Shown: positions 1 to 64,000 of the stretch, one piece after another
Layout of the letters: every line of letters begins with the position of its first letter
Position numbering within the stretch: position 1 is the stretch's first letter
From: Linanthus parryae
Taxonomy: Eukaryota; Streptophyta; Magnoliopsida; Ericales; Polemoniaceae
Direction: 5' to 3'
DNA length: 64,000 nucleotides
Assembly: GCA_023055425.1 (NCBI GenBank)
Contig: JALGPY010000008.1
Span: 20,867,359 to 20,931,358, forward strand
Notes under the pieces: generated by a model
Database searches by the model: none
What the model was told of the DNA's origin: nothing
What the model saw: only the letters and a program-made list of their open reading frames with translations
Position numbers and translations under genes: made by a program

Positions 1-340
1 TAGACAACTTTGCTCCGTATAATTGCTGTCCCCTTCATTGGTCCTCTTCTCGACTTTCATTAAGACGGGCAGATTTGCCATTTTGATATCAGGCCTATTC
101 ATAATCCTAATAAAAACAAACAATATCTTCTATCCCACCCAACACTATCAATCCCATCACTATTAATCCCAGTACTATCGATCCCTAATATCTAAGCCAA
201 AAAGCAAACATGCCCATAAAGTTACAACATAGCAGATAAATAATTGTCACTATTTATATGCTCTTAGAGTGCGCAAAGAGAGCTGTAGAATAGTTTAGAC
301 AAACTGATGTTTCCATTGCCTCCAAATATCTAAATTGCTT
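1..340. other. No gene recognised
   Basis: This AT-rich stretch lies beyond the 3'-most recognisable piece of the antisense copia remnant. I see no domain, tRNA or intact element end in it. It may be further copia sequence that has decayed past recognition. Confidence 0.4.
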
Positions 341-344
341 ACTC

Positions 345-2703
345 ATGGTTCAACAGTTGTAGGTACCTTATAATAAGTTGAAAGCTCCTTTTCAAGTTCT
401 TCTTCCAGCTCTCCATCAAGAAAAGCATTATTAACATCAATCTGCATCAACGGATAATTCAGAATGGCTTCCAATGCCAACACACACCAATCTAGTCCCA
501 TTCTCTTCTAAAGCATTAAGTTCTATCTGCAATGCCTTTCTTTGTGTACTAGCCTCATGAAATATTGTAGGCTCCTAAATTCTGGTATCTTGTGAAACAA
601 AATTTGCATATGATGGAGAAAGCATTTATGTAGAAACATGGTTAGCGATACAAGTCACTGATGTATTTCCTTCGACATCTCATAATCTTCAAATATGCAG
701 GCAGTGTTTTAACTCTTGTTGACGTTCTTGTTGGTTCGCCTGTTAATTAGTGAAGTGGGACCTCCATTAAGCTGTGTTATGTTAGCGACCACACTTTCTA
801 CTGACACATCCTCTTGCATAACTTTAGGCAGCACAAAATCATCCATGAACTTGTCATATTATTTTCATCATGAATTGGGAAATTGTCTTCATAAAACACA
901 ACATCCCTTGACATAAAAAAAGATTATCTCCTTCAAATCACATAGTTTATAACATTCCATCCCATATACATAATTCCATGAAAACACTTTCTCTTTCTCT
1001 TGAATCCAACTTAGATTTTCCTTGTTTCACTGTGGAAGCAAACACCATCGAAAGTTCTCATGAAGCTGTAATGAGACTTCTCTTATGCAACAGCTCATAA
1101 GGTGACGCGGTTCCCAAAATTGGAGTTGGCAATATGTTTATCAATACTTTGCATTCAATAAATTCAAAATCTAATTGCTAACTTATCTTGAAACCTGAGT
1201 GCTCTTGCTACATTTAACAAGTGTTGATGTTTCCTTTCTACCACTGAAAGTATGCTCAGGGGCCCCTCAAGACAACTGAAAAACTATACAATTTGAAACA
1301 AAGATTCGATATATATTGAACAGTGGTGCATTGTCATTTCTGGTCATCTTCACACTGCCTTGATACTTATTAAACACTAATTTACAAAACTTTGGTATTA
1401 ATAATTCTGTCTAGATCTGAACCATCATAGATTCCCAAGTATTCTGTATGCATCCCATGCGGAATCAATAAAAAATGCTTCAAAGACAAATGATGGAGAT
1501 TATTAATGGGTAACATCTTTCGTTTTGCTATTGGACAAATGTGACTATTACAAAGCTTGCTTAATGCTCAAACCTGAGTGTAACGACTTCATTCTTTATA
1601 TTGAAGGATGGCCTAGCCTCCTGTGCCGGACTTACATAGTCGCCTTCTTTGCGGATGCAATAACTTTTGCCGTCTTGTTGTCAGCTCCCCATCCATTATC
1701 TGTAAGAAGATATGACCCACCGTTCTTAAATGCCTTTTCTCAACACTTGTTTGTCTTATATTCTCTTTACAAGCAGTCATCTCCCACAAAAATAAAAGCA
1801 CACGGCTGAGACCGAGTCAATTGCTCATGTACACCAAGTTAACATTAAAATTTAATACACAACACATCTGTGAATACTAGATTCTCACTTGTCTTTACTT
1901 TCCCAAATGAGATGCATGACTGCTTGTCCATTCTGTAAGTGTACTGAAGTGTCTTTAGCGGGTCTAAGCTCCACAAACTGATCAACATGACAACACATGT
2001 GATCAGTTGCTCCACTGTCAAGAATCCATTCAGCTGATGCATCACTAAAGTCAAGCAAAACATAAGCAAAAGAACAGCTCTTATTTACCCTCCCATAAAA
2101 TGCCTTCCGATATCGTGCAATGGTGAGTCTGTACTGGTTGGTGAACTTGAGTTGTGGTTGTCCTCTTCTTGTCCCATAATGACCTCAATTTTGTTTAATT
2201 AGCAGTTACTCACATATCAACTTGTTTAGTACTCTATACCTGATTTTCTGAGAATAACGCTTATCATAAAATTTTCTCTTACGCACACAGACTGCTCATG
2301 ATCTCCCTGAACACTGAATGAAGCAACCATGACATTATCATAGTATCCCATCTCAACCACTCAGGTCTCAGTTCATCTCTAAAAGGTCGTTCCATGAACT
2401 AGCCATTTACGAATCCCATTGAAACCTTAAAGTGAGAGCTAACACCATATCCTGATGAGACCTGTAAGTAATTTTAAACCAGAACACTATGTAATTATCA
2501 GAATGTGCTAGAAAGTAAGATGACACTTCCGAGGACTTCCGAAGACACTGTAACAGCCGCATTTTGAGCTTGAGCTTCCGCGTTCAAGAGCCATCAGAAC
2601 TAGATCTGAAGATAACTTTCAACCACATGCCAAATCCAAACAACCAAGCTAATTTAAGTTCCCGAAATAACTCAAACAGAAGCCAGCCTCGTCTCTAATA
2701 CCA
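345..2703 (-). mobile_element. Decayed Ty1/copia retrotransposon remnant, antisense
   Basis: Reading the minus strand from right to left gives, in copia order: a primer-binding-like site (2703-2691); gag remnants; a protease motif ILDSGATDHM (about 2020-1990); the end of the integrase core with LPTPILGTASPYELL (about 1160-1080); and RT sequence with QIDVNNAFLDGELEEE (about 460-390). Stops and frameshifts are frequent. About 480 bp in, the residues just before RT (ALEENGT) run almost directly into the NYPLMQIDVNNAFL block, so the intervening RT N-terminal segment is deleted. The protease-integrase-RT order is the Ty1/copia order. LTR borders and a target duplication could not be found, so the outer limits are approximate. 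The copy is non-functional. Confidence 0.8.
2691..2703 (-). promoter_or_regulatory. Primer-binding-like site of the copia remnant
   Basis: The minus strand reads TGGTATTAGAGAC, close to the initiator-tRNA-Met complementary site TGGTATCAGAGC used by most plant copia elements. The 5' LTR should begin about two bases to its right on the plus strand, but the terminal TG is mutated to TA and the outer LTR border was not found. Confidence 0.6.
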
Positions 2704-2710
2704 TATACAA

Positions 2711-5276
2711 ACAAAGAAAGAATCACCAATTCAATCATTGAATTGAATCGGCAAAAGGAAGGAAGAAAAGAAAGGGAAGGGTTCCTTTCTCCAGAAAAAG
2801 GAAACTCTTGCAGAATAAAATTACTAGTTATGAGAAGTTGCTAAGTGTAGGTTTTTACATCTTCATAACCCATCAGCCCTTATTTCTTTCTCATTCCCAT
2901 AACCAGATTTTAACCAACTAAACGACAACCTAAAAATTCAAATGATAACGTACACAGTTTCTTATTTCATAATAGACCCCATGATTTCTTCATATTCCAA
3001 TATCTAGTGTTGTCTCGATCTTCTTTTCGTCTTTTCTGTCAAACTTATCTTGCGTGTGATCTTTACTATTTGTGACGCTCTTCCTGTTGTAAAGTATGTT
3101 TGAAGTTTGTTTCTGGTATCAATTCTGTCCTTCACATTTTTGGCAAACTCCTTTACTTAAATTACCATCTTCTCTCAATCTCTTCCTGGCCGACACTTCC
3201 TGTGTCCTTGGAGATGGTAAAAGACTGATTGTTCTTTGCTGCTTTGTCCTCGGCTATTACATAAAATTTACCACTTTCCTGGTGATCTCGATTTTAGGCA
3301 CTTCCCAGAGGATACAGTAATTTATAGGATATTCAAGTCCAGCTTAGTCTTTTTTTGATAGGTACGATTATTTATAACCTTAGCCATACTGAAAAAAGTC
3401 TAATTCTCTGAAATGATCCCCAATGCCAAAGATCTTTTGGTACTTGGTTTGGTTTATGTTTCCTCAGTGTCTATTGACTATGAAGCAATGTAAGACAAAC
3501 TTCACAGAATGACAGGAATACCTCTTTAAGCCATTCTCCCAAATATTATTTGGATTTAACGATGATTGGACATTAGAAAAAATTGTATCTTCATGATGCG
3601 GGTTGTTCTTTGAAACATTTATTAGCCGCTTCAGGTAGTAATGTCCTTGATAGCTCTTTTCTTACTTTTCTTTTTTGAAAGCTTCTCTTAGTTTTAGGTC
3701 TGGAAATGAGCCCAGAAGAACGTTGGGACATAAATAAAATATGTTGAGAAGTAGACAAGGAAAGTGCAAGATTGTAGATCCACATAAATAATTGCTGCAA
3801 CCACCAATGTAGCACATAAGCTTACACGAAGTACGGGAATGACAGATAGGTCGGATTTTCAATCTCATTACAATCCTTAGTGAAGCTTCTTCACCGCCGT
3901 AAATCTGAAATGATTCATGACACGGTTTAGCTGTTGACTGTCAAAAGTGAGAAATAAAGTAGTTGAACTATTACAGTTATCTTCTAGATTATATTATGTG
4001 CATTATGGTCTGCTGGTCTTGGGAGGTCACGAGAGTCTGGGGATCTCTTAGTTGGGACAATCTTGCAAGGAGAATTTGTCTTCCTTTTCTCAAATACTTC
4101 CACTAGTATGAAGGATTTTCAGAATCAAAAAATATTATTAAAGAGCTTGACTCAGACCTTTAGTTAGATCCCCCATGGTTGTTTCACTCCGAGTAATTCC
4201 TTCAGCACCTCTTGCAACTCAGGGATCCTAGTACTCCATCCAATAAGAGCACACCCTTGTTTAATCCCCAGCAACATCTTTTCAACAATCATAACATAAA
4301 CAAAAACATGCGTGGTTCCTTGCATTAGTATGCATGGTATTTAGTTTGTTAAGTTCTGTATTTACAATAGAGTATGTCTGGGTACATGGTGAGTTTGGAT
4401 TATAATTCAAGATTTTTGAATTTGTAGTTGCGGTGAAGAGAGAGGATTCCAAAGATCCAAACAACCTCATAACCTGATTCCATGCTGCTCCTATTAGTTT
4501 CCTGATAACATAACAAAAAGGTACCTAGTGAATGACCAGCCTCCTAAATATCCGCTTGTACTCCTGACAATAGAAGTTTGAAAAAGAGTAACCTTGACCA
4601 ACCAAAATAAAAACACATTAACGGTACTAAAAACGGAGACAAGAAACTTCAGAAAAAAAGTTTTGAGCCACCTCCATGTTTCAGTATGATGGTACCAAGC
4701 ATTTAATCCAAGTACCCTCTGTGCAGGAGGTTCCAGTTAGAACATCTTTATCTTTGTAGTTTGTACTAGACGAAGATTATATTAGGACTTCTTTCGCAGC
4801 TCCGATAGACAAAAGGATTGAATACCCAAACTTACATGCTACATCTTTAGAATTTACCCAAGCTCTGATAGACGAAGATTATATTTGTACTAGACGAAGA
4901 TTCTGGTATCTGAATTTACCCAAACTTACACGCTAAATCTTTAGAATCAACATGTCACTCCCTCCAAAAGTCACTTGCTTTTAGTTAATCGTAGTATATA
5001 ATTCTGTTCATATATTAACAGACTGAAGAAAGGTGAGTAAGTTGTGATCCCTTGCATGCTCTTCCTCTATACACTCTTCTATATCTCCATTTTGAACCAC
5101 TACTGCCACCAAACCCAAAATCGATTCCACAAGTCCACCACTTCTCCACTACCAAGAACACAGCACCATAATTGATAACCATACTACACTCAAAAGTCAA
5201 AACTAACAACCACCACTGTAACACCCAAACAAATGTTTCAGGTTGAAGGTGGTGACAATCAGGGCCGGAACTAGAG
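2711..5276. other. Intergenic DNA, no gene recognised
   Basis: The first few hundred bases should hold the LTR of the antisense copia remnant. The rest is AT-rich with only short open frames and no recognisable domain. Positions 4857-4908 partly repeat the nearby phrase about GACGAAGATTATATT, a small local duplication. Confidence 0.4.
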
Positions 5277-5432
5277 TGTAACAACCCGAGCGGATTACTG
5301 TCCCTGCAACTTCTTTACCCGTACCACCGGATAAAAATGCTTAAGCCTTGAAGGTGCTACTAGTAATCCACAAGGTATCATATATACCACACCTCTACTC
5401 CACAATATCTCGATGTGGGACGGGATATTACA
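5277..5432. mobile_element. 156-bp solo LTR (TRIM-like)
   Basis: The element starts TGTAACAACCCG and ends GGGATATTACA, so it has TG...CA ends and short inverted termini TGTAA/TTACA. It is flanked by a perfect 5-bp direct repeat TAGAG (5272-5276 and 5433-5437). Length, termini and 5-bp duplication fit a solo LTR of a small LTR element. There is no internal coding sequence. Strand cannot be set from the sequence alone. Confidence 0.75.
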
Positions 5433-5437
5433 TAGAG

Positions 5438-6025
5438 TGTGGCCAGATATGACACGTGCTATCAGAAACTGGAAAACCTAGAGATAAATTCTGCATTGCT
5501 CAGAAAATTGACGAACAGAGAGTGGTGCTAAAACTGAGTTCCGACTCTATATTTTCGTAGTCTGCCTAACTGTTTAGCAAAGTGCGAAACGTCCTTGGAT
5601 TGTCAATATGGTGGTGTTTTATTTCTTTCTTAAAGTAATGCTTAATCAAATTTAGCTAATTAATCCTCAATTCCTTACTGTTTCAATATCCCTTCTCAAG
5701 GTGGAGCTTGTATGTCAATCATGTCCATCTTGCTGAGTGGGGCATGAAATTGAAAAGGAAGGAGAACTATAGTGAGCAAGTTTACAAGCTCCTGAGAAGT
5801 AATTTACTGAAGCTGTATAACCTGATGTGTCTTTCACCAGGTGGCACTCAATCTCAGTGTGCTTTTTCTCTCATAATGCACAGGACGGTCTAAAGTCAAA
5901 ATGGCTAAATTTATGCAAACTGTAACAGACAGATGATTTTAGATTGCAAAGAAATATAATTTTGCCAATCCTCCTTCAATTTTATCCATTGGTATACTTT
6001 CTGCCTTGCAATCTAAATTACAAGA
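5438..6025. other. Intergenic DNA, no gene recognised
   Basis: Only short open frames occur here, with no protein family I recognise and no element ends. Confidence 0.4.
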
Positions 6026-6807
6026 AGTCTTCAGTAGAGCTGTCAACTGGCCCGTTCTAACCAGCCAAGCATTAACCGCAACTGAAACCGAAACCTAGAC
6101 CTTAGGGTCACAAACCGGCCCGGGACCGGATTATTAGTGGTCCGGGTCGTTTGTAGCCGAGACCTGAAATTAAACGGGGCCAAACTGTAACCGTAACGTG
6201 TCCGAACCAAAAACCAGCCCGTAACTGTGGTTAACGGACCCTTATTGGTTTGCCGTGGTTAACCGCTCGGTTAACCGACCTGTATAGGCTAACCGACGAG
6301 TTTTTACCGGCCCGTAGAACTTTCCGAAGTAGTTATAATATATTTATATGTATAATATAAAAAATATAAGGGTAAAGGACAAAAACCACCCTCCGCGTTT
6401 GGAACATATACAAAAACAACCCTCGTGTTTGGGATATACAAAAACCACCCCTGTCAGAGTTAGTGGCTAACGACACACTAACGGAGGGGTTAAAAGACAA
6501 AAATACCCCTTAAATTTAGGGAATTACCCACTATAAATACAATTTCCTTTCCTTCTCGTCCCCATTTCCTAACCCTAAACCAACCTTATCTCTTCCACTG
6601 TCTCTCTTCTCTCACTTCTCACGGCAGCAGCAACAACCACCACTGTCTCGCTCGATCCCTCCCTCACCCGAAGCCACCACGACCCCTGTTTTCTCGTTCT
6701 CCCTCTGTCATTGTCTCTCTCGATCCCTCTCTCGGTTCAGACAACAAGACAACAAGAAACACGAAAGAACAGAGGATGTATCAACAGTAGCAGCAGAGCC
6801 AAAGAAG

Positions 6808-6812
<5 letters not shown>

Positions 6813-6868
<56 letters not shown>

Positions 6869-6914
6869 AGGGAGGGAGGGGGGGGAGGGAGGGAGGGAGG
6901 GAGGGAGGGAGGGA
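6813..6914. repeat. (GA)n followed by (GGGA)n microsatellite
   Basis: About 25 GA dinucleotides run to 6862 and are followed by a GGGA array to 6914. The purine-only strand produces artificial open frames rich in R/E or S/L/P on the two strands. These are not genes. Confidence 0.95.
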
Positions 6915-7742
6915 GACTTCCGATCCACAGGTTGGAGGAGGCGGCGAGGCTTTTCCGATCCGGAGGTTGGAGGCGGCGGCGGCGAGACCCAGGTAGGAGA
7001 ATTCTCTCTTTTTCTTATTCTTCTCTCCCCATAAACCTCTGTTACTTTGACTCCTATCACCGGTTCTGAGCCGGATGATGTGGTTCCTGACCCTGCCGAC
7101 GCCTCCAAAACCCCTCGGTTCCGCCTCCGGTGGTTCACTCCGGTTGCAGAGGTGAGTCCGTTGAGGCCATGGTTCCGTTTCTGAACTCTGATATGTGTAG
7201 ATCACTGGTAGTTTTTAATTTCGCCTCAATGACCAAGACCGTTGACTATTAAGTATTTGGAGATAATGATGTTCTTCAATTTGGTCCAGAGTTTCAAAAT
7301 TAGGTTTCTTCAGGTTTTGATTGATGTTTCAGATCATCAGTTCCTTGTAGTGAAGCTAATTTGAATGTTTTTGTCGCAGACTTTTTGTAGAGGATATTTA
7401 TTCAACTTGTATTAGGTTTGTGAGGACTGGAAGTTGAATGTTTATGGTTTTGATTTCACACCCATGGGGGGTTTGTGTTGGTGAAAGTAGGGTGTAGACG
7501 GTAGTTTAGGTTTGATTGGTGTGGGTTTGATTGGTGTTGTTGGTTGTTTGTGTTGGTGGTGGGGAAGGTGGCGCTGTGTTGGTGGTGAATCAGTGGTGGT
7601 GGCGGTGGTGGCCAAGAACATTAACAAAATAAACAAAAAAATACAAATAGGGGCAAAATGGTCATAAAAAAGTCAAATTGCACCCCCATACTAACTGATT
7701 GTAACAGAAGGGTGCCATTCGTCTAACGTCCATCCACTGACC

Positions 7743-7768
7743 GGGGGGGGGGGGGGGGGGGGGGGGGG
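7743..7768. repeat. 26-base poly-G tract
   Basis: A run of G lies just inside the right inverted repeat of the nested MULE. The length may be affected by polymerase slippage or assembly error. Confidence 0.9.
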
Positions 7769-8229
7769 TTGTCTCGACAGGGGTGGTTTTTGTATATCCC
7801 CGAACACGAGGGTTGTTTTTGTATATATTCCAAACACGGAGGGTGGTTTTTGTCTTTTACCCAAAATATAATAAAACTGATACTTGAAAACATTAATAAA
7901 AAAATAGCAGTTTTTAAATGGCCCGAACTGGACCGGCTTAGGCGGTTACGGTTACACGGGTGGGACTGGTTAGAGGTTCCGACTTCCGAGAAAACACACG
8001 GGCCCGGTAACGATTAACCGTAACTAAACCGAAACCGTCACCAGCGGTTCATAGTTTTTCGGTCAGGGTCCAGTTACGGTGAACCGAACTGACAGCTAGT
8101 CTTCAGTATGTTGGAGGCGAATTTGTTTGACAAGGATTGATACCATAATTTTTCTGGCCACTCCAAACCCCAGAAACTACTTAAATGGCCCCAAATCCTT
8201 CAACTTGAAACTTTGTTTCAGCAGTGCTT

Positions 8230-8545
8230 TGAGTCTTTCAAGACTTTCATGATTTGGTCCTGCCAAACAATATCATCTACCTGCATCACTAGTGGTACAA
8301 TGTCATCACCTTTCTTCTTCGTAAACAATGGGTAATCTGCTTTTGACTGTGGCAATCCAAGTTCCATCATTGTAGAAGAGGACTCACTGAATCACTGCCG
8401 TGATGCCTGTTTCAACCCTTATAATAACCTATTCAGTCTACAAACCAGATCACTCTTTGTCTTTACCCTTGTTAGAACTTCAAAACAACTAGACAGGAGG
8501 CAGCTACATATACACTTCCTCAAGCTCACCATGCAAGAGTGAAGC
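8230..8545 (-). pseudogene. Ty1/copia reverse transcriptase fragment
   Basis: On the minus strand this reads LLHGELEEVYM, then LKQASRQWF, then QSKADYPLFTKKKG, then a degraded catalytic motif VMQVDDIV in place of the usual YVDDI. This is the middle of a copia RT. Stops and small frameshifts interrupt it. It is not collinear with the remnant at 345-2703, because the later RT segment lies at higher coordinates, so it is a separate scrap or a rearranged piece. Confidence 0.75.
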
Positions 8546-9940
8546 TGTTTGGCCTTCAGTTCTAACTTCATTGCTTCTCTTCATTGGTACACAACATTAG
8601 ATTGAGTGAAGCTGTTTGGTTCCGCCACTTGATCTAGTTGTCTCACAAAACTATTTATCCTTTCAACAGTTTTAATGCAAGGAAAGGACAAAAACTGTTT
8701 GGTTCCACCACTTACTCTTCTATGTTAGTGGGTCGAATGGTGTTGGAATAGCCATTCTGCAAAATGAGCAGTCTACTATTTAATTCGGTTCAATATGCCC
8801 GTATACCATCTCTTTCAGTTGTTCATGGGAAGTAGCCCTCAACTTTGATTATGAGCATTCATTTTCTAGATGTCTCATTATGTGGAATTTTGAAAGGGGG
8901 TGCAACACGCAAGTTTTTTAAGCTCAAGTCTGGTAGACTGGTAGGCTATCCTATACCAGAAAGTTCGTTGCGTTAAGTCACCTGGAGCGAGAGCGAAAGC
9001 GGGAAAGCGACAAATTCTAAAAAGGTTGTACTTGAGAGCGTCATGAGAGCGCGTATATAAATTATATATTTAATATAATTATAAATATAAACATATCGAA
9101 TTTTTTATAATCTAAATTTTGTGCCAATAACTAGAAAGCTTATATAGAAAACTAGAACCTGATATACTGAAAACTTTAATGGATGTTCAGCTTGAGTGAG
9201 TGTTAGCCATGAGAACTTGACATACAGTGAGACAGGAGGCTACGTGGGTAACGAGTTGACTATGTCATTTTAGTTGAAATTCTAGTTTGACTTAGTTTCA
9301 AATGGGCTTGATAACTTAGTAGTGAGGCATATTCTGGAGAAAGTAGAGAGCGTTGGTGAAAGCGCGCTCTAGGATTTTGGGAGCGGGGATGCCCCTCCCA
9401 GAGGTTTTAGGTGATCTACCTGGTTTTCTTTCTTCAAATTACATTTCTTTTGTTATCATCAAATTGCTTACTTCTTTGGTCTTGGGTTTGAGCAAATGTA
9501 TGTATCCTAATGTAAACTACTCTCGCCGTCCCAAGTTAAGTGCATTCCTTTCATTTTTCTTAGAAATAAGTGTGTTGCACCAGATAAGCTACATGTTTTT
9601 GCAGTTTACTCCTCTCCACACCCTTTTATCTATTCAGACATTTTCGTTTGCGAAGACAATTTCAAATAAGGAAAACAATATTTTTGTGAATTATCAAAGT
9701 CAGAAGGTTCTTCCAAAACTGTGTAAGGTCAATCCAGAGTTCCACACCCTTATTGGGGACGAAGGAAGTATAAACAGCATGAAACCTGAAAACAAGAAAG
9801 CAAGAAAACCGTAATTATAATGTTTTGCAAGTGCTATTTGAATTCTTTGCTTTTTTCAAGTACACTGAAATAGACTTTGCTCTATTCTATATTAGTAGTA
9901 TATTGTATTGATAAATTCTCTTGTTTATTTTCAACACAAG
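8546..9940. other. Upstream region of the F-box gene, no gene recognised
   Basis: No family match is evident. The 5' exon of the F-box gene should lie here, because an acceptor-like CAACACAAG ends at 9940 and no ATG precedes the F-box within the next exon. A short frame beginning with ATG at 9779 (MKPENKKARKP) resembles the N-terminus of such proteins, but I could not join it to the F-box exon in frame with GT-AG borders. Confidence 0.35.
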
Positions 9941-11358
9941 GCCCCACAAGAAAGCATCAGGCCACCCCCTTGGGATATATTGTTGAAGGATCGGATTAGT
10001 GAACTCCCTCATGAAATTGTTCTTGATATATTATCTCAATTGAAGACGAAAGAAGCGGGAAGGACAAGTATTCTTTCAAGAAAATGGAGATACGTCTGGA
10101 CGGCAATTTCTACTCTTGTTTTTGATGCTTCAGAAGTAATGGATGATGTGGAACAGAAACTCAAGTGTCTTGAGGTGGAACGACCTAAGTATGTAAGCTC
10201 TGTGAATCAGGCTATAAGACATCATCAAGGTGAAACAATAGATCACTTTGTTGTCGTTTTTAGTTTGGATGGGAGTTCAGGCTCCGATATTGACAAATGG
10301 GTTAGTTTTGCTCTAAGAAAGAGAGTCCGAATGCTGAAATTGGACTTGAGTAGTCAGTTGGGATCTACTCATAGAAACCGTTACTGTTTTCCTGAGTCCC
10401 TGGAAATGTCAAGGTGCAGTTCACTGACTTCTCTCCATTTGGTTGATGTTAATATAACTGGTGAACTGCTACAGCTCTTCTTATGTAACTGTTTGAATCT
10501 TGAAAGTTTGTTTGTGACTCGCTCAGAGACTCTTATAAGTTTGAATGTCGATCGCCCGCTTAAGCTGAAGAGGTTGGATCTGCATATTTGCCCCAATATT
10601 AAATGCCTCAATGTTTCTGCACCCAATTTGGTGTCATTTAAATATTCTGGACGAAGGATACCAATGCCGCTCAAAGACGCCCCCAAACTACTTGAATTAT
10701 CTGTTGTTGGTTCTATGAGTCCTAACGTACTTACACATCTTCCAGAGCTATCTAGCTATCTTTTACAATTGGAAAAGCTAACTTTGATGGCATTTGCAAT
10801 TGAGGTCAGTTGAAGAAGCAACCAGGTTTCGTGAATTCTTTCTCTATTTCCATTTTCTTATTAACGATTTGATGTGACATTGCTTTCATGTGCAGAAAAA
10901 ACAGGTGGAATTTCCTGTACTTCCAAAACTGACACATCTGACACTGGTAATTATGAGTTCTGGTTTTAAAAAGCTTCTGGACTACACCTCCATAATAAAG
11001 GCATGCCCCTCGTTGTATAAGTTATCATTACAGGTAATAAACAGTGGTAGCTTAACTTTATATGAAGATACCAAAATATATCTGTAGTTTTCATACTTCA
11101 GCTTTTGAATTCTTGTGCAGAAACAGGCTAATTGAATATGAGATATTTGCATGTTTAAAAGCTGACATAGCATGGGTAAAAATGAGTGTATGTTCGATTA
11201 AGGTTTTGGTTCTGTTTATGATCCCCATGAATTACCTATTAATAGTAGCTCCACCTGCTATGCGGTAATTTCCTTTATAAATATTTATATTCATAGTTAA
11301 GTATATTATTATAAACTGGCGATGAAATGAGATGAACAATTCTCCTACTACAGCTGTG

Positions 11359-11407
<49 letters not shown>

Positions 11408-12909
11408 TCTGTTGCGTATCTCAATTATGGGATCAATACTAATATACTACTACAACATAATAAAATGTGTTTATAATTTAGGACAAATGACACTAAACCT
11501 GCAGTTTGACGTTTGTGACACTAAACCTCCAGTACTTTCAATTTACTTAAAAAACTCACTGCAGTTTGATGTTTGGTACAAATAGCCGCAATCGACTAAC
11601 GGTGTTATGAAATCCTAACGGAATGAATGGCAAAAATATATTTTTTCTTAAAAAATAATATATATATATTTTATATATGCAAGAATCATGTAAATATATA
11701 ATTCATTATAAAATGATGTTTTCTTAAAAAATAAAATAAATGATGTTATACTTTGAATTTCATTAAAAATACACATACCAATTACATTCTGCCTCTAAAT
11801 AAAATTTAGATTTTCTCACCAAGAAAAAAAGATAAAGGGAAAATAAGTCCAACTAAATAAAACAAAAAATAAAAAGAAACAGGAAAAGAGACTGAAATGC
11901 AGAAGAAGGAAGAAAGAAAGAAACGCAGGTCCGAGGCTTTTTTGACGGAGGCAAAGTGCTCGGGAACACTTGACAATTTCTTTTGCAAACTGCTCTTAAT
12001 TGGGGATGCAGTTGATGTAGAATGATTATGGGTCTCTGAGACTCTTGAGAACTGGACGATGCCTCGCTTTTCCGTGACCGACTGTGAAGACACCATTTCG
12101 TGAGTAGGTTGTGCCGGACTTTCCGACGACGAAAATTGATTTATTAACATGAGTCTTACATATATTAAAAAAAGAAATATTATTTTTTAAGAAAAAATAC
12201 ATTTTTGCCATTCATTCCGTTAGGATTTCATAACACCGTTAGTCGATTGCGGCTATTTGTACCAAACATCAAACTGCAGAGAGTTTTTTAAGTAAATTGA
12301 AAGTGCTGGAGGTTTAGTGTCACAAACGTCAAACTGCATATAGGTTTAGTGTCATTTGTCCTATAATTTATGAATAATTAATAATAAATTAACGTGACAC
12401 ATTAATCAAAGTATTTCACAAAAGATTTCATGTAGGCCTTGGATAACTGTATATACGAAGAAAGATACCGATTTCCTCTGTGGAACTTGTTTGATTCCCA
12501 TACAGTGATGTTAGTTTTGTATGCGCAGTAACTGCACTGGATCTAGTGCTATGAGGTAATGACTATTTTCTCATCATCGCAGGTTTGGTTTAATATTACA
12601 TGGTTTACAGCAGGATACCCTCCTAAAGTTGAAGCTTGCCCCCATAACATTAAAGTAGTGGAATTCATTGGCTTTCGTGGCCAACCAGGCGAAGTTGAAC
12701 TTGCCAGGTATATTATTGAGAATGCTGTAATGCTTGAAAAGATCACTTTTGATTCTGTCATAGCTATCAAAATTGCGTTTGATGGTGTAAGACCCGAAGG
12801 ATCACGGTTGAAGTATAAGAAGTCCGACATATATCAGATCCGCGCTAAAGAGTGTGCCAGAGAACTCGTAAAAAGCATTCCTCCTAGCGTAGAACTAATA
12901 ATAGTCTAG
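9941..12909 (+). CDS. F-box/LRR/FBD-type protein, at least three exons (5' end open)
   Basis: The exons I can support are 9941-10804, 10896-11033 and 12583-12909. All junctions are GT-AG and phase 0, ending at a TAG stop. The first exon encodes an F-box near its start (DRISELPHEIVLDILSQL, then RTSILSRKWRYVW), followed by leucine-rich repeats such as SLTSLHLVDVNITGELLQLF. The last exon carries an FBD-like end (VVEFIGFRGQPGEVELARYI ... ARELVKSIPPSVELIIV). By family knowledge such proteins act as substrate receptors of SCF ubiquitin ligases, with the F-box binding SKP1. The substrate is unknown. The start codon must lie in an unresolved upstream exon. Intron 2 (11034-12582) holds a 47-base T tract and a MULE-type insertion. 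Whether the gene is expressed is unknown, but the frame is intact across all three exons. Confidence 0.8.
11360..11406. repeat. 47-base poly-T tract in F-box intron 2
   Basis: An uninterrupted T run lies upstream of the intronic MULE. It could be the poly-A tail of an antisense retroposed sequence or simple slippage. I found no target duplication to decide. Confidence 0.85.
11481..12361. mobile_element. MULE-type TIR element in F-box intron 2
   Basis: The 881-bp element begins GGACAAATGACACTAAACC and ends with its inverted copy. The inverted repeats extend about 185 bp with few mismatches. It is flanked by a perfect 9-bp duplication TATAATTTA (11472-11480 and 12362-12370). The interior has a minus-strand open frame (about 12150-11806, starting MLINQFSSSESPAQPTHEM) that I do not recognise; it might be captured host sequence. 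No transposase is present, so it is non-autonomous. Confidence 0.9.
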
Positions 12910-12980
12910 TTGAGGAATAAGGAATAACCCTGCGATTTGAGCCTGAAACTTGGCCTATCAGTTGATTGTGATGGTTTCCG

Positions 12981-13018
12981 GAGTCATGCAGTAGATGCTG
13001 AGTCATGCAGTAGATGCT
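12981..13018. repeat. 19-bp tandem duplication
   Basis: GAGTCATGCAGTAGATGCT occurs twice without a gap, shortly after the F-box stop codon. It lies in the probable 3'UTR or flank. Confidence 0.9.
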
Positions 13019-14395
13019 GAGTTTGGCTTCATGCTGATTGAGATGCCGCATTCCTGCTATTGTCGTGGGGACATGGTTTGAGTCTGAAGATTGTAGTAAC
13101 CAGGTTCGAGTTTCTGGCAGTGAGTGTGCCAAAGCGACTGTCAAAGACTTCCTGCTGATTCAGAGCTAATAATGTTATAGTTATTACGTTATTATGTCTA
13201 GCGCATCATTGCTTCATGAAACTTGCTGGAGTTGCATGCGAGTGATTTCAACTATTTTGAGACTTCAGTTTGCTGCTGTAAAATATTTTGGCTTTGATGA
13301 TACTTTTGTCTGCTGACCTGTGTTTTCTTACACTCATAGTTGAGTGTTTTACATTGTTTTTCTGGTACAAGAATTTTTGTTGTTCGTTTTAGCTAAGAAC
13401 ACCAAGCCAAGGAGATGGGGCATTAACTAGCCCTCGGAATCTGTGGACTACCGTATTAGGTTACTGCTCAAACCCACACAGTTGCAATAGATGCTCAATA
13501 TCTATTTTGTGACTGCTTTTGGGCAGCCACCACAGCCACAACAGAACTTTCATACTTGAGCTTTCAATGCAGTCAATTGCTTTCAGGGTTTTATATATTA
13601 TCTTTGTTCAACTGTAATGATGAAACTTTATATTTGCTCAATCTACTCAAATGGTTGAAGCTCTGGCATTTATATTGGCTCTACTAATAAAGCTAAAAAA
13701 TGGTGCTCACGGTGATAATCAGGCTTTGATAGATTGTTTAAAGAGAGGATCAAAATAGGGGAATTACTGACTATCTGATTACCAAAATATAGGGGGACAA
13801 CTGGTAATTTCTCAATCTATACTTTTCTCTCTCAGAAAACATAATCTTTATCCCCTTGCCTGTGGTGGTTCCTACATGGAATTGCTGCCGGGTCTCACCC
13901 TCATGCCCGCTGCGCTCTAGGATGATGCCTCCGCCTCGAAGCCACTCCTGGCAGTGTTTTGCGCTCCCACTAGCGCCTCTTGAGGTTTTTTCCAGACCTC
14001 GCCGGCTAGCAGGATTTCCAGAAGACCCACCGGCCACCCACAGGTATCGAAGTTGGGACCCCCACTTCACCAGCGCCCTCCCTCTCTAGATATTTCGGGA
14101 CTCCGGAAAGTATTTTCAACTACCCTGCTCTCTTCTTCTCGTTTTCCCCTTTCCTGTTTCTGCAGCCGCCTCAGACTTTTGCCTTGTTGCCTTTGACCTC
14201 CACTGACCCCGATGAGATGTCGCTGCTCCATCTCTGTCCCTCCGCCCACGCCCGCTGCGCCTCTACATCAATCTCTGCCTTGTCGGTTCTTCCCAGATTG
14301 GTCTCGAGAGTTGCATCCCCATGTGGTTTGTCTGATGTAATCCCCCTTCCCCATCCCCCCGTTTGGGTAGCGGATCTGGCTCTATGGTGACTGCA

Positions 14396-14396
<1 letters not shown>

Positions 14397-14427
<31 letters not shown>
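14397..14427. repeat. 31-base poly-C tract
   Basis: An uninterrupted C run lies in GC-rich unassigned sequence. The minus-strand open frames through it are glycine runs and are not treated as genes. Confidence 0.9.
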
Positions 14428-14428
<1 letters not shown>

Positions 14429-15123
14429 TGGGGCTGCTCCCTCCCCTTCCCCTGGACTAGGCAAGTCCTCCGGCCTGGAAGAGGTTCCTTGAGCAGTCCC
14501 CTCACCACTCACTGACACTGCCATGAGACGCCCACCACTCTCCGGTCATTGGGTGATGAAACGGACGCCAACAAGTTTCTCGTGTTTTGTCGCCCCTCGC
14601 GTCGGCTTGGTCCCCGGTGATGACGTTGTTCTTACGATGGAAGAGGAGGCCGCCATCCGGGCTCCTCTCGTGTTGCAGCTAGACCGTTTCTGTTTTTGAT
14701 GGGCCGCTGGGTCTGGTTTTGGGCTTGTTCTTTTTTTTTTTTTTTTTTTTTTTTCCTATTAGGTTTTGGCTACGTTTTTTTGCCCTTTTTTTTAGGAGTT
14801 TGGAGGCTCTTGATCTTACTGGGTTGGTTTCTCGAATTGGGTAGTTTATGGGGGCCTTTGCGCTTGTATCTCATTAGGTTTACTGTTCTGATAGGATTTG
14901 GTTAGGTTATGGTAGATTTCGTTTGCTATTTTTGTTATTGCCATTCGGTTCTTAGGGGTATGCCGCTACCTGTTTTGTATTTCGTTGTTCTTTGAAATGA
15001 AACATTTTGTTGCATGTGGAAAGAATCAATATTATCCTTGCAGATATTCACGACAGTCTGTCAGGGCTCCAAGCCTCATGCAATTGGGTCAAAAGTGAAG
15101 CTAACATGGCAGCAGATTAATTT

Positions 15124-16498
15124 GGAGTAGATGACCTAGAGTCAATCTTATCTTAGTATGAACAATGTTTTGGCTAGAGTATTTGTTATTTATGGAGATA
15201 TTTAATAATGAGGTCCTTAGATTACAGTTGTTGTTTATCTTAAATATTCCTAGTCAAGTATATTGATTAATAGGACAATCACTATGCATAGATACGAGTA
15301 TGTGGGTAGATTGATATGGAGATATCAAGTCTAACACATGTGTATGCAATAGGAGTAATGACATACTGGATTGACCCACCACGAGACGGCTATATATAAA
15401 TTATGTGAATGTCACAAGGGCTTCTCGTACTGACAATGGTGTTGTAGTCATTAGACTTAAAGTCACTAGATACTCTAGTTGTGAAATATCATGTTTTGAT
15501 CTCATCAAACGTTATAACATAACTGGGTAACTACAAAGATGATAATCGGACATGATATGAAGCAAGCTGAGAGATGGTAGTGATGTAGAGAGGATTTTTT
15601 CCCTCCCACATAATGGGAGCGAATATCCATGGGCCACTCGAGGGGTGGTGCTTATGGAATGTCTCGCCAGACTCAGATAAGTCGATATGAGATCATGATA
15701 TTATATGTATATATAAGCCTATTCCCAAGATAGAGAAACAGTGGATTGGATATACGAGTGTGACATTTATGTCTCGTGTTCAATCCGGGTATAGAGACAA
15801 AGGGACAATACTACACGGTAACATTGGGCACAAGGTTTGTCAGATCACTGACTATTTCAATTAGTTGGGTAGCATTGATGTGTTGCTAGACACCGCTCAA
15901 TGTTTTTAATTGTTAATACCAACTTAATAGAAACCTGCAGGGTCACACACTAAAAGGATTAAACTGGATACGCCTACTAATTAACAATCATATGGATCAA
16001 GGATCAAAACGCAATCACATGCAAAGTTAGTTAGACTAAGTTACAATGTGGACTAATCCGTGTATGGCCATGATTAGTACTGGGGCAAGTTTGTAATCAA
16101 TAATGATTTATTGACTATAAAAGGGGAGTCCTAGCTCTATTAATTCATAACAGTTGTTATTGAGTGAAATAACAGAGCAAGGATAGAAACCCCAAGAGGA
16201 GCCGTCCCCCCATACCCGTCGGCCTCAAGGTGGTTCGGCTACCTCTTGTCCGTTTTACATGATTGCTTGATCCCTTCTTTGACGTAGCTAGCACAAGGCG
16301 TGAAGGAGATCCCAGTTCTCAATCCCAAGGTGTGGGTACCGTAGAGACGATGACGCTATTTTTCGTTGTTATCACATTACAAGGTACATAATATCTCCTT
16401 TATCACGTTATGATAACTTAACCTGCGATTCATGGAGGAATTTGATCAGGAAAATTATAATTGTATATTTGTTGTGCATCATGCATCAAAACCCTACA
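15124..16498 (+). repeat. Copia 5' LTR
   Basis: It begins with GGAGTAGATGACCTAG where the 3' LTR reads TGAGTTGATGCCCTAG, so the 5' terminal TG is mutated. It ends AAAACCCTACA. A TATA-like TATAAAAGGGGAG near 16118 is conserved in both LTRs and could be the promoter. Confidence 0.85.
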
Positions 16499-16499
16499 G

Positions 16500-16511
16500 T
16501 GGTATCAGAGC
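16500..16511 (+). promoter_or_regulatory. Primer-binding site (initiator tRNA-Met)
   Basis: TGGTATCAGAGC starts one base after the LTR end. It is the standard plant copia primer-binding sequence. Confidence 0.9.
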
Positions 16512-17044
16512 CACGGTTCGTAGCGCATAACGTGGTTTATGTGTTACGTGTTTTATCAGTTTTTACACCGTATCATTAAATTTTGCAAAAAATTGATATC
16601 CGCATAATGATGCGATTTGAATACGATTCAATAGGAAATAAGCCAATTTTACATGTCGTGTAAAGATTGACTGGTTTCGTAAACATAAGATGTATGTTTT
16701 GGTGATTTGAAAACTTAAGGTTTGGGCACAATTTGGGGAAACAATATTTTTCCCGAAATTGGAAATCTGCCCGCAACGAAGGGAAAAAGTTTTTGAAACT
16801 TGCCCTGCAGGGTTCGGCCCAGCCAACCCGCCCCTTCCCTTGGCGCGCGGACCAAGGCCGACCGGCCTACCAGGCTCGGCTAGCCGCTAGTTTGATTGTG
16901 CAGGCTGGTCCGGCCTGTTTAGCCCGGTTTGGAAAGTCCAAACGGGTTTTGGCCAATTGGATTGGCGCAACCGTTTGACTATTTTGACGTAGAAATCCCA
17001 AATTCAACTAAAATTGACCAAGCGCGATAAAATTGGATTTTAAC

Positions 17045-17568
17045 TACGGATGAAAACGGTTCGGTTCGGTCCAATTTGAGGGAAAAAATCCAAACCTCGA
17101 CGGTTCGGTTTAGTCTCGGTTCGGTTTCGCCTTGGTCTCGGTTTTAGGCAGTTCAGTGCGGTTAAAACCGGCGGTTTGCATATTAGTACCAAGTGAAACT
17201 TATAATTAGATATGTAAACTAAAAAATATAAAAAATTATATATTTTTTTCAAATATTTGGGAGTAAAGTATACTCAATCAAATCTGCAACCGTTTTCTTG
17301 ATATTATGAGAATGTTTTACAAAAAAAACTCAAGCAATCACTACATAATATAGACGCAGCTTGAAAATTTTACATGAAAAAAAAATAATACTATGTTTTG
17401 GGTATACGGATTCTATGCAATACGATTTAAACAGTTTATTACGGTTTAACCGGTTCGGTCCGGTTCGGTTTGTCTTTTGAACGGTTTGTTCTCGGTTCGG
17501 TTTATTTCGGCCCGGTTTAGCTCGGTTCGGTTCGGTTTGCGGTTTTCCGATTTGAACTTGCACCCCTA
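17045..17568. mobile_element. hAT-like non-autonomous element
   Basis: The ends are TACGGATGAAAA and, reverse-complemented, TAGGGGTGCAAG, an imperfect inverted repeat. An 8-bp duplication ATTTTAAC flanks them (17037-17044 and 17569-17576). The arms are full of GGTTCGG motifs around an AT-rich core. No transposase is present. The 8-bp duplication and TAGGGGTG-type end favour hAT. Confidence 0.7.
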
Positions 17569-18799
17569 ATTTTAACTGCTTATATGTTTTATAGCATGGT
17601 GGTTGGATGTGGCATAAGTTGTGGATGTTTATTTTGTGGTTTGTTTTGTTTGATTTTGATGTAATTAATGTAATTAAATTACGGCATGCGTGTCGTGTTC
17701 TCCCTCGCCTGTGAGGTATATCTATTTTGTTTATAGATGCTAGTTTGAATTAGATAGATACAATATAGCCAAGATATGGAGAAGAAGATCAAAGACAAAG
17801 AAACCACAGGACGATGAACATCTACACAGCTAGGACGCACGGAGTAAAGGTGGAGGCACATGGAGATGAGCTTTTCACTATAGGGCTTATAGATATTCTC
17901 ATTGGCTTGGGAATATCTTAGTTTCGGGGCCACATTCATACCACATTTTATTTATTTATTTATTTATTATTGTCTTTTTATTTATTGTTGATGTATGGTT
18001 GATACTTGCAAACGTAACAAGATAATAAGTAAACAGTTGGATCTTTTATTTGGGATTGTCCAATCTAGATAAGTAGATTAGTTGATGTGATCAACAAATT
18101 AAAATTGACAAAGAAATCCCTCAATGATAAATATTGCGTTTTGCCTTCTCTTGCTTTACACTCGTCATAATCAGGGATTATTAAGTTCGGGCTTGGCAAA
18201 GCAAAGCGACTTGATTCCTCATCATGTGGCGCGATTGCACAAGCTAGTAATGTCCGATTGTTGAAGTAAGAGGTTAAACACAACTGAGCTACTTTAATAG
18301 GATTGAAAGCTTATAGACAAGGCAATTGGGATTATCTATGAGATAAATAAAGAATGAGTTATTTGCCCAATTGAACCAAGAGTTGCATAGGATGCAATTG
18401 GAAGTTGTTCCTACCTAAATAGCTAACTTTTGGGTCACTTGCCAAAGCAAGCTCAAGAGGAGGTGAAATATGGATCTTGAAAGTATATGATATTTTCCGC
18501 ATTAATAATGAGAGTTATTAATCCGTGAAAAATAGTGGGAGCTTTATTTAATAATCTAGCCATTGTTAAATGTGGTTAATTGCTCACAATACCAAATGCA
18601 TATTTCTCATTAGTTGTAGTACCAACGACAAACAATTAACAAACACTGATAATTGCGTTTGATCCTTGAGAAGGACAAGTAGTCTGGAATGAATTTTCTA
18701 AGACTGATACAGGAACTTGAGAATCTATCTCAAGCTAGCAGAGCTTTATATAGCAGAGCAGTAATTTCCCTCTCCATCAACTGCCAATACGAAGTGAAG

Positions 18800-21700
18800 G
18801 AACATCAAAGAATGGTTCTTTGAATGTGACTTGCCTCATGTTAGCTGCCATGAACTCTAAGATTTGAAATCAAGATGAGGACATGGAGACGTATGATATG
18901 ATCATACACTTAAAGAAGCTCTTTCAAAGAGCAAGCTAGACATGAAAGGTTTGAAGTACCAAGATCTTTTTTCAAAAGTAATTTACTCAATATGATTGAG
19001 AACCAGTGAACAAAGGACTAGTGAGGGCGAAGACAAAACCATATTGATGGTTAAAAAGGGAAGAAGCAAATGGTTTGCACGAAAACCCAAAGGTAAAAGC
19101 AAGTTTGTTACTAAGACCAAGGACTTCGTCTTAGACCCTAAAAGGTGGAAAACTGAAAGAGGAACTGCCTATAATATCTAGAAGACAAGAAGCTGGGAAT
19201 AGTGATTCCAGCACTACCATGTATTTTTGTTATAGATGTCAACGAGTCTATCTCATCATCATGTGTATTAGATACTGGATGAGGATCTCACATTTATAGA
19301 AATGTGCAGGATCTCGAGAGATGTAGACCATTGGATAAAGGAGAGACACACCTACACGTGGGGCAATGAAGCAAAAGTTGCTTAATTAGCCGTAGGAATT
19401 ATCATGTATCTCTACCTTGAGAAATTATCCATGAGTTAGACAAATGCTATTATGTCCCTGCTGTGAGTAGGAACACTGTCGCAATTTCTTATTTGGACAA
19501 GAAATTTTTTTCTCTCACAATAAAGGACAAGTGTTGCTCTATTTATTTTGATAGTGCACATTATCGTAATGCACTTGTGTCTAATGGATTGTATATCCTT
19601 GATCTAAATAATTCCGTCTATAACACATATACCAATAGGATTAAAACTAACAATCTAAATCCTACTTGTCTATGGCGTTATCGTTTAGGCCATATAAACG
19701 TGGAGCACATCTCTAGGCTCCATAAGGTTGGATTTCTAAACTCATTTGATTATGAATCATATGAGACATGTGAAGCTTGTTTATTGGGGAAATAACTATG
19801 TCCCCTTTCAATACAAAAGGGTGAGAGTACTAGTGAGCTATTGGCACTCATACATACTGATGTGTGTAGACCATTTTACGCGTCGGCCAGAGGTGGTTAT
19901 CTTAACTTGATAACGTTTACTGATGACTTCAGTAGAAATTGATTTGTGTATCTTATGAAGAACAAATCCGAATCCTTTGAAAAATTCAAAGAATTCAAGA
20001 ATGAAGTAATGAAGTAACTTGGCAAGAATATTACGGCTATACGATCGGATCGTGGAGGAGATACTTAAGACCAGAGTTTGAAGACTATCTTAGAGAGTGT
20101 GGGATCTGGTCCCAACTCACTCCACCTGGAACACCACAATGGAATGCTGTGCCTGAGAGGAGGAATCGAACACTGTTGGACATGGTTCGATCTATGATTT
20201 GTCAAACAGATCTTCCAATATCTTTTTGGGGACACGCTCTATTAACTGCGTCTTTTACCCTTAATTATGTTGCATCCAAATCAGTCATGAAGACACCATA
20301 TGAGATATGGACTGGGAGGTGTTCCATAGTGTAGTTTATGAAGATTTGGGGTTGTGACGTCTTTTTAAAGCGTTTACAATCATACAAGGTCGGACGCTAG
20401 TCGGATAAGTGTAAGTTTGTGGAATATCCTAAGGAAACGCAAGTATATTATTTATACAATCCAACCGAGAATAAAGTGTTTCTTGTTCGGACCAGTGTGT
20501 TTCTAGAAAGAGAGTTTGTCTCTAAAGAAGCCACTGGGAGGATTGTAAAAATTGAAGAAGTTCAAGAACCACAACCACTGATCCTACAATGGAACATGAG
20601 CAGGAATCACAAGATGTTGTGGAGGAACCTGCTCAAGTAACACAAGAAATTCGTAGGTCGAGTAGGATACATCAGGAGCCAGAGAGGTATGGACTGCTCG
20701 TGACTGAGCTCGGCGACGTACTACTCATGGATGATAAGCCTACTACCTATGGAGAGGTAGTAAAGGGGCCAAAATCTAAGAAATGGTTTGAAGCCATGAT
20801 ATCCGAAATGGAATCCATGTATACCAACAAAGTATGGACTTTGGTAGAACCACCCTAAGGGGCTCGGCCCGTTGGGTGTAACTGGGTTTTCAAGAAGAAA
20901 GTCGACATGGATGGCAATGTGATTGCCTATAAGTGTCGATTGGTGGCAAAAGGATTTAGACAGATTCATGGTATTGACTATGATGAAACCTTTTTCCCAG
21001 TCGCGATGACCAAATCTATTCGTATCTTACTTGCTATTGTACATTATCACGTCTATGAGATTTGTCAGATGGAAGTCAAAAGAGCGTTCATGTATGGAAA
21101 CCTCCTTGAGGATGTGTACATGACACGACCAGAGGGTTTTGAGGATCCATAGCATGCAAACAAAGGCTGAAGTTTCAGCAATCCATTTATGGATTGAAGC
21201 AAGTTTCTAAGAATTGGAATTTACGTTTTGATGATGCAGTCAAAGAGTTTGGCTTTATCAAAAACGAAGATGGACCTTGTGTCTACAAGAATGTTAGTGG
21301 GAGCTCTAGGTATTTCTGGTCTTGTATGTGGATGACATACTACTGATGTAAACGATGTCCCTACCTTGTAATATGTTAAGAGATTTGTAGGGAAGTGTTT
21401 CTCAATGAAAGACTTAGGGGATGCAGCTTATATACTTGGTATCAAGATCTTTAAAGATAGATCTAGGAAGATCCTCGACCTAAGTCAAAGTACATATATA
21501 GACAAGGTGTTGAAACGGTTCAACATGCAAGAATCGAAAAAAATATTCTTGCCCATGTCGCATGGAGTCACCCTTACGAAGGCTGACTGTCCTTCCAATC
21601 AGATTGAGAAGGACCGTATGAGTAAATCCCATATGCGCCGGCTATTGGATCTATCATGTACGTCATGTTATGTACTAGACCAGATGTGTCATACGCGTTA

Positions 21701-22992
21701 AGTATGGCAAGCATATACCAGTCCAATCCGGGTAAGAGTCACTGAATTGTTGTCAAGAATATCCTTAAGTACTTAAGAAGAACTAAGGATGCATTCTTGA
21801 TACAGTAAAACCCTTATAAATTAATAATGTTGGGACCGGGATATTTTATTAATTTAGCGAGATGTTATTATATCGATAAATTAATAATGTATTAATTTAG
21901 AGAGATTTTACGGATGACCTTTAAATTTTCAAGTCCAATGTACTAGTTACAATGTATATTAGTTAAAAACAAACCATTTTATCCTTATGAATGGATGTTA
22001 ATCACTTCCTAGATTATCCTTGTGAAAATAACGAATATTACGATGTCCAAAGCATTGAAGAAATTGTGGCGGGTACCATTTAAAATCCGGTCAATGACGA
22101 AGTTGAGGATGATTCAATAGCGCTGGAACTGGTCACACGTAAAGAAGCATTGCAAGCAGCAACAACTCTTCAAAAATTTTTGTTGCCATACGAGACGACA
22201 ATGCCCCAACTCTTAGAGCAATGAGGAGCTTTAAAGATGAACTCAACATATATCTGAAGTTCAACAAAAAAGCAAGCGACTATAGATTCATTATTCACTA
22301 GGTCATATTAGGATGTGGAATCTTTTAGTAAATTAACTTATAGTTTTGTTAGGACCAATATATATACACTGTGATTACAAAAAAAAAATTATCTTATTAT
22401 TTCATCGGTTGGGGTCCGATTTTGTACTGGTTTCAAGTTGGGGCTGGAAAAATTATTAACTTTATTGAAGTTATTAATTCATCGAGTATTAATTTATCGA
22501 GGTTTTACTGTATATGGCGGGGAAGAAGAACTCATTGTAATAGGTTACACTGACGCGAGATTTCAGACCCACAAAGATAATTACAGATCGCAATCGGGTT
22601 ATGCGTTTTGCCTAAATGGAGGAGCTGTGAGGTGGAAGAGTTCCAAGCAAGAGACAGTTGCTGAAGCTACAACTGAAGCTGAGTACATTGCTGCGTCAGG
22701 TGAAGCAAATGAAGCTGTTTGGATTAAAAAGTTCACCACTGAGCTAGGTGTGCTTCCTAGCATTGTGGATCTTATTCCGTTGTGTTGTGACAACACTGGG
22801 GCGATTTCACAAGCCAAGGAACCCAGGTCACACCAGAAATCCAAACGCGTGCTTAGGAGATTCCATCTTATTCGAGAGATTATTGAAAGGGAGATGTGAA
22901 TATATGCAAGATTCTAAAAGATAATAATCTTTCAGATCCACTTACAAAGCCACTTGTTCAGCGAAAGCATGAAGGGAACACTAGATCTATAG
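18800..22992 (+). pseudogene. Copia gag-pol remnant
   Basis: Visible pieces in order are: gag C-terminal basic region (about 18996-19180); protease with SSCVLDTG followed by a stop in place of the expected residue and then GSH (about 19235-19290); the pre-integrase zinc region LWRYRLGHINVEHISRLHK ... CEACLLGK (19660-19795); a broken integrase core (19850-20330); RT starting WVFKKKVDMDGNVIAYKCRL (20880-21700) with a YVDDI-type site near 21330; and RNase H with SGYAFCLNGGAVRWKSSKQ and EAEYIAASGEANEAVWI (22513-22900). Many stops and frameshifts make it inactive. The pogo-like element at 21803-22510 cuts it between RTKDAFLI and YGGEEEL, and the frame resumes exactly after its TA duplication. Relatives of this type (Tork-like) are common in eudicots, but lineage is not proven here. 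Confidence 0.85.
21803..22510. mobile_element. Pogo/Emigrant-like TIR element with transposase scrap
   Basis: The left end is CAGTAAAACCCTTATAAATT and the right end AATTTATCGAGGTTTTACTG, flanked by TA on both sides (21801-21802 and 22511-22512). These termini match the Emigrant/Lemi1 group of plant pogo-like elements as I know it. The interior, about 22080-22250, reads on the plus strand VTRKEALQAATTLQKFL, which resembles the C-terminal region of pogo/jerky-type transposases. The 708-bp length and broken frame show a deletion derivative. Confidence 0.8.
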
Positions 22993-24017
22993 GTATATGA
23001 TGCGCTTTCTAGCGTGCTATTCGCAAGTATACGATCAAGTAGTATAGAGTGTATTACGACTCAGATTATTGATCCCACAGGGACTTTGCACATTTTTCTA
23101 GTAATCAGTTTTAACGAACAGAGTGTAAAAAGGAGGAATAGTTTGAGATTTTGATAACGAACTAAGTACTAAAATAAATAACTGAAACATAAATCTTTTT
23201 GTGAGAATTTTCTGAATAATTTTAAGGTTTTAAAACTAGGGTTTGAGATACTAGGTACCGGGATCCCCTAGGGTTCTTCAGATTTTCGTTCTTTGTTTGA
23301 CATGAAAATACACAGTAGTCTTGTTATCCGTGCCACGTAACAATTGTGCAGTATCTTTTCGTTTCCTGCACGCTATCACGACCCTCCCGACTTTCGAATT
23401 CCTGTTAAGCTGCCTAAATCTGCAGTCTCGTTCTAAGGCTGCTAGGGTTTCTAACTCGTCCTGATGGCCCGGGTCAGATTCTCTAACAGTTGGTCTCAAC
23501 GATTTCAGGCTAGTCCTAACTCCCCTTCGCTAGTCGACCCATCGGGGTAAGGTGCTAAATTCTGTCTTCTCTTCCTAACCCAAACCAGACGTTTTCACCT
23601 ACCAGCTAGCAATTCTGGTTAGCTACTCCGATCATGCATGAACAGTAACATTCAAAGACAAAATAACGAATAAAGTTGCTGATATTATGATATTACAATC
23701 ATGAATTCATAGTCAAAACGTAGAACCAATATCTGAGTACGAAACCCTAGGTTCACCGAGAACCTAGGTAAAAGGTTTAACTACTGAAATTCATAACGTA
23801 GATAACACAGTTTTTGAATGAGAGAGAAAATAATAGCAAACGGGTGTCTTGAATGTGGATTCGCGTTTCCGTGCTCTCCGGAGATGCTCAGATTTCTCCT
23901 TGGATGTGTTGATGTCTTTAAAACGAGCCCTGGACGAGTCTTTATATAGTGTTGGAGAAGTTTCGAGAACTGTCTGTATTTACGAACTGCCACCGACCGA
24001 AACCGCCTCAGAGTACG

Positions 24018-24300
24018 TGCTGTGTGCGTATAATATGCAGAGGTGTGCGTAAAATACGCACACAGTAGCCTGGCATGTGCTGATTTCTGCTTATTTTCTT
24101 GTTGTGTGCGTATAATACACACAGTAGCCAATCCTGTGATGTTTTTCCTCCTTTGTGCGTATTTTTCCTCCCTGTGTGCGTATAATACGCACAGGTGTGC
24201 GTAAAATACGCACATAATACCTTATGCTGCCAAATTTGTGCCCACTTTTCTGCTGTGTGCGTATTATACGCACATGTGTGTGTAAAATACGCACACAACA
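24018..24300. repeat. Cluster of TGTGCGTA...TACGCACA palindromes in the solo LTR
   Basis: The motif GTGTGCGTATAATACGCACA and variants with AAAA, TATT or TATAATAC centres recur about seven times, several as adjacent pairs (for example 24174-24214 and 24254-24298). Each is a near-perfect short palindrome. Such motifs in an LTR could bind dimeric factors or form hairpins, but no function is shown here. Confidence 0.8.
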
Positions 24301-24856
24301 AGCTTCTCAGCTCCTTTCTGGCTCGGCCTGCGTTTTGACCCGAAACTTGTCAAAATTACCAAAATACCCTGGGTCAAAGCTGCTCCAAATTCTGCCCAAT
24401 CCTGACTCTGGCCATAGGAAAAATGCTGACTGAATTTGGGAGACAAAATCCGAACTCGACTCCGGAACCCCGGGCCCGGTGCCAAAATGACCAAAATACC
24501 ACTGGTTCAGAATTGTCCCGGAAATCGTCCCGAACATGAAATAGTTGCTCACGACTCCGGACACCGGGAACTGCGACTCCTTACTCGGACGTGGCAGTCC
24601 GGGACCCACACTTGATGGGAGTTGGTTTTTTGTCCGGACTCCGTTTCAGCATTATAACCTGTTTTCGGAATGCCCTTGACGTCTCCGTTCTTTTGCCCCT
24701 AGTTTCACTTCCAAATTCCAAGTCAAGCTCAAGATATTGTCAACCGAGCGCATCCCGATCATTCTTTTTTTTAGTGTTTTCCTTTATCGGTCGGCTTTCA
24801 CTGCCCGTTTCTCCTCTAGTCTTTCCGTTTTCTGTTCCACTCTCCTTTTTACCCGT

Positions 24857-25481
24857 TGTGCACAAGAGATTCCGGCAGGGAGACCTCCGTGTACACCGTA
24901 CGTAGTGGATCAGGGATCGCACAGGAAGAATAGGGGTGTGTGTAGGGAGAGAGTAAGTCAGTAGCAATGTCTGAGAGAGAGACAGAGGTTTGGCAGAGCT
25001 TCCGCGTATGGCAGTGTGTCCCCCTTTGTATGGAAAGGTTAACGATATATATATACTGGAGAACATGACCGTTGTAGTGTGGTTAATGCGCCCATTAATG
25101 GCGGCTTAATTAGCTTAACCATAACGGCACGTTCGTCCGAGTATATAGGAACCGTTAGAGCACGTGGTGCGCGAGTACCGGAACCGTTACGAGGTTGACC
25201 GGGTTTGACCAGATTGACCGGGTTTATGGAGCTCGTGCCATAAATCTCTCAAAACAGTTACTAAAGGTCGCGCGCGGGCTTGGCTCGCACGCGACAGGGC
25301 TTACTCTAGCCTCCAAACCACAAAGTCCCTACAAGTCCCGTGCAGTGGTACCGAGGGCTCTGTCTCGCAGCCCCCACATGGATCAGCTCGGCTGGTGATC
25401 CTGTGTGTGTGGAGCACAATATGGTGTGCTGGATGGTTGCCACGTGGCCTAGATCTGCCATGTCATAAAGCAGTATCTACA
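24857..25481 (-). repeat. Tat 3' LTR
   Basis: In the element's own orientation it starts TGTAGATACTGC and ends TCTTGTGCACA. It is nearly identical to 39670-40295; differences are at GACCAGATTG versus GACCGGATTG and GGTACCGAGG versus GGTATGCGAGG. Confidence 0.95.
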
Positions 25482-25500
25482 TTAGCCCCCTTTCTGCGCG
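25482..25500 (-). promoter_or_regulatory. Polypurine tract of the Tat element
   Basis: The minus strand reads CAGAAAGGGGGCTAA directly before the 3' LTR start, as expected for the plus-strand primer. Confidence 0.8.
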
Positions 25501-26163
25501 TGAAGGCTCATAGCTGTATAGGCTTCCATGCGCGGAAACCAACATGCGCGTCGTCGCCACGCACCAATTCAAATACGGGTAGGTTCAGCCCCCGTGCGTG
25601 TCATTATGACCTAAAACCCCTAGAGTCGTGCCGTCTGACCTTTAGGGTTTTAGGCGTGACGTCAGCCCGTCCTGTGATTGCGCGACACGACGGTGACGGT
25701 TGCGATTCGACTACTGAAGGGACGCAACCCATCATTCTTCTGGATAAATACCTTGTATCCCATTATTGCAAAGCATTACTTCTTTCTCTTAAAGTGAATG
25801 GTACCCGGAGATCTTCAAGAGCAGATCCAGATAATCAATCACCAGTTCAGAACTGCAAATCGTATTCTCCAATTGTGTATATCCAAGCAAGCTTCAAGGA
25901 AACAAGGTTGGCCTCGTTTACTTTTGATTTAAAATACCAGTGTTTGCCTTGAATCGCGTTGAATCTGTAAATCCATGAAATTTGTGAAGAGGCTTTTGAT
26001 CTTTGAACCCGCTTCGTTTTAATCTTTCAACAATATCAACTCCCCAATTTCTGAAATCGGCACCGGAACTGTTTTCTTTGGTTTGCATAGATCTCAAATT
26101 CCAAAATTCAAACTGAAGTGTGGTGTGGTATTTCTCCCCCCTTTTTCTTGCCCTCTAGCAGGA
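25501..26163 (+). promoter_or_regulatory. Probable promoter and leader of the antisense PMD gene
   Basis: The stretch holds no conserved coding sequence. ATAAATA at 25744-25750 could be a TATA box. A pyrimidine-rich acceptor, TTGCCCTCTAGCAG, ends at 26161, two bases before the PMD start codon, so a 5'UTR intron is likely; I could not fix its donor. The neighbouring LTR could also contribute promoter elements. Confidence 0.4.
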
Positions 26164-29100
26164 ATGGCCAAGACAAGAGTAACCAGACCCGTCAAGGAAG
26201 ATGAAGAGATGCCGGAGCTTCCGCAGGCTCTGTGGCGTAAAGCCCCCTTTTTGGGTGGGAAGGATTTTTATCATGCGAGGATAAAGGCGAAGAGAATGCC
26301 TGATCCTGTTCCTGTTGAACAATTGCTGACGTTGACTCGCCCAGTTAACTCAGCCCTGCTCGAGTGGGTCGGTTCCGAGGATGTAGTCCGATTGGGGATC
26401 GAGAACGGGCACTTCCCGTATACTGCGATTTCTACTCAAGCGTTCGTCCAGAAATTGGACTATATGGATGAGTGGATCGACCACGTGTTGGATCATCACG
26501 CCGAGACTCTTGATAAAGCCGGCATTTTCTTTGCTATCCGTGCTATGAAGGGTGCTGCCGTGAAGTTGGATCAGTCCATGCTTCTAGACCTTCTATCCCG
26601 TTACTCGCCCGCGACTCACACGTTTCATTTTGCGGAGTTCGAGGCTGCCCCCACGCTCGAGGACGTTCAGATGCTGTATGAGCTTTCCCCCATGGGTGAG
26701 GTGGACCCCTTGAGTCACCTGAGGACATCTGCTGAAATGGCCTTGTACGCGCAGATGGAGGAGTGCCTAGCAGAGGTAAAGAAAATCTCCACTCGGTGGA
26801 CCACTACAAAGCCTCTTCCGAACTGGCAGCTGGTGGATACGTCTGCGAAGAATACCTGGAACAAGTGGTTGCAGTACTTCTTCCGAGACTATGCGAACAG
26901 CAGCATTACTAAGAAGCTTCAGAGTGAGAACCCGGAGGCCGAGAATTACGTAGAGGGCAAGGGTTATCATTTAACCCTTTGTGCCTTTCTCTGTGCTTGG
27001 CTGTCGAGGTATCTGATTGATGGTCACCCCCATGACGGGGTCTTCTACCATGTGCTGCCACTTGCCGTGAGGCTCGCTCTTGGCCAGAGAGTCGCACTCG
27101 GACCCTTGGTCCTGGGGACGCTATATTACAGGCTGGATCAGCTGGTTCTGGCGATGAGGGAATCGCGTGGCCGCCTCGATGTTCTGACCTTTGTCAATAT
27201 CAGCTTTTTGACAATGTGGGTTTTCGAGCGCTGGCCGTCTTATGCTCCAACTCCCCTCCCACTTGATAAGTGGTGTCCCCCAGGCGAGACAGAAGCGCGC
27301 AACAGCGGAAGGGCTGCGAGATGGTTTGGAGCAAGCAACACCAAGTGCACTTGGAGTTTGATATGCGACAAACGAAAGGAGTTTACTGCCAGGCCCTATG
27401 CCACACGTGTTGAGAATGTGCGGTGGTTTCCAAATCTATACCCTTCCAAAGGTATGGTCTTATCAGAAGACCTTCTCTTTGAAAAGGGACCGCATTTCCA
27501 CGAGCGCTATCGTGAGTTCTTTTGTTGGTGTCTGCGAGGTTCCCTTCCTGCCCTTGCAGAGCATATTCGTGAGCTCGCGCCAAGATACGAAAGGCTTACA
27601 GTGTATGTTGACCCCACTCGGGTCTCTCCTCAGTTTGGTTTTGATGCAGTGGCCCCATCGATCTGGCCCCAGTCTATTATCAGAGGGTGCTACAAGCGTT
27701 TGCTGACAAAGGAGTGCAAGACGGTCCTCATGAGCAATCTTCCCTTTGAGCAGCCTGCGGGAACTCGCAAGGGTGGTTGTTCCCAGAACTGGATCGCATA
27801 CTGGGTTGCCCAGCAAACGAGGATTGAGACGGAGGCGGCGGCGCAGCCAGGAAAGGCCCCCTTGATCAAGAGAAACTCTTTTCCGTTTCGCCCCAATTGC
27901 AGTTTGAGCGAGTCTGAGTATGGTTGCTACTCGCTGTGGGACCGCGAGAATCATTTGTGCCCCGATTTCATTCTGAAGGAGCAAGTCGGCGCAATCAAGA
28001 AGGGTGACGCGCAGGTCATCAAATATAGCAAGGCGTTTGCTGAGGTAAGCAATTTCCTTATGTGCTTTAAGCTTTTTGATTTCCTTGCGCTGATGCTTTT
28101 CGTTCTGTATTGTTCAGTGTCATGTGCGGAGGTTCGCAGCTGGTGATCGCTCCAAATCGCTGGTGGACACCATTGTTGCCACTAGAAGGAAGGGGGAGTC
28201 GTACCGGCTAGCATGGAGGATGGATGCCGAGGTCGAAACAAAAGTTCGCGGAGTCATGAACACTTTTGCTGACTCGCTGATAGACAACCCTCCGGCTCCG
28301 TCTCCTCCTAGAGATGACCCGTCCCCTCCAGCGACTGCGGCGCCGAGAGTGAAGAGACCTAGGCAAAAGGGAATTACGATTTCTTCCCCTAGGAGTGCTC
28401 CAACTTCTCCCCCAGTGAGGTCCCTTTCCATCAAGGACAAAGGCAAGGGTCGTATGCCCAGCAAAGTGCGAAAAGATCTCGCAGTTGAGACTTTCGTTCC
28501 ATTCAACCAAGAGGAGGAAGAGAGACAGGAGCCCCAGGCAAGTGATGAAGAAGAAGCAGCAGTTGTGATGTGCGAGGAAGAATCAGGAGGTACTTCCGTC
28601 GCATCTCCTTGCCCTTTATCTTGACTTCTTTGTAGTTCTTTTCTTTGAACCAAATATGTATTCGCAGATGATGATGATGAAGCCGTCGGTGGCCTTGTGG
28701 CCAAGAGGCAAAAGAGAGATGCCCATTCTGGCATTTCAAATGATCCTATAAGCGAGGATGTTCTTGCTGAATCCCGGAAGACAGCCGCGGAGGCTGCTGA
28801 AAGAAGAAGGCAGCGGGAGGAAGAGGAGCTCGAGCGTGTGAAACAGCGGAGCCTCGAGGAGCAGCATGTTGACGACTTAGTGCGTCCAGTTGGCGAGGAA
28901 GACGAGCTTCCCGAAGAAGTGGCTCCTCATGTGGAGGAGGAAGATGAGGTTCCTGGAGAGGATGCAGCAGAGCTAGAGCAAGTCCAAGCGGACTTCGCAG
29001 AGATCGCAGGTGGCGATAAAGGTGAGATCTTCAATCTCGCAGTTACTTATAGAGATGTAATTGTGGGTGCGTTAAAGCACGGTGTGTCAAAGCCTGACAT

Positions 29101-30446
29101 TCGCCGTTGGTTGGTAAGCAAATGCGGAGAACCCTCAGGTAATTATTTTGAGTGATATGCGCATACTAGGCTGTAGCCACTTGAGGCAAAATCATGACTG
29201 GTTTACTCGCATCCCAGGTCACGCTTCTCTTAAAGATTTGCTTAGTGAGGATACACTGATAGGGCACGGTTCCACGTCCCTAGTGTATGATGAGGATACC
29301 TCAATCCCACCTTCGCGTGGAGGTGCTTATTCTTAGCTTTAGTAAAGATAGCGAAATAACTTATAACACAAGTTACCTCACATTATCGCATTTGGCATCG
29401 CAGGTCATGCTGAGGAACCTGAGCTGGAGCAGAGAAGTCAGCCTTCTGCATCCCATGTTCCAATCTCGAGCTCCCATACCGAGAAGCCCGTCGCAGCCGC
29501 TGGACACGCAAGTGAGCATCTCGAGGATGTCATCGAACTCTCTGATGATGTCGAAGCTGATGCTGTGCCGATGGACGAAGGTGTCCGTACCGGTGGTGAG
29601 GAAGAAAGGACAAGTGATGCTAACATTTTCGCATCTGGGAGTGTCCTCCGCCCAGCGACTTCGGCTGTCCCTTCGCCTCCGGCGATGACTGAGCCAGAAG
29701 CACCTATTCCTGCGTGGAGCATTTGGGGCTCGCAGGTTGGGAATGTAGTCGCAGCTGGTGCGGCCTACACTCTTCCTCCTGACTATGAGAGGTTGGAGCT
29801 CGCAGCTGATAGGAGAGCTATGGAGCGAGGGAAGTCTTCGAACAACCCAGTGGCCCGCATCCCTTCTCTTCATGAAATTCTGGAAGGCACTGGTAAGTAA
29901 AGATTTACCGTTCGCACGTCGCATTATTTGCTTGCGAGTTCTGACATTATAACCATTTTTGATGTCTCAGGTTTGAAGCAAACCGATGTAGACTGGGTGG
30001 TTCGAATGCGTCTCAGATACCCCCGATCGTTTGTGAGATCTCTGGAGATCGGACCTTTTGACAGGAGGCTATTCCTTACTGAAGCCATCTGGATACTGGA
30101 GCAGCTGTCTGCGGCTACACCTGCGACCATTTCGGCCCAGAGTGCTGAATTGCTGTGTGGCATGTGCCAAAATCTCCTGTTCAAAGTCCAAGGCAGACTT
30201 GGTTTCAAATTCCTCAAGGACAGAGTTACACTGATTCGCGCAGCTGTAACTTTGAATCTCGGTCACCAGAATCTCGCAGCTGAGATGCAGAAGGTGGAGC
30301 AGCAAAAGCAAAAGGTTGATGAAGCTTTGAAGCTGTATCATGAAATGAATGCCAAGTGCGAGCAACTGAAGCAAGAAGTGAAACAAGTGGAGAAGCTGAG
30401 CGAGCAGTTCGAGCCCCAAGACTCCTTGATCAAGAATTTGTTTTGA
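26164..30446 (+). CDS. Plant mobile domain (MAIN-like) protein, six exons, antisense within the Tat element
   Basis: Exons are 26164-28044, 28118-28589, 28668-29138, 29218-29322, 29404-29892 and 29971-30446. All five introns are 72-81 bp with GT-AG ends, and the joined frame is open for 1297 codons to a TGA stop. The start is the ATG two bases after a good acceptor. Residues about 65-470 form a plant mobile domain (PMD), with SRYSPATHTFHF ... APTLEDVQMLYEL at 145-174, AFLCAWLSRYL at 274-284 and LGTLYYRLDQL at 317-327. A basic KRPRQKG patch, acidic linkers and a C-terminal coiled coil (KVEQQKQKVDEALKLYHEM...) follow. Host PMD proteins such as MAIN and MAIL1 act in the nucleus in transposon silencing and genome maintenance; the role of this copy is unknown. 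It lies tail-to-tail with pol. Similar antisense genes are, to my knowledge, reported for Tat elements such as Retand and Grande. The intron structure and intact frame suggest it is functional or recently so. Confidence 0.85.
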
Positions 30447-31839
30447 CTTTTCAAATTTTGAAAAGAAAACAGAAAAATGGCTGAAACATTAATGTAATGT
30501 TTTGAAACATTAATGTAATATTGCTAGGGTTTCTCCCCCCTTTTTTTTTTAACAACAAACAATGAGTTTGCCCGTTTAGCCCTTTTCGGGATTTGATTGG
30601 ACATTCCTGTGCATATCCAATTATGACATCAGCAACTGATTTTCTGCTTGATTTTCGCGCTAATTTCTCGGCAGATAAGCACGCTTCCGTTGGGAAGTCC
30701 ATCCGAATCATGACTATCCGTCATTTATTAGGATACGCAACTGAATCGTCGTAGCCTTTAGTAGGGTAATTGATCGTTACCGCTTTTCAAGGCGTAAGTG
30801 ATTGAACTTACCCTCTTTTTGAATTTTGCTGACTCATCTTAGGCTACCGAAGAGTCTCCACAGGGCCTATATAAACCCTGTCTTTGCCATTTGGGTTCTT
30901 CATCCCAAACATGTGCTTTGCCGTGAGTCCTTACGACTGCTGGCTTCAACGCTTGTTTTTCGTTGATTCATGGCAACTTCAAGTTTTGAATCCTGAGTTT
31001 GCGCTTTGTGCTATAGAAATAGTTTCCAAGATCCACTTTATGAGGCTTATTGCTGTTTATAACCATCATAAAGAGGATGCAGATAATACCTCATGTGTGT
31101 TCGAAGAAATTTCTTCGTGTATTATGTGTGCAGGTCATGTTTCCGGCCGCCTCGTGGCGAGGTGCAGCGCCGAAGTGACCGTGCTACCGTCTCGTAATGA
31201 CCGGCGGAATTCTTCTTCAGCATCTCCGAAGAAGAATCCGTTGCCCTCACATTTGTGAGGTCGGGGTGCTCGTCAATGCCCTTGTCCAACATGACAAGGA
31301 ATCCATCACCAGAGGAATGACTGCTTCGCCTGTTTTGCAGAGTAACATCTGTCGGCACAGGAAGCTCCTCCGGCGCCTATCTTGATTAGACAGAGGCTTT
31401 TGTCATTCCTTGGGGTCTTGGGCATATCGCATCTCCGATCTTGCTGCTAGGGATGTAGCGAATGACGAGTTGATCTCTTCGCGGCAACATCCCTTTTGCT
31501 ATAGATCTTTGGCCGCAGATCTGCGTGCTGCACTGCCGGTGTTAAGACCGGTGGATTCTCTCTTTTCTTAGCCGAGAGTTCCCCAGTGCATCTCTGGCTT
31601 ACCAGCCATTTTCGAATGTATTGTAAGCCATGTTGGCTGCGTAGTTAGATTCGAGCTTTTCGCTTGTAAGCTGTTATCTAGACAGATAAATTATAAGTCA
31701 TTTGACTCATAATGATATATAGCCTTTGTATTATCTGCTCTCTTTGCAACAAAATACAATTTCGCATGCGTTTCGGCTTGTTTTGCCTTGCATAATGCCA
31801 TGTAATGATTTCACATATGCGACGTCAATGCGCAGATGT
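30447..31839. other. Spacer 3' of the PMD gene inside the Tat element
   Basis: It begins with an AT-rich 3'UTR-like stretch with a duplicated AAACATTAATGTAAT (about 30484-30520). There are short open frames but no recognisable domain. It leads into the minisatellite. Confidence 0.5.
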
Positions 31840-33055
31840 TTCGCTAGATCATTCGAGATCGTAATTTCGCAGCTGTGCCATCTTGACGGATGGGCTTGCA
31901 GGTGGTCGTTGTAAATCGTATGAGATCACGTTCACAACTTTGCTATCGTAACAGATAGTTTTTTAACAGATCAATTAAGATCTTTGAGCGGTGCGAATTG
32001 CTATCATAGAAGATAGGCTTTATTAGAGAATTGCTTGAGATAGTTTCTCGCATGAATTGCTATCGCAGCAGATAGACCTTTAGAAGGTCTAGCAAGATGG
32101 TTCTGCAGTTACGTTGCCATCGTAACAGACGGGCTTGGGTGATCAACTAAAATCACTTTGCGTATAAATTGCTATCGTAACAGATAGGCTTGAGAAGATC
32201 ATATAAGATCGCATTTGTGTAAACCGCTATCGTGAGAGATAGGATTTTGATGATCGATTGAGATCGGCTTAAAAAAAGATCATATAAGATCGCACTTGCG
32301 TAAACCGCTATCGTGAGAGATAGGATTTTGATAATCGATTGAGATCGTTTTTGTATTTTGCTGCTATCGTAGGAGATAGGCTTTGGATGATCACTTAAGA
32401 TCGCATTTGCATTGGCTGCCATCGTAAGGGATGGGCTTTAGATGATCAATTAAGATCATATTTACGTTGACTGCTATCGTGGGAGATAGGCTTTGGATGA
32501 TCACTTAAGATCGCATTTGCATTGGCTGCCATCGTAAGGGATGGGCTTTAGATGATCAATTAAGATCGTATTTATGTTGACTGCTATCGTGAGAGATAGG
32601 CTTTGGATGATCACTTAAGATCGCATTTGCATTGGCTGCCATCGTAAGGGATTGGCTTTAGATGATCAATTAAGATCGCGTTTGCTATCGTAAGAGATAG
32701 GCTTTGATGATCAATTAAGATCGCGTTTGCGTTCGCTGCTATCGTAAGAGATAGGCTTTGATGATCGATTAGGATCACGTTTGCGTTTGCTGCTATCGTG
32801 AGAGATAGGCTTTGATGATCAATTAAGATCGCGCTTGTATTTGCTGCTATCGTAAGAGATAGGCTTTGATGATCAATTAAGATCGCGCTTGTATTTGCTG
32901 CTATCGCGAGAGATAGGCTTTGATGATCGATTAGGATCACGTTTGCGTTTGCTGCTATCGTGAGAGATAGGCTTTGATGATCAATTAAGATCGCATTTGC
33001 TATCGTAAGAGATAGGCTTTGATGATCAATTAAGATCGTATTTGTATTTGCTGAT
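31840..33055. repeat. ~54-bp minisatellite between convergent pol and PMD genes
   Basis: About twenty units share GCTATCGTAAGAGATAGGCT and TTGATGATCAATTAAGATCG. The unit is 54-55 bp in the cleaner right part (32350-33050) and more degenerate on the left. Each unit contains a short palindrome CTATCGTNAGAGATAG and a GATCAATTAAGATC-like palindrome. Tandem repeats in this position are typical of Tat elements and can seed genomic satellites. The 54-bp period keeps one minus-strand frame open for about 109 codons by chance; I do not treat that as a gene. Confidence 0.9.
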
Positions 33056-33277
33056 ATTGCAGCGAATAAATCATTGTTAACAGCAATAACAAATAAAATA
33101 GAGCGATATAAACAGCTAGAAATATGAACTTCTCATTTGGGAGAATTCTTTTATTATAGCATTCTCATATGGGAGAGATAGGATTACAATCCTCTCATAT
33201 GGGAGAGGAGATTGCGAATATCATAGCCACATGAGACATTAAGCAACGTTATCATAAAACGTATGAAATAAGAGAAG

Positions 33278-36200
33278 TCAAGGATAGTACTTCTTGATCC
33301 AGCGCATGTTGACTGAGCTTGGAGTTGAGGTTGTGACGTGCAACCTTCGTATGCTGCAGTAGCCGCTATCGAAGACTTCTGTGACTTCGAAGGGTCCTTC
33401 CCAATTAGCTGCGAACTTTGGGTGAGTTGCTTCTCGCATGCAGTGGTCAGATGCGCGCAAGACCAGGTCGCCAACTGCGAAATCCCGTCGCTGGACTGTC
33501 TTGTTATAGGCGCGAGCGATTCTTTCCTGGTACCGCTTGTTAGTCCTTTTGGCTTGTTCTCGCTTTTCTTCCAGCAGGACTAAATCATGATCGCGTTGAT
33601 TTTCATAGAGTGCATGGAAGGCCAGCCTTGCCGAATTGACTCTGACCTCCGCAGGTACTACAGCTTCGGCCCCATAACATAGTAGAAATGGCGAGGCCCC
33701 TGTAGGTGTCCTTGGAGAAGTTCTGTAGGCCCACAGAGCTATGTTAAGGGAGTCGGCCCACTTCTTGTGGTCATCTGCGACCATCTTGCTCAGAATTCTC
33801 AACAGCGTTTTGTTAGTCGCTTCGGCTTGTCCGTTTCCCTTTGGATAATAGGGGGTGGAGCATATCTGCCTGATATTGTACTCCGCGAGTTTCGTAGCTA
33901 CCTGGCGATTAACAAAAGGAGTACCGTTATCTGAAAGAATGGTATTTGGGATTCCGAACCTGCATACGATGTTTTCCTGGATGAAGTTAACCACAGCCAG
34001 CGCGTTTGCCGTCTTTAGTGGTATTGCTTCCACCCATTTGGTGAACAGCTCGGTTGCGGTGAGAATGAAATGGTTCCCATGTGACGTTGGTCGGATGGGG
34101 CCGATGAAGTCCAAAGCCCATGTGTGGAATGGCCATGGCGTCCCTAATGCATGTAGATCCACGGCGGGAGCGTGCACTAGGTTCCCTTTGAATTGGCATT
34201 CTTGGCAGCGTCGCACCTTGGTGCGGCAATCGACTTCCATCGTGGGCCAGAAGTATCCGATTGAGAGGAGTTGTCTGCATAATTTCGCACCTCCCTGGTG
34301 TTCCACCTGATGAGAAAGGTCCATGACTTCTTGTGCTTCCCTGCCGTCTAGGCATCGCAGCAAGTTGCCCTCGTGACCTCTTCGCCAAAGCAGGTTTTCC
34401 TGAACCACATATCGAGACGCTTTCCTCTTCAATTTGTCGGCTTCTTTTCTCGATTCGGGTACGGTGCCCTGGGTAAGGAATTCAAACAATGGCTTCCTCC
34501 AATCTGTGTCGTCATCGGTTAGAGCGACGAGTAGAGAATCTTTGATTAGTGCGCAACTTTCGCACTTCCCTTGTATCAGGGCTGCAGCTGTTGACATGCC
34601 TGGCCAATGAATGCCATATCTCTGAGCTTTCCTGTAGATTGACACCTCGCTTTCTCCGCAAGCGTGTTGGTGAATCTTTTCTAACAGCTGTTGTCCCTCT
34701 TGCTCGGAGACACATCGCATGAGTATTCCTCCAGGACCCTTGTAGTAAAGGGTGTTGTCGTGGATGCAGTATCCTTTCGTGAGTACCCAGCTTTCGCTGC
34801 TGGTGCCTTTCGCAATAGCTTGCAGGATTGCTTTTCGCCAGTCTGCGTCATCCATGTGTTCATCGTCGCACGCATCTTCTGTTAATGCCGACGATGTTCG
34901 CACTTCGATGGAAATCCTTGCGGGGCATTTGTCTATGCTGACCTTAGATCCCAGAGTTGCTAAGGCGTCTGCATGCCTGTTGTCCGCTCGGGGCTTGTGC
35001 TCGTATTTCACGTCGCAGAATTGCTGCATCAGCTTTTGCACTAGGGTGCGGTATGGCAGGAGGTTGATCTCCTTTAAACCATATTCGCCCGAGGCCTGCT
35101 TAACAATCATTTTGGAATCTCCCATGACTGTTAAGTTGCTCACTTCCAAAGCTTTCGCCGCACGGAGCCCCGCGATCAGAGCCTCGTATTCCGCCTCGTT
35201 GTTCGTGACTGCGAAGTTGAGTTTTGCGGACATCTGTATGACTTCCCCGTCCGGCTTTGTCAAGACTATCCCAATGCCTCCGCCTTTTCTGGTTGACGAA
35301 CCGTCGAAGTGGAGGGTCCAATAGGGCACGTCGATCGCGTAGATTTCAGGGCCTTCGAGCTCTTCCTCGATCACAGGTTCGTGACTGTTGTCGGGAAACT
35401 GTGCCAACAGATCTGCTACCGCCTGCGACTTGATCGCTCTTGGTTTCACGCATGTGATATCGTATTGAGAGATGGTTATGTACCATTTCGCCAATCTCCC
35501 GCCCGGAGTAGTGTGAGTTAGCAGGTATCTTATGGGGTCGCTTTTGGTGACCACCACTACTTTGTGCGATGCAAAATAGTGTCTCAACTTCTCTATTACG
35601 AAGAATAAAGCAAGGCAATGACGTTCGATGTCTGTGTACCTTGATTCAGCAGGCTGCACAATGCGAGAGATGTAATAGATGGGCCTCTCTTGGCCTTCAT
35701 ACACCTGAGCCAAGAGTGCTCCTATAGATTTCCTTGTCGATGTAAGGTATAGCAGAAGCGGTGACCCCAGTTGAGGCGCGATCATTATCTTTGGGGATGT
35801 GAGTAACTCCTTTAGCTTTTCGAATGCGGCTTCGTGATCAGGAGCCCAGTTGTACGCGGCGTCCTTCTTGAGAAGAGTGCTGAAGCAGCATGTGATTTCG
35901 GCGATTGCTGGGATGAATCTCCGCAGATATGACAATTTTCCCAAGAATGTTTTCAAGGTACTTTGGTCGTGAGGTGGCGTCATGCTGGTGATGGCTGACA
36001 CTTTCGCAGGGTCAGGCTCGATCCCTTGGCGATGGACTACGCATCCCAAAAACTTCCCCGAAGTCACGCCGAATGCGCATTTCATGGGGTTCATTTTCAG
36101 TTGAAAGCTCCTGCATCTGTTGAACACCTTTCGCAGGTCTGCAAGGTGATCTGCTTCATGCTTGGATTTGACTACCAAGTCATCCACATAGAATTCCACT

Positions 36201-36883
36201 TCTTTGTGCATCATGTCGTGGAATAGAGCCATCATGGCCCGCTGATAGGTTGCGCCTGCGTTCTTAAGACCGAATGGCATTACCGTATAGTTGAATACCC
36301 CCACGGGAGTGATGAATGCAGTTTTCCTTGCATCTTCGGGATCCATCTTGATTTGATTGTACCCGCTGAAGCCGTCCATGAAACTGAACATGCGATGGCC
36401 TGCCGTTGAATCAATGAGCAAATCGATGTTAGGCAGTGGGAAATCGTCCTTAGGGCAGAAGCGATTAAGATCTCGGAAGTCCACGCAGATGCGGAGCTGT
36501 CCGTTCTTCTTCACCACCGGCACGATGTTGGCCAACCATGTGGGATGGTGATTTGGCTCTATGAACTTGGCGTTTAGGAGTTTAACAATCTCCTGCTTGA
36601 TCTTCACGTTGAGCTCTGGCCTGAAGCTTCTGGTGCTTTGCTTGACCGGTTTAGACCCTGGGATGATGTCTAAACGGTGCATGGTGATGCTCGTGTCCAG
36701 ACCTGGCATCTCATCATATTCCCATGCGAACACGTCCTTGTATTCAGTTAGGAGCCGCAGCAGTCCTTGTTCCTCTTTGCTTGTGAGGTCCGCACTCAGG
36801 AAGACTGGCCTTTTCTTTTCCTCGTTCGGGCTGAGGAACACTTCTTTTAGCTCTTGCTTTTGTGGTCTTGGCCTGTCTTCCAT
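33278..36883 (-). CDS. Tat pol: RT, RNase H, archaeal-type RNase H, integrase
   Basis: The frame has 1201 codons from the first ATG and is open further upstream to the TGA at 37018-37016. RT spans about 80-280 with YVDD at 232-235. The first RNase H (about 370-480) has lost its first catalytic Asp (YLTSTRKSIG). The second, archaeal-type RNase H (about 520-645) has D527, E564, D589 and D639. Next come two zinc-binding-like modules: a degenerate one (H738, C774, C777) and a normal HHCC one (H858, H862, C893, C896). The integrase core has D925, D985 and E1021. There is no chromodomain. The dual RNase H is the Tat hallmark. The protein would copy the element RNA and insert the cDNA. The frame is intact within this segment. 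Confidence 0.95.
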   Translation of the reverse strand: MEDRPRPQKQELKEVFLSPNEEKKRPVFLSADLTSKEEQGLLRLLTEYKDVFAWEYDEMPGLDTSITMHRLDIIPGSKPVKQSTRSFRPELNVKIKQEIVKLLNAKFIEPNHHPTWLANIVPVVKKNGQLRICVDFRDLNRFCPKDDFPLPNIDLLIDSTAGHRMFSFMDGFSGYNQIKMDPEDARKTAFITPVGVFNYTVMPFGLKNAGATYQRAMMALFHDMMHKEVEFYVDDLVVKSKHEADHLADLRKVFNRCRSFQLKMNPMKCAFGVTSGKFLGCVVHRQGIEPDPAKVSAITSMTPPHDQSTLKTFLGKLSYLRRFIPAIAEITCCFSTLLKKDAAYNWAPDHEAAFEKLKELLTSPKIMIAPQLGSPLLLYLTSTRKSIGALLAQVYEGQERPIYYISRIVQPAESRYTDIERHCLALFFVIEKLRHYFASHKVVVVTKSDPIRYLLTHTTPGGRLAKWYITISQYDITCVKPRAIKSQAVADLLAQFPDNSHEPVIEEELEGPEIYAIDVPYWTLHFDGSSTRKGGGIGIVLTKPDGEVIQMSAKLNFAVTNNEAEYEALIAGLRAAKALEVSNLTVMGDSKMIVKQASGEYGLKEINLLPYRTLVQKLMQQFCDVKYEHKPRADNRHADALATLGSKVSIDKCPARISIEVRTSSALTEDACDDEHMDDADWRKAILQAIAKGTSSESWVLTKGYCIHDNTLYYKGPGGILMRCVSEQEGQQLLEKIHQHACGESEVSIYRKAQRYGIHWPGMSTAAALIQGKCESCALIKDSLLVALTDDDTDWRKPLFEFLTQGTVPESRKEADKLKRKASRYVVQENLLWRRGHEGNLLRCLDGREAQEVMDLSHQVEHQGGAKLCRQLLSIGYFWPTMEVDCRTKVRRCQECQFKGNLVHAPAVDLHALGTPWPFHTWALDFIGPIRPTSHGNHFILTATELFTKWVEAIPLKTANALAVVNFIQENIVCRFGIPNTILSDNGTPFVNRQVATKLAEYNIRQICSTPYYPKGNGQAEATNKTLLRILSKMVADDHKKWADSLNIALWAYRTSPRTPTGASPFLLCYGAEAVVPAEVRVNSARLAFHALYENQRDHDLVLLEEKREQAKRTNKRYQERIARAYNKTVQRRDFAVGDLVLRASDHCMREATHPKFAANWEGPFEVTEVFDSGYCSIRRLHVTTSTPSSVNMRWIKKYYP

Positions 36884-37015
36884 GCATTCGGGCGCTTCTT
36901 TGAGTTTCTCGTCCGGAGTGCCCTGTGTTGGCTCTTCCGTCAGCGCAACTTGCTCGATTTGATTGTTTTGCCCAGGGACACCCCCATGCCCGTGTGAGGA
37001 CGTCCCCGCGCACCT

Positions 37016-38209
37016 TCATATGCGATAGCATTTCTTCCCGTTGGCGTAGAAGCTCTCTATCTCCTTACCCTCGGGGTCATGCTTTGCGATCCTCTTCAGA
37101 GTGTACACATTCTTCCGATGATATGCGATGCGCGGCGCCTCTTCGTGTGTAGGCGGCTTTTCCTTGGCATCTCCCCTTGTCACCATCACGCCTGCAGGTG
37201 ACTGGTCCTTGATGTCCTCCCAGAGAGGTAAGGGAGTAGGGTTGAATGGTCCGGGTGTTTTCTCGTCCGCCATCTCGGTGAACCACACCGCCTCGCTGAG
37301 ATGTGCTTCGTCCAAGTTGAACGGGTTAGTTGAGGCCGGTATCTCGACAATCCTGTCGTTCCAGATAGCTTTCATCACCTGGTGAGCCGTCGAAGGGATT
37401 GCGTCAAAGCGATGAATCCAGGCCCGACCTATGATCATGTGATATGTGGTGTTCGCGTCTATGACATAGAACTTCGCCGAGCACTTGATTTTGCCGATCT
37501 GAACGCCCAGGCGGATCCATCCGATCGTCATTCTAGAATCGCTTCCGAATCCCACCAGCGGGGATGGACGCTTGACTACCTTGTGCTCGGGGATCCCTGC
37601 TAGCTTCAGTGTGTGGAGTGGAACAACATTGACCGCTGCTCCTCCATCGACGAATGCTCGCTTGAATTCGACGCCGTTGATGATGGCGGTCACGTACAGG
37701 GGCCTCTGGTGGCTCGCATCTGTCTTCTTGTCGCTGGCAGAAAAGGTCATAATCTTTTCTGTGAAACGGGACGCCCTGAAGACTTTCCCGTTGGAGACCA
37801 CGAGGTCCTCCTCGTAGTCCTCTGCTACCCTTAAGATTGCTTTTGTCATGTCCGCTCGACATTTTTCGGAGAAGTTCATCTCGTTGAAGAATTTGTCGAA
37901 GCCGTGCGACCCTTTCATGCGGTCGGCACGCTCATCTTCCGTGTCCATGCTGTAGTCTTCATCTTCATGGACTTCAGCAATGATGGGCAGACCATCTTCT
38001 GCGACTTCTTCCAAGTCCACTATCGAGATCATGGCGACCTCTTTGCCCTTTGAGCCCGAATCTGTATGGGCAGGCAGCGGGTTGTTGCGCACATCCTTCC
38101 GGTGGTCGCTGACGATGAGTTCGCCGTTCTTCTCTTCTGATCGAACGCGAATCTGAGCTTCTTGCACTCGGCTGTGGGGTGCATGACCTTGCCGTGGTAT
38201 TCGCACCAC
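37016..38209 (-). CDS. Tat aspartic protease segment of the polyprotein
   Basis: The frame holds the retropepsin-like active site FVDGGAAVNVVP (residues 187-197), with D-G-G in place of D-T/S-G, followed by a conserved YHMIIGRAWIH motif. It would cut the polyprotein. It overlaps the end of gag by about 180 bases in a different frame and has no good start of its own, so it is expressed only through a frame change from gag. It ends at a TGA (37018-37016), after which the same frame continues open into RT. The C-terminal part (KCYRI before the stop) may be linker. Confidence 0.85.
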   Translation of the reverse strand: MVRIPRQGHAPHSRVQEAQIRVRSEEKNGELIVSDHRKDVRNNPLPAHTDSGSKGKEVAMISIVDLEEVAEDGLPIIAEVHEDEDYSMDTEDERADRMKGSHGFDKFFNEMNFSEKCRADMTKAILRVAEDYEEDLVVSNGKVFRASRFTEKIMTFSASDKKTDASHQRPLYVTAIINGVEFKRAFVDGGAAVNVVPLHTLKLAGIPEHKVVKRPSPLVGFGSDSRMTIGWIRLGVQIGKIKCSAKFYVIDANTTYHMIIGRAWIHRFDAIPSTAHQVMKAIWNDRIVEIPASTNPFNLDEAHLSEAVWFTEMADEKTPGPFNPTPLPLWEDIKDQSPAGVMVTRGDAKEKPPTHEEAPRIAYHRKNVYTLKRIAKHDPEGKEIESFYANGKKCYRI

Positions 38210-39627
38210 TTAGGGTCCCTCGTCATCTCCTTGGAGGGTGCTTTCTCGAGCGGTGGCAGGACGCCGTCCTTACGCCACTGTCTGCAGAGATCGCTCGCTT
38301 CCTCCACCGAGCATGGCAGAGGTGGTGCATCGAAGTTTGCAACCTTTGCTTGCTTCTGGGGCGAAACTGTGTTGACCTCAGCTTCGCGTCCCCGCTTGTA
38401 GCCAAATCTGCCGATCTTGTAGGTGGTGCCGCTCGCAGGTCGTTCTGGAGCGCTCTTCTTTCTCTGTCTCTCGACAATGGGCTCGATGTTCATCGTGCAT
38501 TCGATGAGCTTTGAAAACGTTGGTGTTTGTAAATTGATCAGCATGCTTTTGTATTCATCTCGCATGCACTGCAGGCATATCTCTACGAGCCGGCTTTCGA
38601 GCATTGGATCCTTGCACTCCAAGGACTTCGCTCTGAATTTCTTGATGAAAGTGATTCCATCTTCCTCGCGTTTCTGATACATCCGCGAGAGATGGATCAT
38701 CGTCACCTTTTCTTCCATCTGGAAGAACTTGGTGTAGAACTTCTGGACCATGTCGTCCCAAGTTTTCACAGATCCGGCCTCCAATGTTCGGTACCATTTG
38801 TATGCTACATTCCCAAGAGTTTTTGGGAATTCTCGCATCAGCAGCTTGGGATCAGCTCCGTATGGACCCATGACATCGATGAAACGCATGACATGCTCAT
38901 GAGCGTTTCCATTGACGTCCTCGAACTTGTCCCATTTGGGAGCCTTGTACCCCGCCGGGTTAGGCATGAGATAGATCTCTCGTGGGATGGGTGGATCGTT
39001 GTCTAGCTTCGGGATGATGGTATCCGCGAACGACTGATGAGCCAAGATGGAGTCCACGCGCTTCTGCAAAGACGTCATGCATTCTGGAATGCTTCCCTCG
39101 GTAGTTGGCGGAGGGGTTGCCGTAGGCGGTGGCGACACATATGCCGCCGGAGGATTGGGAGTGTATTGACTACCCGCGTTTCCCCAGATTGTCGCTGGTG
39201 GAGGCAGAGTGTACTGCAGAGCTGGGTTGGACGCCAAAGCCGGGGGCTGAGAGGCGTGAGCAGCAGGGGGCAGCATTTGTGCCGTTGACCCTTGGACCGA
39301 AGGCAGCTGCGTGGCCGACGGTGGAGTTTGCAGATGAGGGTTGGGAGGCGTGGCCGACACTCCCAATCCTGGAGCGGTAGGGGTTCCTCCTCCCTGAGGG
39401 ATAGCGGTGGCAGGTGGAGGATTTGGCGCAAGAGTGCCCAGAACGGCCAAGATCCGTTCTAACTGCGCGGATTGAGACTTGAGAGCTTTTGCCTGACTTT
39501 GGACAGTGGCGTCCAAAGACTCTAAAGTTGGCGCCTCGCCGGGAGTCGTCGGAGTACGGCGAGCCTCGTCTCCCGAGGGAGTTTCGGTGGAAGGAGATCG
39601 GTTGCTGACATCGTCCTCCTGAGACAT
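38029..39627 (-). CDS. Tat gag capsid protein
   Basis: The 532-codon frame starts with ATG (MSQEDDVSNRS) about 20 bases after the primer-binding site. The N-terminal third is rich in Pro, Ala and Thr. The retrotransposon gag core runs about 215-370 (MRFIDVMGPYGADPKLLMRE, VAYKWYRTLEAGSVKTWDDM). A zinc-knuckle-like CEYHGKVMHPTAEC lies at about 470-485. Gag packages the RNA in cytoplasmic particles. The last ~30 codons after the knuckle look unlike gag, while the overlapping protease frame looks authentic there, so the true frame changes near 38124-38142. Confidence 0.9.
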   Translation of the reverse strand: MSQEDDVSNRSPSTETPSGDEARRTPTTPGEAPTLESLDATVQSQAKALKSQSAQLERILAVLGTLAPNPPPATAIPQGGGTPTAPGLGVSATPPNPHLQTPPSATQLPSVQGSTAQMLPPAAHASQPPALASNPALQYTLPPPATIWGNAGSQYTPNPPAAYVSPPPTATPPPTTEGSIPECMTSLQKRVDSILAHQSFADTIIPKLDNDPPIPREIYLMPNPAGYKAPKWDKFEDVNGNAHEHVMRFIDVMGPYGADPKLLMREFPKTLGNVAYKWYRTLEAGSVKTWDDMVQKFYTKFFQMEEKVTMIHLSRMYQKREEDGITFIKKFRAKSLECKDPMLESRLVEICLQCMRDEYKSMLINLQTPTFSKLIECTMNIEPIVERQRKKSAPERPASGTTYKIGRFGYKRGREAEVNTVSPQKQAKVANFDAPPLPCSVEEASDLCRQWRKDGVLPPLEKAPSKEMTRDPKWCEYHGKVMHPTAECKKLRFAFDQKRRTANSSSATTGRMCATTRCLPIQIRAQRAKRSP

Positions 39628-39647
39628 GGTTGCTTTTGCTGATAAGT

Positions 39648-39665
39648 TTCACGTCGGGTTCACCA
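39648..39665 (-). promoter_or_regulatory. Primer-binding site of the Tat element
   Basis: In element orientation TGGTGAACCCGACGTGAA starts four bases after the 5' LTR. The TGG start matches the CCA end of a tRNA; which tRNA is not identified here. Confidence 0.7.
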
Positions 39666-39669
39666 AAAA

Positions 39670-40295
39670 TGTGCACAAGAGATTCCGGCAGGGAGACCTC
39701 CGTGTACACCGTACGTAGTGGATCAGGGATCGCACAGGAAGAATAGGGGTGTGTGTAGGGAGAGAGTAAGTCAGTAGCAATGTCTGAGAGAGAGACAGAG
39801 GTTTGGCAGAGCTTCCGCGTATGGCAGTGTGTCCCCCTTTGTATGGAAAGGTTAACGATATATATATACTGGAGAACATGACCGTTGTAGTGTGGTTAAT
39901 GCGCCCATTAATGGCGGCTTAATTAGCTTAACCATAACGGCACGTTCGTCCGAGTATATAGGAACCGTTAGAGCACGTGGTGCGCGAGTACCGGAACCGT
40001 TACGAGGTTGACCGGGTTTGACCGGATTGACCGGGTTTATGGAGCTCGTGCCATAAATCTCTCAAAACAGTTACTAAAGGTCGCGCGCGGGCTTGGCTCG
40101 CACGCGACAGGGCTTACTCTAGCCTCCAAACCACAAAGTCCCTACAAGTCCCGTGCAGTGGTATGCGAGGGCTCTGTCTCGCAGCCCCCACATGGATCAG
40201 CTCGGCTGGTGATCCTGTGTGTGTGGAGCACAATATGGTGTGCTGGATGGTTGCCACGTGGCCTAGATCTGCCATGTCATAAAGCAGTATCTACA
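39670..40295 (-). repeat. Tat 5' LTR
   Basis: 626-bp partner of 24857-25481, next to the primer-binding site and gag. It lies beside the right-hand CCCGT duplication. Confidence 0.95.
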
Positions 40296-40620
40296 CCCGT
40301 CTCGGTCAAATCCTGCTCCGAGCATTTTCTGCACGTTTCCCGAGGCAAATCCGATTCTGTCTCGGCACACATCCCAATTCACTTCCCGAACCTGTTCCTG
40401 TAAAGACAACATGAACAAACCCGCGATCATATCTCGAAATGCGCAAAATAAGCATAAATTCATGAAGAGCTTATAAACATCTCGTTCTAATTTCCTAGGC
40501 TTTTAGAGGGTGAATTCTAGCTAAAACACGATTTTCCGACACAATGGCACGTCAAATCAGGCTAAAAGATAACCTCTATTTGGGCATTATCAGTATACTA
40601 GATGCACCCGATTGGCTCTA

Positions 40621-40639
40621 GTGCAAGTGGGAGACTGCT
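40621..40639 (+). promoter_or_regulatory. Polypurine-like tract of the copia element
   Basis: GTGCAAGTGGGAGACTGCT precedes the 3' LTR; the AAGTGGGAGA core is typical of plant copia elements. Confidence 0.75.
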
Positions 40640-41988
40640 TGAGTTGATGCCCTAGAGACAATCTTATTTTAGTTGAACAATGTTTTGGATAGAGCATTAA
40701 TTTATTATTTATGGATATATTTAATATAAGGAAGTCCTTAGATTACAATTGTAGTTTATCTTAAATATCCCTAGCCAAGTATATTGATTAATATGACAAT
40801 CACTATGCATAGAGACTAGTATGTGGGTAGATTGATATGAAGATATCAAGTCTAATACATGGGTATGCATTAGGAGTAGTGACATACTTGATTAACCCAC
40901 CACGAGAAAGCTACATAAATTATGTGAATGTCACAAGTTCTTCGCTAAGTGACAATGGTGTTGTAGTCTTCATAATTGAAGTCACTAGATACTCTAGTTG
41001 TAAAATATCATGTTTTGATCTCGTCAAACGTTAAACCATATTTGGGTAACTATAAAGATGATAATCGGACATGATAGGAAGCAAGCTGAGAGATGGTGGT
41101 GATGTAGAGAGGAATTTTCCCTCCCACATAATGGGAGCGAATATCCATGGGCAACTCGAGGGGTAGTGCTTACGGAATGTTTGACCAGACTCAGATAAAT
41201 CAATATGAGATATTGATGTTATCTGTATAGATAAGCCTATTCCCAGGATTGAGAAACTGTGGATTGGATATACGAGTGCGACATTTGTGTCTCGTGTTCA
41301 GTCCGGATATAGAGACAAAGGGACAATACTACACGGTAACATTGGAGACAAGGTTTTTCAGATCACTGACTATTTCTATTAGTTGGGTAGTATTGATGTG
41401 TTGCTAGACACCACTCAATGTTTTAATTGTTAATACCAACTTAATAGAAACATGCAGGGTCACACACCAAAAGATTAAACTGGATATAGATGTTAATTAG
41501 TAAGACTAATTAACAATTATATGGATCAAGGATCAAAACGCAACCACATGCGAAGTTAGTTGGACTAAGTTGCAAAGTGGACTGATCCGTGTATGGACAT
41601 GACTAGTACTGGGACAAGTTTGTAATCAATAAGGAGTTATTGACTATAAAAGGGGAGTCCTAGCTCTATTATTTCATAAGAGTTGTCATTGAGTGAAATA
41701 ACATAGCTAAGAGAGAGACCCAAAGAGGAGCTGTCCGTTTTGCGTGATTGTTTGATCCCTTCTTTGACGTAGCTAGCACAAGGCGTGAAGGAGATCCCAA
41801 TTCTCAGTCCCAAGGCGTGAATACCGTAGAGACGAGGACGCTATTATTTGTTGTGATTACACAAACTTACAAGGTACATAATATATCATTTATCACAATA
41901 TGATAGCTTAACCTGCGATTCATGGAGGAATTTGGTCAGAAAAGTTATAATTGTATCGCCGCTGTGCATCCTGCATAAAAACCCTACA
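40640..41988 (+). repeat. Copia 3' LTR
   Basis: It starts TGAGTTGATGCCCTAG and ends AAAACCCTACA, followed by the AATTT duplication. It is the partner of 15124-16498. Confidence 0.9.
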
Positions 41989-41993
41989 AATTT

Positions 41994-42343
41994 AGTTGGT
42001 GAAGTCATTGAGAAATGAAGGAAATAATGTTTTAAAATATAGATGCACAAGAATTGTCTCTCGTATCAGCAGAAGAAGTTTTACATTAATGAAATGTTTT
42101 CTTGTGAAAAAAGCCCTTAAGACTGACAGTATAACATTTTTGAGATGCCAATAATTTTTGAGAAAGAATTACAGGTAAAATACCATCTCTTATTCATTGA
42201 CGCGGTGGTATTTCGGTCTAATGGAGTAGTGATGACATCTAAAACACTTTACATAGTGCGTAAGAGACAGTGGGGTACCTACATGCTTAATATTAGGTTA
42301 CGACGTAGATAGGTCTATTAGTTAGCTTAAGAAGATCATTCGG
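41994..42343. other. No gene recognised
   Basis: AT-rich flank between the copia element and the possible gene fragments. Nothing recognisable. Confidence 0.4.
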
Positions 42344-43243
42344 TTGTGTTTATCCGTTTTGTTATTGGAAGTTGGAGCACCTTCGGTGATTGGAAAATAT
42401 TTTGTCTTAAATGTGTTAGTATTTATTTATCATCTCTATAGTTTCACTCCTTCTCCTCTTTTCATCTGTGTAGCAGCTACTGGTAGCTCCCCTCTCTCTG
42501 GCCTCCCTCATGGATTCAAATCTTCTTCAACCACGGAACATGATCACCTTGATCAAAGAAGACACATAATACATGCAGATGCTGAACATAAATAATCTTA
42601 GGGATTCTAGAAATACACCCTTGTGACAAAAATGCTAGATGAAATGATGATCTCCTATTTGGCCATGCAACAAGATATCTTCAACCGACGGAAAACTCTG
42701 GCTCAGTTATATACGGAAAATAATACATGCACTTTCAAAATGATTATGATATGCAAACAATATAAGGAGAAAATCATCGACATCAGAGGCAATACATTGC
42801 TAGTAGAGAAAAGGGAAGAGAAAAACTTTGCACTTTCAGTTAGCAATCAATTCCAGACCATGGATGTCTAGATTATGATACCTAGAATTCCAATGGACAA
42901 TTATTACAAGCAAAATGCAGAGGATTTGGGTAAGCTGGCATGTACACTGCTGGATGTTGATTGGTCCTTCTACAGAACAAAGAAGGTGACATAATTTCGG
43001 GTCGAAGTTAGAATCAACAATAATGAACCGTTGGTTCCAAGTGATTTTTTGAAGTTACTTGATGATCCACCAAAATGGGTGTACTTCAGGTATGAAAATG
43101 TTTTAATGTGTGTTATAAGAGTGGGTGCATGGGTGACAAAGCCAAGCATTGTCAAATGCATAATTAGAGTTCTACAAGATTTTGAGAGCAAAATTTTGCA
43201 TTTATATATTTTACCAATCTACTGTACCTTATCACAGCGGGCA
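42344..43243 (+). pseudogene. Fragments of an unrecognised host gene, left of the tandem array
   Basis: Open stretches at about 42623-42871 (TKMLDEMMISYLAMQQDIF ..., coiled-coil-like and charged) and 43031-43200 (PLVPSDFLKLLDDPPKWVYF ...) have protein-like composition. A pyrimidine-rich acceptor ending TTATCACAG at 43238 suggests an exon began right where the array inserted. I do not recognise the family, and frames are interrupted between the pieces, so this may be a decayed gene or one with introns I cannot place. The piece at 60657-60966 probably belonged to the same gene. Confidence 0.35.
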
Positions 43244-43819
43244 TGCAACAACCCGCGTTATCCGGCTCGGGACGAGACCGGGAGGGCGATGCTTAATAGA
43301 ATTGGCGGAGATCAAAAATAATAAAATCCACAACACATATTTATAACATTAAACAACTATATTAAACTTTAAGTCTTACACACTTGTTGGTTACTATTAC
43401 ACAGTAATTACCTAACATTTCTATATCAACTAATGGTAGCGTTCATATTCTAAGTGAGTCTCGCGCCCCTTCTATTCTATAATTCCCCAGCTCCTAAACC
43501 TGCGGTGGGAAGGAAAACAAGAATCGCAGTTTTCGAAAGTCAGCAATAAATACTGAGTGAGAAACACCTTAGCATGTAAAGCAAAAAAGATGAACTATGT
43601 TGGATCACGAGTTAAATAAGATAATAGTAACAGAGTATGAATAAATATTATCAGAGTACACAACGGTATAAATAAGTGCTAATAAGAAACATTCAGATAA
43701 TCATCAAATTTCTAATTAATTATTTCACAAGTTTCCTTGACCACCCAAAACACAAGTATAATTAACGGTTTCCCAATATAGAGTCAAAGAAGCTAGATTA
43801 TTATGCACAGTACCGGAGA

Positions 43820-43993
43820 TAGTAACGGTCAACGAAGGACCTCCCAAATAGTAACGGTCAACAGAGGACCTCCCAAATAGTAACAGTCAACAAAGGACCT
43901 CCCAAATTGTAACGGTCAACAAACGACCTCCCAAATAGTAACGGTCAACAAAGGACCTCCCAAATAGTAACGGTCAACAAAGGACCTCCCAAA
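43820..43993. repeat. 29-bp minisatellite inside each array LTR
   Basis: The unit TAGTAACGGTCAACAAAGG plus ACCTCCCAAA repeats six times here and seven times in the other LTRs (47358-47560, and about 50925-51127, 54498-54703, 58065-58267). Positional variants of the units are shared between LTR copies. Confidence 0.95.
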
Positions 43994-44116
43994 TAGTAAC
44001 ATATTCCGGTACGTGCGACATTCCACTTTACGTTATTAACGAATTATTATTTTTCGTGTAACAGTTTCAAAGATATCTTTTCCAAACGTAACCAAAATCA
44101 AGTAAAGCATGTGAAC

Positions 44117-44360
44117 CACAAAATACATTTTGAGACAAGACAAAAAATCATGTCACGACACGAAAGAATCTAGGCACACAAGGCTAAGCATGAAATCTCA
44201 CAAGTACAGTTTGAGACAAGACATAAAATCATGTTTTGACACGAAGGAAGCAAGGCACACGAGGCTAAGCATGTAATCTCACAAGTACAGTTTGAGACAA
44301 GACATAAAATCATGTTTTGACACGAAGGAAGCAAGGCACACGAGGCTAAGCATGTAATCT
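44117..44360. repeat. 81-bp tandem repeat inside each array LTR
   Basis: Two near-identical 81-bp units (from 44199 and 44280, beginning CACAAGTACAGTTTGAGAC) follow a more diverged third unit. The same arrangement is in all five LTRs. Confidence 0.9.
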
Positions 44361-46387
44361 CACCTTACACCGAGATAGCGATTCAAAATCTTCACGGGTA
44401 GTTGAAGTAGCCTATGTATACGAATCAGTCGCCTACAATTGACAAGTCTCTAGTCACAATGATGCTACTTCCAAATAAACTAATGCATGGATGTTTGTCT
44501 AGGTCGGGTACTAAGTCCATACCAAATTATCCTAATAAACCGGTTTCAAGTGGTATACTCACGTGCCGAATACAAGCTCAACATTAATATCATTCTTAAA
44601 GTCACTAATGCACATATAATGATGCTCACATATCAAAATAAGTCCAAGAAAACATTTGGAAGTTCAAAAATTCAAATTTTCTAAAACATTTGAAACTACA
44701 ATTCTGGACCCTGACTTAAGAGCCACATATACCATATCAAAGCATCTCCTAAAATTGTGAAATTAATGTATGATGAACCTACTTGTGTCTACTTTCAGAA
44801 ACACCAAGAAAATCATGCATAGCTATTATAAAACTCAAGTTACAAAAATAAAAAAAAACTGCTATGCAGAGAAGAGTTTGGCAAAAAGTTTCAACTTGAC
44901 AAGGGGATTACTACAACTTGAAGAATAGCAATAAAGCTCATCTTCTCCAGAATGAATCCCCTATGTGTCTAGTTTCAACACAAGAAAGATTGGGTGCTAT
45001 AAGTTACTGGAAATGAGAGTTTCAATAAAAAAGAAAAGATTGGTCCAGAAACAGATTTTCAGAAAACATGCAACTTAAAATGAGCATATCTCCCTAACCA
45101 AAATAGCTATGGAGTTGATTTTTTTCTCAAAATGACCCCCTATGAGTCTAGTTTTATAAAATGTAAGATTTGAAAATTTTACAGAAATAAAAATTGAAGT
45201 TATACTACGTTTTTGACAAACTGGTCAGATTGTAACAACATGCAATTTTACCAAGAACACTCAAAACATGATCAAATCAATTCTATGATACATGCAACTT
45301 GAGAAACATGTTTTTATACTCAAATACAACCAATTAGACATACAAAAAGATATCAAACAAGAATTTTGGGGAATCGTGTGAAGAATTTGAAAGAAAACAA
45401 GTTTAAAGTCTCCAATTCATGTTCTAGACACACATGCATTACAATCCAAGAAATCACCAACAAGACATGATGTTAAACCAAACATGCACAAGCTATAAAA
45501 GAGATTCACATCATTTATTTGAAGAATTAAGTGAGGGATTTGAGAAGTTCATGCTAAAAAGTAACAATTCAAGACCCAAAATACACATGCAAGCAAAGAT
45601 CAAGTAATTTCCTATCATGAACATGAACTACCAACATGATGAGTGAAATAGATGAATAAAAGAAGAAGTTGATGCTTACATTAGAGCCTAGAGAGCTTGA
45701 ATTCTTGAAGAATACGAAGAAAAGAACTCCCCAAAGGGTAGCTATGGCCTTGGACTCAAGTTTTTCATCATTTGGAAGGTGAAAAATGAAGTTTTGGGGT
45801 TGTTTTGTGAGGGTCAAACCCCAAATCCGGGAATGGAGTTTGATGAGAGAGAGGAGAGCTTCATTACGTGTTCTTGAGGAGAAAAGCATGTGAAAATTGA
45901 GAGAAATGGATAAAGAGTGATGGGGTTGATGGAGATGTAAAAAAATAAATGATGGAGATATGTAATGAGTGTCTCTTTCATATAATTATAAAATAGGTGT
46001 TTGACTTGGTTGAATGGAGGAGGATTGAAGTACAATTTAAAGTCTCCCAACAACATAGTTGTGGTAGAAATTAGAATAACAAGAAAAAGAGGGTTGACAT
46101 AAAAATACTAGAAGTTGATGGTGAGTAAAAGATGACACAAATAAGAGGGGTAAAAATGCAATTTCCAGTTACCATCTAACACATAAAAATATAAATTTTA
46201 CATTAAAATAAAATTACTAAATAACTCTAAGTAAATATTATGTCTTTAAAAAAAATGAACCTTTAGAAAACTAAAGAAAACAAGTCAAGAGTAAGTTTGA
46301 AATAAAATTATCATTTTTTTTTAAAGCTCTAGTATTTGTTTTACTGAAATTACAAAATAACATTTGGCGAAAATACGGGGTATTACA

Positions 46388-46781
46388 TACTTCCCCCCTT
46401 AGAAAAAGCTTCGTCCTCGAAGCTTGGACGGGTCACTAAAGTCTCAATGGGGTTTCCTATAAAGTCTTTATCGTTATGCACGTACTAATATAATGAGTAT
46501 TTCACAACGAATAAGCATACAATGCCAACAACCACATATGATGTCTCGTCGAGACACATAAAAACAAGATTCACATTTAGAAAGGACAACCATACGTCTG
46601 AAATAGTACTAGGGCACCAACACGAAATATGATTATATCAAATAACACAAAGCAATTCATCGTAGAAGAGGAAGTAAACTCCCGAAATACCCGACTTTCT
46701 GTATTTTATCTTGCCCTATGTTCATTTTAGGTTACCCTACAGGTTTAATCCCATAGTGGAAAGAACTGCTCTGATACCACC
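46388..46781 (-). mobile_element. Array internal segment 1 with PBS and PPT
   Basis: On the minus strand TGGTATCAGAGC (46779-46768) follows the LTR by two bases and a polypurine AAGGGGGGAAG precedes the next LTR start. Just before the tract a frame reads VTRPSFEDEAFSKGGSM then stop, which looks like the extreme C-terminus of a gypsy pol. Confidence 0.85.
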
Positions 46782-49700
46782 TGCAACAACCCGCGTTATC
46801 CGGCTCGGGACGAGACCGGGAGGGCGATGCTTAATAGAATTGGCGGAGATCAAAAACAATAAAATCCACAACACATATTTATAACATTAAACAACTATAT
46901 TAAACTTTAAGTCTTACACACTTGCTGGTTACTATTACACAGTAATTACCTAACATTTCTATATCAACTAATGGTAGCGTTCATATTCTAAGTGAGTCTC
47001 GCGCCCCTTCTATTCTATAATTCCCCAGCTCCTAAACCTGCGGTGGGAAGGAAAACAAGAACCGCATTTTTCGAAAGTCAGCAATAAATACTGAGTGAGA
47101 AACACCTTAGCATGTAAAGCAGAAAAGATGAACTATGTTGGATCACGAGTTAAATAAGATAATAGTAACAGAGCATGAATAAATATTATCAGAGTACACA
47201 ACGGTATAAATAAGTGCTAATAAGAAACATTCAGATAATCATCAAATTTCCAATTAATTATTTCACAAGTTTCATTGACCACCCAAAACACAAGTATAAT
47301 TAACGGTTTCCCAATATAGAGTCAAAGAAGCTAGATTATTATGCACAGTACCGGAGATAGTAACGGTCAACGAAGGACCTCCCAAATAGTAACGGTCAAC
47401 AGAGGACCTCCCAAATAGTAACGCTCAACAAAGGACCTCCCAAATTGTAACGCTCAACAAAGGACCTCCCATATAGTAACGGTCAACAAAGGACCTCCCA
47501 AATAGTAACGGTCAACAAAGGACCTCCCAAATAGTAACGGTCAACAAAGGACCTCCCAAATAGTAACATATTCCGGTACGTGCGACATTCCACTTTACGT
47601 TATTAACGAATTATTATTTTTCGTGTAACAGTTTCAAAGATATCTTTTCCAAACGTAACCAAAATCAAGTAAAGCATGTGAACCACAAAATACATTTTGA
47701 CAAGACAAAAAATCATGTCACGACACGAAAGAATCTAGGCACAAAAGGCTAAGCATGAAATCTCACAAGTACAGTTTGAGACAAGACATAAAATCATGTT
47801 TTGACACGAAGGAAGCAAGGCACACGAGGCTAAGCATGTAATCTCACAAGTACAGTTTGAGACAAGACATAAAATCATGTTTTGACACGAAGGAAGCAAG
47901 GCACACGAGGCTAAGCATGTAATCTCACCTTACACCGAGATAGCGATTCAAAATCTTCACGGGTAGTTGAAGTAGCCTATGTATACGAATCAGTCGCCTA
48001 CAATTGACAAGTCTCTAGTCACAATGATGCTACTTCCAAATAAACTAATGCATGGATGTTTGTCTAGGTCGGGTACTAAGTCCATACCAAATTATCCTAA
48101 TAAACCGGTTTCAAGTGGTATACTCACGTGCCGAATACAAGCTCAACATTAATATCATTCTTAAAGTCACTAATGCACATATAATGATGCTCACATATCA
48201 AAATAAGTCCAAGAAAACATTTGGAAGTTCAAAAATTCAAATTTTCTAAAACATTTGAAACTACAATTCTGGACCCTGACTTAAGAGCCACATATACCAT
48301 ATCAAAGCATCTCCTAAAATTGTGAAATTAATGTATGATGAACCTACTTGTGTCTACTTTCAGAAACACCAAGAAAATCATGCATAGCTATTATAAAACT
48401 CAAGTTACAAAAATAAAAAAAAACTGCTATGCAGAGAAGAGTTTGGCAAAAAGTTTCAACTTGACAAGGGGATTACTACAACTTGAAGAATAGCAATAAA
48501 GCTCATCTTCTCCAGAATGAATCCCCTATGTGTCTAGTTTCAACACAAGAAAGATTGGGTGCTATAAGTTACTGGAAATGAGAGTTTCAATAAAAAAGAA
48601 AAGATTGGTCCAGAAACAGATTTTCAGAAAACATGCAACTTAAAATGAGCATATCTCCCTAACCAAAATAGCTATGGAGTTGATTTTTTTCTCAAAATGA
48701 CCCCCTATGAGTCTAGTTTTATAAAATGTAAGATTTGAAAATTTTACAGAAACAAAAATTGAAGTTATACTACGTTTTTGACAAACTGGTCAGATTGTAA
48801 CAACATGCAATTTTACCAAGAACACTCAAAACATGATCAAATCAATTCTATGATACATGCAACTTGAGAAACATGTTTTTATACTCAAATACAACCAATT
48901 AGACATACAAAAAGATATCAAACAAGAATTTTGGGGAATCGTGTGAAGAATTTGAAAGAAAACAAGTTTAAAGTCTCCAATTCATGTTCTAGACACACAT
49001 GCATTACAATCCAAGAAATCACCAACAAGACATGATGTTAAACCAAACATGCACAAGCTATAAAAGAGATTCACATCATTTATTTGAAGAATTAAGTGAG
49101 GGATTTGAGAAGTTCATGCTAAAAAGTAACAATTCAAGACCCAAAATACACATGCAAGCAAAGATCAAGTAATTTCCTATCATGAACATGAACTACCAAC
49201 ATGATGAGTGAAATAGATGAATAAAAGAAGAAGTTGATGCTTACATTAGAGCCTAGAGAGCTTGAATTCTTGAAGAATACGAAGAAAAGAACTCCCCAAA
49301 GGGTAGCTATGGCCTTGAACTCAAGTTTTTCATCATTTGGAAGGTGAAAAATGAAGTTTTGGGGTTGTTTTGTGAGGGTCAAACCCCAAATCCGGGAATG
49401 GAGTTTGATGAGAGAGAGGAGAGCTTCATTACGTGTTCTTGAGGAGAAAAGCATGTGAAAATTGAGAGAAATGGATAAAGAGTGATGGGGTTGATGGAGA
49501 TGTAAAAAAATAAATGATGGAGATATGTAATGAGTGTCTCTTTCATATAATTATAAAATAGGTGTTTGACTTGGTTGAATGGAGGAGGATTGAAGTACAA
49601 TTTAAAGTCTCCCAACAACATAGTTGTGGTAGAAATTAGAATAACAAGAAAAAGAGGGTTGACATAAAAATACTAGAAGTTGATGGTGAGTAAAAGATGA

Positions 49701-49952
49701 CACAAATAAGCGGGGTAAAAAGGCAATTTCCAATTACCATCTAGCACATAAAAATATAAATTTTACATTAAAATAAAATTACTAAATAACTCTAAGTAAA
49801 TATTATGTCTTTAAAAAAAATGAACCTTTAGAAAACTAAAGAAAACAAGTCAAGAGTAAGTTTGAAATAAAATTATCATTTTTTTTTAAAGCTCAAGTAT
49901 TTGTTTTACTGAAATTACAAAATATCATTTGGCGAAAATACGGGGTATTACA
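46782..49952 (-). repeat. Array LTR copy 2
   Basis: 3171 bp. It shares diagnostic variants with copy 1, for example CTGACTTAAGAGCC and AGTTTCAACACAAG. Confidence 0.95.
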
Positions 49953-50346
49953 TACTTCCCCCCTTAGAAAAAGCTTCGTCCTCGAAGCTTGGACGGGTCA
50001 CTAAAGTCTCAATGGGGTTTCCTATAAAGTCTTTATCGTTATGCACGTACTTATATAATGAGTATTTCACAACGAATAAGCATACAATGCCAACAACCAC
50101 ATATGATGTCTCGTCGAGACACATAAAAACAAGATTCACATTTAGAAAGGACAACCATACGTCTGAAATAGTACTAGGGCACCAACACGAAATATGATTA
50201 TATCAAATAACACAAAGCAATTCATCGTAGAAGAGGAAGTAAACTCCCGAAATACCCGGCTTTCTGTATTTTATCTTGCCCTATGTTCATTTTAGGTTAC
50301 CCTACAGGTTTAATCCCATAGTGGAAAGAACTGCTCTGATACCACC
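49953..50346 (-). mobile_element. Array internal segment 2
   Basis: 394 bp, the same layout as segment 1, with primer-binding site and polypurine tract intact. Confidence 0.85.
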
Positions 50347-53300
50347 TGCAACAACCCGCGTTATCCGGCTCGGGACGAGACCGGGAGGGCGATGCTTAAT
50401 AGAATTGGCGGAGATCAAAAACAATAAAATCCACAACACATATTTATAACATTAAACAACTATATTAAACTTTAAGTCTTACACACTTGCTGGTTACTAT
50501 TACACAGTAATTACCTAACATTTCTATATCAACTAATGGTAGCGTTCATATTCTAAGTGAGTCTCGCGCCCCTTCTATTCTATAATTCCCCAGCTCCTAA
50601 ACCTGCGGTGGGAAGGAAAACAAGAACCGCATTTTTCGAAAGTCAGCAATAAATATTGAGTGAGAAACACCTTAGCATGTAAAGCAGAAAAGATGAACTA
50701 TGTTGGATCACGAGTTAAATAAGATAATAGTAACAGAGTATGAATAAATATTATCAGAGTACACAACGGTATAAATAAGTGCTAATAAGAAACATTCAGA
50801 TAATCATCAAATTTCCAATTAATTATTTCACAAGTTTCATTGACCACCCAAAACACAAGTATAATTAACGGTTTCCCAATATAGAGTCAAAGAAGCTAGA
50901 TTATTATGCACAGTACCGGAGATAGTAACGGTCAACGAAGGACCTCCCAAATAGTAACGGTCAACAGAGGACCTCCCAAATAGTAACAGTCAACAAAGGA
51001 CCTCCCAAATTGTAACGGTCAACAAAGGACCTCCCATATAGTAACGGTCAACAAAGGACCTCCCAAATAGTAACGGTCAACAAAGGACCTCCCAAATAGT
51101 AACGGTCAACAAAGGACCTCCCAAATAGTAACATATTCCGGTACGTGCGACATTCCACTTTACGTTATTAACGAATTATTATTTTTCGTGTAACAGTTTC
51201 AAAGATATCTTTTCCAAACGTAACCAAAATCAAGTAAAGCATGTGAACCACAAAATACATTTTGAGACAAGACAAAATATCATGTCACGACACGAAAGAA
51301 TCTAGGCACACAAGGCTAAGCATTAAATCTCACAAGTACAGTTTGAGACAAGACATAAAATCATGTTTTGACACGAAGGAAGCAAGGCACACGAGGCTAA
51401 GCATGTAATCTCACAAGTACAGTTTGAGACAAGACATAAAATCATGTTTTGACACGAAGGAAGCAAGGCACACGAGGCTAAGCATGTAATCTCACCTTAC
51501 ACCGAGATAGCGATTCAAAATCTTCACGGGTAGTTGAAGTAGCCTATGTATACGAATCAGTCGCCTACAATTGACAAGTCTCTAGTCACAATGATGCTAC
51601 TTCCAAATAAACTAATGCATGGATGTTTGTCTAGGTCGGGTACTAAGTCCATACCAAATTATCCTAATAAACCGGTTTCAAGTGGTATACTCACGTGCCG
51701 AATACAAGCTCAACATTAATATCATTCTTAAAGTCACTAATGCACATATAATGATGCTCACATATCAAAATAAGTCCAAGAAAACATTTGGAAGTTCAAA
51801 AATTCAAATTTTCTAAAACATTTGAAACTACAATTCTGGACCCTGACTTTAGAGCCACATATACCATATCAAAGCATCTCTTAAAATTGTGAAATTAATG
51901 TATGATGAACCTACTTGTGTCTACTTTCAGAAACACCAAGAAAATCATGCATAGCTATTATAAAACTCAAGTTACAAAAATAACAAAAACTGCTATGCAG
52001 AGAAGAGTTTGGCAAAAAGTTTCAACTTGACAAGGAGATTACTACAACTTGAAGAATAGCAATAAAGCTCATCTTCTCCAGAATGAATCCCCTATGTGTC
52101 TAGTTTCACCACAAGAAAGATTGGGTGCTATAAGTTACTGGAAATGAGGGTTTCAATAAAAATGAAAAGATTGGTCCAGAAACAGATTTTCAGAAAACAT
52201 GCAACTTAAAATGAGCATATCTCCCTAACCAAAATAGCTATGGAGTTGATTTTTTTCTCAAAATGATCCCCTCTGAGTCTAGTTTTATAAAATGTAATAT
52301 TTGAAAATTTTACAGAAACAAAAATTGAAGTTATACTACGTTTTTGACAAACTGGTCAGATTGTATCAACATGCAATTTTACCAAGAACACTCAAAACAT
52401 GATCAAATCAATTCTATGATACATGCAACTTGAGAAACATGTTTTTATACTCAAATACAACCAATTAGACATACAAAAAGAGATCAAACAAGAATTTTGG
52501 GGAATCGTGAGAAGAATTTGAAAGAAAACAAGTTTAAAGTCTCCAATTCATGTTCTAGACACACATGCATTACAATCCAAGAAATCACCAACAAGACATG
52601 ATGTTAAACCAAACATGCACAAGCTATAAAAGAGATTCGCATCATTGATTTGAAGAATTAAGTGAGGGATTTGAGAAGTTCATGCTAAAAAGTAACAATT
52701 CAAGACCCAAAATACACATGCAAGCAAAGATCAAGTAATTTCCTATCATGAACATGAACTACCAACATGATGAGTGAAATAGATGAATAAAAGAAGAAGT
52801 TGATGCTTACATTAGAGCCTAGAGAGCTTGAATTCTTGAAGAATACGAAGAAAAGAACTCCCCAAAGGGTAGCTATGGCCTTGGACTCAAGTTTTTCATC
52901 ATTTGGAAGGTGAAAAATGAAGTTTTGGGGTTGTTTTGTGAGGGTCAAACCCCAAATCCGGGAATGGAGTTTGATGAGAGAGATGAGAGCTTCATTACGT
53001 GTTCTAGAGGAGAAAAGCATGTGAAAATTGAGAGAAATGGATAAAGAGTGATGGGGTTGATGGAGATGTAAAAAAACAAATGATGGAGATATGTAATGAG
53101 TGTCTCTTTCATATAATTATAAAATAGGTGTTTCACTTGGTTGAATGGAGGAGGAGTGAAGTACAATTTAAATTCTCCCAACAACATAGTTGTGGTAGAA
53201 ATTAGAATAACAAGAAAAAGAGGGTTGACATAAAAATACTAGAAGTTGATGGTGAGTCAAAGATGACACAAATAAGAGGGGTAAAAATGCAATTTCCAAT

Positions 53301-53517
53301 TACCATCTAGCACATAAAAATATAAATTTTACATTAAAATAAAATTACTAAATAACTCTAAGTAAATATTATGTCTTTAAAGAAAATGAACCTTTAGAAA
53401 ACTAAAGAAAACAAGTCAAGAGAATGTTTGAAATAAAATTATCATTTTTTTTAAAGCTCAAGTATTTGTTTTACTGAAATTACAAAATAACATTTGGCGA
53501 AAATACGGGGTATTACA
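50347..53517 (-). repeat. Array LTR copy 3
   Basis: 3171 bp. It carries the second variant set, for example CTGACTTTAGAGCC, AGTTTCACCACAAG and GAGTCAAAGATGAC. Confidence 0.95.
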
Positions 53518-53910
53518 TACTTCCCCCCTTAGAAAAAGCTTCGTCCTCGAAGCTTGGACGGGTCACTAAAGTATCAATGGGTTTCCTATAAAGTCTTTAT
53601 CGTTATGCACGTACTAATATAATGAATATTTCACAACGAATAAGCATACAATGCCAACAACCACATATGATGTCTCGTCGAGATACATAAAAACAAGATT
53701 CACATTTAGAAAGGACAACCATACGTCTGAAATAGTACTAGGGCACCAACACGAAATATGATTATATCAAATAACACAAAGCAATTCATCGTAGAAGAGG
53801 AAGTAAACTCCCGAAATACCCGGCTTTCTGTATTTTATCTTGCCCTATATTCAGTTTAGGTTACCCTACAGGTTTAATCCCATAGTGGAAAGAACTGCTC
53901 TGATACCACC
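53518..53910 (-). mobile_element. Array internal segment 3
   Basis: 393 bp. It lacks one G (CAATGGGTTTCC rather than CAATGGGGTTTCC), a variant shared with segment 4. Confidence 0.85.
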
Positions 53911-56900
53911 TGCAACAACCCGCGTTATCCGGCTCGGGACGAGACCGGGAGGGCGATGCTTAATAGAATTGGCGGAGATCAAAAACAATAAAATCCACAA
54001 CACATATTTATAACATTAAACAACTATATTAAACTTTAAGTCTTACACACTTGTTGGATACTATTACACAGTAATTACCTAACATTTCTATATCAACTAA
54101 TGGTAGCGTTCATATTCTAAGTGAGTCTAGCGCCCCTTCTATTCTATAATTCCCCAGCTCCTAAACCTGCGGTGGGAAGGAAAACAAGAACCGCAGTTTT
54201 CGAACTTGTTTTCGAAAGTCAGCAATAAATACTGAGTGAGAAACACCTTAGCATGTAAAGCAGAAAAGATGAACTATGTTGGATCACGAGTTAAATAAGA
54301 TAATAGTAACAGAGTATGAATAAATATTATCAGAGTACACAACGGTATAAATAAGTGCTAATAAGAAACATTCAGATAATCATCAAATTTCCAATTAATT
54401 ATTTCACAAGTTTCATTGACCACCCAAAACACAAGTATAATTAACGGTTTCCCAATATAGAGTCAAAGAAGCTAGATTATTATGCACAGTACCGGAGATA
54501 GTAACGGTCAACGAAGGACCTCCCAAATAGTAACGGTCAACAGAGGACCTCCCAAATAGTAACAGTCAACAAAGGACCTCCCAAATTGTAACGGTCAACA
54601 AAGGACCTCCCATATAGTAACGGTCAACAAAGGACCTCCCAAATAGTAACGGTCAACAAAGGACCTCCAAATAGTAACGGTCAACAAATGACCTCCCAAA
54701 TAGTAACATATTCCGGTACGTGCGACATTCCACTTTACGTTATTAACGAATTATTATTTTTCGTGTAACAGTTTCAAAGATATCTTTTCCAAACGTAACC
54801 AAAATCAAGTAAAGCATGTGAACCACAAAATACATTTTGAGACAAGACAAAAAATCATGTCACGACACGAAAGAATCTAGGCACACAAGGCTAAGCATGA
54901 AATCTCACAAGTACAGTTTGAGACAAGACATAAAATCATGTTTTGACACGAAGGAAGCAAGGCACACGAGGCTAAGCATGTAATCTCACAAGTACAGTTT
55001 GAGACAAGACATAAAATCATGTTTTGACACGAAGGAAGCAAGGCACACGAGGCTAAGCATGTAATCTCACCTTACACCGAGATAGCGATTCAAAATCTTC
55101 ACGGGTAGTTGAAGTAGCCTATGTATACGAATCAGTCGCCTACAATTGACAAGTCTCTAGTCACAATGATGCTACTTCCAAATAAACTAATGCATGGATG
55201 TTTGTCTAGGTCGGGTACTAAGTCCATACCAAATTATCCTAATAAACCGGTTTCAAGTGGTATACTCACGTGCCGAATACAAGCTCAACATTAATATCAT
55301 TCTTAAAGTCACTAATGCACATATAATGATGCTCACATATCAAAATAAGTCCAAGAAAACATTTGGAAGTTCAAAAATTCAAATTTTCTAAAACATTTGA
55401 AACTACAATTCTGGACCCTGACGTTAGAGCCACATATACCATATCAAAGCATCTCTTAAAATTGTGAAATTAATGTATGATGAACCTACTTGTGTCTACT
55501 TTCAGAAACACCAAGAAAATCATGCATAGCTATTATATAACTCAAGTTACAAAAATAACAAAAACTGCTATGCAGAGAAGAGTTTGGCAAAAAGTTTCAA
55601 CTTGACAAGGAGATTACTACAACTTGAAGAATAGCAATAAAGCTCATCTTCTCCAGAATGAATCCCCTATGTGTCTAGTTTCACCACAAGAAAGATTGGG
55701 TGCTATAAGTTACTGGAAATGAGGGTTTCAATAAAAATGAAAAGATTGGTCCAGAAACAGATTTTCAGAAAACATGCAACTTAAAATGAGCATATCTCCC
55801 TAACCAAAATAGCTATGGAGTTGATTTTTTTCTCAAAATGACCCCCTCTGAGTCTAGTTTTATAAAATTTAATATTTGAAAATTTTACAGAAACAAAAGT
55901 TGAAGTTATACTACGTTTTTGACAAACTGGTCAGATTGTATCAACATGCAATTTTACCAAGAACACTCAAAACATGATCAAATCAATTCTATGATACATG
56001 CAACTTGAGAAACATGTTTTTATACTCAAATACAACCAATTAGACATACAAAAAGAGATCAAACAAGAATTTTGGGGAATCGTGAGAAGAATTTGAAAGA
56101 AAACAAGTTTAAAGTCTCCAATTCATGTTCTAGACACACATGCATTACAATCCAAGAAATCACCAACAAGACATGATGTTAAACCAAACATGCACAAGCT
56201 ATAAAAGAGATTCACATCATTGATTTGAAGAATTAAGTGAGGGATTTGAGAAGTTCATGCTAAAAAGTAACAATTCAAGACCCAAAATACACATGCAAGC
56301 AAAGATCAAGTAATTTCCTATCATGAACATGAACTACCAACATGATGAGTGAAATAGATGAATAAAAGAAGAAGTTGATGCTTACATTAGAGCCTAGAGA
56401 GCTTGAATTCTTGAAGAATACGAAGAAAAGAACTCCCCAAAGGGTAGCTATGGCCTTGGACTCAAGTTTTTCATCATTTGGAAGGTGAAAAATGAAGTTT
56501 TGGGGTTGTTTTGTGAGGGTCAAACCCCAAATCCGGGAATGGAGTTTGATGAGAGAGATGAGAGCTTCATTACGTGTTCTTGAGGAGAAAAGCATGTGAA
56601 AATTGAGAGAAATGGATAAAGAGTGATGGGGTTGATGGAGATGTAAAAAAATAAATGATGGAGATATGTAATGAGTGTCTCTTTCATATAATTATAAAAT
56701 AGGTGTTTGACTTGGTTGAATGGAGGAGGAGTGAAGTACAATTTAAATTCTTCCAACAACATAGTTGTGGTAGAAATTAGAATAACAAGAAAAAGAGGGT
56801 TGACATAAAAATACTAGAAGTTGATGGTGAGTCAAAGATGACACAAATAAGAGGGGTAAAAATGCAATTTCCAATTACCATCTAGCACATAAAAATATAA

Positions 56901-57093
56901 ATTTTACATTAAGATAAAATTACTAAATAATTCTAAGTAAATATTATGTCTTTAAAAAAAATGAACCTTTAGAAAACTAAAGAAAACAAGTCAAGAGTAA
57001 GTTTGAAATAAAATTGTCATTTTTTTTTAAAGCTCAAGTAATTGTTTTACTGAAATTACAAAATAACATTTGGCGAAAATACGGGGTATTACA
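53911..57093 (-). repeat. Array LTR copy 4
   Basis: 3183 bp. It has a private 13-bp duplication near 54200 (TTTTCGAACTTGTTTTCGAA) and otherwise the copy-3 variant set. Confidence 0.95.
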
Positions 57094-57486
57094 TACTTCC
57101 CCCCTTAGAAAAAGCTTCGTCCTCGAAGCTTGGACGGGTCACTAAAGTATCAATGGGTTTCCTATAAAGTCTTTATCGTTATGCACGTACTAATATAATG
57201 AATATTTCACAACGAATAAGCATACAATGCCAACAACCACATATGATGTCTCGTCGAGATACATAAAAACAAGATTCACATTTAGAAAGGACAACCATAC
57301 GTCTGAAATAGTACTAGGGCACCAACACGAAATATGATTATATCAAATAACACAAAGCAATTCATCGTAGAAGAGGAAGTAAACTCCCGAAATACCCGGC
57401 TTTCTGTATTTTATCTTGCCCTATGTTCAGTTTAGGTTACCCTACAGGTTTAATCCCATAGTGGAAAGAACTGCTCTGATACCACC
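57094..57486 (-). mobile_element. Array internal segment 4
   Basis: 393 bp with primer-binding site and polypurine tract intact. Confidence 0.85.
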
Positions 57487-60400
57487 TGCAACAACCCGCG
57501 TTATCCGGCTCGGGACGAGACCGGGAGGGCGATGCTTAATAGAATTGGCGGAGATCAAAAACAATAAAATCCACAACACATATTTATAACATTAAACAAC
57601 TATATTAAACTTTAAGTCTTACACACTTGCTGGTTACTATTACACAGTAATTACCTAACATTTCTATATCAACTAATCGTAGCGTTCATATTCTAAGTGA
57701 GTCTCGCGCCCCTTCTATTCTATAATTCCCCAGCTCCTAAACCTGCGGTGGGAAGGAAAACAAGAACCGCAGTTTTCGAAAGTCAGCAACAAATACTGAG
57801 TGAGAAACACCTTAGCATGTAAAGCAGAAAAGATGAACTATGTTGGATCACGAGTTAAATAAGATAATAGTAACAGAGTATGAATAAATATTATCAGAGT
57901 ACACAACGGTATAAATAAGTGCTAATAAGAAACATTCAGATAATCGTCAAATTTCCAATTAATTATTTCACAAGTTTCATTGACCACCCAAAACACAAGT
58001 ATAATTAACGGTTTCCCAATATAGAGTCAAAGAAGCTAGATTATTATGCACAGTACCGGAGATAGTAACGGTCAACGAAGGACCTCCCAAATAGTAACGG
58101 TCAACAGAGGACCTCCCAAATAGTAACAGTCAACAAAGGACCTCCCAAATTGTAACGGTCAACAAAGGACCTCCCATATAATAACGGTCAACAAAGGACC
58201 TCCCAAATAGTAACAGTCAACAAAGGACCTCCCAAATAGTAACGGTCAACAAAGGACCTCCCAAATAGTAACATATTTCGGTACGTGCGACATTCCACTT
58301 TACGTTATTAACGAATTATTATTTTTCGTGTAACAGTTTCAAAGATATCTTTTCCAAACGTAACCAAAATCAAGTAAAGCATGTGAACCACAAAATACAT
58401 TTTGAGACAAGACAAAAAATCATGTCACGACACGAAAGAATCTAGGCACACAAGGCTAAGCATGAAATCTCACAAGTACAGTTTGAGACAAGACATAAAA
58501 TCATGTTTTGACACGAAGGAAGCAAGACACACGAGGCTAAGCATGTAATCTCACAAGTACAGTTTGAGACAAGGCATAAAATCATGTTTTGACACGAAGG
58601 AAGCAAGGCACACGAGGCTAAGCATGTAATCTCACCTTACACCGAGATGGCGATTCAAAATCTTCACGGGTAGTTGAAGTAGCCTATGTATACGAATCAG
58701 TCGCCTACAATTGACAAGTCTCTAGTCACAATGATGCTACTTCCAAATAAACTAATGCATGGATGTTTGTCTAGGTTGGGTACTAAGTCCATACCAAATT
58801 ATCCTAATAAACCGGTTTCAAGTGGTATACTCACGTGCCGAATACAAGCTCAACATTAATATCATTCTTAAAGTCACTAATGCACATATAATGATGCTCA
58901 CATATCAAAATAAGTCCAAGAAAACATTTGGAAGTTCAAAAATTCAAATTTTCTAAAACATTTGAAACTACAATTCTGGACCCTGACTTTAGAGCCACAT
59001 ATACCATATCAAAGCATCTCTTAAAATTGTGAAATTAATGTATGATGAACCTACTTGTGTCTACTTTCAGAAACACCAAGAAAATCATGCATAGCTATTA
59101 TAAAACTCAAGTTACAAAAATAACAAAAACTGCTATGCAGAGAAGAGTTTGGCAAAAAGTTTCAACTTGACAAGGAGATTACTACAACTTGAAGAATAGC
59201 AATAAAGCTAATCTTCTCCAGAATGAATCCCCTATGTGTCTAGTTTCACCACAAGAAAGATTGGGTGCTATAAGTTACTGGAAATGAGGGTTTCAATAAA
59301 AATGAAAAGATTGGTCCAGAATTAGATTTTCAGAAAACATGCAACTTAAAATGAGCATATCTCCCTAACCAAAATAGCTATGGAGTTGATTTTTTTCTCA
59401 AAATGACCCCCTCTGAGTCTAGTTTTATAAAATGTAATATTTGAAAATTTTACAGAAACAAAAGTTGAAGTTATACTACGTTTTTGACAAACTGGTCAGA
59501 TTGTATCAACATGCAATTTTACCAAGAACACTCAAAACATGATCAAATCAATTCTATGATACATGCAACTTGAGAAACATGTTTTTATACTCAAATACAA
59601 CCAATTAGACATACAAAAAGAGATCAAACAAGAATTTTGGGGAATCGTGTGAAGAATTTGAAAGAAAACAAGTTTAAAGTCTCCAATTCATGTTCTAGAC
59701 ACACATGCATTACAATCCAAGAAATCACCAACAAGACATGATGTTAAACCAAACATGCACAAGCTATAAAAGAGATTCACATCATTGATTTGAAGAATTA
59801 AGTGAGGGATTTGAGAATTTCATGCTAAAAAGTAACAATTCAAGACCCAAAATACACATGCAAGCAAAGATCAAGTAATTTCCTATCATGAACATGAACT
59901 ACCAACATGATGAGTGAAATAGATGAATAAAAGAAGAAGTTGATGCTTACATTAGAGCCTAGAGAGCTTGAATTCTTGAAGAATACGAAGAAAAGAACTC
60001 CCCAAAGGGTAGCTATGGCCTTGGACTCAAGTTTTTCATCATTTGGAAGGTGAAAAATGAAGTTTTGGGGTTGTTTTGTGAGGGTCAAACCCCAAATCCG
60101 GGAATGGAGTTTGATGAGAGAGATGAGAGCTTCATTACGTGTTCTTGAGGAGAAAAGCATGTGAAAATTGAGAGAAATGGATAAAGAGTTATGGGGTTGA
60201 TGGAGATGTAAAAAAATAAATGATGGAGATATGTAATGAGTGTCTCTTTCATATAATTATAAAATAGGTGTTTGACTTGGTTGAATGGAGGAGGATTGAA
60301 GTACAATTTAAAGTCTCCCAATAACATAGTTGTGGTATAAATTAGAATAACAAGAAAAAGAGGGTTGACATAAAAATACTAGAAGTTGATGGTGAGTAAA

Positions 60401-60656
60401 AGATGACACAAATAAGAGGGATAAAAATGCAATTTCCAATTACCATCTAGCACATAAAAATATAAATTTTACATTAAAATAAAATTACTAAATAACTCTA
60501 AGTAAATATTATGTCTTTAAAAAAAATGAACCTTTAGAAAACTAAAGAAAACAAGTCAAGAGTAAGTTTGAAATAAAATTATCATTTTTTTTAAAGCTCA
60601 AGTATTTGTTTTACTGAAATTACAAAATAACATTTGGCGAAATACGGTGTATTACA
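57487..60656 (-). repeat. Array LTR copy 5 (mosaic)
   Basis: 3170 bp. Up to about 60150 it mostly carries the copy-3/4 variants; from about 60290 on it carries copy-1/2 variants (GAGGATTGAAG, AAAGTCTCCCAA, GAGTAAAAGATGAC). Its terminal bases (GCGAAATACGGTGTATTACA) are unique. It borders the GGGCA duplication. Confidence 0.95.
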
Positions 60657-60966
60657 GGGCAAGCCCCTTTTCACACCGAAAATGAGAGATCTGTTTCACA
60701 TGGACCGTAAAAGAACTTCCTTAATCGTTGCTGTAGCACCATACATTTTTTCTATCCCTCTGCAGCAGGACATGATGATTGGCTACCCGACTGCTCAGCC
60801 ATCTTGGGAAGAACCACCGCCTCAATCAAGTGGTGATATGGATGAAGAAAAAGAGTTTCACCCCCCTCCTACTCACGTACAAAAAATTTTGGACCTCTAC
60901 TTTCCTGATGATGAACTTCTTTCTCTTGAAAATAACTTCTACAAAGCAATCCCTAGCACCCTTTGA
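60657..60966 (+). pseudogene. Fragment of an unrecognised host gene, right of the tandem array
   Basis: The open frame starts inside the duplication and reads GKPLFTPKMRDLFHMD ..., then a Pro/Glu-rich part (PSWEEPPPQSSGDMDEE) and ends THVQKILDLYFPDDELLSL ... before TGA. Composition is protein-like, but I do not recognise the family. The matching acceptor is at 43230-43238 on the far side of the array, so the array probably separated this exon from its intron. An ATG inside (60682) could allow a short independent product. Confidence 0.35.
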
Positions 60967-62244
60967 TACCTTATGGTTTTGATAACCATCCACCCCATCA
61001 TGCACCTGTTTTTATTCCACCTCCACATACTCAGAACTTAACGGATACCCTGCCTATTCAGATGCATGCATATCAATCAATCAGTTGACATTTCCGATGA
61101 AAGTTGACCATCATCATTGTTGCGGTTACCGAAGAGTCTTCAAGAAGAGGAGCGGGTCAAAGAGGGGGGGAATCGACTCCTTCTGGGGGAGCAATCCAGC
61201 TGATCTAAAAATCAATCAGTTTGGCTTTGTAGGTTTTGCTCTGCTCAGTAGGGAGTACGGAGTCATAATTCCTAGCCAACCTTACTCATAAAACCTCTTG
61301 TTCTACTATCGCATCAGTTTACATGTATACATGGCCATGTTTGGTATGGATTGAAAAATCTGAAAATCGGCTGAAACAATTATCGTGAACAATCCAGCTA
61401 AACTAAAAATCAAAATGTGTTTGATATGAGTTGAAATTGTAGATTGTTAATTTGATCTATTAGACAAAATTTAAAGAGTCATGTTGTCAATTTCTTGAAT
61501 ACATCTACTTATAAATGAATTATGATCATGCTAATATATAAAAAAAATACATTGAAATTATTTTCATGAGATTTTCGGCCACATGATCTCCAATTTTAAA
61601 AATTCTACAATTGCACTGAGATTATCTTAATATGCAGGTTTTCAAATAATTTTTTTTTTTGTCATAACAAACAAAATTAAATTACAATGACCAATTTTAA
61701 TCGAAACTGACTAGAGTCGTGGTTCCCAAACATGCACTAAAAGGGGTTTTTTATTGTTCGCGAGGTATGGTCGATAATTTTTTTTGAACATTTGGATACC
61801 ACTCTATTATCTCTTTGTTTCTGATTTGACTTTTGTCATCGGTATTCACTTGGACACTTTGACCTGGTGATTTGGATAGCGATATAATGTAATTTTTTGA
61901 TAATATTTCATAGTGTTCTATATGAACAGTTGCACTATAACACGGCGAAAAATATGTCAAAAGATTGGCCCGTTTTGTAATCCAAATCATTCGGTCAAAG
62001 TGAACAACATACGGGTGCAAAAATCAAATTTGGAACAAAGAGAGGCAGATTTTCTATAAAATGGGCTTAAGTGTCATTTCATGAAAAGTCCCGTCCCACA
62101 TTCACCTTCGGCAACTATATCATCACTCTTCTTAATCGATTGGGATCGAGAAAAATCTCATTCGTTTCACTTGCCTCTGTTTACCTTCAATTCCCGCCCA
62201 AAACCTCGAAACCCTAGCTTCCGATCTCTGACTCCGATCTCTCA
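60967..62244. other. Intergenic DNA and promoter side of the coiled-coil gene
   Basis: AT-rich, with no domain. Inverted GCATGTTTGG-like sequences at about 61331 and 61723 hint at a MITE, but no target duplication was found. The last ~150 bases before 62245 are CT-rich (CCCTAGCTTCCGATCTCTG), as in plant 5'UTRs. Confidence 0.4.
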
Positions 62245-62781
62245 ATGGACGCCAGAGACCTCGAACGCAGAGATGCGATGAAGGCAACAGCGTCAGAGAT
62301 GAAGGTAGATGAAATCATCATGCTGCAGAAGAATATTCGCGACCGTGAGAGTCAAATAATCGCTGCAAACTCCGTGAAATACAATGTTCTGAAAGAAGAT
62401 CTGTCGCGCCAGTGCAGCGATGTCAACATGAAGATTAAGAACACCACTCAAGAACTCAAGGATCTGAAGAAACAAGTCGAAGGTCTGAAGCAGCAGATGG
62501 ATCTCCTGGACATCAAATCTTTGGAGACACAGCAAATCGTTGGCGATCTTGTGAAACAAAACGACTCAGCGTCTACGAAATTGGCCCAAGCCATCGGCGA
62601 TCTGGAGCCTTTTGAGGTGGTAGATGTTTCAACCGTGAAGGCTGTGTTAGTTTTGGGCTCTCTGTATGAGTCTCAGGAGTGGAATCGCGGACGAATTCGC
62701 ATTAGGGCATGGGTGTCTGAAGAAGCAAGAACAGAAATCAGAGCGACGGCAGCATTGTTCGAAATCATCATAATCGATTAG
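62245..62781 (+). CDS. Coiled-coil protein of unknown function
   Basis: A 178-codon frame starts at an ATG behind a CT-rich 5'UTR-like leader and ends at TAG. Residues about 20-110 are a heptad-like, strongly charged coiled coil (KNIRDRESQII ... ELKDLKKQVEGLKQQMDLLDI). The C-terminal part (VSTVKAVLVLGSLYESQEW ... ATAALFEIIIID) has no motif I know. Codon use and leader look like a real plant gene. A stop directly followed by GGTAATT (62782-62788) leaves open that the exon is spliced on, in which case the product would be longer. No signal peptide or membrane segment is visible. Confidence 0.6.
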   Translation: MDARDLERRDAMKATASEMKVDEIIMLQKNIRDRESQIIAANSVKYNVLKEDLSRQCSDVNMKIKNTTQELKDLKKQVEGLKQQMDLLDIKSLETQQIVGDLVKQNDSASTKLAQAIGDLEPFEVVDVSTVKAVLVLGSLYESQEWNRGRIRIRAWVSEEARTEIRATAALFEIIIID

Positions 62782-64000
62782 AGGTAATTCCGTTTTAGTA
62801 CTTGCATGCTATTGTTCACAAAAATGTTTGATTCATTTTTGACTGGCTTATATACTGTGCTAAAAATCTTTCAATTGTGATCCTGCATTCTTGGAGATGA
62901 TGGTGTAGTCTAAATCTTTGATATATAAGTTTCAGTTGTTCTACCTCTACAATTTTGGCATTCTGAAGTTTGGCATAAATTTCCTCATGTATAGAGTATA
63001 AACTCATAGTAAACTCAAGTATTCTTTAAATAGTCACTATTTTTGTTTTGTTTGCAACTTTTGTAAAGCCGTATCAAACAGATTGATGTCATTTGCCTAT
63101 GCATATTGTTGGTCCTGATCTGTAAGGCCTGGTACCTTTCTGTGTTACTTTCTGAAAGGGTTGAGATAGTGTAGTGACTGTAATGTCTCCTTGGCTTTTG
63201 GGTGTATCACTTCCATAATGCATAAACCCCAATTCCCTAGCAACACCTGTTTCTGGTGGTGGTGATTCTGATCCCCTACCTTCAATCATAGGAAAATCGT
63301 CATTGGGGCTCTTGGAATCCCTTCCTTGGACCATGATCTTGCCACTTTGTCTACTTCATGTCAACCTCCTTCAGATCATTAGATGATTAAGTCCCCATAA
63401 CTCTTGTCTGTTGGCATTCATGCCTTGCTGACTGTTGACAACAATGGGCAGGAACATGATCATCCTGCTCTCTGCCACTAGTCATTTGGAGGGGGTCGTC
63501 ATAGTCTCAGATGTTGGGATATGGAGAAATAGGTGAACAGTGTTCTTCAATGATGGTTTAGATAATTCATTTAGCTGGTGTTCTGGTGTTGCTCAGTCTC
63601 TGATTGGTTAACATTATCTACGTGCTCCAAAATCTTCATTGGTGAGATTTAAAGGCATCCGATCTAGATATTTCATTTTCTGGCTGTTCAGAGTCATTAG
63701 TCCTGAAACAAAAACTGCGAGGGTGTCCAATTTTCCCAAGGTCTGATGTCATAGTACATTTCTTTGTTTCGTACTACATATCAATTATCCGATAATATTA
63801 TCCGATGAATTTTGTCTGCATTGTCCATTATTGTAGAGCAAGCCCCTCTCCGTGTCTCCGTTTCAATAGCTTTTCTCACTCTCATCTTACTGAGGAGTTT
63901 TGATTGACTGTCAATGGCAGAGGCATCAAATCCTTCAGAAATTCCTTGTTTTAAAGAAAAAAGATTACTGTCTTGGTGTTTTTTGTGAGAGTACTGGAAG
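62782..64000. other. Unassigned DNA to the window end
   Basis: Short open frames occur on both strands, the longest on the minus strand at 63334-63089. None carries a motif I can name. It may be the 3' flank or an intron of the coiled-coil gene, or decayed retroelement sequence. Confidence 0.35.

Follow-up and report, generated by a model that had tools for sequence, protein, structure and literature searches.

The 64-kb window (the whole stretch of DNA analysed here) contains a complete LTR retrotransposon of 15.4 kb on the minus strand (24857-40295), which carries, between pol and its 3' LTR, a PMD gene in the antisense orientation: six exons on the plus strand (26164-30446) that join in frame to encode 1297 aa followed by a stop. 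We interpret this as an antisense accessory gene, of the class variously termed 'eORF' or 'aORF-3R', of a recent Tat-lineage Ty3/Gypsy element. The parts of this interpretation differ in strength: the anatomy and class of the element, as read from its domains and termini, are very probably correct; expression of the PMD gene as a spliced protein-coding gene is probable; a specifically anti-silencing role, argued by analogy, is tentative and on balance doubtful. Taken as a whole, this best explanation has in our judgement about an even chance of being right.

The element displays the features of a complete insertion: paired LTRs of the TG..CA type, a TSD, a primer binding site (PBS), a PPT and gag-pol, the last with a protease match below the cut-off. 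The 3' LTR (24857-25481, minus strand, 625 bp) and the 5' LTR (39670-40295, minus strand, 626 bp) both have TG...CA termini and are 99.5% identical, differing by 2 substitutions and 1 indel; they are flanked by the two copies of a 5-bp TSD, CCCGT (left copy 24852-24856; right copy 40296-40300). The PBS (39648-39665, minus strand) and the part of the element adjoining the 3' LTR (25482-25494, minus strand) were delineated from the sequence itself, and the former fits what we take to be the 3' end of a plant tRNA-Trp. The gag ORF (38029-39627, minus strand) has a match to Retrotrans_gag (E 5e-7). Its end is overlapped in a different frame by the protease ORF (37016-38209, minus strand), whose weak aspartyl protease matches lie under the Pfam cut-offs. 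This ORF shares its frame with that of the RT-RH-aRH-INT ORF (33278-36883, minus strand, 1201 aa, defined by Pfam matches), from which it is separated by 132 bp and a single TGA.

Within the latter polyprotein the aRH domain (RVT_3/RNase_H, aa 523-643) sits between the RT_RNaseH (374-474) and integrase (848-1014) matches. Since an additional RNase H in this position is the published hallmark of the angiosperm Tat elements, namely Ogre and Retand (PMC6317226), the predicted domain order assigns the element to the angiosperm-type Tat lineage, as either Ogre or Retand. When pol was compared with viral contigs, all 80 kept loci (of 250) matched within residues 512-656, i.e. the RNase H region; a search of prokaryote contigs with gag gave nothing useful, and an Rfam search returned no match. 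Between pol and the antisense gene lies a tandem repeat array (32195-33057) with a unit of ~54 bp, present in 14.6 copies at 32278-33057. The window also has a repeat array of 3.57 kb.

The LTR pair differs by 2 substitutions over the 624 sites used (625 aligned), which dates the insertion to ~0.12 My at 1.3e-8 substitutions per site per year, or to ~0.23 My at the alternative rate of 7e-9 substitutions per site per year. The former rate is taken from PMC6123737. The LTRs are thus near-identical and the insertion is recent, as the earlier note on this DNA had proposed; its assignment of the element to the Tat lineage, and its placement of the gene on the strand opposite gag-pol, in the stretch from pol to the 3' LTR, likewise agree with the domain order and coordinates given above.

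The antisense gene model has the following plus-strand exons: exon 1 (26164-28044), with the entire PMD match; exons 2 (28118-28589), 3 (28668-29138) and 5 (29404-29892), delineated by the spliced-ORF search and codon usage; exon 4 (29218-29322), the weakest, whose length of 105 nt means that skipping it would preserve the frame; and exon 6 (29971-30446), which includes the stop and encodes a K/E/Q-rich C-terminal end. Introns 1-5 measure 73, 78, 79, 81 and 78 bp and are all GT-AG; four of the five contain in-frame stops, while intron 1 is open yet frame-shifting. Their GC content is 0.36-0.43 as against 0.48-0.56 in the exons. The six-exon, stop-free frame of about 1297 codons with GT-AG introns described in the earlier note was hence recovered, with its intron range of 72-81 bp corrected to 73-81 bp.

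We evaluated this model by using dynamic programming to find the longest spliced ORF in the stretch 26001-30600, allowing up to 8 introns of 60-150 nt. Under a strict splice rule, which was fixed after the gene model was known and is hence not blind, the longest spliced ORF has 1297 codons and the identical five introns. In 1000 dinucleotide shuffles the same rule yields a median of 125, a 99th percentile of 260 and never more than 390 codons; read on its other strand, the region reaches 285 codons, and nine 4.6-kb stretches from elsewhere in the window, of which three fall wholly inside the 3.57-kb repeat array, reach at most 283 on either strand. Chance origin of the 1297-codon frame is rejected by the strict-rule shuffles. 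If any GT-AG pair is allowed, the optimum takes a different path, with 1315 codons and 6 introns, or 1309 codons with at most 5 introns; the corresponding shuffles have a median of 496 and a maximum of 745 codons, the opposite strand reaches 798, and the nine other stretches at most 615. A chance choice of introns is not fully rejected, as these permissive paths gain 12 to 18 codons over the model. Chance thus falls far short of explaining the coding stretch, while its exact introns depend on the strict rule.

Because such longer paths exist once splice-site stringency is removed, we treat introns 2 and 4, along with exon 4, as provisional. Introns 1, 3 and 5 score well at both donor and acceptor, and introns 2 and 4 poorly; a score as high as that of the intron 2 acceptor is reached by 41% of AG sites across the region. 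With gag-pol as the training set for codon usage, the annotated frame ranks first of six in five of the six exons, though its lead is just 0.001 in exon 1, with a score there slightly below zero, and just 0.003 in exon 3; in exon 4 (105 bp) it is only fourth of six. A strict spliced-ORF search of the flanking parts of the element (30447-33277 and 25482-26164, both strands) found nothing longer than 116 codons. Upstream of the gene on the plus strand are a TATA-like ATAAATA (25744-25750), a speculative candidate for the antisense promoter, and a very pyrimidine-rich acceptor (26138-26161) with a strong score at 26158/26161, directly ahead of the ATG. The latter could, again speculatively, end a 5' leader intron with a possible donor at 25794.

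The predicted product can be placed in the PMD protein family by its match to the Pfam PMD profile (PF10536) at aa 122-498, with an E-value of 5.8e-26 and a score of 91.9 bits (cut-off 34.9). Unspliced read-through of intron 1 would give a 660-aa protein that retains the entire PMD; since the domain needs no splicing, the exons downstream of exon 1 might be dispensable. No Pfam family scores above cut-off in the C-terminal 670 aa, which make up more than half of the protein. Residues 628-1200 comprise 19% D+E, and we list six basic clusters in the predicted protein, two of them, beginning at aa 706 and 797, being candidate nuclear import signals; the K/E/Q-rich C-terminal end looks, by eye, like a coiled coil. 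An AlphaFold prediction for exon 1, run with no alignment, had a mean pLDDT of 35 and gave no usable model, and the best hit in a PDB sequence search had an E-value of 0.49. No relative was recovered among the 7991 and 7996 scored candidates of a protein collection (queried, respectively, with the 1297-aa product and exon 1), or with exon 1 among viral contigs and prokaryote genomes; these collections may be poor in plant sequence, and the negative therefore carries little weight.

As to how such a gene might act, we propose that it is driven by an antisense promoter of its own, perhaps the ATAAATA at 25744 in conjunction with a leader intron ending at 26158/26161, and that its product is a nuclear accessory protein which would aid the element via host chromatin or RNA regulation. 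There are relevant parallels: the antisense gene of the maize Grande element is reported to have its own promoter and a nuclear product, and that of Retand to be weakly expressed (PMC7264820). The host PMD proteins MAIN and MAIL1 act in TE silencing (PMC5418596, PMC7156037), and a counter-silencing role has been suggested for TE-encoded PMDs (PMC8616336) and for those captured by MULEs (PMC5418596). The most plausible mode would be that of a competitor or decoy of MAIN/MAIL1/PP7L-type host PMD complexes; it is also the most interesting mechanism, because MAIN and MAIL1 silence transposons together with PP7L. In its full form, this proposal has a large spliced antisense PMD protein binding PP7L/MAIN/MAIL1-type partners and thereby shielding the element from methylation-independent silencing, with the gene inherited in intron-bearing form via its hidden splice sites; we regard this full form as rather improbable. 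As for its last step, the introns lie in the gene's own orientation and the minus-strand genomic RNA would present none of its splice sites; the gene would therefore be copied with introns included, and the earlier note's argument that gag-pol genomic RNA keeps them is sound as an inference.

The intact frame has a bearing on whether the gene has any role at all. It had previously been argued that survival of the frame in so young an insertion suggests selection; for this copy the argument is invalid. In a neutral simulation over the age of the insertion, with assumed values for the indel share, ts/tv and disabling share, the coding exons accumulate ~6 substitutions and the frame remains intact in 44% of runs (8% at 3x divergence). 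The argument from an intact young copy to selection is thus rejected on the neutral probability of 0.44 under those assumptions. The same figure suits a reading in which the element makes no use of the PMD frame, a transduced or hitch-hiking passenger that seems intact just through the youth of the insertion, at either estimate of its age. Such a passenger would, however, have descended from an ancestral frame of 1297 codons and five introns that had to last through earlier rounds of replication, whereas 4.5% of random codons are expected to be stops at this base composition; moreover, PMDs recur in the Ogre lineage, which, if the element is an Ogre, speaks against a private capture. We consider a passenger unlikely. 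The long open frame and recognisable domain do speak for constraint, but only earlier in the history of the family.

Two further readings grant the gene a role of another kind. In one, it is the antisense RNA that matters rather than the protein: plus-strand RNA would pair with gag-pol RNA and feed or modulate siRNA, either as a self-limiting copy control or as a trigger of host silencing. Antisense transcripts have been proposed as regulators (PMC7264820), and the tea plant is reported to have 175 phasiRNA loci at PMD genes, with phasiRNAs targeting PMD transcripts (PMC10673657); yet an RNA acting alone would need neither 1297 open codons, nor a recognisable domain, nor frame-preserving introns. 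We hold it to be quite improbable as the explanation of the gene, while noting that the RNA and protein readings are compatible. In the other, the accessory protein would serve the element's own cycle, be it in bringing the integration complex into the nucleus, in assembling particles or in LTR transcription, with no relation to MAIN/MAIL1 silencing. Functions of this sort have been put forward for accessory genes in antisense orientation, on the model of retroviral accessory proteins (PMC7264820, PMC11963269), and the C-terminal 670 aa devoid of a Pfam family leave most of the protein with no visible link to host PMDs. The sole recognisable domain is, on the other hand, one common to host silencing factors, and we rate a role in the element's own cycle as somewhat unlikely.

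Returning to our preferred interpretation of an antisense accessory gene, the presence of a PMD passenger in Gypsy elements is already known, and the present gene is a well-preserved new example. PMC9289625 and PMC5418596 credit the recognition of PMDs in Gypsy elements to Steinbauerova et al. (2011), and the PMD is the most frequent atypical domain in a survey of LTR elements (PMC9289625). The one unusual feature of this PMD gene is its six-exon structure: a limited check of the open-access literature, with the key 2011 paper outside its scope and hence only a weak negative, found no description of a multi-exon, intron-bearing antisense PMD gene. If the introns are real and are copied inside the element, an origin by capture of a spliced mRNA would be unlikely; an intron-bearing origin would thus bear on whether the PMDs of Gypsy elements derive from capture of host DNA or represent an ancestral form. 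The literature leaves open what TE-encoded PMD proteins do (PMC8616336), and a copy with near-identical LTRs and a gene that looks complete offers a practical object on which to test this.

Among known systems are the Ogre elements, 57% of which reportedly contain a PMD (Neumann et al., 2019, PMC6317226). The Ogre PMD eORFs resemble the present case in having a PF10536 frame outside gag-pol, an aRH between RH and INT, and non-coding tandem repeats; here, in contrast, the frame is antisense, has six exons and encodes 1297 aa, and introns go unmentioned for the PMD eORFs in the available text of that source (PMC6317226). In Ogre the gag-pro and RT-RH-INT ORFs are split by a spliced stretch with a mean of 274 bp; here, protease and RT share a frame, and the interval between their ORFs is 132 bp with one TGA. 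The PBS of Ogre is described as corresponding to tRNA-Arg (PMC9289625); that of the present element may be read as tRNA-Trp.

The antisense ORFs of Retand-type elements are similar in position, orientation and the presence of tandem repeats adjacent to pol (PMC11963269, PMC7264820); the LTR here, at 625 bp, is comparable to the mean of 635 bp in elements with TRP28 antisense ORFs, whereas the stretch from pol to the 3' LTR is 7.8 kb as against 2.9-6.6 kb (PMC11963269, PMC7264820). An antisense TRP28 (PF04195) ORF occurs in all Retand clusters but two, and the accessible part of the same source names TRP28 and five other domain types in Retand antisense ORFs, the PMD not being among those named there (PMC11963269). 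In our element, TRP28 found no match in the 1297-aa protein (E 0.1), the C-terminal 670 aa or the 660-aa read-through product (E 10), or the ORFs at 25395-25952 and 30884-31258 (E 0.01). The presence of a PMD, together with the absence of TRP28 matches in these frames, would favour Ogre, which neither the LTR size nor the apparent tRNA-Trp primer site does.

At the level of the domain only, the gene can be likened to the PMD-A1/A2 clades, which are encoded by Gypsy elements, and it has the PMD in common, by the Pfam profile, with the host proteins MAIN and MAIL1, which belong to the separate clade C (Ikeda et al., 2017, PMC5418596). The description of the gene as MAIN-like in the earlier note accordingly finds support in the shared PMD and none beyond it, the Gypsy PMDs having been published apart from MAIN/MAIL1. 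As for the proposed counter-silencing function, while VANDAL21 is a DNA transposon, unlike the LTR element described here, its VANC21 protein, likened by description, is a precedent for a silencing suppressor encoded by a plant TE (PMC8616336).

The pol ORF of the young Tat element (33278-36883, minus strand; 1201 aa), a single frame spanning RT, RH, aRH and integrase, contains two similar stretches, both of which precede the integrase core: residues ~678-777 resemble ~791-896, with 31/109 residues identical (E 6e-15, two-sequence BLAST). Judged from this likeness, the stretch ahead of the core appears to have been duplicated, which would give the integrase two zinc-binding regions, one of them diverged. 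In this ORF, Pfam recognizes H2C2 in one stretch only, at residues 848-897. Upstream in the same element, between 36883 and 38209 (minus strand), the gag and protease ORFs overlap in different frames, while protease and RT share a frame with one TGA between them; this layout may reflect a lesion peculiar to this copy, or else expression by way of recoding or splicing. On the opposite strand, downstream of the predicted antisense PMD gene, a TATATAA motif is followed by a 124-codon plus-strand ORF with no match in Pfam (30868-31258 for motif and ORF together); this region may give a second antisense transcript.

The Tat element is itself flanked by a direct repeat of ~1.36 kb (15125-16498 and 40641-41988; 85-89% identity), the left copy of which is followed by TGGTATCAGAGC, presumably an initiator-Met primer site. 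The young element seems to have inserted into an older LTR retrotransposon that lies on the plus strand. An inverted repeat of ~230 bp also lies in the window (arms 11475-11703 and 12134-12368; 92% identity; 430 bp between them).

At 43244-60656 there are ~5 tandem copies of a 3.57-kb unit, which are 98.2-98.8% identical in pairwise BLAST. Each unit has 29-bp and 81-bp minisatellites; its GC content is 0.35, its open stretches are all of 138 codons or fewer, and it has no match in Rfam.

Two further plus-strand ORFs were observed. The first (9908-10813; 301 aa), combining F-box and At1g61320-type LRR domains, is a plant host gene or a fragment of one. The second (62245-62781; 178 aa) gives a weak, below cut-off match to the mitotic checkpoint (MAD) domain. 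As matches of this kind have been reported for antisense ORFs of Retand elements, a group of the Tat lineage (PMC11963269), it may be part of another of that kind.
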